From a virus, in the IMG/VR virus record IMGVR_UViG_3300020558_000013, positions 1 through 43,334 of that record: a stretch of 43,334 bases of DNA; one strand, 5' to 3'. A program made the translations under genes and the position numbers. The number at the start of each line of letters is the position of its first letter. Positions within the stretch are counted from its first letter, which is position 1. Under the pieces are notes generated by a model. It had not been told where the DNA came from, did not search any database, and saw only the letters and a program-made list of their open reading frames with translations. Below, piece by piece: positions 1 to 43,334 of this stretch.

Positions 1-815
1 CCACTAGAGAAAGAATGATTAGAAGGTTTGAAGCAGAAGGTTGGGATGCTAAACCCAATTTTGGTGGTGGTATTACTGCTATTAAAAAAACAACAATGGA
101 AGAAGCTAAATTCATGTCTGGTTTACTATCAGGTAAAGATTTTATTAACGCTAAATTAAGAAATTATCCTAAAGCTATAGCTAAAGTGAATCAATTAATT
201 GATATGATTGGTGAATCTAGATTTACAATAGAAATGGCTGAATGGATTTTTGATTTCTTTAATAATGCTTCATTTGAAAGCCCAGTTAATGAAGCAGAAG
301 AAGAAGATAAAGTAGATACTATTACAATGGATGTTCCTTTGTTTATTCGTATGTTAGAATATTCAAGAGAAGATGCTGCTGAAGATATGGATTTACATGA
401 TATCACAGAAAAAGCAATTTCTTTAAATAAAGAAAAAGGTATTTTATCTATGGAAGATTATGATACTATTGTAGGTGCTACTGAAGAAATTGAAGAAGGA
501 TTTTATGGAAGAGGAGATAAAAGAAGAGGTTTACAAAATCAGTCAAAACTATCTTCTGCGGAATATCAAATAGCTAAAAAATTAAAATCTTTTAAAGCGA
601 GTGATTGGAAATGGAATGCGGATGAAGATTTATATAATAAAGTAACTGAAGCTACAGACTACATGAAACGTAGACAAGCCCAAGATGATTACGCTGTTAA
701 TAAAAAAGACAAACCTAAAAAATCATCAAACCCAAATCCTTCAGGTAAAACGGATTATATGAAACGTAGGGAAAAAGAATTAGCTGAGACTATTCTCGCT
801 AAGTTAAAAAAATAA
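1..815 (+). CDS. Unrecognised phage protein, 5' end outside window
   Basis: The reading frame is open from the left edge; the first Met is at base 15, but in-frame codons upstream (T-R-E-R) have no stop, so the gene probably begins before the window. At least 266 residues are visible. I do not recognise a family. It is charged and mostly helical, with an acidic stretch near residues 93-100 and a basic C-terminus. A short motif, TDYMKRR, occurs twice near the C-terminus (around residues 216 and 246), suggesting duplication of a small tail element. A PVNE-A site near residue 91 loosely resembles a prohead protease site. It ends at TAA 813-815, directly against the ATATTTAT box that precedes the next gene. 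By context it belongs to the run of putative internal head proteins; that role is inference. Confidence 0.7.
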   Translation, partial: TRERMIRRFEAEGWDAKPNFGGGITAIKKTTMEEAKFMSGLLSGKDFINAKLRNYPKAIAKVNQLIDMIGESRFTIEMAEWIFDFFNNASFESPVNEAEEEDKVDTITMDVPLFIRMLEYSREDAAEDMDLHDITEKAISLNKEKGILSMEDYDTIVGATEEIEEGFYGRGDKRRGLQNQSKLSSAEYQIAKKLKSFKASDWKWNADEDLYNKVTEATDYMKRRQAQDDYAVNKKDKPKKSSNPNPSGKTDYMKRREKELAETILAKLKK

Positions 816-816
816 C

Positions 817-824
817 ATATTTAT
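817..824 (+). promoter_or_regulatory. ATATTTAT late box before the 750-aa gene
   Basis: Exact ATATTTAT immediately after the stop of the upstream gene and 12 bases before the ATG at 837. It is one of thirteen such boxes at starts of late gene clusters. Whether it is a promoter or an RNA-processing site is not shown by sequence alone. Confidence 0.55.
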
Positions 825-836
825 CACATATATATT

Positions 837-3089
837 ATGACTAAATTTAATTTAAAAGAACATATAGCTAAAAATAAAGCTACATTCTTTGGCTCATTAA
901 CTGAGGGTCAATTCTCTTGGATGACTCAAGATACAGGACAACAAATTGGATCTGAAGAAGAAAACATGATTCCTGTCTACATGTTTGATGATAAAGGCAA
1001 GTACTATTATGAACCAAATTATGATGGATATGGTGTATTTGGTGGTATGGATTACTATGAATTACTAGACCAAATGAATGGCGGTTCAGGTGATAGAAGT
1101 AGAGGTATTGATTTAGCTTTTAATAAAGAAGAAACCTCAACACCTATATTATTCCCTGCTTTAATTACTAGACCTAGTGAGTTTGATTACACAACTCATG
1201 ATTTTACTCAAGAAGCAAAACACGATCCTAATCAATCTTGGTATGCTGCTGAAGAAGATGAAGATTTTATTGATCAAAATGATGAAGAGGTATATGGATA
1301 TGATGATGATGAAGAAGAATTAGAAGAAGGATATATGGGTCAATTTTATGCTCCTGAGTATCTAGAACAAAAATATGGTAAGGAAATGGCTGATAAAATA
1401 ACAGCTGAAATTGAGGAAATGGATGAAAATTCTTATGACAGATTTACTGAATTTACTACTGCTAAAGAAGTTGAAGACTACATTTCAGATATTAAAGATA
1501 TGTTAAATTTAAATGAAGTAAAAACTACAAATACAAAAATGAAAAAATCAGAATTAACAGCTAAAATTAGAGAAATGGTTTTAGCAGAAGCAAATGCTCC
1601 TATTAATATGGTGACTACTATGGATGGAAAAACTGTAGTTGGTACTCACCAATATGGAGTTGGATTTAAAAGCAATGAAGCTGGTCAAAAGATGGGCTTT
1701 AAAGATAATCCTACAAGCATACCTAATGGCACTAAAATGTCTTCATCTAAAGAGGATATGAACGAAGATACTTACGCTCCAACTCCAGAAACAGATTTCT
1801 TAGCCGAATTAGAAGGCATGTTAGATGATAAAAATGGTTTAACTGATCTTCAACAATATGTTTATGATTTTGAATCTAAGGTAAGTGATGAAAGAGATGA
1901 AGAAGAAGAACAAGAGTTTTTAGATGCTATTAAACAATTAAAAACACCACAAGATGTTTATGATTATTATGCTTATGATAGAGGTTGGGAAGGTTCTGAT
2001 CTAGATAATATATTCAAACAAGTAAAAACAAAATTTAAAAATTTAATTACAACAGATGATTTAACTCCTTTTCAAAGAGCAAGATACAGCTATACAAAAG
2101 AAAGATTTGGAAATGATGAAGCTAGAAAATCTTTAGATATAATTAAAACATTTAATACTCAGGAAGAGTTTAATGCTTGGAGAGATAAAAAAATTAAAGA
2201 TGAAAATGACTTAAATAAAGCTAAAAGGGCTAAAGAAGGCACTACTTTAAAAGAAGTTAAAGATGATGAAAATGGTTTAACTCCTCTTCAAAAATACGTT
2301 TACAACTATGAAAAAGATATAAGTGGTGAAGATGAAGCACAACAATTTTTAGATGATATTAAAAAACTTAACACTCCTGATGATGTTTATGATTATTATG
2401 CTTATGATAGAGACTGGGAAGGTTCTATGGATGATGATTTAGATAATATCTTCAGACAAGTAAGCAAAAAATTTAAAAATGTAAGTGAAGCTAAAAAAGA
2501 CAAAGAAACAAATACTGAAGAAGTTACAGACGATGTAACAGATGGTGAAGAAACAGTAGACGTAACTGATGATTTTTCTATGGAAGAACCTCAAGGTCCA
2601 GGTAAAATTGATGTCACTCAAAACGCAAACGCAGATTTAACAGGTACTAAAAAAGACGTTCAAGACAATTTAGAAGCAGCTTTAGAAGCCGCTAGAGCTT
2701 TAGGTGACGAAAAATTAGCTACTCAAGTTGGTAACACAATTACTTTCTTTAATAAGCAGCATGTTGTTAAAGACACTACTGTAGCTGAGAATATAAAAGA
2801 AATTTTATTACTTCAAAAACGAGCTGGTATTATTACAGAAACTCAATATAAACAAAAATTAAATGAAATTTCAGAGGATGAAGATGAAGTGCCTTTAACT
2901 TCAAAAGTAAAATCTTTTATTAATAAAGCTATAGCTGATTCTAAAAAAGATGGAGAATTTGAAGAATTAAAAAAAGCCGATTGGTTTGAAAATGAATTAA
3001 TTGATGAACTTATTGATTTATTCCCAAACAAAGATTATGACAGTGCTTCATCAGAAGTAATAGATTATATTAAAGATAAAATAAAATAA
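837..3089 (+). CDS. 750-aa multi-domain putative internal head protein
   Basis: Large acidic protein of a type I associate with marine T4-like phages, no enzymatic motif seen. Residues 1-230 form one region, beginning MTKFNLKEHIAK and carrying a possible LTE-G site near residue 23. At residue 235 a second Met-initiated element, MKKSELTAKIREMVLAE-A, looks like the N-terminal tags of neighbouring genes, as if an independent gene had been fused. Residues 334-403, 409-455 and 480-549 are three copies of a helical repeat containing L-x-x-(L/F)-Q and, in the outer two, DVYDYYAYDR and WEGS. Residues 600-660 hold a DLTGTKKDVQDNLEAALEAA segment and an (I/V)GNTITFFNK motif; the last 60 residues form another helical domain. 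Repeated (L/I)-x-E sites suggest processing by the gp21-like protease encoded at 18367. The role is inferred; the ORF itself is secure. Confidence 0.75.
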   Translation: MTKFNLKEHIAKNKATFFGSLTEGQFSWMTQDTGQQIGSEEENMIPVYMFDDKGKYYYEPNYDGYGVFGGMDYYELLDQMNGGSGDRSRGIDLAFNKEETSTPILFPALITRPSEFDYTTHDFTQEAKHDPNQSWYAAEEDEDFIDQNDEEVYGYDDDEEELEEGYMGQFYAPEYLEQKYGKEMADKITAEIEEMDENSYDRFTEFTTAKEVEDYISDIKDMLNLNEVKTTNTKMKKSELTAKIREMVLAEANAPINMVTTMDGKTVVGTHQYGVGFKSNEAGQKMGFKDNPTSIPNGTKMSSSKEDMNEDTYAPTPETDFLAELEGMLDDKNGLTDLQQYVYDFESKVSDERDEEEEQEFLDAIKQLKTPQDVYDYYAYDRGWEGSDLDNIFKQVKTKFKNLITTDDLTPFQRARYSYTKERFGNDEARKSLDIIKTFNTQEEFNAWRDKKIKDENDLNKAKRAKEGTTLKEVKDDENGLTPLQKYVYNYEKDISGEDEAQQFLDDIKKLNTPDDVYDYYAYDRDWEGSMDDDLDNIFRQVSKKFKNVSEAKKDKETNTEEVTDDVTDGEETVDVTDDFSMEEPQGPGKIDVTQNANADLTGTKKDVQDNLEAALEAARALGDEKLATQVGNTITFFNKQHVVKDTTVAENIKEILLLQKRAGIITETQYKQKLNEISEDEDEVPLTSKVKSFINKAIADSKKDGEFEELKKADWFENELIDELIDLFPNKDYDSASSEVIDYIKDKIK
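1836..2482 (+). repeat. Three tandem ~50-70-codon protein repeats in the 750-aa gene
   Basis: Units start at about 1836, 2061 and 2274. Units one and three share GLT-x-LQ-x-YVY, an acidic stretch, DVYDYYAYDR and WEGS; the middle unit (LTPFQRARYSYTKERFG...) is shorter and degenerate. The pattern indicates old duplication within the gene. Confidence 0.7.
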
Positions 3090-3095
3090 AAGTAT

Positions 3096-3266
3096 ATGAA
3101 CACACAAGAATTAGCAGAAAAAATCGAGTTATTATTTGAAGAGTTTAAGGCAGAACATGCTAAAACTACTAAAGCAGCTCATGGTCGTGCCCGTAAGGCA
3201 TTAGGTGAAATCAAGAAATTGGTTACTGAGTACCGTAAAGCTTCTATCGACGAAGATAAAAAATAA
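3096..3266 (+). CDS. Histone H1-like (Hc1-type) DNA-binding protein, 56 aa
   Basis: Short ORF of 56 codons, ATG at 3096 and TAA at 3264-3266, fitting exactly between its neighbours (6 bases after the upstream stop, 5 before the next ATG). The first half is acidic and helical (MNTQELAEKIELLFEEFKAE); the second half carries KAAHGRARKALGEIKKL and EYRKAS, the Lys/Arg/Ala pattern of the bacterial histone-H1-like Hc1 family that is widespread in Bacteroidota. The family binds DNA non-specifically and compacts it. Placed among putative internal head proteins, it may be packaged with DNA or act on host or phage nucleoid during infection; that is inference. Codon use is slightly richer in GC-ending codons (CGT, GGT, AAG) than its neighbours, which would fit high expression. 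Confidence 0.7.
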   Translation: MNTQELAEKIELLFEEFKAEHAKTTKAAHGRARKALGEIKKLVTEYRKASIDEDKK

Positions 3267-3271
3267 TAATT

Positions 3272-4744
3272 ATGCTTAACGAGCGTCACCTTACCAAAAC
3301 CGAACTAGAGAAAATTCCAAAAATTCTTAAAAATCTTAAAAAAGAAAAACGTTCTTTAGTTAAACGTTATGGTAAGGACGCTGAAGCAGTTATGTATGGA
3401 AGAGCTATTAACATAGCTAAAAAACAAGCCGAATCAATGAACCAACAAAAACTAAAAGAACTCGTTAGAAAAACCTTACAACAGGAATCTAATTCTAAAC
3501 CTATTACAATGGATGAAACTGGACTTTTTGATAATCTTTTTACTAAAAGAAAAGAAGAATTAAAAAAGAAAGGTATCATTGATAGTAATGACTTAATGCA
3601 CCAGTTTAAGACGAAAAAAACTTTAGAAAATATAAATAAAAAATTATTATTATATGATTTAATTTTTTCAGAAGGATTTAGTCTTGAAGAGCGAAAAAAT
3701 TATGATTATAATTTAATTAAATATTTTGAAACTCCTCAATTCACAGTTGAAGATATTCAATCATATATTTCTCCTTCAAAAAATTATATAAGTCTTAGAG
3801 ATGCTATAAAAGGTTTACTTGAAACTTATGAAGATTATAGATCTGAGATGGGTGAAGGTAAAAATCCTAAAAAAGCTACAAAAGATTATGATGGAGATGG
3901 TGAAATAGAATCATCTGAAGAAGAATATAAAGGTGTTAAAGATAAAGCTATTAAAAAAGCAAAAGGTGTTAAAGAAGGATATTATGGTACTACTAATGTA
4001 GAATCATATATTGAGGCTATTGGATATGATTCATTTGAAGATTTTTTTGAAAATAATCCTGGAGGTGAAGAAGCTTTAATAAGTTGGATTGAAAGCGTTC
4101 CTGATTTTAGAGAAACACTTACAAATTTAGACATACTTAAAGAAGATCTTGACTTAGGTCATGAAGATGACGAACCACATATGATTAAAGCTGAATTATA
4201 TCGTATTGGAAAATACGCTATGGAATTATACCAAATGGTGGATGGATTTGAAGGTAAAGGTGAGGTTGATTTTCCTGCTTGGTGGCAGTCAAAAATTACT
4301 AAAGCCCAAGAAATGATGGTATCAGCTAAACATTACTTAGACTTTGAATTAAAAGAACCAGCTATTGATGCTATGGTAGGTGTGGCTAGTGCTGAAGATA
4401 TGATAGACAATGAAGCTCCAATGATGGAAGGTGAAGTAACTAAAGTAGATAAATTAGCAGCTAAAATTGCTAAAGCTTTAAAAGACCCAAAAAACAAATC
4501 AGCTGAGGATCAAAATAATATCAAACAAGCTAGAAAAGCTATGAATGATGATAAAATTGAAACTGCTGAAAAAATAGCTAAACCTTATATTGATGAGGAT
4601 GTAGTGCCTGGCTCTAATATTAGAAAGGATAGTAAAGGTAAATGGAGAGTTTTATCTGGTAAAACAGGTAAAATGTGGCCTCAAACTTATAATTCTAAAA
4701 AAGACGCTGAAGATGCTTTACAAGCTTATCATGCTAATAAATAA
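3272..4744 (+). CDS. 490-aa phage protein with EF-hand-like loop, putative internal head protein
   Basis: Modular, helical, charged protein. Residues 25-50 contain RSLVKRYGKDAEAVMYGRA, an element I associate with T4-like marine phage proteins. At residue 56 begins MNQQKLKELVRKTLQQE-S, another Met-initiated tag ending in a prohead-protease-like site. Residues 205-216 read DYDGDGEIESSE, matching the EF-hand loop pattern D-x-D-x-D-G-x-I-x-x-x-E, so calcium binding is plausible. Residues 240-420 are an acidic helical domain. The last ~45 residues (GKWRVLSGKTGKMW, then ..KKDAEDALQAYHANK) look like a small separate basic module. No catalytic motif was seen. It follows the Hc1-like gene by 5 bases and precedes the next start by 3, indicating one transcript. 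Function unknown; head-internal role inferred from tags and context. Confidence 0.7.
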   Translation: MLNERHLTKTELEKIPKILKNLKKEKRSLVKRYGKDAEAVMYGRAINIAKKQAESMNQQKLKELVRKTLQQESNSKPITMDETGLFDNLFTKRKEELKKKGIIDSNDLMHQFKTKKTLENINKKLLLYDLIFSEGFSLEERKNYDYNLIKYFETPQFTVEDIQSYISPSKNYISLRDAIKGLLETYEDYRSEMGEGKNPKKATKDYDGDGEIESSEEEYKGVKDKAIKKAKGVKEGYYGTTNVESYIEAIGYDSFEDFFENNPGGEEALISWIESVPDFRETLTNLDILKEDLDLGHEDDEPHMIKAELYRIGKYAMELYQMVDGFEGKGEVDFPAWWQSKITKAQEMMVSAKHYLDFELKEPAIDAMVGVASAEDMIDNEAPMMEGEVTKVDKLAAKIAKALKDPKNKSAEDQNNIKQARKAMNDDKIETAEKIAKPYIDEDVVPGSNIRKDSKGKWRVLSGKTGKMWPQTYNSKKDAEDALQAYHANK

Positions 4745-4747
4745 AAA

Positions 4748-5218
4748 ATGACTAAAGACGAACTAAAAGAGAAGATCAAAGTATTTGTACAACAAGTATA
4801 TAAGCCTAAAACATTAAAGGCTCAGGACACAATCTCTTTAGACGCTCCTAAGTTTCCTGTATTACAAAAATTCCCTGAACTTAAAGATATTATTGTTAAT
4901 TTATTAACAGACCAATATGAGATTTTTGTAACAGATATTCAGTGGGTCGCTCCTAAACCAACAACTTTTAGAATTATACTTGGAAATGGAGAACCTTTTA
5001 TGTTAACTTATTCTCCAAGAAGTTGGGTAGCACAAATTGAAGGTAAAAAATATTACTTATTAAATTTAAGTGAAGAAGAATCAGCTACAGAAGCTATTGC
5101 TCGTGTTTTAGCTTATGGTATGACTGAAGAAAAAACAGAACCAGGAGCTGAAGGTGAAACAGCAGAAACACCTACCGAAGAACCAGCAGCAGAAGAAGAT
5201 ACAACAGCTGAAGCTTAA
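4748..5218 (+). CDS. Unrecognised 156-aa protein with acidic Ala/Glu/Thr tail
   Basis: The protein starts MTKDELKEKIKVFVQQVY, the amphipathic helix type shared by neighbouring genes, but without a clear (L/I)-x-E end. Residues 25-120 look like a compact alpha/beta domain with strands such as FRIILGNGEPFMLTYSP and WVAQIEGKKYYLLNL. The last ~30 residues are a low-complexity tail of Glu, Thr, Ala and Pro, probably disordered. It sits 3 bases after one gene and 2 before the next, so it is translated in the same block. No family was recognised and no enzymatic residues stand out. Confidence 0.65.
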   Translation: MTKDELKEKIKVFVQQVYKPKTLKAQDTISLDAPKFPVLQKFPELKDIIVNLLTDQYEIFVTDIQWVAPKPTTFRIILGNGEPFMLTYSPRSWVAQIEGKKYYLLNLSEEESATEAIARVLAYGMTEEKTEPGAEGETAETPTEEPAAEEDTTAEA

Positions 5219-5220
5219 TT

Positions 5221-6147
5221 ATGAATATATCTAGAGAACATATTGCTTTTACTTTAGGTATTCCTATTCCTCTTAATGAATCAGTTAATGTAAATGAATC
5301 TTTAAGATTACGTATTATTCACGAACAATTAATATATGAATCATTTTTAGATTCAATTAAAACCTTTGCTAAAGAAAAATTTAATCAAGTAATAACAACT
5401 ATTAAAGATTGGAAAGACGCAGCTGTTGTTATGGGTAAGGTATTGTCTAATGGAGATTTACTAAATGATTTTTTAAAACCATTAGAAAGAAGAGTAGAAA
5501 AATTAATTCAACCACTTACAGATTTTCTTAAAAAAATTAAATTAGATTCTTTTATTGAAAAAATTAAACAATTTATAGATAAAATTAAATCCTTACAAGG
5601 TTGGAAAAAATTTATGGCCTTAGTTACAGCAGGAAGTATAATAACTTTTATTATAGAAAAATTAAAATCTTTAGCTCCTGATGCTGTTAAAGATTTTTTA
5701 ACAAAATACTTTTCACCTACATTCGTAACAGACGTTTTAGGGAAATTAACAGATTTTCAATCGTATTTAGGATTTTTACAACCTATTGTAAAAGGAGTTG
5801 AAATTATATTTAATTTTTTAAAACCATTAATAGAAGCATTTGCTGTCGCTCTTAAATCTGGAGGGAAATTAGCAACAAAATTAATAAAAGAAAACAAAAT
5901 GAAAAAATCAGACTTAAAAAAATTAATTAAAGAACAAATATTAAACGAGTTAGAAACTGGGAAACCTGAAGTAGTTACTTTAAGTAAATATTTAGCCACA
6001 GCTGGTAAAACTGCTTTAAGTAGTATAAATGATATCAATGAATTAGAATCTGTTTTAAACATGATTTTTGATGGTATGAATACTACTTTAAAATCTAGTT
6101 CTAAATTAACTCCACTTTTAAATAAACTTAAAACAAAATTCAAATAA
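5221..6147 (+). CDS. 308-aa Lys-rich helical putative internal head protein with embedded start tag
   Basis: The N-terminus has several closely spaced (L/I)-x-E or related sites (PLNE-S, VNE-S, IIHE-Q, LIYE-S, residues 18-40), suggesting a heavily processed leader. Residues 45-225 are almost entirely amphipathic helix rich in Lys, Ile, Leu and Phe, with a short membrane-like stretch near residues 131-147 (ALVTAGSIITFII). At residue 227 (base 5899) begins MKKSDLKKLIKEQILNE-L, a near copy of tags at the starts of neighbouring genes, followed by an ~80-residue helical domain. Two ancestral genes may have fused here, or 5899 may serve as an internal start. The helix-rich, membrane-like composition could suit a protein that contacts membrane during DNA delivery, but this is speculative. 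Confidence 0.65.
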   Translation: MNISREHIAFTLGIPIPLNESVNVNESLRLRIIHEQLIYESFLDSIKTFAKEKFNQVITTIKDWKDAAVVMGKVLSNGDLLNDFLKPLERRVEKLIQPLTDFLKKIKLDSFIEKIKQFIDKIKSLQGWKKFMALVTAGSIITFIIEKLKSLAPDAVKDFLTKYFSPTFVTDVLGKLTDFQSYLGFLQPIVKGVEIIFNFLKPLIEAFAVALKSGGKLATKLIKENKMKKSDLKKLIKEQILNELETGKPEVVTLSKYLATAGKTALSSINDINELESVLNMIFDGMNTTLKSSSKLTPLLNKLKTKFK

Positions 6148-6148
6148 A

Positions 6149-7123
6149 ATGGATGCCCTAGATCTGTTTTTTAAAAAATACAGTTACAAATTTGATAAGG
6201 GATATCCTGATATCAGTAATCCTAAGGACAAAAGATTATTGTTTGAATTAATAGGAAATATTACTGGTGATAAAAATATTAATGAAGCTCAATCTGATTA
6301 TGATCAAAGGATACGTAAAGCTTTAGGTTTACAAGAAAATGAATCAATTCCAACTTGTAAAACTTCTTTAACTTTAGGTACTGATTTTAATTTAGAAGGT
6401 GAAGATGAAGGTATTTGGTCTAAATTATATCCTATTTTACCATTAAAAAAAGACAGTGATGTTCCAACAGCGGGAGCTGGTAAAGGAGAAATAGCTACTT
6501 ATTGGGCTTTTGAATATAATGCTAAACCACACACTGTAACTGACTCAAGAAAAGGTGAAGACCCGGATTTAACTATTGATGGGTATGGATGTGAAATTAA
6601 ATCATATGATACATCAAATATTACTTTAGGTAAATTTGCTAATGATAAAGAAAATGTAGCTTTACTAAATAAAGTATTTGGTATTTTAACATTATTTAGT
6701 GAGTTTGATGAAACAAAACAAATCACAATCAATCCAGGTAACTTTAAAGCTAGAGATATTGTTCCTGCTTTTTCTATTATGGCTAGTCTTGAAAAAAATA
6801 AAGCATTAAGAGATGTAGAAATGTTTAAACCTTTATATTCTCGTATTGATTCATTATATGCTAAATTAGGTTTATCATCTGATGCTACTGCTGAAGAAGG
6901 TGCTGCTAAACTTTTAAAAAGAATACTAAAAACTAAACTTCTTAAAAAACCAAGAATGGGTAAAGAAATAGGATTTATATTAAACGTAAGTGAAACAGGA
7001 CAAGGTAAATTTTATACTATAAATGATGCTATAGTGGATGCTATAGATGATGAAAGAATATTAAATGGTGTTTATGTTTCTTCATCAGAGTTAGGAATGA
7101 ATTTTCCTAAATTATTTAAGTAA
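6149..7123 (+). CDS. Candidate PD-(D/E)XK-type nuclease in the internal-protein cluster
   Basis: The first 45 residues (DLFFKKYSYKFDKGYPD ... NINE-A) form a short N-terminal module ending in a possible prohead protease site. The central part has the order expected for a restriction-endonuclease fold: Glu114 in GKGEIATYW, then EDPDLTIDGYGCEIKSYD with Asp140, Glu149 and Lys151, matching D-x(n)-E-x-K. A helix precedes the first acidic residue, as in that superfamily. Residues 230-324 are a mixed C-terminal domain ending in FPKLFK. T4 packages internal proteins that act on host restriction or host DNA after injection; a nuclease carried in this region could do likewise, but this is inference. It is preceded by one base and followed by a late box at 7123. 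The ORF is secure; the nuclease assignment is moderate. Confidence 0.55.
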   Translation: MDALDLFFKKYSYKFDKGYPDISNPKDKRLLFELIGNITGDKNINEAQSDYDQRIRKALGLQENESIPTCKTSLTLGTDFNLEGEDEGIWSKLYPILPLKKDSDVPTAGAGKGEIATYWAFEYNAKPHTVTDSRKGEDPDLTIDGYGCEIKSYDTSNITLGKFANDKENVALLNKVFGILTLFSEFDETKQITINPGNFKARDIVPAFSIMASLEKNKALRDVEMFKPLYSRIDSLYAKLGLSSDATAEEGAAKLLKRILKTKLLKKPRMGKEIGFILNVSETGQGKFYTINDAIVDAIDDERILNGVYVSSSELGMNFPKLFK

Positions 7124-7130
7124 TATTTAT
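7123..7130 (+). promoter_or_regulatory. ATATTTAT late box before 7135
   Basis: TAATATTTATAAC overlaps the TAA stop of the nuclease-like gene and leaves only four bases to the ATG at 7135. If it is a -10-type element, the transcript would be essentially leaderless. Confidence 0.55.
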
Positions 7131-7134
7131 AACT

Positions 7135-7767
7135 ATGAATTTAAAACAGTTAATTAGGGAAACTTTAGAAAATAAGGATTGTTGTACAGCGACAAAGCCA
7201 ACTAAAGCGCCTATATTAAACGAAAGTGTTGCTCCGCGAGAGATATTGTCTGAGGGATTAAAGTACCATATAGACAATAAAAAACCGCTTACTGAGCATG
7301 TATACCGCGCTGGTTCATCAAATTATTTTAATTTATGGGCTGAAGCGAGAACATTATACACTCGTGGTATTTTAGATTTTTCAGGTGATGATTTAGCTAT
7401 ATTAACCGAAACACATTTAGGTGAATTTGGTATTTATGAAGATAAAAAAGTTCCATTAGATTTCATAATGGAAGATATGGAACTAGAAGAAGAAAAAAAA
7501 GACCCACCAATTGGTAAACCAAAACGTGGTGGAGCTAAAAAGTTTTATGTTTATGTAAAAGATAAAGGTAAAATTAAAAAAGTATCCTTTGGTGATACTT
7601 CAGGCTTATCAGCTAAAATAAATAATTCAAAAGCAAGAGCTGCTTTTTCTAAAAGACATGATTGTCCTAACAAAAAAGATAGAACTAAAGCATCTTATTG
7701 GTCTTGTCGTTTACCTCGCTACGCTAAATTATTAGGATTAAAGTCAAACTTTTCAGGATTTTGGTAA
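7135..7767 (+). CDS. 210-aa tagged protein with conserved phage C-terminal basic domain
   Basis: The start MNLKQLIRE-T is a capsid-targeting-like helix; further (L/I)-x-E sites follow (ILNE-S, ILSE-G, residues 25-41). Residues 120-210 form a basic domain: GKPKRGGAKKFYVYVKD, then KKVSFGDTSGL, ..FSKRHDC, YWSCRLPRYAKLLGL and a C-terminal GFW. I recall this arrangement from uncharacterised proteins of large marine phages, and the two late Cys plus His suggest possible metal binding or a structural core. It is separated from the upstream gene by the late box and overlaps the next gene by one base (TAATG), indicating translational coupling. Biochemical role unknown; likely virion-associated by context. 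Confidence 0.65.
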   Translation: MNLKQLIRETLENKDCCTATKPTKAPILNESVAPREILSEGLKYHIDNKKPLTEHVYRAGSSNYFNLWAEARTLYTRGILDFSGDDLAILTETHLGEFGIYEDKKVPLDFIMEDMELEEEKKDPPIGKPKRGGAKKFYVYVKDKGKIKKVSFGDTSGLSAKINNSKARAAFSKRHDCPNKKDRTKASYWSCRLPRYAKLLGLKSNFSGFW

Positions 7768-8198
7768 TGGAAGATAAATTAAAAAAACTTATTAAAGAAA
7801 TAATTACTGAAAAAAAACTTTGTAAAAAAGGCGAAGCATATCGTCAAAGAAGAATGAAACCTAAATCTAAAGGAGGCGGAGGTGAAAAACATTCAGCTTA
7901 TCTTTCAGGTAGAGCCGCTAAAGTATGTAAGGGACAAATTGATGAAGAACAATTAAAAAAAATAATTCAAGAAAGTCTTCGTGATTGGTTTAAGGAAAAA
8001 TGGGTTCGTATAGATACACAAGGTAATATAACTGGTGATTGTGGTACTATGAAAAAAGGTAAAGCTACAACTCGTTGTTTACCCCAAGCAAAAGCTCAAT
8101 CTTTATCCCAATCTGAAAGAAGATCAACAGTTGCTAAAAAGATAGCTGGGGGTAAAAAAGGAAAACAATTTGTGAAAAATACTAAAAAAGCACAATAA
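7767..8198 (+). CDS. 143-aa basic protein with two tag-plus-domain units
   Basis: I chose ATG 7767, which overlaps the preceding TAA, over an upstream TTG. The protein begins MEDKLKKLIKEIITE-K, then CKKGEAYRQRR and AYLSGRAAKVCKG. A second tag, DEEQLKKIIQE-S, starts at about residue 51 and leads into LRDWFKEKWVRIDTQG, DCGTMKKGKATTRCLPQAKA, LSQSERRS and an AGGKKGKQFV tail. The second unit resembles a small domain of unknown function I recall from cyanophages and giant viruses, with two conserved Cys. The protein is strongly basic, so nucleic-acid binding inside the head is plausible. Two tagged units in one chain repeats the fusion pattern seen in neighbouring genes. Confidence 0.65.
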   Translation: MEDKLKKLIKEIITEKKLCKKGEAYRQRRMKPKSKGGGGEKHSAYLSGRAAKVCKGQIDEEQLKKIIQESLRDWFKEKWVRIDTQGNITGDCGTMKKGKATTRCLPQAKAQSLSQSERRSTVAKKIAGGKKGKQFVKNTKKAQ

Positions 8199-8203
8199 GC
8201 CAA

Positions 8204-8533
8204 ATGATTAAATTTCAAGATATATTAAACGAAGCAAAAAAAGTTAAAGAAACTTTTGAAGAGTTTGCTAAAACTAGAGGTGAAGGTGCATCTAAAATAG
8301 CAGATACAGCTCAATCAAAAGGTGGTTTAGCTATGTTAACTTATAATCATTTTAAAGTTAAAGCTCCTTACTATGATAAAGCATCAAAAGGTAAATTTGA
8401 TGAAAAAAAGGCTAAACAAGAATTTAATCAAACCTTAGGAAAAATATCTCTTAATATGTCTCCTGTAGATTTTCAAAGAGAAGTTGGTCGTTTAGAGGTT
8501 TTAGGTGAACTTTTAATTAGAAATAAAAAATGA
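8204..8533 (+). CDS. 109-aa internal-head-protein candidate with T4-like targeting leader
   Basis: The first ten residues, MIKFQDILNE, followed by Ala, closely parallel the capsid-targeting leader of T4 internal protein III (MKTYQEFIAE-A as I recall it), which gp21 removes after Glu. The rest is a single helical, Lys-rich domain (residues 11-109) with KVKETFEEFAKTRGEG and FNQTLGKISLNMSPVDFQRE segments and no catalytic motif. It overlaps the next gene by 4 bases (ATGA). A matching leader occurs in the very next gene, so the two probably share a fate. The leader assignment is inferred from similarity; the domain function is unknown. Confidence 0.65.
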   Translation: MIKFQDILNEAKKVKETFEEFAKTRGEGASKIADTAQSKGGLAMLTYNHFKVKAPYYDKASKGKFDEKKAKQEFNQTLGKISLNMSPVDFQREVGRLEVLGELLIRNKK

Positions 8534-8955
8534 TCAATTTATTAGATATACTAAGTGAGGCAGAGGTAGCAAAATGCCCTGCACCAACTCAAAATATTGA
8601 ACTTAATCTCCAGAATAGACAGAAGGCAATTAATGAGTATGGATATGGTCCCTTAAATCCTAATCAACCAAATAATAAATTCTGGCAGGCTAAAGCAGAT
8701 ATGTGGAAGCTTGATTCTGTAAAAGAAGCTAAAACATCTCGTTGTGGTAATTGCGCTGCTTTTGATGTTACAACTAAAACATTAGATTGTATAGCTAAAG
8801 GGATTGGTGATGATGAAGGTACTGAAGATCCATTTGATGTTATTGAAGCAGGCCAATTAGGATACTGCAGGTTTTTAAAATTTAAATGTGCTGCGGCTCG
8901 AACTTGTGATGCTTGGGTTGTAGGTGGTCCTATCACAAATGACAAAGCCGTATAA
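8530..8955 (+). CDS. 141-aa Cys-rich phage protein with T4-like targeting leader
   Basis: The leader MINLLDILSE-A matches the preceding gene's. The mature part starts near CPAPTQNIELNLQNRQKAIN and contains YGYGPLNP, then a Cys-rich segment: RCGNCAAF (Cys72, Cys75), Cys87, LGYC (Cys113), FKCAAARTCDAW (Cys120, Cys126); Cys16 makes seven in all. I recall this block from virion-associated or hypothetical proteins of T4-like cyanophages. The Cys spacing suggests a zinc site or disulfide-stapled domain. The gene starts inside the stop of its neighbour and overlaps the next gene by 17 bases. The exact function is unknown. Confidence 0.65.
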   Translation: MINLLDILSEAEVAKCPAPTQNIELNLQNRQKAINEYGYGPLNPNQPNNKFWQAKADMWKLDSVKEAKTSRCGNCAAFDVTTKTLDCIAKGIGDDEGTEDPFDVIEAGQLGYCRFLKFKCAAARTCDAWVVGGPITNDKAV

Positions 8956-9211
8956 AGATTTAGAGGTTACAGACAAATACATTATTAGGGAATTTGATGA
9001 AAACATTGACCCTATAGAGCTAATGTGGCATCGTGATGATGAAGATAGAACAATTGAAATTATTGAACCAGGTAAAGGATGGAAATTCCAGTTTGAAAAT
9101 GAATTACCTTGGAATTTGGAACCTAACCTTTTGATATGTATATTAAGACATGAGTGGCACCGAGTTATAAAAGGCGAAGGAAAACTTGTAATTAAAATAA
9201 ATAAAGACTGA
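8939..9211 (+). CDS. 90-aa cupin-like phage protein
   Basis: The in-frame ATG at 8939 is preferred over an upstream TTG at 8924 because it gives the start MTKPYKDLEVTDKYIIREF, which I recall from cyanophage homologues. The sequence alternates short strands: TIEIIEPGKGWKFQFENELP, LLICILRHEWHRVIKGEG and KLVIKINKD, consistent with a single small cupin-type beta barrel; His76 and His79 in the HEWHR segment could be metal ligands. No targeting leader is visible. The gene overlaps its upstream neighbour by 17 bases and is followed by a terminator, so it closes the left-hand operon. Substrate unknown. Confidence 0.6.
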   Translation: MTKPYKDLEVTDKYIIREFDENIDPIELMWHRDDEDRTIEIIEPGKGWKFQFENELPWNLEPNLLICILRHEWHRVIKGEGKLVIKINKD

Positions 9212-9253
9212 TTCATAGCCAGTCGCTCGCAAGAGTCTAATATATGGCAGCTG

Positions 9254-9280
9254 TGGCGCCCCTAAAAAGGTGCCATCTTT
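9254..9280 (+). terminator. Intrinsic terminator closing the left gene block
   Basis: Stem TGGCGCC (9254-9260) pairs with GGTGCCA (9269-9275) with one G-T wobble, loop CCTAAAAA, followed by TCTTT. It separates the left-hand late genes from the FAD gene. The region 9212-9317 holds no other gene. Confidence 0.65.
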
Positions 9281-9282
9281 AA

Positions 9283-9314
9283 TTTGGCTTTTAGTGTAAA
9301 GTATGATATATTAA
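9283..9314 (+). promoter_or_regulatory. Bacteroidota-type promoter for the FAD gene
   Basis: TTTGGC at 9283 and TATATTAA at 9307-9314, with TTTG to TATATTAA spaced by 20 bases, fit the host consensus TTTG / TAnnTTTG. The same elements at the same spacing occur at 10679-10710. The ATG at 9318 lies only 3 bases beyond, implying a very short or no leader from this ATG; the next in-frame ATG at 9324 is an alternative. Confidence 0.65.
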
Positions 9315-9317
9315 CAA

Positions 9318-10676
9318 ATGAACATGAATAAGAAAATTGTAATTGTAGGAGCAGGTGTAGCAGGTGTTAATGCCGCTACTAAATTAGTTGACAATGGTTA
9401 TCCAGGCAAAAACATTACTATCATTGACATGGGTAATGATCCTTACAACCGAAAACCAGAAGAAGTAATGACAGGTTTTCTAGGTGCTGGAGGTTGGTCT
9501 GATGGTAAATTGACTTACCATACAGCAATTGGAGGTCAACTTTCAAAGTATGTTGGTGAAAAGAAAGCAATGGAATTAATGGATGAAGTTATTAATAACT
9601 TTAAACGATTTCACCCTAAACCTGAAGAAGTACAATGTTCAAATCCAGTAGAAGAACCAGACTTTATTAAACCATATTTTGGTCTTCGTTTATTTCCTGT
9701 ATGGCATGTTGGTACAGATTATCTTCATGAAATTGGTAAGAATTGGTATGATTATTTAGTGTCTAAAGGTGTTAAGTTTGTTTGGAATGAACGTGTGTTT
9801 AAAGTTGACTTTGAATCTAATTTAGTTTATGTAACTGTTAAAGGCAAAGAAGGACAATATGCTATTGAATATAATGAATTGATTTTTGGAGTAGGTAAAT
9901 CAGGTATTGACTTTGCTCAAAGTATTCAAGACGAATATCAACTAGAAACTGAACCTAAATCAGTACAAATTGGAGTTCGATTTGAAGCACCACAAAAACA
10001 CTTTCAGAAACTAATTGACATTAGTTATGATTTTAAATTGTATCGTAAGTTTGAAGATAAAGGTGTTTCATTACGTTCGTTTTGTACTAATAATAATGCC
10101 GCTTATGTTGCTGTAGAAGACACTTACGGTAATCATTCATATAATGGTCATGCTAAAAAAGATGAACGTTATAGAAACAACATGACTAACTTTGGTATTA
10201 TTATGGAAATTAATAACATTGAAGATCCATTTGCTTGGTCTCGTAAAGTAGTAAATGAATTACAGTTTGCTGGAACAGGTTTATATTATAGTCCATCTCG
10301 TAAACCATCAACAACATCAGAAGGTGAAAGAGTTAGTTCTGTTCAAATTGATAATTTAAGTATTGTAAGACAGGGAATGGGTGAGTATTGGGATTATATT
10401 GAAGACTTTATTGAAGATATGAAAAAAGTATTTCCAACATTACAAGATGATTGGGGTGTTTATGTTCCTGAAGTAAAATATCTTTCACCTGAACCACTTG
10501 TTTATCATAGTGATTTAGCTTTAGTTGAATACCAGAATGTTCACTTTGTAGGAGATGCTTTATCAGCTCGTGGTATTACAGTATCAGGTGCTCAAGGTAT
10601 TTTAGCTGTATCTAAATTAATTAATAAAGGATGCGAGTGGGATAATTTGCATGGTGATATTATTAGCTGGAAATAA
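9318..10676 (+). CDS. FAD-dependent oxidoreductase (COG2509-like)
   Basis: Flavoprotein of 452 residues, near usual length for this group. The N-terminal Rossmann motif is KIVIVGAGVAGVNAA (GAGVAG at 11-16). GAGGWSDGKLT near residue 56 and GVSLRSFCTNNNAAYVA near residue 242 correspond to conserved blocks of the uncharacterised FAD-dependent dehydrogenases related to COG2509. The C-terminal FAD motif is NVHFVGDALSARG followed by SGAQGILAVSKL (residues ~411-437). The substrate is unknown; such enzymes may act on geranylgeranyl-like or other reduced compounds, but nothing here decides it. It would be an auxiliary metabolic gene in a phage. Two ATGs are available (9318 and 9324); both leave all motifs intact. 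Unlike the late genes it has a host-type promoter and no late box, suggesting earlier expression. Confidence 0.75.
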   Translation: MNMNKKIVIVGAGVAGVNAATKLVDNGYPGKNITIIDMGNDPYNRKPEEVMTGFLGAGGWSDGKLTYHTAIGGQLSKYVGEKKAMELMDEVINNFKRFHPKPEEVQCSNPVEEPDFIKPYFGLRLFPVWHVGTDYLHEIGKNWYDYLVSKGVKFVWNERVFKVDFESNLVYVTVKGKEGQYAIEYNELIFGVGKSGIDFAQSIQDEYQLETEPKSVQIGVRFEAPQKHFQKLIDISYDFKLYRKFEDKGVSLRSFCTNNNAAYVAVEDTYGNHSYNGHAKKDERYRNNMTNFGIIMEINNIEDPFAWSRKVVNELQFAGTGLYYSPSRKPSTTSEGERVSSVQIDNLSIVRQGMGEYWDYIEDFIEDMKKVFPTLQDDWGVYVPEVKYLSPEPLVYHSDLALVEYQNVHFVGDALSARGITVSGAQGILAVSKLINKGCEWDNLHGDIISWK

Positions 10677-10678
10677 TG

Positions 10679-10710
10679 TTTGGCTTTTTGTAAAAAATAT
10701 GTTATATTAA
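10679..10710 (+). promoter_or_regulatory. Second Bacteroidota-type promoter
   Basis: TTTGGC at 10679 and TATATTAA at 10703-10710 repeat the elements and exact spacing seen upstream of the FAD gene. It begins two bases after the FAD stop and ends 4 bases before the ATG at 10715. Confidence 0.65.
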
Positions 10711-10714
10711 TATT

Positions 10715-10963
10715 ATGAGTGATAAAAATAAATTTCAACCAAGTAAAAAATTAGTAAAAGCTGATGGTACTATTGCTTGGGTTTGGGAAGGGAAATTGCA
10801 CAATATGGAAGAAGCAGCTTTAATCCATCCAAATGGTAAAAAAGAATATCATATTCATGGTATTCAATATAGTCATGATGATTGGAAAGAAAGAAGACGC
10901 AATCGTGAAGGTTTACCTTGGTACAAAACAGCAATGGGTCAGGCAGGTCAAAATAGAAACTAA
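10715..10963 (+). CDS. 82-aa conserved phage protein of unknown function
   Basis: Small polar protein with DGTIAWVWEGKLHNMEEAAL, IHPNGKKEYHIHGIQYS and RNREGLPWYK segments. I recall similar small proteins in T4-like phages, with the W-x-W-x-G-x-L-H-N and HPNGKKEY motifs as the conserved core, resembling the short strand repeats that describe a small beta fold. No catalytic assignment is possible. It starts 4 bases after the second host-type promoter and ends 1 base before the kinase-like gene, so these two form an operon. A longer ORF in another frame overlapping it (from 10833) is an artefact of an upstream start. Confidence 0.65.
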   Translation: MSDKNKFQPSKKLVKADGTIAWVWEGKLHNMEEAALIHPNGKKEYHIHGIQYSHDDWKERRRNREGLPWYKTAMGQAGQNRN

Positions 10964-10964
10964 T

Positions 10965-11495
10965 ATGAAGATAGGATTGTGTGGAACAATGAGTGTAGGT
11001 AAAACTACATTGGTAAATGCTTTGAAAGAATTACCTGAATTTGCAGATTATAATTTTGCTACTGAACGTTCTAAGTACTTGCGTGATTTAGGTATTCCAT
11101 TGAATACTGATTCAACATTAAAAGGTCAATTTATATTTTTAGCTGAACGTTGTGCTGAGTTAATGTATGAAAATATTATTACAGATCGTACTGTAATTGA
11201 TGTTATGGCGTTTACTAAAGCAGCTAAATCAATTGATTATTATGAGGCTGAAGCGTTTTGTGATGCTGCTTATAAATTAGTTGAAGAATATGATTATATT
11301 TTTTATGTATCTCCTGTTGGTGTTGAAATGGAAGATAATGGAGTTAGAACTACTGATTTGAAATATAGAGAAACTATTGACAGTATTATTCATTTGATTT
11401 TATATAGAAGTAGTCATAAAATTAAAAAACTAGTTGAACTTTCAGGTACTACTGAAGAACGTATTGCAAAAATTAAAGAAACAATCTTTGGTTGA
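10965..11495 (+). CDS. NadR-like / AAA_28-type P-loop kinase
   Basis: The ATG at 10965, one base after the previous stop, gives a 176-residue protein starting MKIGLCGTMSVGKTT, with the P-loop GTMSVGKT at residues 7-14. Downstream features fit the NadR-kinase-like AAA_28 family: ITDRTVIDVMAF near residue 72, YDYIFYVSPVG near 110, and EDNGVRTTDLKYRETID near 122, the usual D-G-x-R-T segment. The family includes ribosylnicotinamide kinase domains and uncharacterised ATP-dependent small-molecule kinases. In phages, a role in NAD salvage or nucleotide metabolism is plausible but unproven. It is co-transcribed with the 82-aa gene and its stop merges with a late box. Confidence 0.75.
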   Translation: MKIGLCGTMSVGKTTLVNALKELPEFADYNFATERSKYLRDLGIPLNTDSTLKGQFIFLAERCAELMYENIITDRTVIDVMAFTKAAKSIDYYEAEAFCDAAYKLVEEYDYIFYVSPVGVEMEDNGVRTTDLKYRETIDSIIHLILYRSSHKIKKLVELSGTTEERIAKIKETIFG

Positions 11496-11502
11496 TATTT
11501 AT
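11495..11502 (+). promoter_or_regulatory. ATATTTAT late box before 11507
   Basis: Starts on the last base of the kinase stop and lies 4 bases before ATG 11507. It marks the switch from host-type promoters to the head module. Confidence 0.55.
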
Positions 11503-11506
11503 TATC

Positions 11507-11947
11507 ATGAAATTGTCTGAATTAAAGAAGCAAATTAAAGATAACATATACGAACTTTTATCTGAAGATACTAAACCAACATCTGATGTAATTAAAAAAA
11601 CATATAATGAAATGTTTGGTAAAAATCCATCTACTACCTTTAATGATGTAGCTAAAAAATTAGGAACAGATGAGCAAACAATAGCTGCTGTTTTATTTGG
11701 TTTTCCTGTATTTGAATCAGATGATGAAGACCAAGAACCATCAAAAGCAGAATTAGAAAAAAAAGATTCAATCACTACTGCTTCAAATAAATTACAAAAA
11801 CTTGTAACTAAAATGAAAGAATTAGCTAAAGAATACACTGAAGCTAAAGGTGATAAAAAAGAAAAAATTAAGGATGAATTAAAAAAATTAACTGCTGATA
11901 AAAAAGCATTAGAAAAAATTATTCTTCCTTCTTCTGAAGAAGATTAA
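11507..11947 (+). CDS. 146-aa tagged coiled-coil protein upstream of the terminase block
   Basis: ATG 11507 is preferred to TTG 11492, which would overlap the late box. The start MKLSELKKQIKDNIYELLSE-D is the amphipathic tag seen in the left-hand cluster, ending in L-S-E. Residues 25-65 look like a small helical domain (FNDVAKKLGTDEQTIAAVLFG, helix-turn-helix-like). Residues 75-146 are Lys/Glu-rich and probably coiled-coil. By position near the large terminase it could be considered for small terminase, but the tag and composition fit an internal head protein at least as well. It is 1 base from the spanin-like gene that follows. Function undecided. Confidence 0.6.
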   Translation: MKLSELKKQIKDNIYELLSEDTKPTSDVIKKTYNEMFGKNPSTTFNDVAKKLGTDEQTIAAVLFGFPVFESDDEDQEPSKAELEKKDSITTASNKLQKLVTKMKELAKEYTEAKGDKKEKIKDELKKLTADKKALEKIILPSSEED

Positions 11948-11948
11948 T

Positions 11949-12290
11949 ATGAAAAAATTTGTTTTACAATTGGTTTTAGTTTGTTTATTAGGTGTAATAA
12001 TCTATGGGTTATTTACTTATAAACAAGGTTATTCCTCAGACAAAGACAAACAATACCAAAAAACTATAGATTCTTTAGCGCTTGAAATTAGTAAAAAAGA
12101 CACAATTATTTCATCTTTAGATTCTACTAGGAAAATTTTAGACTCATTAATTGAAATAGACAAAGCTAAATTAGCTGGTATTGCTAAAAAAGCTCAACAA
12201 TACAAAGACCAATATGAAAAAGAACGCGATCGCCTTAATAGTATGTCTGATGATGATATCATCAGCCAGTTCACAACAGCGTTTAAGTGA
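11949..12290 (+). CDS. Candidate inner-membrane spanin (Rz-like), 113 aa
   Basis: N-terminal Lys pair followed by one membrane segment (about residues 5-23, VLQLVLVCLLGVIIYGL), then a periplasmic-type helical region rich in Lys, Asp and Gln up to residue 100. This is the architecture of an i-spanin, the inner-membrane half of the complex that disrupts the outer membrane at lysis in Gram-negative hosts. Support comes from the next gene, which begins inside this one in another frame and encodes a signal-peptide protein, the usual Rz/Rz1 arrangement. No sequence family was recognised, which is normal for spanins. No endolysin or holin is seen nearby. Confidence 0.5.
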   Translation: MKKFVLQLVLVCLLGVIIYGLFTYKQGYSSDKDKQYQKTIDSLALEISKKDTIISSLDSTRKILDSLIEIDKAKLAGIAKKAQQYKDQYEKERDRLNSMSDDDIISQFTTAFK

Positions 12291-12621
12291 TTCAACGGTA
12301 ATAGTTCCCATTAAATCCTTAAAAAATGCTTTATTAGTTAAAGCTGATAGAGATAATCTTAAAAAAGAATTAGTAATTTCTCGTGACTCTATCTCTACTA
12401 TGAGTACAATTATCCTTAGACAAGATAGTGCCTTATTTATTTGTGATACTACAAGAATAGTTTTAGAAGGTAAAATAGAAGATCAAAAGGGCATTATTAA
12501 AGCTAAAGACGGACAGATTGAAGAAAGAAATAAAAAGATAACTGACCTTGAATCTAAATTTAGAGGTATTGTAGGTGCTTTCTTTATAACAACAATTGGT
12601 TTTCTAGTAGCTCTTTTATGA
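12214..12621 (+). CDS. Candidate outer spanin / envelope protein nested in the previous gene
   Basis: ATG 12214 gives a clear signal peptide, MKKNAIALIVCLMMISSASS; the TTG at 12181 would add residues in front of it. The gene overlaps the previous one by 77 bases in another frame. After the signal, residues 25-115 are mostly coiled-coil (DNLKKELVISRDS, then EGKIEDQKGIIKAKDGQIEE). A second hydrophobic segment (about residues 117-133, VGAFFITTIGFLVALL) ends the protein. A Cys at residue 11 is not in a good lipobox, so it is not a textbook Rz1 lipoprotein; the two-ended membrane layout recalls unimolecular spanins. It ends with an ATGA overlap into the terminase gene. A lysis role is inferred. 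Confidence 0.45.
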   Translation: MKKNAIALIVCLMMISSASSQQRLSDSTVIVPIKSLKNALLVKADRDNLKKELVISRDSISTMSTIILRQDSALFICDTTRIVLEGKIEDQKGIIKAKDGQIEERNKKITDLESKFRGIVGAFFITTIGFLVALL

Positions 12622-14183
12622 GTCAGGATTTAAGACAAATAATCAGAGAAGAATACTTAAAGTGTGCCCAAGATCCAGCCCACTTTATGAAAAAATATTG
12701 TAATATCCAGCACCCACAAAGAGGTCGAGTGATATTCAATTTGTATCCTTTCCAAGATAAGGTATTACACTTATGGAGAGATAATCCATATTCAATTGTA
12801 CTTAAGTCTCGTCAGTTAGGTATATCAACTTTAGCTGCTGGTTATTCTTTATGGTTAATGTTATTCCATAAAGATAAAAACGTGTTGTGTATTGCAACTA
12901 AGCAAGAAACAGCTAAAAACATGGTAACCAAGGTTAAGTTTATGTTTGATAACTTACCTTCATGGTTAAAAATTGAAGCTGAAGAAAATAACAAACTAAC
13001 ATTACGATTAAGTAATGGATCTCAAATTAAAGCCACTTCAGCAAGTAGTGATGCTGGTCGATCAGAAGCAGTATCTTTGCTAATTGTCGATGAGGCAGCG
13101 TTTATTGAACAAATCGGTGAGATTTGGGCTTCTGCTCAACAAACGTTAGCAACTGGTGGTGGTGCTATTGTGTTGTCTACTCCTTATGGTACTGGAAACT
13201 GGTTTCATAAAACATGGGTATCAGCTGAAAATGCTGAAAATGACTTCTTGCCAATTAAATTACCTTGGTATGTCCACCCAGAACGAAATGAGGATTGGAG
13301 AAAAAGACAAGATGAATTACTAGGTGATCCTAGATTAGCCGCCCAAGAATGTGACTGTGATTTTAGTACATCAGGTGATGTGGTATTTTATCCTGAATGG
13401 GTAGAATTTTTAAAAGAAACAACAGTTAAAGACCCTGTAGAGCGAAGAGGTGCTGACCAAAATTTATGGATATGGGAACCTGCAGACTATACACGTGAGT
13501 ATATAGTAGTAGCAGACGTAGCTAGAGGTGATGGTAAAGACTCTTCCGCTTGTCATGTAATTGATATTGCAACTAATACACAAGTTGCTGAGTATCGAGG
13601 ACAGCTTCCACCTAAAGAATATGGTTATTTTTTAGTTGGTTTAGCTTCTGAATATAATAATGCGATGTTAGTAGTAGAAAATGCCTCAATTGGTTGGGCA
13701 ACATTAGACGCTATCATTGAAAGAGGTTATCGTAATCTTTATCATTCTCCCAAATCAGACCAATTAACCGCTGATTCATACTTACGAGTATTTGAAGGCA
13801 GCTCAGATATGACACCTGGATTTACCATGTCATTAAGAACTAGACCTTTAGTTGTAAATAAATTTAGAGAGTATGTTGGTGATCGTTCTGTTAATATTCG
13901 TTCAAAACGATTATTAGAGGAAATGAAAGTATTTGTATGGAAAAACGGTAGACCAGAAGCACAATCAGGTTATAATGATGATTTGGTGATGGCTTTTGGT
14001 ATAGCTATGTTTTTAAGAGATACTTCTTTAAAATTTCAACAAATGTCTCATGACATGACTCGTGCTACACTTGGCAGTATGAGTAAGACTAATTATATTG
14101 GTGGATATAATAGTAATCAAGTCCAAAATCCATATTCTATTCAAACAGATCACGGACAAGAGGACATTAAATGGTTATTGTAA
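12618..14183 (+). CDS. Large terminase subunit (T4 gp17-like)
   Basis: ATP-driven DNA packaging motor and headful nuclease. The N-terminal ATPase has YPFQDKVL (Q-motif-like, 43-50), the Walker A variant SRQLGIST (64-71), and Walker B LLIVDEAAF with Asp158 and Glu159. TATGGGAIVLSTPYG-like coupling motif follows (ATGGGAIVLSTPYG in the sequence, about 176-189). The C-terminal RNase H-like nuclease starts with YIVVADVARGDGKDSSA (Asp300) and has VVENASIGWATLDAI and a final NDDLVMAFGIAMF with an acidic pair. The 521-residue length is slightly under T4 gp17, as is common for marine relatives. It starts within the stop of the spanin-like gene. No clear small terminase was found in the window. Confidence 0.93.
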   Translation: MSQDLRQIIREEYLKCAQDPAHFMKKYCNIQHPQRGRVIFNLYPFQDKVLHLWRDNPYSIVLKSRQLGISTLAAGYSLWLMLFHKDKNVLCIATKQETAKNMVTKVKFMFDNLPSWLKIEAEENNKLTLRLSNGSQIKATSASSDAGRSEAVSLLIVDEAAFIEQIGEIWASAQQTLATGGGAIVLSTPYGTGNWFHKTWVSAENAENDFLPIKLPWYVHPERNEDWRKRQDELLGDPRLAAQECDCDFSTSGDVVFYPEWVEFLKETTVKDPVERRGADQNLWIWEPADYTREYIVVADVARGDGKDSSACHVIDIATNTQVAEYRGQLPPKEYGYFLVGLASEYNNAMLVVENASIGWATLDAIIERGYRNLYHSPKSDQLTADSYLRVFEGSSDMTPGFTMSLRTRPLVVNKFREYVGDRSVNIRSKRLLEEMKVFVWKNGRPEAQSGYNDDLVMAFGIAMFLRDTSLKFQQMSHDMTRATLGSMSKTNYIGGYNSNQVQNPYSIQTDHGQEDIKWLL

Positions 14184-14190
14184 TATTTAT
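14183..14190 (+). promoter_or_regulatory. ATATTTAT late box before portal gene
   Basis: TAATATTTATAAG overlaps the terminase stop and lies 21 bases before the portal ATG at 14212; the leader between them is A/T only. Confidence 0.55.
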
Positions 14191-14211
14191 AAGATATAAT
14201 AAAATATAAAA

Positions 14212-16104
14212 ATGGCAGATAAAAGTTTATTCACCCGACTCCAACGACTGTTTTCAACAGATGTTATTATAAGAAATACGGGTGGCAACACATTAAAAGT
14301 AATGGATGTTGATTCCATTCAACAATCCGGAGATATAGCTACTAATTCATTAATAGATAGATATAATCGTTTATACTCTCCATCATCAACATCACTTTTA
14401 GGATCACAGATTAATATTAACTGGCAATACCTTAGAACCATGGTCTACTCTGACTATGATAATATGGATTATGATGCCATTGTTGCTTCTGCCTTAGATA
14501 TTATTTCAGATGAAAGTACTTTAAAAAATGATATGGGAGAAGTGCTTCATATTAAATCAAGTGATGATGATATTCAGCAAATTCTTTATAACTTGTTTTA
14601 TGATGTATTGAATATTGAATTTAACTTATGGAGTTGGATTCGTCAAATGTGTAAGTATGGTGACTTTTTCTTAAAGTTAGAAATTGCTGAAAAATATGGT
14701 GTGTATAATGTTATTCCTTATACTGCTTACCATATTGAACGTCAAGAAAATTATGACAAAGATCACCCAAATGCTGTAAGATTTAAATACTCACCTGAAG
14801 GTATTTTCGCTGGTGGTTCTGGTTATTACGGTACACCCAATCTAGGAACGTTTGATAACCAACCAGGTATCCATTTTGATAATTATGAAATGGCTCACTT
14901 TAGGTTGTTAACAGACGTTAACTATTTGCCTTATGGTCGTTCATATTTGGAACCAGCTCGTCGTATTTTTAAACAATATGTGTTGATGGAAGATGCTATG
15001 TTGATTCATAGAATCTCACGTAGTCCAGATCGTCGTATATTTTATATTAATGTTGGTTCTATTCCTCCAAATGAAGTAGAAAACTTTATGCAGAAAACTA
15101 TTTCTACTATGAAGCGTACTCCATTAATGGATAATCAAACAGGTGAATATAACTTAAAATACAACCAGCAAAACTTATTGGAAGATTTTTATATTCCAAT
15201 TCGTGGAAATGATACAACAACTAAGATTGAAACTACACCTGGTTTACAATATGATGGTATTCAAGATGTTACTTACTTAAGAGATAAATTGTTTGCTGCC
15301 CTTAAAGTGCCTAAAGCATTTATGGGTTATGAAAAAGATTTAACAGGTAAAGCAACATTAGCAGCAGAAGATATTCGTTTCGCTCGTACTATTAATCGTA
15401 TTCAACGTATTGCATTATCTGAATTATATAAGATTGCTTTAGTACACTTATATTCTCAAGGTTATACAGGTGAACAATTAACTAACTTTGAGTTAGATTT
15501 AACTACACCTTCTATTATCTATGATCAAGAAAAGATTGCCTTGTTAACTCAAAAGGTAGACTTAGCTCAAAAGATTATGGATCTTAAAATATTACCTTCT
15601 GATTGGATCTATGATAACATTTTCCACTTTAGCGAAGACCAATATGATGAGTATAGAGATTTGATTGTTGAAGACCAAAAACGTTCATTCAGACAAAAAC
15701 AAATCTCAGAAGAAGGAAATGATCCTAAAGTATCAGGCAAATCATATGGTACACCACATGACTTAGCTTCATTATATGGTAAAGGAAGAATGTATTCTAA
15801 TCCTGAAAATGTACCTGTAGGATATGGTGATGATGTTAAATTAGGTCGTCCTGAAGAAAATCCAACAAACAGAAACACACAAGACAGTCCTTTTGGTAAA
15901 GACAGATTAGGTGCTGCTGGTATGAAGGATCCAGACAATGAAAATGAATCTGGAGGTATTAGAGCTAATTATAAAGGTGGTTCACCTTTAGCTTTAGAAG
16001 CTAAACAAGTATATTTAAAAAACAAATCTTTAATTGAGAATTTATTTAAAAATAAATCTGTTGTTGAAGAATCACTACTTGATGAATCTAAATTAAAGAA
16101 ATAA
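14212..16104 (+). CDS. Portal vertex protein (T4 gp20-like)
   Basis: Dodecameric head portal through which DNA is packaged and ejected. The 630-residue sequence has the gp20-family pattern: NWQYLRTMVYSDYDNMDYDA near 76-95, ALDIISDEST near 98, EFNLWSWIRQMCKYGDFFLK near 142, the clip/stem region MAHFRLLTDVNYLPYGRSYLE near 230, ISRSPDRRIFYINVGSIPP near 274 and VPKAFMGYEKDLTGKATLAAED near 365. A C-terminal extension (about residues 500-630) is polar and Gly/Asn/Pro rich and ends in a Lys-rich helix with SLLDE. Position directly after terminase and before protease, scaffold and capsid genes matches T4-like head clusters, although the sheath and tube genes that separate 17 and 20 in T4 are absent here. 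Confidence 0.92.
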   Translation: MADKSLFTRLQRLFSTDVIIRNTGGNTLKVMDVDSIQQSGDIATNSLIDRYNRLYSPSSTSLLGSQININWQYLRTMVYSDYDNMDYDAIVASALDIISDESTLKNDMGEVLHIKSSDDDIQQILYNLFYDVLNIEFNLWSWIRQMCKYGDFFLKLEIAEKYGVYNVIPYTAYHIERQENYDKDHPNAVRFKYSPEGIFAGGSGYYGTPNLGTFDNQPGIHFDNYEMAHFRLLTDVNYLPYGRSYLEPARRIFKQYVLMEDAMLIHRISRSPDRRIFYINVGSIPPNEVENFMQKTISTMKRTPLMDNQTGEYNLKYNQQNLLEDFYIPIRGNDTTTKIETTPGLQYDGIQDVTYLRDKLFAALKVPKAFMGYEKDLTGKATLAAEDIRFARTINRIQRIALSELYKIALVHLYSQGYTGEQLTNFELDLTTPSIIYDQEKIALLTQKVDLAQKIMDLKILPSDWIYDNIFHFSEDQYDEYRDLIVEDQKRSFRQKQISEEGNDPKVSGKSYGTPHDLASLYGKGRMYSNPENVPVGYGDDVKLGRPEENPTNRNTQDSPFGKDRLGAAGMKDPDNENESGGIRANYKGGSPLALEAKQVYLKNKSLIENLFKNKSVVEESLLDESKLKK

Positions 16105-16114
16105 AAATCCTTAT

Positions 16115-16122
16115 ATATTTAT
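16115..16122 (+). promoter_or_regulatory. ATATTTAT late box before 16138
   Basis: TTATATATTTATAACAAAAT lies 10 bases after the portal stop and 15 bases before the ATG at 16138. Confidence 0.5.
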
Positions 16123-16137
16123 AACAAAATCTCAAGA

Positions 16138-16995
16138 ATGAACATTAAACATTCTAAGTATAAGAATACGGGCCTTTTGTTTGAACTTTTAGTTAGACAA
16201 ATAACGGCGGATACCTTATCTGGAAAAAACTCTAAAGCTATAGGTATACTTAATAAATATTTTGTAAAGACTGAATTGGGTAGAGAATACAAATTGTATG
16301 AAACTCTTTCAAAATACAAAAGTACAACTGAAGCTAAAGCTGAAACTATTGTTAATACTTTAATTGAATCATCTAAAGATTTAAACAGAGGAGCGTTAAA
16401 AAGACAAAAATATAATCTAATTAATGAAGTTCAAAAGCATTATAACTTAGAGGAATTTTTTAAAACTAAATTGCCTAATTATAAAGCATTCGCATCATTA
16501 TATACGTTAATAGAGATATATAATAGCGAGAATTTGTCTAACCCTGACCAAATCATTTCAAATAAATTAACATTATTAGAACATTTATCTTCATCATCTG
16601 TTACTAAACAGAAAGTAGAAGATAATTTACTTGAGGAATTTAAATCGTATGATAAAGACTTACGTATTTTAACTTACCGAGTAATGTTAGAAAAATTTAA
16701 TGGCAAGTATGCTAATTTAAATGATAACCAAAAAACAGTATTAAAAGAATTCATTAATTCAGTTGATTCAGCTCCAAAATTAAAAGAATTTTACAACACT
16801 AAAGTTGGAGAAATTAAAGAAGAATTAAAGAGTGTTTCTAAAAAAGTTACAGATAAAGCAATTCAAATTAAATTAAATGAAGTAACTAATATGTTGTCTC
16901 CACTAAGTAAAAATGCTGGTGTGGGTAATGATGACTTAGTTAATTTATTACAATACTATGAACTTTTAGATGAACTTGTAACTGCTAATGGCTAA
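16138..16995 (+). CDS. Conserved head-cluster protein of unknown function, 285 aa
   Basis: Soluble all-helical protein beginning MNIKHSKYKNTGLLFELLVRQ, a start I associate with hypothetical proteins in the head clusters of marine T4-like phages. It lies between portal and protease, where T4 encodes the small core proteins gp67 and gp68, but at 285 residues it is much larger and not recognisably homologous. Residues 20-100 and 120-285 are Lys/Glu/Leu-rich helices, without catalytic or membrane signatures. It overlaps the next gene by 8 bases. A role in head assembly or as a core component is inferred from location only. Confidence 0.7.
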   Translation: MNIKHSKYKNTGLLFELLVRQITADTLSGKNSKAIGILNKYFVKTELGREYKLYETLSKYKSTTEAKAETIVNTLIESSKDLNRGALKRQKYNLINEVQKHYNLEEFFKTKLPNYKAFASLYTLIEIYNSENLSNPDQIISNKLTLLEHLSSSSVTKQKVEDNLLEEFKSYDKDLRILTYRVMLEKFNGKYANLNDNQKTVLKEFINSVDSAPKLKEFYNTKVGEIKEELKSVSKKVTDKAIQIKLNEVTNMLSPLSKNAGVGNDDLVNLLQYYELLDELVTANG

Positions 16996-17506
16996 CTTTA
17001 AATACAAAATAAAAGAAGATTCAACAATAGCCTCTGATTCAGGTTTCACTTCATTCGGCGAGGGTGAAAACCATACTGGTCCTTCACCTCGTAAGTCTAC
17101 TTACGGTGCCTATACACAAGCAGGATTTAAAAAAGTGAATGAAGGTCCTGGAGCTACTTTAGGACCTGGTCCTAAGGCAGGTCCAACTGGTGTTAAGGAT
17201 AATATGTATGTTACTAAGTTTAAATACAAATTAGTAAAAACACCAATCAAAGAAGCTGAAGATGTTGATACTTTTTTAGATGATATGCAAATTAATGATC
17301 CATCTAGAAGAGAATTTATTGGAAGTCGATTAAGGGCTTTTGATAGTATAGAAGACCAATTAAATCAATTAGTTCCTTTATTGCAACAAGCTAAAAGTAA
17401 AACAATTGATTATTATAGAAGCAAACCAGATTCATATAGTGTATTGTATGGTACTGATTTAGCCCAAGATTACTTAAACGATATAATAGAACTATTTAAA
17501 AACTAA
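16988..17506 (+). CDS. 172-aa putative prohead core component
   Basis: Starts inside the end of the previous gene. The N-terminus FKYKIKE-D and a second copy FKYKLVKTPIKE-A near residue 76 flank a Gly/Pro-rich linker (HTGPSPRKSTYGAYTQAGF, EGPGATLGPGPKAGPTG). Both copies end in I-K-E, a possible prohead-protease site, which would release the linker. The remaining C-terminal ~90 residues form a helical domain (DTFLDDMQINDPSRREFI, ..LNQLVPLLQQAKSK). In T4 the slot holds core proteins that are cleaved to small peptides; this fits, but homology was not established. Confidence 0.6.
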   Translation: MANFKYKIKEDSTIASDSGFTSFGEGENHTGPSPRKSTYGAYTQAGFKKVNEGPGATLGPGPKAGPTGVKDNMYVTKFKYKLVKTPIKEAEDVDTFLDDMQINDPSRREFIGSRLRAFDSIEDQLNQLVPLLQQAKSKTIDYYRSKPDSYSVLYGTDLAQDYLNDIIELFKN

Positions 17507-17509
17507 AAC

Positions 17510-17737
17510 ATGGCAACAATACCAGTAAACCCCACCGGAATAGTAACCACAACAACAGCAACAGGAAGTTTTGCCGGATTTACCGTAGTATCTGGTTCAG
17601 CTACTATCACCGGTTTAAAAGACGCTAATGGATCTGAATTAACTACAACAGACTGGATTATCCCAGCTGGATTTACTATTCCTATCTATGTAACAAGCGC
17701 TTCTTTATCATCAGGAGCAATATTACTTTACCCATAA
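17510..17737 (+). CDS. 75-aa small beta protein, possible capsid decoration
   Basis: Entirely Thr/Ser/Gly/Ala/Ile/Val-rich with alternating strands (TATGSFAGFTVVSGSATITG, IPAGFTIPIYVTSASLS, GAILLYP). No charged tag, signal peptide or membrane helix. The composition resembles small beta-sandwich head decoration or stabilisation proteins, and the gene is inside the head cluster, 3 bases after its neighbour and followed by a late box. Its GC-richer codon use near the start (ACC, CCC, GCC) stands out slightly. No family was recognised, so this is only a structural guess. Confidence 0.55.
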   Translation: MATIPVNPTGIVTTTTATGSFAGFTVVSGSATITGLKDANGSELTTTDWIIPAGFTIPIYVTSASLSSGAILLYP

Positions 17738-17744
17738 TATTTAT
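17737..17744 (+). promoter_or_regulatory. ATATTTAT late box before 17750
   Basis: TAATATTTATAAC overlaps the stop of the 75-aa gene and lies 5 bases before ATG 17750. Confidence 0.55.
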
Positions 17745-17749
17745 AACAA

Positions 17750-18367
17750 ATGGAAAAGACCTTACAACAACAATACAACCTTATTAAAGAAGGTAAAGGA
17801 AGTAAAGACGACTTTTTAAAAAGTGCTCGTCGTGTATTTCCTGAGTTTATTGCCCCTTTAACTGATTATAAAACCGCTGTTAATATCTTAAAAGGTAAAA
17901 GTATTTTATCTGAAGCAGTCGGTGGTGTAGTTACATTAAAACCTTTTCAACAAGATTGGTTTAAAATCTTTAATGATAATATTGCTGAGGCAGTAGGTGT
18001 TAAAGATAAAAAAGAATATGGTGATCAAAATGAATTTGAAAAAATTGATACTGATGTTCAAAAAGATTTAGACAACCAATTTGATAATAAAGATCCTAAA
18101 AACATTGATAACCTTTACGGTCAGTCATTCTTAATGGGTTACTACACGGAAATGAAAGATCCTAAAAATAAAGATAAAACAGTTGATGAGTTAAAAGCTA
18201 TTGTTGCTAAAAACATGGCTAAAGACATCAGTTACTATCATAAAGAAGCTTCATTTGGTGTTAAAGGTATTGGTTATAAGACTGACGTAATCGGCGGTGG
18301 TGAACCAGTAGCGCCTAAAGGCAAATGGAAAGCTAGCGGATACGGAGATTTACCTAAGAAAAAATAA
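17750..18367 (+). CDS. 205-aa head-cluster protein with N-terminal cleavage-like sites
   Basis: N-terminus MEKTLQQQYNLIKE-G and, near residue 56, KGKSILSE-A provide two (L/I)-x-E sites. The middle is acidic and helical (DTDVQKDLDNQFDNKDPKNI), followed by YGQSFLMGYYTEMKDP and a basic Gly-rich end (KGKWKASGYGDLPKKK). The position directly before the protease and one-base overlap with it (TAATG) suggest tight co-expression in the prohead core module. No homologue was recognised; a core or internal protein role is inferred. Confidence 0.6.
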   Translation: MEKTLQQQYNLIKEGKGSKDDFLKSARRVFPEFIAPLTDYKTAVNILKGKSILSEAVGGVVTLKPFQQDWFKIFNDNIAEAVGVKDKKEYGDQNEFEKIDTDVQKDLDNQFDNKDPKNIDNLYGQSFLMGYYTEMKDPKNKDKTVDELKAIVAKNMAKDISYYHKEASFGVKGIGYKTDVIGGGEPVAPKGKWKASGYGDLPKKK

Positions 18368-18972
18368 TGAAACAGGTATTAATTGAAACTATACCATTTA
18401 AAGTTGCCCCTATACAACTTACTGAAGGTTTAAAAGCACCTTCTGGTAATCCTATGGTTGTTGGTATTTTAGCAACTGCTGAAGTAAAAAATGGTAATGG
18501 TAGATATTATCCTAAAGAATTGTGGGAACGTGAAATTGATAAGTACAATGAAATGATTAGAGAAAATAGAGCCACAGGTGAGTTAGATCACCCTGATTCT
18601 TCAATCATATCATTAAAAAATGTATCCCATATTATTAGAGAAACTTACTGGGAAGGAGATAAAGTAATAGGAAAAATAGAAATCCTACCCACAGTGTCTG
18701 GTAACATCCTAAAAGCACTTATTGAAAATAATGTTATGGTAGGTGTATCATCTCGTGGAATGGGATCATTAAAAGAAATTAATGAAGGTACATTAGAAGT
18801 TCAAGATGATTTTGAATTACTATGTTGGGACTTTGTATCAACACCTTCAAATCCAGGATCATATATGCAGTTAGTAAAAGAAGGTAAAGAACATAAAACA
18901 TATTCATATGGTAAAGTGAATTCTTTATTAACAGAAATACTATGCGCTAACGGATCTTGCCCTATATTTTAA
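18367..18972 (+). CDS. Prohead core protease (T4 gp21-like)
   Basis: Serine protease that digests the scaffold and trims capsid and internal proteins after prohead assembly. Conserved blocks are GILATAEVKNGNGRYYP near residues 33-49, GELDHPDSS with His75, and VMVGVSSRGMGSLKE with the Ser128/Ser129 pair, the catalytic His and Ser of the gp21 family. The 201-residue length is close to T4 gp21. An N-terminal QLTE-G site at residues 17-20 could be an autoprocessing site. The ATG overlaps the upstream stop by one base. It is followed by a terminator and lies upstream of scaffold and capsid, the T4 order 21-22-23. Its predicted specificity, (L/I)-x-E, is the basis for the tag interpretation elsewhere in the window. 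Confidence 0.9.
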   Translation: MKQVLIETIPFKVAPIQLTEGLKAPSGNPMVVGILATAEVKNGNGRYYPKELWEREIDKYNEMIRENRATGELDHPDSSIISLKNVSHIIRETYWEGDKVIGKIEILPTVSGNILKALIENNVMVGVSSRGMGSLKEINEGTLEVQDDFELLCWDFVSTPSNPGSYMQLVKEGKEHKTYSYGKVNSLLTEILCANGSCPIF

Positions 18973-18980
18973 CCCCTCTT

Positions 18981-18993
18981 GGGATAGTATCCC
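18981..18993 (+). repeat. GGGATAGTATCCC palindrome after the protease gene
   Basis: Perfect inverted repeat GGGATA-G-TATCCC, realistically GGGA/TCCC with a five-base loop. It lies just before the terminator and may add to the hairpin structure there. Confidence 0.4.
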
Positions 18994-19000
18994 TTGATTG

Positions 19001-19030
19001 ACCCTCCCTTAAAAAAGGAGGGTTTCTTTT
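19001..19030 (+). terminator. Intrinsic terminator after the protease gene
   Basis: ACCCTCC (19001-19007) pairs with GGAGGGT (19017-19023) and is followed by TTCTTTTT. It separates protease from scaffold and allows independent expression of scaffold and capsid. Confidence 0.8.
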
Positions 19031-19070
19031 TACATTTTAAAATATTTTGATATACGTATACCCGACAAAT

Positions 19071-19138
19071 ATGCTATTTCTATATAGCATCTAGATTTTT
19101 AATATCTATTACGCTTCGAGCAATCAACAATAAGCGTA
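19071..19138 (+). promoter_or_regulatory. Two inverted repeats in the scaffold leader
   Basis: ATGCTAT/ATAGCAT (19071-19077 and 19084-19090) and TACGCTT/AAGCGTA (19110-19116 and 19132-19138) are perfect 7-base inverted repeats. The 204-base gap between protease and scaffold, 18973-19176, contains these, the terminator and a TATACGTATA stretch at 19051-19060, but no gene. They could be operators or a structured leader controlling scaffold and capsid. A TGAGGA ten bases before the scaffold ATG is the window's most Shine-Dalgarno-like sequence. Confidence 0.4.
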
Positions 19139-19176
19139 TTTCCAACAAAAAAAAATTATTTGAGGACAAAAAACAA

Positions 19177-20412
19177 ATGGCAAACAGAGACTTATTAAAA
19201 GAAGCCATTGCCGATGCTAAAGCAGTTAAGGAAACTGCCATCGCCAATGCAAAGGCTGCTCTTGAAGAAGCTTTTGACTCCCGTATGAAAGACCTGTTAT
19301 CACGCAGAATTTCAGAAATGGACAAAGAAGAAGATTTAGAAGAAGCCGAAGAAAAAATGGAAGAAGGTCTTGAAGAAATGTACGACACTACTGAAGAAGC
19401 TATGGACATGGACAACATGGAAGAAGCTGAAAAAAGTGATGAAGTAGATCTTGAAGAACTCCTTCGTGAATTAGATGAATTAGAAATGGAAGAATCAATC
19501 ACAGAAGAAACTTCAGAGCCCCATGGTAACATTGGTGCCCAAGTTCCTGAAGGTGAACCTTTAGGTTTCCTTGAAGAGGAAGAAGAAGAAATCGACCTTG
19601 AAAACATGAGTGAGGATGACCTTAAAAAATTCATTGAAAGTGTAATCGCTGATATGGTAGCCGCTGGGGAACTAGAAGGTGAAATTGACGGTGAAGAAGG
19701 CGATGAAGAAGAAGGTGAAGAAGATGAAGAAGAAGTTGAAGACTACAAGAAAATGGAAGAAAACTACAAAATGGAAAAAAAACCAATAAATGAAGTTGAT
19801 ATGGTTTCTGCTATGGCTATAACTAGTGGTATTATTGCCGCTGTTTTTTCTATGGGACTTGTTAAAGCATCTTCTGATGAAAAGAAAGACATTGAAGCTG
19901 AAGCTGAAAGATTAGTTAAAACTGGAAAAACTGCTGAGGATGCTGCTACAATGGCTATTGCTTCCGTTAAGGAAAAAGGTAGTAAAGCATATGGTACTGG
20001 CACTAAAGCTGCTGGCAATGCTGGATCTGCTTTTGCTGAATCTGAAATGGAAGAAATGAAAGGTGAACTTGAAGAAGCTTATAGCACTATCAAAACCATT
20101 AAAACTGAGCTTCAAGAAGTTAACTTGTTCAACGCTAAATTACTTTACACCAATAAAATCTTCAAAGCTAAAAACTTGACTGAAAGTCAAAAAGTAAAAG
20201 TATTGGCTGCTTTTGACAAAGCTGCTAGTGTAAATGAAGCTAAATTAGTATTTGAAACCTTATCTGAAGGATTTAAAGAAAAGAAATCTTCTGTTAACGA
20301 ATCAATGTTAAGAGGATCTGCTTCTAAAGTAACTGGTGTTGTTGAAAAGAAACCAATCATGGAAGTAAATGATCAATTTACCCGCTGGCAAAAATTAGCA
20401 GGTATTAAGTAA
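19177..20412 (+). CDS. Prohead core scaffold (T4 gp22-like) with a hydrophobic insert
   Basis: Scaffolding core around which the capsid assembles, later digested by the gp21-like protease. The first 200 residues are extremely acidic and helical (ADAKAVKETAIANAK, then long Glu/Met/Asp runs), as expected. The C-terminal ~120 residues, with EVNLFNAKLLYTNKIFKAKN, ESQKVKVLAAFDKA and LVFETLSEGF and the ending WQKLAGIK, are the recognisable gp22 signature of marine T4-like phages. Between them, residues ~204-288 look foreign: a membrane-like stretch (DMVSAMAITSGIIAAVFSMG, about 208-227), then a Lys/Ala/Gly-rich segment (KTGKTAEDAATMAIASVKEK). That is unusual for a soluble scaffold. Length of 411 is longer than T4 gp22. 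Located directly before the capsid gene, as in T4. Confidence 0.85.
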   Translation: MANRDLLKEAIADAKAVKETAIANAKAALEEAFDSRMKDLLSRRISEMDKEEDLEEAEEKMEEGLEEMYDTTEEAMDMDNMEEAEKSDEVDLEELLRELDELEMEESITEETSEPHGNIGAQVPEGEPLGFLEEEEEEIDLENMSEDDLKKFIESVIADMVAAGELEGEIDGEEGDEEEGEEDEEEVEDYKKMEENYKMEKKPINEVDMVSAMAITSGIIAAVFSMGLVKASSDEKKDIEAEAERLVKTGKTAEDAATMAIASVKEKGSKAYGTGTKAAGNAGSAFAESEMEEMKGELEEAYSTIKTIKTELQEVNLFNAKLLYTNKIFKAKNLTESQKVKVLAAFDKAASVNEAKLVFETLSEGFKEKKSSVNESMLRGSASKVTGVVEKKPIMEVNDQFTRWQKLAGIK

Positions 20413-20452
20413 AAAACAAAACAAAAAACAAAAAAAAAAACAATTTAAAAAA
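20413..20452 (+). promoter_or_regulatory. A-rich leader of the major capsid gene
   Basis: Forty bases consisting almost wholly of A with scattered C, plus two short T runs, immediately before the capsid ATG; no Shine-Dalgarno. A-rich leaders are known to enhance translation in Bacteroidota, fitting a very highly expressed gene. Confidence 0.55.
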
Positions 20453-22234
20453 ATGTCAAACGTACAACAATTACTCGAAAGCGCAGCTGGTTCTTGGAAG
20501 AATTTCCAAAGTGACGCTGCTAAATTGGCCGGCAAATGGTCAAAAACTGGATTGTTGGAAGGATTAGTAGAAGTTGACAAAAATAATATGTCAATCTTGT
20601 TAGAAAACCAGGCCAAGCAATTGGTAACTGAATCTAACCAAATCGCTTCTAACTCTTATTTCACATCAGGTGGTCAAGGTGAAAACTGGGCTGGTATTGC
20701 TTTGCCTTTAGTTCGTAAAGTATTCGGAACTATCGTTGCTAAAGAATTCGTTTCAGTTCAACCTATGAACATGCCTTCTGGTCTTGTGTTCTTCTTGGAT
20801 TTCCAATATGGTAACACTAAGAATCCTTACACTACTGGTCAGTCTTTGTACGGTAACCGTAACACTGCTTCTCAGTTCCCATTCTCTACTCCTGCCGCTG
20901 AAGGTGGTTTGTATGGTGGTCCTGAAGGTCGTTTCACTTACGCTACTAACCAATTCTCAGCTTCTTTCCAAGCTACTGCTTCTATAGCTAACGCTTTAAC
21001 TACAGTTGGTGCTGGTACTGGTTCTATCGTTTCTGCTTCATGGGCTGAATTGAATTTCGATTCTGACTACTCAGCTTCTGTAGCTGCTGGTCGTATCTAC
21101 AAAGTAACTATGACTGCTTCTAACGCTGCTTTACCAAGCTTCGATATGAATGCCGTTCGTGGTTTCGTTCCTACTTCAGGTTCAAACTTCACAGCTACTA
21201 CTTTGTTGCCTGCGTTCACTAACTTTAACTACACTGCTGGTACTATTGCTTTCTTCTTTACTGCTTCTGCAAACTTTGCTTCTACTCCTCAATCAGGATC
21301 TATTTTCACAGTTTACTATGAAAAAGTAGGTTCTCAAGATGGTATTAACGCTGGTTTCACTGGTGCTGGTACTTCAGGTGACAACGTAACTTCAGGTAAC
21401 TACTCAGGTCGTGGTGATTTCGAAGCTTCAGGTTCTTTCTCAGTTCCTAACGCTGCTAACGCTGCTCAGATCGTTATCCCTGAAATTAACGTTAAGATGC
21501 AATCACAGCCTATCACTGCTAAAACCAAGAAATTGAAAGCAGTATGGACTCCTGAATTTGCTCAAGATTTGGCTGCTTACCAGAACATTGATGCTGAAGC
21601 TGAATTGACTAACATTATGAGTGAGTACATTTCAATGGAAATTGATTTGGAAATCTTGGATATGTTGATCGAAGATGCTGCTGCTGCTACTGAGTACTGG
21701 TCAGCTATTAATAACACTGTTATCACAGGTTCAACTCCAACTTTATCTACTTTATCTTCAGGTTACTACAACACTCAAGGTCAGTGGTTCCAAACTTTAG
21801 GTACTAAAATCCAAAAAGTATCTAACAAGATCCACCAGTTGACTTTACGTGGAGGTGCTAACTTCTTGGTTACTTCTCCAACAGTAGCTACTATCTTGGA
21901 ATCAATCCCAGGATTTGCTTCTACTTCAAACGGTGAAGCTGATCAAATGGAGTACGCTTTCGGTGTACAAAAGGTAGGTTCAGTTAACGGTCGTTACAAG
22001 GTTTACAAAAACCCTTACATGACTGAAAACTTGATCTTGATGGGTTACAGAGGTTCTCAGTTCTTGGAAACAGGTGCTGTATTCTCTCCATACATTCCTT
22101 TGATCATGACTCCTTTGGTGTACGATCCTGATACCTTCACTCCACGTAAAGGTCTTTTGACTCGCTACGCTAAGAAGATGTTGCGTCCTGAATTCTACGG
22201 TAAGATCTATATTAATGGTTTGAACACCATCTAA
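20453..22234 (+). CDS. Major capsid protein (T4 gp23-like)
   Basis: Main shell protein, 593 residues. The N-terminal ~60 residues are a cleavable delta-like region; QLVTE-S puts the likely gp21 cut after Glu60, close to the T4 position. The HK97-fold body follows: NYSFT-equivalent YFTSGGQGENWAGIALPLVR near 68, VSVQPMNMPSGLVFFLDFQY near 101, AVWTPEFAQDLAAY near 363, the C-terminal blocks GGANFLVTSPTVATIL near 465, KVYKNPYMTENLILMGYRGS near 514, and YIPLIMTPLVYDPDTFTPRKG near 550. A variable Ser/Thr/Ala-rich insertion occupies residues ~130-340. Codon use differs from the neighbours, with many TTG, GGT, GCT and AAC/TAC codons, a typical mark of strong expression. A strong terminator follows. 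Confidence 0.95.
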   Translation: MSNVQQLLESAAGSWKNFQSDAAKLAGKWSKTGLLEGLVEVDKNNMSILLENQAKQLVTESNQIASNSYFTSGGQGENWAGIALPLVRKVFGTIVAKEFVSVQPMNMPSGLVFFLDFQYGNTKNPYTTGQSLYGNRNTASQFPFSTPAAEGGLYGGPEGRFTYATNQFSASFQATASIANALTTVGAGTGSIVSASWAELNFDSDYSASVAAGRIYKVTMTASNAALPSFDMNAVRGFVPTSGSNFTATTLLPAFTNFNYTAGTIAFFFTASANFASTPQSGSIFTVYYEKVGSQDGINAGFTGAGTSGDNVTSGNYSGRGDFEASGSFSVPNAANAAQIVIPEINVKMQSQPITAKTKKLKAVWTPEFAQDLAAYQNIDAEAELTNIMSEYISMEIDLEILDMLIEDAAAATEYWSAINNTVITGSTPTLSTLSSGYYNTQGQWFQTLGTKIQKVSNKIHQLTLRGGANFLVTSPTVATILESIPGFASTSNGEADQMEYAFGVQKVGSVNGRYKVYKNPYMTENLILMGYRGSQFLETGAVFSPYIPLIMTPLVYDPDTFTPRKGLLTRYAKKMLRPEFYGKIYINGLNTI

Positions 22235-22266
22235 TATTTACCCAATAGGATAAACATTAATTAAAG

Positions 22267-22291
22267 AGCCCCACGAAAGTGGGGCTTTTTA
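22267..22291 (+). terminator. Strong intrinsic terminator after capsid gene
   Basis: AGCCCCAC (22267-22274), GAAA tetraloop, GTGGGGCT (22279-22286), then TTTTT: a perfect 8-base stem with a very stable loop. It closes the scaffold-capsid unit. A degenerate late box (ATATTTAC, 22234-22241) lies between capsid stop and stem. Confidence 0.92.
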
Positions 22292-22302
22292 TTTTATTAT
22301 CA

Positions 22303-22310
22303 ATATTTAT
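22303..22310 (+). promoter_or_regulatory. ATATTTAT late box before 22317
   Basis: CAATATTTATCATT lies just after the capsid terminator and 6 bases before ATG 22317, so transcription must restart here. Confidence 0.55.
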
Positions 22311-22316
22311 CATTAT

Positions 22317-22580
22317 ATGTTCAATATTTTTGAAGAGATATCTTGGCCACAATTTGTTCAATTACCTAATGTAGCAAGGTTACCTCTAAACGAACAAGTT
22401 CAATACTATAATCAATATTTATTTGAACTATCTGAAGCACGAACAAATTGGTTATCATATCAAAATAAAGGACCAATTCCTCCACCTACACCTATTGAAT
22501 CAGGATTTTTATTACAAGAAGATTTATTTGATTTATTACAAGAAGATGGAAGTAATATTATAATCACTACACTACCTTAA
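22317..22580 (+). CDS. 87-aa structural-region protein of unknown function
   Basis: Short acidic protein with a helical N-terminal half (LPLNEQVQYYNQYLFELSEA, RTNWLSYQNK) reminiscent of small hypothetical proteins in fibre regions of Bacteroidota and marine phages. The middle PIPPPTP is a proline linker and the C-terminal part is Leu/Glu/Asp-rich with a duplicated L-L-Q-E-D. No domain was recognised. It is two bases from the fibre-like gene that follows, so the two are probably expressed together; a chaperone or attachment role would be a guess. Confidence 0.6.
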   Translation: MFNIFEEISWPQFVQLPNVARLPLNEQVQYYNQYLFELSEARTNWLSYQNKGPIPPPTPIESGFLLQEDLFDLLQEDGSNIIITTLP

Positions 22581-22582
22581 CT

Positions 22583-23362
22583 ATGCCTAATTTACCAATA
22601 TCCGGATTACCTTCAGCATCTGTTCCTACAGGAGTAGATGTATTACCTATTGTACAAGGAGGTATTACTAGTCAAATTACTTATAGCAATTTAACAAGTA
22701 ACTTTGTAACAAATTCTCAAACTAGTTCGTTTGTAACAAATTCTCAAACAGGATCTTTTGTAACAAATTCTCAAACTAGTTCGTTTGTAACAAATTCTCA
22801 AACAGGATCTTTTGTAACAAATTCTCAAACAGGATCTTTTATAACAAACTCTCAAACTAGTTCATTTGTAACAACTTCTAGTTTTAACACTTATACTAGT
22901 TCAATCCAATCCTATTACTTATCTGCTTATCATACAGCATCGTTAACAGCTTCTGTTCAGAATACTCCGTATTCAATGTCTTTTAGCACAACCGATTTTT
23001 CTAATGGGATAACTATAGGAGGACCTATTAGAAATCAAATTCAGATAGCTAATGCTGGTGTTTATGATATTCAATTTTCAGCTCAAATAGATAAAACAAG
23101 TGGTACTACAGTAAGTAGTTATATATGGTTAGCAAAAAATGGAGAAGATGTTCCTGATTCTAATACACAAATTACTTTAGCAGGAGGAGCAAACGATGCT
23201 CAAGTAGCAGCTTGGAATTTTTATGTGTCTGCCTCTGCTGGGGATTATTATGAATTAAGATATGGAGCTACTCAAACTAATTTCCGAATCCATTACAATA
23301 CATCAGCTGTCATAGGACCAAATGTCCCTTCAGTTATATTAACAGTAGGAAGAATAGCATAA
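22583..23362 (+). CDS. 259-aa fibre-like protein with 9-residue repeats and C1q/TNF-like head
   Basis: Residues 1-40 (MPNLPISGLPSASVPTGVDV, ..LPIVQGG) resemble the start of many phage tail or head fibre proteins. Residues 41-94 are six tandem copies of FVTNSQT(S/G)S plus a partial seventh, a repeat that probably forms a beta-helical or trimeric shaft. From ~residue 125, the C-terminal ~135 residues look like a C1q/TNF-type jelly roll: TPYSMSFSTTDFSNG, AGVYDIQFSAQIDKTSG, YIWLAKNGEDVPDS, WNFYVSASAGDYYELRYGA and VPSVILTVGRIA. Such heads trimerise and bind receptors or glycans. A terminator follows. Whether it decorates the head or tail cannot be told. Confidence 0.7.
   Translation: MPNLPISGLPSASVPTGVDVLPIVQGGITSQITYSNLTSNFVTNSQTSSFVTNSQTGSFVTNSQTSSFVTNSQTGSFVTNSQTGSFITNSQTSSFVTTSSFNTYTSSIQSYYLSAYHTASLTASVQNTPYSMSFSTTDFSNGITIGGPIRNQIQIANAGVYDIQFSAQIDKTSGTTVSSYIWLAKNGEDVPDSNTQITLAGGANDAQVAAWNFYVSASAGDYYELRYGATQTNFRIHYNTSAVIGPNVPSVILTVGRIA
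22703..22864 (+). repeat. Six tandem 27-base repeats in the fibre-like gene
   Basis: Units encode FVTNSQTSS or FVTNSQTGS (last one FIT); the SS/GS variants alternate at first. The DNA copies are nearly identical, indicating recent expansion. Confidence 0.9.
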
Positions 23363-23382
23363 AAATAAAATACTTTAAAGAG

Positions 23383-23410
23383 AGGCCTAGAGTTTTCTAG
23401 GCCTTTTTTA
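23383..23410 (+). terminator. Intrinsic terminator after the fibre-like gene
   Basis: AGGCCTAG (23383-23390) and CTAGGCCT (23397-23404) form a perfect 8-base stem around AGTTTT, followed by TTTTT. Confidence 0.9.
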
Positions 23411-23428
23411 CTTATAGGCACCTAGCTA

Positions 23429-23436
23429 ATATTTAT
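23429..23436 (+). promoter_or_regulatory. ATATTTAT late box before the amidinotransferase-like gene
   Basis: TAATATTTATACGTAAC, 25 bases before ATG 23462; the TACGTAA extension recurs at the box at 39916. Confidence 0.55.
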
Positions 23437-23461
23437 ACGTAACAGTTATAAAGTATATTTT

Positions 23462-24376
23462 ATGAAAGAAACCCCAAGTCAGTTGCCATTTCAAAGTTAT
23501 GTAATGAACTTCCCTTTTACCTTATCAACATCTGATCCAAATAATATTTGGATGCAAGAATTAACAGATGAGGAATTAACAGTTAACAAGCCTAAAGCTT
23601 ATAAACAATTTATGGATCTATATCAGTTTATGGCTGGTGGATCTTTAGTTCATTTATTGCCTTCAGAAGGCAAATTCCAGGACCAAGTTTATGTAGCTAA
23701 TTTGGGTATTTCTTTACCTCATATTAAAAATGAGAACCATATTATTTTATCTAACTTTACTTCTGACCCTCGTAAAGGTGAAGAGTTAGTTGGTGAAAAG
23801 TTCTTTAACATGATGGGTTATAAGACAGCTATTTCTCCTTACAAGTGGGAAGGTGAGGCTGATTTGAAATATCTTTATGGTAACAAATACATTGGTGGTT
23901 ATGGTATCCGTTCAAACATTAAAGCCTATGAGTGGATGGAGGAACAATACAACATGGATATTATTAAAGTAGCTATGGTTGATGAGTACTTGTATCACTT
24001 AGACTGTTCTATCTTTGCTTTAAATCAAGACCAAACTTTGATTTGTACTGAACTATTTGACCCTGAAGAAATTGCTGAACTAGAAAAACATACTGATATT
24101 ATTAATATTGATGTTGATGATGCTTTAGGTGGATTAACTAATTCAGTTAAGTATGGTAATATGATTTTATGTGCCTCTAATATCTCAGAAATGAAAAAGT
24201 CACATGAATACTATGAAGGTGAGGTTCATAAACTTAAAACATTAGAAAAGATTTGTGGTGATGCTGGTATGGAACCTGTTATCTTTAACTTGTCTGAGTA
24301 TATGAAATCGGGTGCTATGTTGTCTTGCATGGTTATGCATTTAAACCGAGTAGATCATTTAAAAACGTTACTATAA
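23462..24376 (+). CDS. Amidinotransferase / DDAH-fold guanidine-modifying enzyme
   Basis: The 304-residue protein has the motif order of the amidinotransferase superfamily (dimethylarginine dimethylaminohydrolase, arginine deiminase, glycine amidinotransferase). FQDQVYVANLG near 72-82 (Asp74) matches the family's D-x-V-F-x-x-D/N block; WEGEADLKYLYGNKYIGGYG near 129-148 matches the E-G-G-D ... G-Y-G substrate block; EYLYHLDCSIFAL carries the catalytic His179; SGAMLSCMVMHLNR carries the nucleophile Cys289 close to the C-terminus. The reaction would be hydrolysis or transfer of a guanidino group, but the substrate cannot be read. It overlaps the PSD-like gene by one base. Finding this under a late box, flanked by structural genes, is unusual. 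The family call is good; the activity is uncertain because the Asp/Gly pattern deviates (E-G-E-A-D). Confidence 0.75.
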   Translation: MKETPSQLPFQSYVMNFPFTLSTSDPNNIWMQELTDEELTVNKPKAYKQFMDLYQFMAGGSLVHLLPSEGKFQDQVYVANLGISLPHIKNENHIILSNFTSDPRKGEELVGEKFFNMMGYKTAISPYKWEGEADLKYLYGNKYIGGYGIRSNIKAYEWMEEQYNMDIIKVAMVDEYLYHLDCSIFALNQDQTLICTELFDPEEIAELEKHTDIINIDVDDALGGLTNSVKYGNMILCASNISEMKKSHEYYEGEVHKLKTLEKICGDAGMEPVIFNLSEYMKSGAMLSCMVMHLNRVDHLKTLL

Positions 24377-25104
24377 TGGCACAAACGTTAACAGAGTGGT
24401 TGAATGGTGAGGTAAAACAGTTACAAAAATTACCTGTAGGTGAATTATCTAATACTTTTTTCTTTAGAGATCCAATCCGTCCTAATTTTATAGACTATGA
24501 ACATTTTTATAGTCCTGCTGATGGAACTATTTTATATCAAAAGTTTATTAAAGATCCTTCTGAACCTATAGTTGAGATTAAGGGTATGAATTACACCTTA
24601 CAAGATGTAGTAGGTGATGATGAGTACAATAGACCGTCTTTAGTTATTGGTATATTCATGTCGTTCTATGATGTTCACATCAATCGTATACCTTACGGAG
24701 GTACGTTGCAATATAAACCACTAGACGCGATACAGTCAACTAATAAGCCTATGTTAGCCGTAGAAAAGGATATTCTTAATAAAAAGATTAATCCTGCTAA
24801 CATGGAATATTTAAAGTATAATGAGCGTATGTGGAATAAAATCTATTCACCTTCTCTTAACTATACTTACTATCTAATCCAGATAGCTGATGAGGATGTG
24901 AATGTAATTGCTCCATTTACTATGGATCAAAATGATATTTTTGCTCAAAATGAGAGATTTTCTTTAATAAGATGGGGTTCACAAGTTGATTTAGTGTTAC
25001 CATTAGATGATAGATATGATTTCGAGTTATGTTTAGATGATGCCATGCATGTGAATGATGGTATAGATGCATTGGTAAAGATTAACTTTAATGAATATTT
25101 ATAA
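24376..25104 (+). CDS. Phosphatidylserine decarboxylase-like pyruvoyl enzyme
   Basis: The ATG at 24376, inside the previous stop (TAATG), gives 242 residues; the upstream ATG at 24325 would read through coding sequence of the neighbour. Family motifs: RDPIRP near 31-36, the SPADG block with Asp49, SFYDVHINRIPYGG with His101, and RWGSQVDLVLP with Gly201-Ser202, the expected self-cleavage pair that creates the pyruvoyl group. These correspond to the catalytic Asp, His and Ser of PSD. There is no N-terminal membrane helix, so it would be soluble or peripheral, like short archaeal-type and amino-acid-acting members. It might convert phosphatidylserine to phosphatidylethanolamine or decarboxylate another serine-like substrate. 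Its last codons form the late box of the next gene. Confidence 0.75.
   Translation: MAQTLTEWLNGEVKQLQKLPVGELSNTFFFRDPIRPNFIDYEHFYSPADGTILYQKFIKDPSEPIVEIKGMNYTLQDVVGDDEYNRPSLVIGIFMSFYDVHINRIPYGGTLQYKPLDAIQSTNKPMLAVEKDILNKKINPANMEYLKYNERMWNKIYSPSLNYTYYLIQIADEDVNVIAPFTMDQNDIFAQNERFSLIRWGSQVDLVLPLDDRYDFELCLDDAMHVNDGIDALVKINFNEYL
25095..25102 (+). promoter_or_regulatory. ATATTTAT late box embedded in the end of the PSD-like gene
   Basis: GAATATTTATAATAA encodes the final Glu-Tyr-Leu-stop of the PSD-like protein and lies 5 bases before ATG 25108. It probably served phoH before the homing endonuclease arrived. Confidence 0.5.
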
Positions 25105-25107
25105 TAA

Positions 25108-25644
25108 ATGTTTACTAAAATATATTTAGTTGAAAATTGTTATGATAATCCTAATTGGGTTTATATAGGTAAAACCAAAAACTGCAGAAAAAATGACCAC
25201 AAGCAAAAATTTGGAAAACAAATTACTTATACTATAATTGATGAAATAAATAGTAATAATAAAAACGATTGGACTCCTATAGAATCTTATTGGATAGAAC
25301 AATTTAAAGTTTGGGGATTTTTTGTACTAAATAAAAATACAGGAGGTGGTGGTCCTGCTTATAGAACTAAAGAATTTATAGATAATCAAATTAAAAGACA
25401 AACTGGATCTAAACAAACCCAAGAAACATGTAATAAAAGAAGCGAATCAACTAAAGGAAAACCTAAACCAGAGGGATTTGCTGAAAAATTAAAAAATAGA
25501 AAATATTCTCCCGAAACTCTAGAAAAAATGAGATTAGCCAAAATAGGAAAATCTTCTAATCGTAAAGGAAAATCAATAAGTGAAGAACATAAAAAAGCTA
25601 TTAGTCAAGCTTTAAAAGGAAGAATAAGCCCTAACAAAAAATGA
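25108..25644 (+). CDS. GIY-YIG homing endonuclease with NUMOD3 repeats
   Basis: Free-standing mobile endonuclease. The N-terminal GIY-YIG domain shows KIYLVEN (5-7 as the I-Y-L element), VYIGKTKN (19-21 as Y-I-G), Arg27 and a likely catalytic Glu59 in PIESYWIEQF. The C-terminal half is a DNA-binding region with NUMOD3-type repeats: KGKPKPEGFAEKLKNRKYS, PETLEKMRLAKIGKS and SEEHKKAISQALKGR. It lies in a gap of effectively zero size: 3 bases after the PSD-like stop and with a 4-base ATGA overlap into phoH, so it was inserted precisely between them. Base use is more A-rich than its neighbours. These genes promote their own spread to related phages; no intron was seen. Confidence 0.88.
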   Translation: MFTKIYLVENCYDNPNWVYIGKTKNCRKNDHKQKFGKQITYTIIDEINSNNKNDWTPIESYWIEQFKVWGFFVLNKNTGGGGPAYRTKEFIDNQIKRQTGSKQTQETCNKRSESTKGKPKPEGFAEKLKNRKYSPETLEKMRLAKIGKSSNRKGKSISEEHKKAISQALKGRISPNKK

Positions 25645-26378
25645 ATAATCACCCCACCCATGAAGATGATATCTTCAAAGAAAAGCGTAAGCCTAAAAAC
25701 CCTATTAAGTTTAAGTTACAATTAAACGAGGAACAAAAGTCAGCTAAAGCTAAAATATTAGAAAGTACTATTACTTTATTAGCTGGAGCGGCTGGTTCAG
25801 GCAAAACATTACTTGCTTGCCAAATTGGTTTAGAAAAATTATTTATGAGAGATGTTGAAAAAGTAATCATTACTCGACCAACAGTATCTAAAGAAGAAAT
25901 TGGATTCTTACCAGGCGATTTAAGAGAAAAAATGGATCCTTGGGTACAACCAATCTACCAAAACATGTTCTTACTTTATGATAAAACTAAAATTGAAGAA
26001 CTTATTAAGGAAGATAAAATAGAAATTGTACCTGTTTCATTTATGAGAGGTAGAACATTTGTAAACTCTGTAGTAATTGTAGATGAAGCCCAAAACGTTA
26101 CTCATGAACAAATGGAAATGATCGTTACCCGCATTGGTAAAGGATCTAAAATGATTGTTTGTGGAGATGATGCCCAAGTAGACTTAAAACAAAAACGCGA
26201 TTCAGGATTTAAATTCTTATACTCAGCTGCTAAAAAGATAAAAAATCTTTGCGCTATATCTTTAAAACAAAACCATAGAGATCCTATTGTAGAAGATTTA
26301 ATTAATCTATATAATGACGCGTATGAAAAAGGAATTACATTAGGCACCTCAGGAAGTAACGGGAACTCTAAAAGATAA
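25641..26378 (+). CDS. phoH: PhoH-like P-loop ATPase
   Basis: Widespread phage ATPase of uncertain role, linked to RNA metabolism and phosphate stress. The Walker A is GAAGSGKT (49-56), Walker B VVIVDEAQN (about 144-152), with IITRPTVSKEEIGFLPG near 76-92, KMIVCGDDAQVDL near 170-182 and the QNHRDPIV sensor segment near 216. All are typical of the PhoH family, and the 245-residue length is normal for phage members. The start codon overlaps the stop of the homing endonuclease. The C-terminus is short and polar (GTSGSNGNSKR). It is the last gene before the adhesion module. Confidence 0.92.
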   Translation: MNNHPTHEDDIFKEKRKPKNPIKFKLQLNEEQKSAKAKILESTITLLAGAAGSGKTLLACQIGLEKLFMRDVEKVIITRPTVSKEEIGFLPGDLREKMDPWVQPIYQNMFLLYDKTKIEELIKEDKIEIVPVSFMRGRTFVNSVVIVDEAQNVTHEQMEMIVTRIGKGSKMIVCGDDAQVDLKQKRDSGFKFLYSAAKKIKNLCAISLKQNHRDPIVEDLINLYNDAYEKGITLGTSGSNGNSKR

Positions 26379-26400
26379 TAAATATTTCCATTATTTCTTA

Positions 26401-26408
26401 ATATTTAT
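26401..26408 (+). promoter_or_regulatory. ATATTTAT late box before 26420
   Basis: TTAATATTTATATATAAAAAAT lies 22 bases after the phoH stop and 11 bases before ATG 26420. Confidence 0.55.
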
Positions 26409-26419
26409 ATATAAAAAAT

Positions 26420-26836
26420 ATGGCTGCTGGAAAATATTCTTTTATCATTGAACAAGGTGCTACTCTAAATTTAGAATTACAATATAAAGACTCGGTTGGT
26501 GAACCTATAAGTTTGGCTGGTTATGAAGGTGCTATGCAAATTCGTTCAGCTTATAGCGGTAGTGGTCAAACCTATTTAACTTTAACTTCTAATTTAGGAG
26601 ACACTTATAATTTTAATAGCAGTAGTGCTTTTTTAAGTTTTTCAGGTAGTAATGGTACTACATCTGTAACATCAGGCAGTATAGGAATATACGCCGGATG
26701 GGCAACAACACAAGATTTAGTCTTTACAGGTAACGCTTATTATGATATTGAACTAACTTCTGGAAGTGAAAAAATTAGATTGCTCGAAGGTCAAGTACAA
26801 TTAAGCAAACAAGTTACTGAAGTTAATCCTGCCTAA
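26420..26836 (+). CDS. 138-aa beta-rich structural protein (BppU-N-like by eye)
   Basis: The start GKYSFIIEQGATLNLELQYKD, followed by GEPISLAGYEGAMQIRSAYS, resembles N-terminal domains of baseplate or fibre-associated proteins that many tailed phages encode before their fibre genes. The rest is strand-rich with Ser/Thr/Gly (FLSFSGSNGTTSVTSGSIGIYA) and YYDIELTSGSEKIRLLEGQV near the C-terminus. No enzymatic features. It precedes the collagen-like gene by 11 bases, so it could be its baseplate adaptor. The similarity is from memory and moderate. Confidence 0.6.
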   Translation: MAAGKYSFIIEQGATLNLELQYKDSVGEPISLAGYEGAMQIRSAYSGSGQTYLTLTSNLGDTYNFNSSSAFLSFSGSNGTTSVTSGSIGIYAGWATTQDLVFTGNAYYDIELTSGSEKIRLLEGQVQLSKQVTEVNPA

Positions 26837-26847
26837 ACGAGTTTGTA

Positions 26848-29739
26848 ATGGAGTCAAACTCAATTAATGTAATACAAAGCCAAAATACTATAGTCGTTGT
26901 AGAACCGACAGGTAATACTATTACAGTTGTTCAAAACCCTGACTCCAGTTCAGTAACAACTCAAAGTACTGTTTTTAGTCCTACAACAGTAGTACAAACA
27001 ACTTTAACATTAAATTTAGATAATCTACCTAACACTGTTACGGTAGTAAATACTCAACTTCCTGATAATGTTGTAGAAGTAGCTCAACCTATATCCGCTG
27101 TAATTGAAGTTGGACAAGTAGGACCTAGAGGTTCATCTGGTACATCTGGAGCTTCAGGTACCTCAGGTACAACTGGTACTTCAGGTTCATCTGGTAGCTC
27201 AGGTTCAGCAGGTTCATCAGGTAGTTCTGGTACAACCGGTACTTCAGGTACTGCTGGTACAGCCGGTACTTCAGGTACTGGCTCTCCAGGTACAGCAGGT
27301 ACAAGTGGTACATCAGGTACTGATGGTACTTCAGGTTCTTCAGGCGTATCTGGTTTACCAGGTGCTCCTGGTACATCTGGATCTTCTGGTACAAGTGGTA
27401 CTTCAGGTTCTTCAGGTTCTTCTGGTTCAAGTGGAACTTCAGGTACTTCAGGTATAGATGGTACTTCAGGTTCATCTGGATCAAGCGGTATAGATGGTTC
27501 ATCTGGTACTTCTGGTTCAAATGGTACTTCAGGGTCAGCAGGTACTTCAGGTAGCGCTGGTACTTCAGGCAGTTCTGGTTCTTCAGGTACAACAGGCACT
27601 TCAGGCACTTCAGGTTCTTCAGGATTAACAGGAAGCTCAGGCACATCAGGACAAAATGGTAGTTCTGGTAGTTCAGGTATAGATGGTTCTTCTGGTTCTT
27701 CAGGACAATCAGGTACTTCTGGTTCTTCAGGTACTTCAGGCTTATCTGGTACTTCAGGATCTGGTGGTTCAAGCGGCAGCTCAGGAGTTGATGGTACTTC
27801 AGGCAGCTCAGGCGCTGATGGTTCTTCTGGATCTTCTGGACAATCAGGAACTTCAGGCTCATCAGGTACTTCTGGTGCAAGTGGTACTTCAGGAACAAGT
27901 GGTAGTTCAGGCAGTTCAGGTTTATCTGGTACTTCTGGTACAACAGGTACTAGTGGTTCTTCTGGTTCTTCAGGAACTAGTGGAAGCTCAGGTTTAAGTG
28001 GTACATCAGGCAGTTCAGGCACCTCAGGTGAATCTGGCACTTCAGGTAGCTCAGGTTTATCAGGAACAAGTGGTTCAAGTGGAACCTCAGGAGAAGCAGG
28101 CACTTCAGGATCTAGTGGTTCTTCAGGTGCGACAGGCTCAAGCGGTACTTCAGGGGCTAATGGAACTTCAGGCTCATCAGGTCAAAGTGCTTCCTATATT
28201 GGTACATCAACTGATTCAATTAATTTAAGTACACTTGTAGTTGGAAATAATTTAACCATAACTACAAGTACAGGATTATCATATACAGTATCTCAACACG
28301 TAATTGTAGCTCATGCTGTTGGTGAAGAAATTCACGGGGATGTAGTTTCATACAATTCAGGCACAGGATCATTAACAATAAAAATATCTAGTGTTGAGGG
28401 TACAGCAACATATTCTTCTTGGACTACAAACCTAGATGGAGCATCTGGTGGAGACGGTAGTTCAGGTACAGCCGGTAGCTCAGGATCTTCTGGTAGCTCA
28501 GGCACTTCAGGTGTTGCTGGTTCATCAGGCACTTCAGGGTCATCAGGCGAATCAGGTACTTCAGGTTCAAGCGGTACTTCAGGACAATCAGGTACTTCAG
28601 GTTCAAGTGGAACATCAGGTGAAAGTGGTACAAGCGGTTCAAGTGGTACTTCAGGCGAAAGTGGTACAAGTGGTTCTTCTGGTTTAAGTGGGACAGCAGG
28701 ATCTAGTGGTTTAAGCGGTAGCTCAGGTTCATCTGGTTTAAGCGGTAGTTCAGGTTCAAGTGGTAGTTCTGGTGAATCTGGAACTTCAGGCTCATCTGGA
28801 ACTTCAGGCGAAAGTGGATCAAGTGGTTTAAGCGGTTCATCAGGCAGTGCTGGCTCTTCAGGTACCTCAGGTACCTCAGGCAGTGCTGGCTCCTCAGGAC
28901 AATCAGGAACTTCAGGCTCATCAGGTACTTCAGGAGAAAGTGGTACAGCTGGTTCATCTGGTTCAAGTGGTTCTTCTGGTTCATCAGGAACTAGTGGTAG
29001 TTCTGGATCTTCAGGTAGTTCAGGTACTTCAGGTACATCAGGCGCAGCCGGAGCTAGTGGTTCAAGTGGTACTTCTGGAGTTGCAGGTAGTTCAGGTAGT
29101 TCAGGTAGTTCAGGCGAATCAGGATCCTCAGGTACAAGTGGTACCTCTGGTTTATCAGGCACCTCAGGTAGCTCAGGCAGTTCAGGAGCAGCGGGTACCG
29201 CTGGTACTTCAGGCTCTTCAGGCACAGCTGGATCTTCAGGTACTAGTTTATCTGTATCTAACCCATCACAATACGCTGTTTTAGTTTCAGACGGAACAGC
29301 AAATGGAGTAGTAACTAGTGTAGGATTTACATACGACAACACATTATTACAATTAACTGGTAGTGATTTTATGATCACTTCAAGTTTAGTAAATGGTATG
29401 TACTCATCAAACTTTGTACTTAACACAGTAACGTTTGATGTAGTAGAAAATGATTTAATAGGTTCAGGTAGTAATTTAATTGTAACAATTCCTTTTGGAT
29501 ATGCTTATACAGCCCATATGGAATATATGGTAAGATCTAACTCTAATGTACGTACAGGAGATTTCTATGTTGCGTGGGACGGTTCAATTACGCCAGTCCA
29601 TTATGATGTTAGTACAGTCGATATTGGAAACACTAACAATGTATACTTCACAGCAAACTATAGTGGTAGCAATACTGTGATTGTATTAGAGACACCAACT
29701 TCAGGATGGCAATTAAAAGCACTACTTAAAATATTTTAA
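26848..29739 (+). CDS. 963-aa collagen-like fibre/adhesin
   Basis: Residues 1-91 are a Val/Thr/Asn-rich beta domain. From residue ~92 (VGPRGSSGTSG) the protein is Gly-X-Y repeats in which X and Y are almost only Ser, Thr and Ala, with little Pro. The repeats run to ~447, are interrupted by an ~80-residue domain (TLVVGNNLTITTSTGLSYTV, ..HAVGEEIHGDVVSYNSGTGS, YSSWTTNLDGA, ~449-531), then continue to ~799. The C-terminal ~160 residues form a globular head with VTFDVVENDLIGSGSNLIV, MEYMVRSNSNVRTGDFYVAW and STVDIGNTNNVYF; a related domain ends the 2251-aa fibre. Collagen-like shafts trimerise, so a thin trimeric fibre with a receptor-binding tip is likely. Repeats are also highly similar in DNA, and produce long spurious antisense ORFs. 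Confidence 0.85.
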   Translation: MESNSINVIQSQNTIVVVEPTGNTITVVQNPDSSSVTTQSTVFSPTTVVQTTLTLNLDNLPNTVTVVNTQLPDNVVEVAQPISAVIEVGQVGPRGSSGTSGASGTSGTTGTSGSSGSSGSAGSSGSSGTTGTSGTAGTAGTSGTGSPGTAGTSGTSGTDGTSGSSGVSGLPGAPGTSGSSGTSGTSGSSGSSGSSGTSGTSGIDGTSGSSGSSGIDGSSGTSGSNGTSGSAGTSGSAGTSGSSGSSGTTGTSGTSGSSGLTGSSGTSGQNGSSGSSGIDGSSGSSGQSGTSGSSGTSGLSGTSGSGGSSGSSGVDGTSGSSGADGSSGSSGQSGTSGSSGTSGASGTSGTSGSSGSSGLSGTSGTTGTSGSSGSSGTSGSSGLSGTSGSSGTSGESGTSGSSGLSGTSGSSGTSGEAGTSGSSGSSGATGSSGTSGANGTSGSSGQSASYIGTSTDSINLSTLVVGNNLTITTSTGLSYTVSQHVIVAHAVGEEIHGDVVSYNSGTGSLTIKISSVEGTATYSSWTTNLDGASGGDGSSGTAGSSGSSGSSGTSGVAGSSGTSGSSGESGTSGSSGTSGQSGTSGSSGTSGESGTSGSSGTSGESGTSGSSGLSGTAGSSGLSGSSGSSGLSGSSGSSGSSGESGTSGSSGTSGESGSSGLSGSSGSAGSSGTSGTSGSAGSSGQSGTSGSSGTSGESGTAGSSGSSGSSGSSGTSGSSGSSGSSGTSGTSGAAGASGSSGTSGVAGSSGSSGSSGESGSSGTSGTSGLSGTSGSSGSSGAAGTAGTSGSSGTAGSSGTSLSVSNPSQYAVLVSDGTANGVVTSVGFTYDNTLLQLTGSDFMITSSLVNGMYSSNFVLNTVTFDVVENDLIGSGSNLIVTIPFGYAYTAHMEYMVRSNSNVRTGDFYVAWDGSITPVHYDVSTVDIGNTNNVYFTANYSGSNTVIVLETPTSGWQLKALLKIF
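27121..29244 (+). repeat. Collagen-like Gly-X-Y coding repeat (9-base period), two blocks
   Basis: Nine-base units of the form GGT-(TCA/ACT/AGC)-(TCA/TCT/AGT) spanning about 27121-28188 and 28441-29244, separated by a non-repetitive domain. Synonymous codons vary between units. Confidence 0.9.
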
Positions 29740-29746
29740 TATTTAT
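29739..29746 (+). promoter_or_regulatory. ATATTTAT late box before giant fibre gene
   Basis: TAATATTTATAACAAA overlaps the collagen gene stop and lies 15 bases before ATG 29762. Confidence 0.55.
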
Positions 29747-29761
29747 AACAAATAATAAAGA

Positions 29762-32700
29762 ATGGCTAACGAGTTTGTAACAAGAACAGGTTTAATAGTT
29801 TCAGGAAGTACATATTTACCTTCAGCTACATCAGCTTCAAAAGGATATATTCTTTCATTTGACGACAGTACTAAACAGGTATACTACATGTCCACCTCCT
29901 CGGTTACTGTCACAGTACCGGGTTCAGATACTCAAATCATTTATAATAACGGAGGTGCATTCGGTGCAGCATCCAATTTTGTATTTAGCGGAAGTAACGT
30001 AGGTATTGGTACTGCTAGTCCTCAAAACAATCTACATATATCAGGAGCTGCTAGTTCTGATGCTGCTAACATTAGAATAGATTCTACAACTCAATATGGT
30101 GGTTTAGTTATTAATGAAAATACTACATTCAGAACTATCTTAGGGTATGGTAACGCTGGAAATATATTTCAAAATGCTCAAACCGATAGTACTGCTTTAA
30201 GAGCAGCTAACTATTTACACTTAGGAGCAAGTTCAGCTGCAACTTTAACTATAAATAGTTCTGATAATGTAGGTATTGGTACAACCTCTCCTAACGCTAA
30301 ACTTGACGTCAGCGGTAGCGTTCTTATCTCAGGTTCACTTACTGTTTCCGGTTCTTCGACATTCACAAACATCGGACCTGCAGTATTTACAGGTTCAATT
30401 ACACAAAATGCTTCAACGGCCTCGTTTGGTGGGTTGGTTGGTATTGGTACTACTACACCTGCTTATAAATTAGATGTTAACGGCACTGGTAGATTTGCTA
30501 GTGGTTTAGATGTAGACAGCTATATCCTTACAAGAACTAAACTTCAAATTTCTAACGGTAGATTATTTGAATTAATAGGTACATCAGACGCGTTAAATAT
30601 TTACGATGGAAGCGCCGGCTTATCAAGAATTTATATTTCCGGTTCAGGTAACGTGGGGATCGGGACCACTACACCAGGCTATAGACTAGAAGTAAAATCG
30701 GGAGCAAGTAACTCATTCTTTACATCATTTACTCCAAGTGCCGGTTCAGGTGCTATTAGTATTTATCAAGATTCTAATAACCACCCATCTATATATGGGG
30801 CAAATGCCTCTGGTACTGTAAATATAGTATTAAATACAAACGGAGTTTCTTACTTACAGGGAGGTAATGTTATTGTTGGAGGATCTAATGATGACGGAGC
30901 TACCTTCCAGGTAAAAGGAAATATAACTGCAACCTCATTCACAGGTTCATTTTCCGGTAGTATTGCAGCACCTGGTTCTACTACTCAGGTACTCTTTAAT
31001 AGTGGCGGTGCATTAGCAGCCGCTTCTAATTTTGTATTTAGCGGGAGTAATGTAGGTATTGGTACTACAAGTCCTGTCTACAAATTTGATGTAAGAGGAC
31101 AAGGTTATTTTGCTACAGTTGCTAATACAAACCAATTAACATTAGGTGATACAACTAACGGTACTATAGCAGCTATTTCTCAAACTAATGAGAATTTATC
31201 GTTTTTAACTGGTGCTAGTACTACTAGATTATTTATATCATCTTCAGGTAACATAGGTATTGGTACTACTACGCCATCACAAAAACTAGACGTTCAAGGT
31301 GATATTAGTGTAGGAGTTTCTGGAGCAACAACCGTCCACACTTATTATAATAGTACAACAAGAAACCAAATTGTTTATACAAACAATTCATCTTTTGAAT
31401 TCCACGAAGGAGCAAGCGAAAGAGTTAGAATCGCTGCTGGAGGTAGTGTAGGTATCGGGACTAGCAGTCCAGGAGCAAAACTGAACGTGCGTGGTGGAAA
31501 TATTCTTATTGATAACACTACGCTCCTTCAATGGGGTTATGGTGATGGAACTACCTACATATATGGTGATGCATCTAACCCAACGGGTTCACTAAAACTT
31601 GGCACAGCAAATGCAGACCGATTAACCGTTACCTACGCAGGTAACGTAGGTATTGGCATAACTAGTCCATCTACTAAATTAGAAGTAGAATCATCTCCAA
31701 GTAATTCATCAATTAGGACAGGTGGACTAGAGATGCAATCTTACGCGGTCAATAATGGCTGGTATGCAGAGAACTTATACTTTAACGGAGCAACCTGGCG
31801 ACTAAGGAATACTGGATTTGCTACGCAAATGTATATGCAGGATGGGACAATAGATTTCAATAGGGTTGCAACGGGCGCTGCAGGTACTGCAGCTACTTTG
31901 TTGACAACAATGAGATTGGCTGCTAACGGCAATGTCGGAATAGGGACTACCACCCCATCTAACACACTTCAAGTAGCAGGTGGTGTAACAGCAACCTCAT
32001 TCACAGGTTCATTCTCAGGTTCAGTATCAGCTCCAGGTTCAACAACACAAATTGTATACAATAGCGGTGGTGCATTAGCAGCCGATAGTGGATTGGTGTA
32101 TAGTGGAAGTAGGGTTGGTATTGGTACTACTAGTCCTGCTAATAATCTTCACATATACGGTACCGGTGACCAAATTATAAAGATTGAGAACTCAGGTACA
32201 TATTTAATGTATGCAGGTCTTGTTTCTAACGAAGGTTACATAGGATCAACCAACGCTACGCCTTTAGGATTTTATACTAATAATACAAATAGAATGTATA
32301 TTAATACTTCCGGTAACGTAGGTATTGGTACTACTAGTCCATCTGCTAGATTAAGTTTAGGTGCAGCTTCACAAGGACAAAGAATAACATGGGAAGATTA
32401 CAGTAATATATTTAGTGAATATAGCAGTGGTGATTTATGGTTATCGTCTAATTTTTATGGTGTTTCCGGTTCAAGTGGATATAAAACATCTATAACAGCT
32501 ACTTATGGTGCAGCTGGTATCTCTGTTAGTGGTACTGGTGGTGGATTAAATGGAGTACTTAAATTCTTTGCTGATGATGCTGCTTCTAAAACCGCAGGAG
32601 ATGCTTTTACACCTACTGAACGCATGCGTATTACCGGAGGTGGTAATGTAGGTATTGGTACTACAAGTCCTGCAGGTAAATTAACAGTAAAATCTCCGGG

Positions 32701-35700
32701 TGAGGTTAGTAGTTACGGTGATGGATTTGTATTAGAACGAAACGCAAACTCAGCTAAACTAGTTAGAATATACGAGTCGGGTGCAGACGGGTATTTAGAA
32801 GTTAGAACAGGTAATAATGATATTATTTCAAAACTATCCGGATATTCAGGAACACCTAGTTATTTTTTAAGTAGAGTTGGTATAGGTACTACTAGTCCAT
32901 CAGCATCATTAAATATAGCTAGTGACGGAAATACCCAATTTACAATAACTAGAACTAACGCTTCAAACTCTAAACAATTTAATATAAATGTTGAATCAGA
33001 TTCACAAACTTCAATTAGTTATGATTCTAATTCACCATTAGTAATTGGTACATCAACAAATCCAGGTACACAAGCCGGATTTACTGAACGTATGCGTATT
33101 ACCTCTGGAGGTAACGTAGGTATTGGTGTATCTAACCCAACCTACAACCTCGAGGTTTCAGGCAGCGGATACATTTCCGGCAGCTTAACAGTAGCAGGTA
33201 CAATCACAGCACAAAAGCTAAACGTACAACAAATTACCTCATCTGTTATTTATTCTTCAGGTTCAAATATATTTGGTAATAGTTTAGCTAATACACAGAC
33301 ATTTACTGGTTCAATTCAGGCAACTGGTAGTTCACATTATTTGTTAGGGAATGTCGGGATTGGGACTACTAGTCCATCTACCAAACTAGATGTATGGAAC
33401 GGTAACTTAAGAGTATCAGGTTCAACAAATGAACAGTTAATATTAGATTTCGCTGCTTCTGTTGGAAACTATACATATCAATCATTTAATTTAAATGGTA
33501 CTAATAAGTACAGATACATTGGATATGTTTCTGGTGATTTTGGATTATACAGCGATGTAGCTTCTTCATATCCATTATATATTAGTGCTAGTGGGAACGT
33601 AGGTATTGGTACTACTAGCCCAACAAGACCACTAACTGTAAAATCATCTAATATAGGAATTAGAATGGATAACAGTTCTAATTCAAACGCTGGATTAGAA
33701 TACTATGTTAGTACTGGTACTTTCTATAACTGGCTTTTAGGAGCTCAGTACAATGTAGCAAATACTTTTGAAATTACTCCTTCAACAACAATAGGAGGAA
33801 CAACATATTCAACCCCTGCATTTGTAGTCAATGCTAACGGTAGTGTAGGTATTGGTACTACTAGTCCATCTCAAAAACTTGAAGTAGACGGAGCTTTAAA
33901 ATTAACTTCAAATCCTTCAGTTACAGCAGACGCTTCTGCCGCATATTTTTGGAACCAAAGTGGTGTAGGGCCTACAATTGGAGGTTTAAAATTCCAAGTT
34001 AAAACCAATGGTGCTACAACAGCTATGACTATTGATAATAGTCAAAGAGTTGGTATAGGAACAGATAGTCCAACTGAAAAATTACATTTAAGAAATGGTA
34101 CTCTTTTAATTGACTCTGATCCAGGAACTAGTCCTGGTATATGGATGCCTGATATTAATGGTAATCCAAGTTTAAGAATAGTTACAGACCAACAAGATGC
34201 AAGTTATACTAGTATTATTAATGGTTGGGGTTCAAGTGCAAATTCTGGTGTTACCGTAGGAACTACTAGAGGCGATGGTACAGCATTCCAAGTTAGATCA
34301 GAAGTAACTTTATCCTCTGGATTTGCAACAGATAGTGGAACAACCAGATTTATAGTTTTAGGTAACGGTAACGTAGGTATTGGTACTACTACCCCATCTA
34401 CTAAATTAGTTGTTTCTGGTTCTCACGTATCAGGACAAGGTATGTCTACCTTTAAAGGTAGTGACTATGCTATTGTAAATTTAGTAGCCCCAGCTGCTGG
34501 AGACGGAAGCAACGGGTATTGGGGCTTTAGAGCACAGGATCCAAGCTTTAATGATTTAATGTGGTTTGGTCACGTTACATCATCTACACAATCCGGTTTT
34601 GTAGTTGCTCCTAACTTTGACACAGCTAATTCAGCTTCATTATATGTAGCTAGATCTAATGGTAACGTAGGTATTGGAACTACTAGTCCAACACAAAAAC
34701 TTGAAGTTGCAGGCAAAATTCGTTTAACGGATGATATTCAATTATGGAGTGCTAATCCAACTATTTTATGGGAAAGCGGTGCTTTACGGTTTTACAATAA
34801 TTCAACTGCTACCGAACGTATGCGCATTACCGATGTAGGTAACGTAGGTATTGGTACTACTAATCCTAGTGCTAAATTACAAGTCAATGGGGCTTCTATT
34901 TTAGGCGGCACATTAAATTCAGATTGGGCAGTTAGTGTAGATAATTTAGGTACTACCAATGCAAATGGTATGTATGTTAATATCGGAGCAAGTTCAACAG
35001 GTGTTCCCTTTGCAGTATATAAAAATTTTAGTAGTTTATTTTATGTTACTAACTCAGGAAACGTAGGTATTGGTACTACTAGTCCAGATGATAAATTAGA
35101 AGTAGAAGGTGGTGGAATTGCCATTAATAATCCTTCAGACCCATATCTTAGATTTAGACAAAGTGGAACAATTGTTTCTGATATATTTACAGACACTAGC
35201 GGTAATAATTTAATTGTTAGGGGATCTAGTGGTGTTGGAGTTGAAATTTTAGCAAACGGTGCTTCTGAAGGAGCAGCCCACTTAGTTGTTTCTGGATCAG
35301 GTAGAGTAGGTATTGGTATTGCTTCTCCTGTAACAAATCTTCATATTAATGGAGTTTGTGGTCCTGGAAGTAGTGGAGCTTTATCTTTAGCAGCACCAGC
35401 AGCTGGTGGTGGTTGTCCTTCATATATCATTATGGGAAATAATGATAGCGCAGGAATAGCGGGTCCTAACGTTATTACATCAGGTAACAGAACCTTAGCT
35501 TTTGGAGTTGGTGATAGTTTCTCATCTAATTCTGGAGGTAATTTTACCGGATCAATGTATATTATCAATGGAGGTAATGTAGGTATTGGTACTAATACTC
35601 CAGCTGCTAAACTACATTTAGATATACCATCAGCGGCTAGTAATATTGCTGAAATATTTAGAGCTACAGATGGTGCTTTAGCTGATTTCAAAATATTATT

Positions 35701-36517
35701 AAACAGAAATACAACGCTTGCTAATTCCATATCTGTAGTTAATACAGCTGCTGGAAATATGTCATTTGAAACTTCTAATACCGAAAGAATGCGTATTACT
35801 AGTGGTGGGTCATTATTAATAAATACAACATCTCAAGCAGGGTACGGAGGAGTAGTTCCAAAACTAGAAGTGGTGCAAACATCTGTATCTAATACTGATG
35901 GAGATGGTGGTACTTTGTCTTTATATGGAAATTCATCTTTTGCTCAAGATACAGGAGCAGCATTAGTTCTTGGTCAAGCATATAGTGGTACTACAACAGC
36001 TACAGGTGCAAGAGTTAGAAGCGGTAAAGAAAATAATACCTCAGGGAACTTTGCAAGTTATTTGGCCTTAGATACCAGACCTAATGGAGGAGCAATGACC
36101 GAAAGAATGCGTATTACCTCAGCAGGTAACATAGGTATTGGTACTACATCACCATCCTATAACCTTCAAGTTTCAGGATCAATTGCAATAGAGAACCAAG
36201 GTACAACAACCATTGAATCAACAACATTCTCAGGTTCACTTACTGGAAATACAAACATTGCTTTTGTACCTACAGGTTCATTTAAGGCAGCATTCTTTGA
36301 TTACTATGTAGCCTCAGGGTCAATAAGTATGAGAGCGGGAACAATAATGGCGGTTCAAAATAATTCAACCTCACGATATACAGACACCAGCACAGCTGAC
36401 ATCGGTAATACAGCCCCCGTAGATTTTTCAACTTCTGTTGTAGGGGGTAATTTAGTATTAACAGCAAACATCGCAAGTGGAACTTGGGAAATTAAAACAG
36501 CATATAGAGCATTATAA
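29762..36517 (+). CDS. 2251-aa tail fibre with 25 VGIGT-type motifs
   Basis: Very long adhesin. The N-terminus (FVTRTGLIVSGSTYLPSATS) is an attachment-type domain. Then by my count 25 copies of N-(V/I)-G-I-G-T-T-(S/T)-P followed by a short K-L-x-V strand are spaced every 50-130 residues; this motif is common in Bacteroidota and marine phage fibres and probably forms a repeating beta shaft. Between them lie diverse beta segments, and the recurring ERMRIT motif (for example ERMRITSGGNVGIG). A long module ending in GGA(L/F)(A/G)A(A/D)S..VFSG occurs three times (29921, 30919, 31978). The last ~120 residues, with YYVASGSISMRAGT and STADIGNTAPVDF, resemble the tip of the 963-aa collagen-like protein. 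I see no S74 peptidase/chaperone catalytic region. Likely primary host-recognition fibre. Confidence 0.82.
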   Translation: MANEFVTRTGLIVSGSTYLPSATSASKGYILSFDDSTKQVYYMSTSSVTVTVPGSDTQIIYNNGGAFGAASNFVFSGSNVGIGTASPQNNLHISGAASSDAANIRIDSTTQYGGLVINENTTFRTILGYGNAGNIFQNAQTDSTALRAANYLHLGASSAATLTINSSDNVGIGTTSPNAKLDVSGSVLISGSLTVSGSSTFTNIGPAVFTGSITQNASTASFGGLVGIGTTTPAYKLDVNGTGRFASGLDVDSYILTRTKLQISNGRLFELIGTSDALNIYDGSAGLSRIYISGSGNVGIGTTTPGYRLEVKSGASNSFFTSFTPSAGSGAISIYQDSNNHPSIYGANASGTVNIVLNTNGVSYLQGGNVIVGGSNDDGATFQVKGNITATSFTGSFSGSIAAPGSTTQVLFNSGGALAAASNFVFSGSNVGIGTTSPVYKFDVRGQGYFATVANTNQLTLGDTTNGTIAAISQTNENLSFLTGASTTRLFISSSGNIGIGTTTPSQKLDVQGDISVGVSGATTVHTYYNSTTRNQIVYTNNSSFEFHEGASERVRIAAGGSVGIGTSSPGAKLNVRGGNILIDNTTLLQWGYGDGTTYIYGDASNPTGSLKLGTANADRLTVTYAGNVGIGITSPSTKLEVESSPSNSSIRTGGLEMQSYAVNNGWYAENLYFNGATWRLRNTGFATQMYMQDGTIDFNRVATGAAGTAATLLTTMRLAANGNVGIGTTTPSNTLQVAGGVTATSFTGSFSGSVSAPGSTTQIVYNSGGALAADSGLVYSGSRVGIGTTSPANNLHIYGTGDQIIKIENSGTYLMYAGLVSNEGYIGSTNATPLGFYTNNTNRMYINTSGNVGIGTTSPSARLSLGAASQGQRITWEDYSNIFSEYSSGDLWLSSNFYGVSGSSGYKTSITATYGAAGISVSGTGGGLNGVLKFFADDAASKTAGDAFTPTERMRITGGGNVGIGTTSPAGKLTVKSPGEVSSYGDGFVLERNANSAKLVRIYESGADGYLEVRTGNNDIISKLSGYSGTPSYFLSRVGIGTTSPSASLNIASDGNTQFTITRTNASNSKQFNINVESDSQTSISYDSNSPLVIGTSTNPGTQAGFTERMRITSGGNVGIGVSNPTYNLEVSGSGYISGSLTVAGTITAQKLNVQQITSSVIYSSGSNIFGNSLANTQTFTGSIQATGSSHYLLGNVGIGTTSPSTKLDVWNGNLRVSGSTNEQLILDFAASVGNYTYQSFNLNGTNKYRYIGYVSGDFGLYSDVASSYPLYISASGNVGIGTTSPTRPLTVKSSNIGIRMDNSSNSNAGLEYYVSTGTFYNWLLGAQYNVANTFEITPSTTIGGTTYSTPAFVVNANGSVGIGTTSPSQKLEVDGALKLTSNPSVTADASAAYFWNQSGVGPTIGGLKFQVKTNGATTAMTIDNSQRVGIGTDSPTEKLHLRNGTLLIDSDPGTSPGIWMPDINGNPSLRIVTDQQDASYTSIINGWGSSANSGVTVGTTRGDGTAFQVRSEVTLSSGFATDSGTTRFIVLGNGNVGIGTTTPSTKLVVSGSHVSGQGMSTFKGSDYAIVNLVAPAAGDGSNGYWGFRAQDPSFNDLMWFGHVTSSTQSGFVVAPNFDTANSASLYVARSNGNVGIGTTSPTQKLEVAGKIRLTDDIQLWSANPTILWESGALRFYNNSTATERMRITDVGNVGIGTTNPSAKLQVNGASILGGTLNSDWAVSVDNLGTTNANGMYVNIGASSTGVPFAVYKNFSSLFYVTNSGNVGIGTTSPDDKLEVEGGGIAINNPSDPYLRFRQSGTIVSDIFTDTSGNNLIVRGSSGVGVEILANGASEGAAHLVVSGSGRVGIGIASPVTNLHINGVCGPGSSGALSLAAPAAGGGCPSYIIMGNNDSAGIAGPNVITSGNRTLAFGVGDSFSSNSGGNFTGSMYIINGGNVGIGTNTPAAKLHLDIPSAASNIAEIFRATDGALADFKILLNRNTTLANSISVVNTAAGNMSFETSNTERMRITSGGSLLINTTSQAGYGGVVPKLEVVQTSVSNTDGDGGTLSLYGNSSFAQDTGAALVLGQAYSGTTTATGARVRSGKENNTSGNFASYLALDTRPNGGAMTERMRITSAGNIGIGTTSPSYNLQVSGSIAIENQGTTTIESTTFSGSLTGNTNIAFVPTGSFKAAFFDYYVASGSISMRAGTIMAVQNNSTSRYTDTSTADIGNTAPVDFSTSVVGGNLVLTANIASGTWEIKTAYRAL
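29985..36162 (+). repeat. 25 dispersed GTAGGTATTGGTACTAC-type repeats
   Basis: Near-identical ~27-base blocks (core GTAGGTATTGGTACTACTAG) encode VGIGTTS and are scattered through the giant fibre gene. The conserved DNA offers many sites for homologous recombination between modules. Confidence 0.85.
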
Positions 36518-36529
36518 TAAAACACAGTT

Positions 36530-37084
36530 ATGGCAACAGATTACGATTTTATAATCAGAAAAGGAAATTTAGGGGTTGGTACAGCAACTCCCGGAACTAA
36601 ACTTCATGTATCCGGAGCAATTTCCGGTTCATCAATTAATTTTGGACAAACTACTTTAAATTTTTATGAAGAAGGTACATGGACTCCTACCCTTGATACT
36701 ACTAACAATGATTTAGGCTCTGTAAACTACATCACTCAAACAGGAGTTTATACTCGAGTTGGTAATGTAATTCATGCTTGGTTTGATATTGAAATAACCG
36801 GCTACACTCCAGGAGCAAACACAGGTACAGGAACTGTTGATGATTTACCTTATACATCAAGTAACGGTATTGCTGTATTTTCTTCTTTAGTAATTACTGA
36901 AGGAAGTTTATTAGGTGTAGGTGCGGCAGGTACCCAAGTTAAAGGGTATGTAGCTAGTAGTGAAGATAGAATTACTTTAGATTACTATAATTCAGGTGCT
37001 AATGGTTTTGGGTTAAATGGTAGATCTTTATACAATAACACAACAGGTGGTATACTCTCAGGATATATAACATATCAAGTTTAA
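36530..37084 (+). CDS. 184-aa short fibre-tip protein
   Basis: Starts MATDYDFIIRKGNLGVGTATP with one copy of the VGxGTxxP motif and KLHVSG, the same entry element as the giant fibre. Residues 45-184 are a beta-rich domain I recognise from tail-fibre C-termini: FYEEGTWTPTLDTTNN, YITQTGVYTRVGNVIHAWFD, DDLPYTSSNGIAVFSS and GGILSGYITYQV. It lies 12 bases after the fibre gene with no late box, so it is expressed from the same transcript. It could be a separate tip, an alternative receptor-binding module for recombination, or a chaperone-like fragment. Confidence 0.75.
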   Translation: MATDYDFIIRKGNLGVGTATPGTKLHVSGAISGSSINFGQTTLNFYEEGTWTPTLDTTNNDLGSVNYITQTGVYTRVGNVIHAWFDIEITGYTPGANTGTGTVDDLPYTSSNGIAVFSSLVITEGSLLGVGAAGTQVKGYVASSEDRITLDYYNSGANGFGLNGRSLYNNTTGGILSGYITYQV

Positions 37085-37086
37085 TT

Positions 37087-37266
37087 ATGATCTATAGAAT
37101 ATTTATGCAATTTATCCCTGGACTAGATGATATCTGGGTTGCCCAACTAGAATCAGACGATCCAATTTATGATTATGATAATCTAAAAGAAGCAGAATTA
37201 AAAGCCGCTGAATTACAATTAAACGACCCAACAGGAAGACAATACAAAGTAGAACAGATAGGATAG
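37087..37266 (+). CDS. 59-aa small protein between fibre and neck genes
   Basis: ATG 37087, two bases after the fibre-tip stop, TAG 37264-37266. It is a small acidic alpha/beta protein with MIYRIFMQFIPGLDDIWVAQ at its start and LKAAELQLNDPTGRQYKVEQ at its end. A second Met at base 37105 directly follows an ATATTTAT (37099-37106), so an alternative 53-aa start is possible. The frame fills the gap exactly and has coding-like composition, but I do not recognise it. Confidence 0.6.
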   Translation: MIYRIFMQFIPGLDDIWVAQLESDDPIYDYDNLKEAELKAAELQLNDPTGRQYKVEQIG

Positions 37267-37286
37267 AATTATTGCTTTCTTTTTTA

Positions 37287-37294
37287 ATATTTAT
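37287..37294 (+). promoter_or_regulatory. ATATTTAT late box before neck genes
   Basis: TTAATATTTATAAATAAAAAAT, 11 bases before ATG 37306. This one also reads TATAAATA on the + strand (37292-37299), the T4 late-promoter sequence itself. Confidence 0.6.
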
Positions 37295-37305
37295 AAATAA
37301 AAAAT

Positions 37306-38496
37306 ATGGCAAACGTTCCTATTTGGCCTGGTTCATCATCATTTTTCCCTGGAGATACACCTTTTGGCTTTTACGATAATCAATATGATTTCCAAGTTGA
37401 TGCTGATAAAGTAGCTAAGTTTTGCGCTATTCGTTTAGGTTATCCTATCGAAAACGTAGAATTACAAGCTATAAACTTTTACACTGCTTTTGAAGAAGCA
37501 ACTACAGTTTATGGTAACGAATTATATGCATACCAATTAAGAGATAACTATTTATCTTTAGAAGGTGTGACACAAGCTATTGATATTAACGATAGTATTA
37601 TTACTCCTTCAATGGCTAATATTGTTAGATTGTCTCAACAATATGGTGAAGAAGCAGGAGCTGGCGGTAATGTAACTTGGTTTAAAGGCCGATTAGACTT
37701 AATTCCAGGAGTTCAATCTTATGATTTAGCAGATTGGGCTATATCTCAAAGTATCACAGGTGGTATTGAAATTAAAGAAGTATTTTATGAATCACCTCCA
37801 GCAATTAGTCAATTGTACTCTCCATACATGTCTGGACAGGGTGGAGCAGGTTTAGGTGGTGTACCAGCAGCTGGTGTTTATGGGTTTGGATATGGATATG
37901 CTAACTACTTAATGATGCCTACAAGTTACACTATACAGAACATTCAAGCAATTGAAATGCAAAACACTGTAACTTTATCTAACTATAGCTTTAATATTGT
38001 AAACAATATTATCTCGGTATTCCCAGTACCTGGTACTGGTTTTAGTGGAGAATTTAGTGGTGAAGATGATTTATACTATGGTCAATACTTAGTATTTAAG
38101 TTTATTAAGTTAAAAGATAGGCTAGATTCAGCGGTAACAAATGGTATTGGTAAAATTTCTAATTCCTCAAATGTACCATATACTAACCCTAACTATAATG
38201 ATATTAACTCTGTAGGTAGAAGTTGGATATTTGAATATACTTTAGCATTATCTAAAGAAATGTTAGGCTATACTCGTAACAAATACTCACAAATCCCTAT
38301 TCCAGGAGCTGAAGTAACATTAAATGGTGATACCTTAGTAGCAGCTGCTACTTCAGAAAAAGATAATTTAGTAACACGGTTAAGAGAATACTTTGATTCA
38401 ACATCTCGTCAAGCATTGCTTGAAAGAAGGCAAGCAGAATCAGTAGCTCGAGTAGCTGAAATTAGTAATGTACCAATGACAATTTTTATAGGATAA
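37306..38496 (+). CDS. Neck / head completion protein (T4 gp13-like)
   Basis: T4 gp13 with gp14 seals the filled head and forms the neck for tail joining. The 396-residue protein carries features I associate with gp13 of marine T4-like phages: KFCAIRLGYPIENVELQAIN near 37-56, FYTAFEEATTVYGNELYAYQ near 57-76, a central hydrophobic Gly/Tyr-rich segment (GVYGFGYGYANYLMMP, about 190-205), and the C-terminal FEYTLALSKEMLGYTRNKYS, IPGAEVTLNGDTLV and TRLREYFDSTSRQALLERRQ. It is the first of three genes overlapping by one base each (TAATG), in the T4 order 13-14-15. Homology is judged by pattern; confidence is good. Confidence 0.75.
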   Translation: MANVPIWPGSSSFFPGDTPFGFYDNQYDFQVDADKVAKFCAIRLGYPIENVELQAINFYTAFEEATTVYGNELYAYQLRDNYLSLEGVTQAIDINDSIITPSMANIVRLSQQYGEEAGAGGNVTWFKGRLDLIPGVQSYDLADWAISQSITGGIEIKEVFYESPPAISQLYSPYMSGQGGAGLGGVPAAGVYGFGYGYANYLMMPTSYTIQNIQAIEMQNTVTLSNYSFNIVNNIISVFPVPGTGFSGEFSGEDDLYYGQYLVFKFIKLKDRLDSAVTNGIGKISNSSNVPYTNPNYNDINSVGRSWIFEYTLALSKEMLGYTRNKYSQIPIPGAEVTLNGDTLVAAATSEKDNLVTRLREYFDSTSRQALLERRQAESVARVAEISNVPMTIFIG

Positions 38497-39017
38497 TGGC
38501 ATTATTTGGACAGGCTAGAGATATTTCAATGTTTAGATACATCAACCGAGAGTTGATGCAGAACATTATTTCACAACAGTGTGTATTCTATAAATACAAT
38601 AGTACTACTACTAAAGTAAACATGTATGGTGAAGCATCTACTGGAAGAAATTTCGCTGACCCTGTTTTATTATATGCTTTAATCGCTACAAGTCAGTTTG
38701 AATATCCTGTAAGTGATTTTGGAGCTGATTTTAAATGGAATGTTACTTATAAATTTTTACGAGATGATTTAGTTGACGCTAATGTTTATCCAGACATAGG
38801 AGATATTATTATGTTCCAAAATGGATATTGGGAAATAGATAATGTTAGTACAGCTCAATTCTTTGTAGGTAAAGACCCTGAATATCCTTATACAGATGGT
38901 AATGGAAATAATCCATATGAAACAGACTTAAACGAATTTGGTTATAGTGTTTCTGTTATATGTAACGCCCACTACACTCCGTCTGATAAAGTTAACATTG
39001 AATTATCAAGATTATAA
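38496..39017 (+). CDS. Neck protein, gp14 position
   Basis: The 173-residue protein contains FRYINRELMQNIISQQCVFY near 13-32, KVNMYGEASTGRNF near 40-53, and LIATSQFEYPVSDFGADFKW, then GDIIMFQNGYWEIDNVS. N-M-Y-G-E with flanking strands recalls gp14 neck proteins of T4-like cyanophages. It is shorter than T4 gp14, lacking the extended N-terminal region. One-base overlaps on both sides (TAATG) bind it to the gp13-like and gp15-like genes. The assignment rests chiefly on position plus the short motif, so it is tentative. Confidence 0.6.
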   Translation: MALFGQARDISMFRYINRELMQNIISQQCVFYKYNSTTTKVNMYGEASTGRNFADPVLLYALIATSQFEYPVSDFGADFKWNVTYKFLRDDLVDANVYPDIGDIIMFQNGYWEIDNVSTAQFFVGKDPEYPYTDGNGNNPYETDLNEFGYSVSVICNAHYTPSDKVNIELSRL

Positions 39018-39889
39018 TGGCTCAAGTTAGAAAACCCATACCAAAAACTCAAAAGCAGCTTTCAAAAGAGCAGCATGTGCCTACCTATTCACAGTCAGGT
39101 AATCCTAATGATTTTAACCCAACCCCTACTAACAATAGAGCTTTAAATACAACTTTTAAAGGTGATACAACTAAACCATTTAGTGTTGGAATTCAAGATA
39201 TTGATGAGGCTATATTCTATTACTTTGAAAATGTAATCCAACCATCAGTAACACAAAATGGTTCTCGTTTGCCTGTTCCTGTAATCTATGGTTCACCTGA
39301 AAAGTGGAAATCATATCAAAAAGATGGTTACTACAGGGATCAAAAAGGTAAAATTATGGCTCCTTTGATTATGTTTAAAAGAACAGACATAACTAAAAAT
39401 AGAGCTATTGCTAATAAGTTAGATGCTAACAATCCAAATAACTTTGGTGTGTTTACTAAACGTTACAGTCAACAAAATGCTTATGATAATTTTAAGGTAT
39501 TAAACAATCGTGTTCCTCAAAAAGAATATTATGCTGTTGTAATGCCTGATTATTTAACAGTAACATATGAATGTGCTGTATTTACTTATTATGTGGAACA
39601 ACTAAATAAAATAGTTGAATCAATGGAATATGCCTCAGATGCTTACTGGGGTGATCCTCAACGTTATCAATTTAAAGCAATGATTGATTCGTTTGGCTTC
39701 CAAACCGAATTATCTCAAGATGATGAACGTATAGTAAGAAGTACATTTAGTATTAAAATTAATGGATATATAATCCCAGAACTATTACAAAAAGATATAA
39801 CTGCATTACAGAAATTTTCAAATAAAACTCAAATATTTATCTCTACAGAAACTACTATTCCTCCTTCAAACCTACCAAGTACTAACTAA
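39017..39889 (+). CDS. Tail completion / sheath stabiliser (T4 gp15-like)
   Basis: Hexameric terminator of the tail tube and sheath, which contacts the neck. Blocks correspond in order to T4 gp15: LPVPVIYGSPEKWKSYQKDG (gp15 has a V-P-I-T-Y-A-S-K-E-H segment), APLIMFKRTDI, then TYECAVFTYYVEQLNKIVES, and STFSIKINGYIIPELLQK near the end (gp15: a T-F-E-V-N-G-W segment). The N-terminal ~50 residues are a basic, polar extension. At 290 residues it is close to T4 gp15. It completes the 13-14-15 set. AACTCTAGAGTT at 39900-39911 just downstream is palindromic but too short on T's to call a terminator. Confidence 0.75.
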   Translation: MAQVRKPIPKTQKQLSKEQHVPTYSQSGNPNDFNPTPTNNRALNTTFKGDTTKPFSVGIQDIDEAIFYYFENVIQPSVTQNGSRLPVPVIYGSPEKWKSYQKDGYYRDQKGKIMAPLIMFKRTDITKNRAIANKLDANNPNNFGVFTKRYSQQNAYDNFKVLNNRVPQKEYYAVVMPDYLTVTYECAVFTYYVEQLNKIVESMEYASDAYWGDPQRYQFKAMIDSFGFQTELSQDDERIVRSTFSIKINGYIIPELLQKDITALQKFSNKTQIFISTETTIPPSNLPSTN

Positions 39890-39915
39890 AGTTAAAAATT
39901 AACTCTAGAGTTTTA

Positions 39916-39923
39916 ATATTTAT
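39916..39923 (+). promoter_or_regulatory. ATATTTAT late box before giant collagen-like gene
   Basis: TTAATATTTATACGTAAACAC, 14 bases before ATG 39938; it shares its TACGTAA extension with the box at 23429. Confidence 0.55.
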
Positions 39924-39937
39924 ACGTAAACACAGGA

Positions 39938-42900
39938 ATGGCCGAAAACAGATACAGAGGTAATAATCGTTTAGACAACCCAAACCAAGGTAGAGGTTTT
40001 TTTGATAGGTCATTAGCTTTTAATAAATTTAATTTACCTATTGTAACTGAAGGTTGGGAAGGTTACGTTTTAACTATAAACGATGATGGTGTTGTATCTT
40101 TAGTTCAAGGAGGCGGAGGCGGAAGTGGAACAGCAGGCACATCAGGCACCTCAGGTACTTCAGGTACATCTGGATCAAATGGTTCTTCTGGATTAGCAGG
40201 TTCAAGTGGTTTATCAGGGTCAAATGGTACTTCTGGTGTAAGCGGAAGTTCAGGTACTTCAGGAGGTTCATCTGGTACCTCAGGAATATCTGGCTCTTCA
40301 GGTACAAGTGGAACAGCAGGCACAAGTGGATCATCAGGCTCAACAGGTTCATCAGGAACTAGTGGTGTAGAAGGTTCTTCAGGAACAAGTGGAGGAACTA
40401 GTGGTACATCCGGCTCAAGTGGTTCTTCAGGAAGTTCAGGTACTAGTGGAACTTCTGGTTCATCAGGATCAAATGGTTCTTCAGGAGCAGGAGGTAATAG
40501 TGGACAATCATCTACTTCAGGAACTTCAGGTTCAAGTGGATCAACTGGTACTTCTGGTCTATCACAATCTTCAGGAATCAGTGGTACAAGTGGATCTTCT
40601 GGATCTAGTGGTTCTGCTGGTTCAAGTGGTAATGATGGCAGTAGTGGTACAAGTGGATCATCAGGTAGTTCAGGATCTTCTGGCTCAAGTGGTTCATCTG
40701 GTTCTAGTGGACAAGATGGTTCTTCTGGAACGTCAGGTTCATCAGGTAGTTCAGGTTCAAGCGGTTCCTCAGGTTTAGCAGGTAACTCAGGTCAATCTTC
40801 TACTTCTGGTACTTCTGGATCAAGTGGATCAACAGGCACTTCAGGTTTATCTCAATCATCAGGCACTAGTGGAACTAGTGGTTCTTCAGGCTCAAATGGC
40901 TCATCTGGTTCAAGCGGAGTAGATGGATCATCAGGAATATCAGGTTCAAGTGGAACCAGTGGTTCATCTGGATCTTCAGGTTCAAGTGGATTAGATGGCT
41001 CATCAGGACAATCATCTACCTCTGGTACCTCAGGCAGTTCAGGTTCAAATGGATCTTCAGGTGTAGCTGGAAATAGCGGCCAATCAAGCACATCAGGTAC
41101 TTCTGGATCAAGCGGTAGTACAGGTACTTCTGGTCTATCACAATCTTCTGGTACTAGTGGAACTAGTGGTTCTTCAGGTTCAAATGGTTCAGCCGGAACT
41201 GATGGTTTATCTCAAACAAGCGGTACATCAGGTACAAGCGGTAGTTCAGGCAGCTCAGGCAGCTCAGGTACTTCTGGTGTTGATGGAGGCTCAGGAATAT
41301 CTTCAACAAGTGGAACATCAGGTTCAAGCGGCTCATCTGGATCTAGTGGATCAAATGGTTCTTCAGGTATTAATGGCTCATCAGGACAATCTTCAACTTC
41401 AGGAACCAGTGGCTCTTCTGGATCTTCAGGTTCAACAGGAGCAGATGGTTCATCAGGTCAATCCTCAACTTCAGGTACTTCAGGTAGTTCTGGATCAAAT
41501 GGTTCATCTGGAGTAGCAGGCAATAGTGGTCAATCAAGTACTTCTGGTACTTCAGGTTCAAGTGGATCAACTGGTACTTCTGGTCTATCTCAATCATCAG
41601 GTACTAGTGGAACAAGCGGATCTTCTGGCTCAAGCGGTTCATCTGGTTCAAGCGGGTTAGATGGATCATCAGGTCAATCTTCAACTTCAGGCACTAGTGG
41701 TTCCTCTGGATCAAACGGTTCTTCTGGATTAGCAGGTAGTAGTGGACAATCTAATTCTTCTGGTACAAGCGGTACTTCAGGTACATCTGGATCTAGTGGA
41801 TCAAATGGTTCTTCTGGAGCAGCGGGTAATAGTGGACAATCTTCAACTTCTGGAACTTCAGGTAGTTCTGGATCAACAGGTACCTCAGGTCTTTCTCAGG
41901 CAAGTGGAAGTGCTGGAACTTCTGGTACTAGTGGTACTTCTGGTTCATCAGGGTCAAATGGTTCTTCAGGAGAAAGTAGTTCTAGTGGTACATCAGGAAC
42001 AAGTGGTTCATCAGGGTCAAATGGTTCTTCAGGACAAAGTAACACATCTGGGACATCTGGTTCAAGCGGATCTTCTGGATCGTCAGGTAGCTCTGGCTCT
42101 TCTGGTACATCAGGATTAGCAGGAGCTAGTGGTATATCAAATACATCAGGTACTAGTGGTTCAGCTGGATCAAATGGTTCAGCCGGTGCCTCAGGAAGTT
42201 CTTCTACTTCTGGTACAAGTGGATCTAGTGGTTCATCTGGATCATCAGGATCAAATGGTTCTTCAGGAGTGTCTAGTACTTCTGGATCAAGTGGTTCATC
42301 AGGTTCAAGTGGTTCATCAGGTGTTGATGGATCATCAGGACAATCAGCTAGTTCTGGAACATCAGGTTCAAGTGGATCAAATGGTTCTTCTGGAGTGGCA
42401 GGTAATTCAGGACAAAGTTCAACCTCAGGTACTTCTGGTTCTTCTGGATCAACAGGTACTTCAGGTTTATCACAAAATAGTGGTTCTTCAGGTACTAGTG
42501 GAACTTCAGGTACATCTGGTTCAGCTGGATCAAATGGTTCAGCAGGTGCTTCAGGCACAGGCAACACTTCAGGTACCTCAGGAACTTCAGGATCAACAGG
42601 ATCAAATGGTAGTGCAGGAGTATCAGGTAGTAGCAATACTTCAGGTACTTCAGGAACAAGCGGTTCATCTGGTACTTCAGGTATAGCAGGCGCTGCTGGT
42701 CTTTCAGCAGTAAGTGCTACTTCTGGTACCTCAGGAAGTTCAGGTTCTAATGGTACTGCTGGTGCTTCTGGATCATCTTCTTCTTCAGGCACTTCTGGTA
42801 CTTCAGGATCAAGCGGTTCTTCAGGATCAAATGGTACTTCAGGAAACGCAGGAGCATCTGGAGAATCTTTTACTTCAGGTTCAAGCGGATCATCTGGTTC

Positions 42901-43334
42901 AACAGGGAGTTCAGGTACAGCAGGTAATTCAGGGCAATCAAATTCTTCAGGCACTTCTGGTACTTCTGGTTCTACAGGATCAAATGGTAGTGCAGGAGCT
43001 AGTGGAGCATCACAAACAAGCGGCTCATCTGGTTCTTCTGGATCTTCTGGTTCAACAGGTACTTCTGGTGTTGATGGAGGTTCAGGCGTTTCAAGTACTT
43101 CTGGTACTAGTGGATCATCAGGGTCAACAGGTTCAAATGGAACAGCAGGCCCTTCAGGTACATCCTTTACTTCCGGTACTTCAGGTTCAAGTGGATCAAC
43201 AGGTTCTAATGGAACTGCAGGTCCTTCTGGATCTTCTAATACATCAGGAACATCTGGTTCTTCTGGATCAACAGGATCAAATGGTACAGCAGGTCCATCA
43301 GGTTCATCTAACACTTCTGGCACTTCAGGTTCTA
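39938..43334 (+). CDS. Giant collagen-like protein, 3' end outside window
   Basis: Open from ATG 39938 to the window end, at least 1132 residues. The N-terminal ~60 residues (MAENRYRGNNRLDNPNQGRG, ..FNLPIVTEGWEGYVLTINDD) form a non-repetitive cap, followed by a GGGGGSG hinge and then continuous Gly-X-Y repeats dominated by GSS, GTS, GSN and GST. Unlike the 963-aa protein, Gly is replaced at regular intervals in blocks such as GQSSTSGTSG and GLSQSSGTSG while the triplet phase is kept, and single extra Gly (SGGSSG) shift it in places. The reading frame is confirmed by the last codons before the edge. A long trimeric fibre, perhaps a head or tail adhesin, is likely; its tip is not visible. Confidence 0.82.
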   Translation, partial: MAENRYRGNNRLDNPNQGRGFFDRSLAFNKFNLPIVTEGWEGYVLTINDDGVVSLVQGGGGGSGTAGTSGTSGTSGTSGSNGSSGLAGSSGLSGSNGTSGVSGSSGTSGGSSGTSGISGSSGTSGTAGTSGSSGSTGSSGTSGVEGSSGTSGGTSGTSGSSGSSGSSGTSGTSGSSGSNGSSGAGGNSGQSSTSGTSGSSGSTGTSGLSQSSGISGTSGSSGSSGSAGSSGNDGSSGTSGSSGSSGSSGSSGSSGSSGQDGSSGTSGSSGSSGSSGSSGLAGNSGQSSTSGTSGSSGSTGTSGLSQSSGTSGTSGSSGSNGSSGSSGVDGSSGISGSSGTSGSSGSSGSSGLDGSSGQSSTSGTSGSSGSNGSSGVAGNSGQSSTSGTSGSSGSTGTSGLSQSSGTSGTSGSSGSNGSAGTDGLSQTSGTSGTSGSSGSSGSSGTSGVDGGSGISSTSGTSGSSGSSGSSGSNGSSGINGSSGQSSTSGTSGSSGSSGSTGADGSSGQSSTSGTSGSSGSNGSSGVAGNSGQSSTSGTSGSSGSTGTSGLSQSSGTSGTSGSSGSSGSSGSSGLDGSSGQSSTSGTSGSSGSNGSSGLAGSSGQSNSSGTSGTSGTSGSSGSNGSSGAAGNSGQSSTSGTSGSSGSTGTSGLSQASGSAGTSGTSGTSGSSGSNGSSGESSSSGTSGTSGSSGSNGSSGQSNTSGTSGSSGSSGSSGSSGSSGTSGLAGASGISNTSGTSGSAGSNGSAGASGSSSTSGTSGSSGSSGSSGSNGSSGVSSTSGSSGSSGSSGSSGVDGSSGQSASSGTSGSSGSNGSSGVAGNSGQSSTSGTSGSSGSTGTSGLSQNSGSSGTSGTSGTSGSAGSNGSAGASGTGNTSGTSGTSGSTGSNGSAGVSGSSNTSGTSGTSGSSGTSGIAGAAGLSAVSATSGTSGSSGSNGTAGASGSSSSSGTSGTSGSSGSSGSNGTSGNAGASGESFTSGSSGSSGSTGSSGTAGNSGQSNSSGTSGTSGSTGSNGSAGASGASQTSGSSGSSGSSGSTGTSGVDGGSGVSSTSGTSGSSGSTGSNGTAGPSGTSFTSGTSGSSGSTGSNGTAGPSGSSNTSGTSGSSGSTGSNGTAGPSGSSNTSGTSGS
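40493..42450 (+). repeat. Higher-order repeat with 288-base spacing in the collagen-like gene
   Basis: A block starting GNSGQSSTSGTSG occurs at 40493, 40781, 41069, 41519, 41825 and 42401. Spacings are 288, 288, 450, 306 and 576 bases, so three are 288 or twice 288 (96 codons). The DNA also varies synonymously, so the copies are not all recent. Confidence 0.75.

Follow-up and report, generated by a model that had tools for sequence, protein, structure and literature searches.

What is the role of the short, similar peptides with which several genes begin in and around the head-assembly region of this environmental T4-like phage? The window, by which we mean the whole stretch of 43,334 nucleotides that was analysed, matches bases 6651-49984 (oriented) of G001, a contig of 135,792 bases, at 99.995% identity. 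The host perhaps belongs to the Bacteroidetes, with Flavobacterium phage immuto as the nearest isolate by terminase. Open reading frames (ORFs) were called by a simple script, ATG-only and longest-first, so that some ORF starts will be wrong. Our preferred explanation, to which we assign a probability of about 0.7, is that the window is the centre of a cargo block, in which leaders similar to the T4 capsid targeting sequence (CTS) would load cargo proteins into the head, a gp21-type protease would cleave them, and the payloads would be delivered with the DNA.

The head-assembly genes were identified as follows:

12618..14183, plus strand: terminase large subunit of T4 type (family scans)
14212..16104, plus strand: portal of T4 gp20 type (Pfam Portal_T4, 1.3e-68)
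18367..18972, plus strand: prohead protease of T4 gp21 kind (Pfam Peptidase_S77, 1.3e-28; phrog_207, 3.9e-54)
19177..20412, plus strand: core scaffold-like protein, immediately preceding the capsid gene, with C-terminal tail QFTRWQKLAGIK at about 20371-20409
20453..22234, plus strand: major capsid protein Gp23 (Pfam Gp23, 7.6e-77)

The gp21-like serine protease, gp23-like capsid protein and gp20-like portal indicate T4-type head assembly, and the gp21-like protease claimed by the first-pass annotation is indeed encoded. The scaffold gave no family match in the family scans, and its naming rests on position and composition. The protease has a possible self site QLTE/G (18367-18426; the stroke marks the presumed cut), and the capsid protein a likely propeptide site QLVTE/S at residue 60. 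Among 21 relatives picked by NQAKQ, the residues that follow were LVxE in 19, IVxE in one and LIxE in one; the capsid site is therefore mostly V-x-E, not (L/I)-x-E.

We distinguished five leader classes, A to E, which the first-pass annotation did not separate and several of which are interchangeable on one payload; the patterns for classes B, C and D were made by hand. Class A comprises 10 residues, M-I-K-L-x-[DN]-I-L-x-E, and occurs on many different proteins of relatives. Class B is of the type K-x-L-K-x-L-I-K-E. The genes of the window that carry leaders or related peptides are:

837..3089, plus strand: 750-aa protein; class C leader MTKFNLKEHIAKNKATFFGSLTE/G at 837-905, ending SLTE/G
3272..4744, plus strand: 490-aa protein; internal class B peptide MNQQKLKELVRKTLQQE at 3437-3487
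4748..5218, plus strand: 156-aa protein; degenerate class B start without a clear Glu site
5221..6147, plus strand: 308-aa protein; internal class B peptide MKKSDLKKLIKEQILNE at 5899-5949
6149..7123, plus strand: class E leader protein; conserved start; payload GKGE...PDLTIDGYGCEIK, nuclease-like by motif only
7135..7767, plus strand: phrog_7595-like protein; class B/A leader MNLKQLIRE/T at 7135-7161
7767..8198, plus strand: small basic protein; class B leader MEDKLKKLIKEIITE at 7767-7811; weak DUF5872 match (0.00063, below cut-off)
8204..8533, plus strand: small protein of 109 aa; exact T4-register leader MIKFQDILNE/A at 8204-8233
8530..8955, plus strand: Cys-rich protein; leader MINLLDILSE/A at 8530-8559; homologues annotated 'high potential iron-sulfur protein'
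11507..11947, plus strand: class B leader protein; leader MKLSELKKQIKDNIYELLSE/D at 11507-11566
17750..18367, plus strand: head-block protein; leader MEKTLQQQYNLIKE/G at 17750-17791, ending QYNLIKE/G

All six leaders quoted in the first-pass annotation were located at the starts given there. Its count of at least eight tagged genes was too high, as by our judgement seven leaders are credible (837, 7135, 7767, 8204, 8530, 11507 and 17750). Only the genes at 8204 and 8530 have the exact 10-residue T4 register; the T4-type leader of about 10-19 residues with (L/I)-x-E at its end is matched less closely at 7135 (9 residues), 17750 (14), 7767 (15), 11507 (20) and 837 (23). Likewise, 837-11947 does contain tagged genes, but it is not a continuous tagged battery: by our judgement the stretch 8924-11495, with four genes of which one is oxidoreductase-like, has no credible leader, leader-like peptides sit internally in the 837, 3272 and 5221 proteins, and further tagged genes, enzyme-like ones included, precede the window (G001 212-4449). 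Besides its start, the 837 protein has two internal peptides, one of class B (1539-1589) and one class D-like, LLLQKRAGIITE (2805-2840). The stretch in L110 that matches the internal peptide of the 5221 protein is the start of a separate gene. In immuto, the homologues of 3272 and 4748 are fused, and by eye the 4748 protein resembles the C-terminal module of immuto gp192.

The leaders are conserved to different degrees within families. In the 8204 family (family 18), E10 and hydrophobic residues at 4, 7 and 8 were present in 16 of the 16 members counted, out of 27, and immuto has a homologue with 66% identity. The 8530 family kept L4, L8 and E10 in 36 of the 36 members counted, out of 66; its leader is class A or C depending on the phage, and is absent from two homologues read in other phages. 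Relatives of 7135, a loose cluster, carry class A, class B or no helix leader, and a relative of 7767 bears the class A leader MIKLIDILLE. The start of 11507 is resembled by the starts of the relatives shown. The 17750 protein belongs to a conserved head-block family, of which 17 of 29 members match the leader pattern. The C-terminal tail of the scaffold resembles the class D leader. The class D pattern gave 37 matches against 0.5 expected, of which 16 were N-terminal, 18 C-terminal (16 of them in scaffold genes) and three internal.

We scanned protein starts with the pattern M-x(3-14)-[LIVMF]-[LI]-x-E. The block of G001, by our own definition, runs from 20.5 kb before the terminase through the capsid gene and holds 31 of the 168 ORFs. 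In total, 21 of the 168 ORFs matched, 13 of them inside the block (hypergeometric p = 2e-6), against a mean of 2.15 and a maximum of 8 in 500 shuffles of the N-termini of the block. Matches were also concentrated in the block of G005 (15 of 21; p 1e-7), G002 (13 of 22; p 2e-6) and the immuto part (14 of 15; p 1e-3), whereas enrichment was weak or absent in G003 (6 of 19; p 0.05) and the Mel-JY01 part (5 of 5; p 0.08). The predicted concentration of the tag in the head block was found in four of the six cases. Eleven window ORFs matched the pattern. We judged five of these to be cargo leaders (7135, 7767, 8204, 8530 and 17750) and did not count five others as cargo (8939, terminase 12618, 16138, scaffold 19177 and 26420), while 3096 was placed in neither group; the pattern missed 837 and 11507.

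Class A shows position-specific conservation. Starts in T4 register were found in 152 of 2,857 proteins of relatives, against 5.5 expected by shuffling. By single linkage on residues 26 onward these 152 proteins formed 46 clusters, a clustering that mixes some unrelated proteins (clusters 1, 11, 20 and 26) and splits some related ones, so that the 46 clusters reduce to 38 looser groups. A leave-one-family-out profile recovered 37 of the 46 clusters. An alignment of 34 tagged proteins, a few of them related, had only M1 and E10 in common, both imposed by the selection, with consensus MIKLxxILxE and nothing shared beyond the leader. When selection was on residues 1-3 only, hydrophobic residues still peaked at positions 4, 7 and 8 (0.68, 0.66 and 0.59; background 0.31) and Glu was enriched at position 10 (0.38 versus a background of 0.07); starts of the form M-K-x had no Glu excess there (0.07). 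Genetics of T4 IPIII assigned positions 4 and 7 to targeting, and 8 and 10 to processing. The conserved positions 4, 7, 8 and 10 are thus those of T4 IPIII, which holds for class A only.

Similar leaders occur on virion proteins of cyanophages. In S-CREM2, T4-register leaders were present on six of 219 coding sequences, of which five encode members of the set of 52 proteins that others detected in purified virions (p 0.003, not an independent test because the exact-register pattern was set after seeing the leaders). An earlier, looser pattern, the one also used for the 17750 family, placed 5 of 10 matches in the virion list (p 0.06), and a relaxed version of it 6 of 15 (p 0.11). A kinase, a cytidylyltransferase and an S-adenosylmethionine lyase are among the tagged virion proteins of S-CREM2, and its protein annotated Cas9 bears a peptide of this kind at an internal position. 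Of the 28 non-structural or hypothetical virion proteins of S-CREM2, most lack such a leader, which was present in five. Of three exact-register ORFs in S-SCSM1, only one is labelled as a virion protein; the remaining two encode a hypothetical protein and a recombinase.

According to the source passages available to us, a cytidylyltransferase-like enzyme was detected in virions of S-SM1, S-SCSM1, S-CREM2 and S-SZBM1; in these passages the authors do not settle whether it was a contaminant, nor do they speak of a targeting leader. The leader of this enzyme is in T4 register in S-CREM2 and S-SCSM1 and has 9 residues in S-SZBM1. Reading by hand in four phages found it in S-SZBM1, Syn9 and P-SSM2, but not in PBECO4. 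A scan of viral contigs with the S-CREM2 enzyme gave one locus only, and conservation of this leader therefore rests on S-CREM2, S-SCSM1 and the four phages read by hand.

Leader carriers include Zeta-like kinase, NT5C-like and cytidylyltransferase-like proteins, the last two below the Pfam cut-off. Pfam and PHROG scans of the window cargo found no function and no match to internal proteins; PHROG gave matches to two or three families of unknown function (phrog_7595, 23735 and 14910). Weak Pfam matches (HflK_N, ATP-synt_D, AdoMet_Synthase and others) were below cut-off and not used, and a kinase-like reading of L137:1304, L139:297 and L162:3367 was dropped as no Pfam match supported it. L116:1018 matched ParB_N (1e-7). 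In the 6149 payload, G-x-G-E, D-P-D-L and E-x-K were invariant in 11 of 11 sequences. This motif suggested a PD-(D/E)XK nuclease, yet the model had no PDB match at E <= 0.001, and we therefore left the protein as nuclease-like by motif only. Outside the window, relative L112 combines a class A leader with a payload for which the model predicts a DarT-like ADP-ribosyltransferase fold. Six of its seven PDB matches at E <= 0.001 were DarT and one was tRNA 2'-phosphotransferase, with a TM-score by query of 0.41-0.48 and a pLDDT of 70. Both are members of the ADP-ribosyltransferase superfamily. L112 had no Pfam match. An ADP-ribosyltransferase reading was also considered for L128 and L129, its relatives by sequence, and set aside; none of their Pfam matches exceeded the cut-off.

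The strongest competitor, which we consider unlikely, is that the tagged proteins belong to the prohead core: they would help to build the head and afterwards be cut to pieces or expelled, in the manner of T4 gp67 and gp68, and nothing of them would reach the host. Several internal hydrophobic-x-E sites in some carriers are in line with it, as are the cutting of T4 core proteins into many pieces and the position of the block next to the scaffold and protease genes. However, the enzyme-like carriers and the DarT-like fold in a relative argue against it, and so does the detection of such enzymes in purified cyanophage virions, as far as the source passages go. We regard it as quite improbable that the leaders serve another assembly step instead of head loading, for example as tethers to the portal, neck, tail or host membrane. 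A short amphipathic helix may bind to a variety of partners, and a few tagged genes of G002 (7004, 149704 and 161388) are distant from the head block, but the register and key positions are those of the T4 CTS and the site suits the protease class. Least probable of all is chance or composition, by which AT-rich genomes would yield starts rich in Lys, Ile and Leu, and (L/I)-x-E would recur as a very common triplet. Consistent with chance, 34 of 56 loose matches in G001 fall outside the block, and several short S-CREM2 ORFs match without being virion proteins. It would not explain why shuffles and internal windows gave far fewer matches, why conservation is position-specific, or why E10 was retained in every member counted of two payload-defined families.

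We prefer head loading by a T4-type leader, and comparison lends this part of the first-pass proposal good support: the same register on cyanophage virion proteins, the four T4 IPIII positions, and a Peptidase_S77 protease. As the tags resemble the one by which T4 loads its head, the tagged proteins probably travel inside the virus, and they may enter the host cell together with the phage DNA. Because our literature search found no virion proteome for this phage or a near relative, we infer packaging, cleavage after Glu and delivery for the window proteins; the passages of PMC7077304 contained no immuto virion proteome, nor the name 'immuto'. According to this mechanism, residues 4 and 7 of the N-terminal targeting leader would attach the cargo to the prohead core during its assembly. 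The protease would later cut behind residue 10, the Glu of (L/I)-x-E, so that the payload would be free within the head ahead of DNA entry. Leaders of classes B, C, D and E, on the same or variable payloads, probably play the same role. The likeness of class D to the scaffold tail looks as if cargo had borrowed the docking peptide of the scaffold. The payloads would then exit together with the DNA and take effect in the host at an early stage.

The system resembles T4 IPI, IPII and IPIII in its 10-residue N-terminal leader (MKTYQEFIAE/A for ipII and ipIII in NC_000866), with hydrophobic residues at 4, 7 and 8 and Glu at 10, in its gp21-type protease, and in differing payloads behind a common leader. 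In contrast to T4, there are many more carriers, the main consensus is MIKLxDILxE, and there are extra leader classes and internal copies. T4 Alt, a head-packaged ADP-ribosyltransferase, may be comparable to L112, whose predicted fold is DarT-like. The cyanophages S-CREM2, S-SCSM1, S-SZBM1 and S-SM1 infect other hosts, and the leaders read there are of the MKxFxxFLxE kind. The ejection proteins of phiKZ and SPN3US, in the source passages available, also carry propeptides processed by a protease, but these are long, with A-x-E or S-x-E motifs and an S80 protease.

More tentatively, and with rather less confidence than in the explanation above, such phages may in general load a polymorphic arsenal into the head. 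Interchangeable address peptides, one a copy of the scaffold C-terminal tail and sometimes several per chain, would carry enzyme payloads that are exchanged rapidly (kinase, ADP-ribosyltransferase, nucleotidase and nucleotidyltransferase; in cyanophages also SAM lyase and the protein annotated Cas9), which would be delivered with the DNA and disarm the host before phage gene expression. If head loading by these leaders is true, a 10-residue reading rule would predict from sequence which proteins of T4-like phages are head-packed, and would explain the recurring cytidylyltransferase and other enzymes in cyanophage virions. The likeness of class D to the scaffold tail offers a concrete docking hypothesis, and a large number of aquatic-phage proteins that are uncharacterised and may act on the host would become accessible to direct test.

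The window, a virus record of 43,334 bases, is nearly identical to part of a 135,792-base IMG/VR contig, G001 (99.995% identity to bases 6651-49984, oriented), and the genes around the window could therefore be read as well. Its head module is T4-like, with a terminase, a portal (Pfam Portal_T4, 1.3e-68), a protease (Peptidase_S77, 1.3e-28) and a capsid gene (Gp23, 7.6e-77). The protease match bears out the gp21-like protease that the first-pass annotation had assigned to this phage. Among isolates, the terminase comes closest to those of Flavobacterium phage immuto (58.6% identity; isolation host Flavobacterium sp. LMO8) and of Microcystis phage Mel-JY01 (50.8%).

The reference is the capsid targeting sequence (CTS) of T4. 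T4 ipII and ipIII share the leader MKTYQEFIAE/A (slash, predicted cut), and ipI has a longer start with ITE/A at residue 19 (NC_000866); cut positions were placed according to passages of a 2022 review (PMC9026906). As described there, gp21 cleaves after L/I-x-E, residues 4 and 7 are important to the targeting of IPIII and residues 8 and 10 to its processing, and the scaffold gp22 co-purifies with the internal proteins. The CTS is known, and the same passages propose that varied proteins may be packable through it in T4-like phages.

All six leaders quoted in the first-pass annotation were found in the window sequence, and two of them, those of genes 8204 and 8530, reproduce the 10-residue T4 register exactly. 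Its count of at least eight tagged genes stands in part: the leaders are real, but we judge seven to be credible, including those of 837 and 11507, which are missed by the loose pattern M-x(3-14)-[LIVMF]-[LI]-x-E. This pattern matches 11 window ORFs, but a match does not always mean cargo, and five were taken as cargo leaders. As had been expected, the tag is concentrated in the head block: with block limits set by the analyst, the same pattern matched 13 of 31 ORFs in the G001 block versus 8 of 137 elsewhere (p = 2e-6). Shuffled N-termini of this block gave a mean of 2.15 matches. Enrichment was comparable in the related contigs G002 and G005 and in the immuto part, and weak in contig G003 (p 0.05) and Mel-JY01 (p 0.08).

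Other genes of the window are as follows.
9318-10676, oxidoreductase-like gene without a leader (PF07992, 1.8e-8)
10833-11495, P-loop gene (GTMSVGKTTLVNAL) without a leader
22583-23362, structural-looking protein with a short tandem repeat, FVTNSQTSS or FVTNSQTGS, that shows as self-matches
25108-25644, possible homing endonuclease gene, GIY-YIG-like on visual inspection of its translation and flanked by a conserved gene on either side
26848-29739 and about 39938-43334, two very long genes with collagen-like repeats of GTSGSSG beside tail genes, the second extending past the window end (1651 aa in G001)
The oxidoreductase-like and P-loop genes are in the same order ahead of the terminase in all four contigs, G001, G002, G003 and G005.

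The exact-register pattern (hydrophobic residues at 4, 7 and 8, Glu at 10) was applied to relatives: 160 related loci, four long contigs and regions of two isolates, which together supply 2,857 distinct proteins. It matched 152 proteins, where shuffles expect 5.5 (maximum 12 in 50 shuffles). These fall into 46 clusters, or 38 groups if payloads are linked at E <= 1e-3. Matches were few in any single genome: 4 of 168 ORFs in G001, 9 of 201 in G002, 4 of 176 in G005, 1 of 220 in G003, 2 of 55 in the immuto part and 1 of 47 in the Mel-JY01 part, against 0.05 to 0.4 expected for a single genome or part. An alignment of 34 carriers gave the consensus MIKLxxILxE, with the invariance of M1 and E10 imposed by selection, and no common sequence beyond the leader, among carriers that are not all unrelated (three are ADP-ribosyltransferase-like and four have DUF6934). 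A family-weighted profile recovered 37 of the 46 clusters when one cluster at a time was left out.

Because the pattern itself fixes positions 4, 7, 8 and 10, the analysis was redone on 204 proteins (86 clusters) selected by residues 1-3 alone. The frequency of hydrophobic residues peaked at positions 4 (0.68), 7 (0.66) and 8 (0.59), with 0.52 at position 5 and a background of 0.31, and Glu at position 10 reached 0.38 versus 0.07. M-K-x starts showed no Glu excess at position 10. Glu10 was kept in 36/36 and 16/16 members counted of two payload-defined families, counts that omit 30/66 and 11/27 members with no anchor found or a different leader length.

Four families carry one payload behind leaders of different classes in different phages. 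Class A (MIKLx[DN]ILxE) and class C (ending SLTE/G) occur in the 8530 family (43 and 2 of 66) and in family 42 (5 and 1 of 8), classes A and B (KxLKxLIKE type) in the family of G001 gene 1033 (1 and 2 of 4), and classes C and D in the loose family 26 (3 and 1 of 16). Class B peptides are also internal in the 837, 3272 and 5221 proteins, and immuto gp192 joins, by eye, 3272-like and 4748-like stretches around one. Class E, the start of 6149, was matched at 57 loci, 14 over the full length and 43 partially; all partial matches begin at the protein start and span 27 to 129 residues. Selection by the KGYPD motif gave 59 distinct proteins in 8 payload clusters, unlinked at the BLAST cut-off used.

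The class D pattern, [RK]-x(1-2)-Q-x-[LR]-A-G-[ILV], had 37 matches in the 2,857 proteins versus 0.5 expected: 16 N-terminal (14 clusters), 18 C-terminal and 3 internal. Judged by their start, 16 of the 18 C-terminal carriers are scaffold-like genes, with a capsid-like gene directly after in 12. Since the pattern also ends scaffold-like genes before the capsid, the sequences suggest that class D cargo may borrow the docking tail of the scaffold. A 429-aa protein of G002 (L186-L194, oriented 7004-8293) has both an N-terminal class A leader and a C-terminal scaffold-like tail, RLQRLAGL.

In G001 the leader-bearing genes continue upstream of the window. One codes for a Zeta-toxin-like kinase (PF06414, 2e-16) with the leader MIGLISLLKE/V, and others code for cytidylyltransferase-like (832 aa; PF01467, 0.0039, below cut-off) and NT5C-like (1.7e-4, below cut-off) proteins. 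A relative of the kinase in Pelagibacter phage HTVC008M (28% identity, start MIPFILKE/G) adjoins a cytidylyltransferase-like gene, with a DMDGV-type phosphatase, judged by eye, close by. At the related locus L112, a class A leader precedes a protein whose predicted model (pLDDT 70) matched DarT or tRNA 2'-phosphotransferase in 7/7 PDB matches with E <= 0.001. Gene 8530 belongs to a Cys-rich family annotated by others as high potential iron-sulfur protein; its leader type was absent in two homologues inspected, of seven in the phage collection. Another related locus (L116:1018-1404) encodes a small protein with a class A leader and a ParB_N match (1e-7, above cut-off). In the immuto locus L162, gp189 (12262-12576), recorded as tRNA(Ile2) C34 agmatinyltransferase, is an 8204 homologue (66% identity), and gp194 (17632-18633), recorded as cob(I)alamin adenosyltransferase, starts with a class C leader; both record names therefore look doubtful.

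Virion proteomes of T4-like cyanophages bear on packaging. For S-CREM2, Table 3 of PMC10665884 gives 52 virion proteins. Among them, exact starts are carried by a SAM hydrolase (MKDFDSFLEE/F; Pfam S-AdoMet_lyase, 2.3e-19), a kinase (MKRFDAFLTE/E), a cytidylyltransferase (MKNFSSFLTE/A) and hypothetical proteins 13 (MKDLHSFLTE/Q) and 136 (MQTFSMFFSE/D). Six of 219 annotated CDS have exact-register leaders and five of the six are in the virion list (p 0.003, with the pattern fixed only after these leaders had been read); an earlier looser pattern placed 5 of 10 matches there (p 0.06). The virion protein gp12, annotated Cas9, has RFASFMAE/A at residues 18-25. A Pfam scan of gp12 (L200:7704-10313) gave no match with E <= 0.01, and the Cas9 name may need checking. 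In S-SCSM1, one of three exact-register ORFs is labelled virion, the NMNAT (MKSFLQFLKE/A). Parts of PMC3037559 and PMC9146016 also report the cytidylyltransferase in S-SM1 and S-SZBM1 virions. Its starts are MKKFSAFLSE/A in Syn9, MKSFSQFLTE/T in P-SSM2 and MRFRQFIIE/A in S-SZBM1; in the homologue of E. coli phage PBECO4 the first residues are enzyme core. In passages of PMC10665884 and PMC9602691, the authors allow both for packed enzymes and for leftovers of infection.

Among the open-access titles and abstract starts listed, none reported a link of such leaders to virion enzymes of cyanophages or Bacteroidetes phages, and an open-access search on capsid targeting in cyanophages gave one paper, PMC9026906. 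We assign a probability of about 0.70 to the explanation that T4-CTS-like leaders dock cargo, that the S77 protease frees the payloads in the head, and that these would then leave with the DNA; the value was set slightly lower because the invariance in the 34 carriers is partly imposed and the clusters shrink from 46 to 38. Cargo is made with a leader, as seen in the sequence. By analogy with T4, residues 4 and 7 would dock it to the core, and the protease would cut after Glu10. The payload would then lie inside the mature head, which is supported for the cyanophage leader carriers and predicted for the window phage, and its putative delivery would be followed by action in the host.
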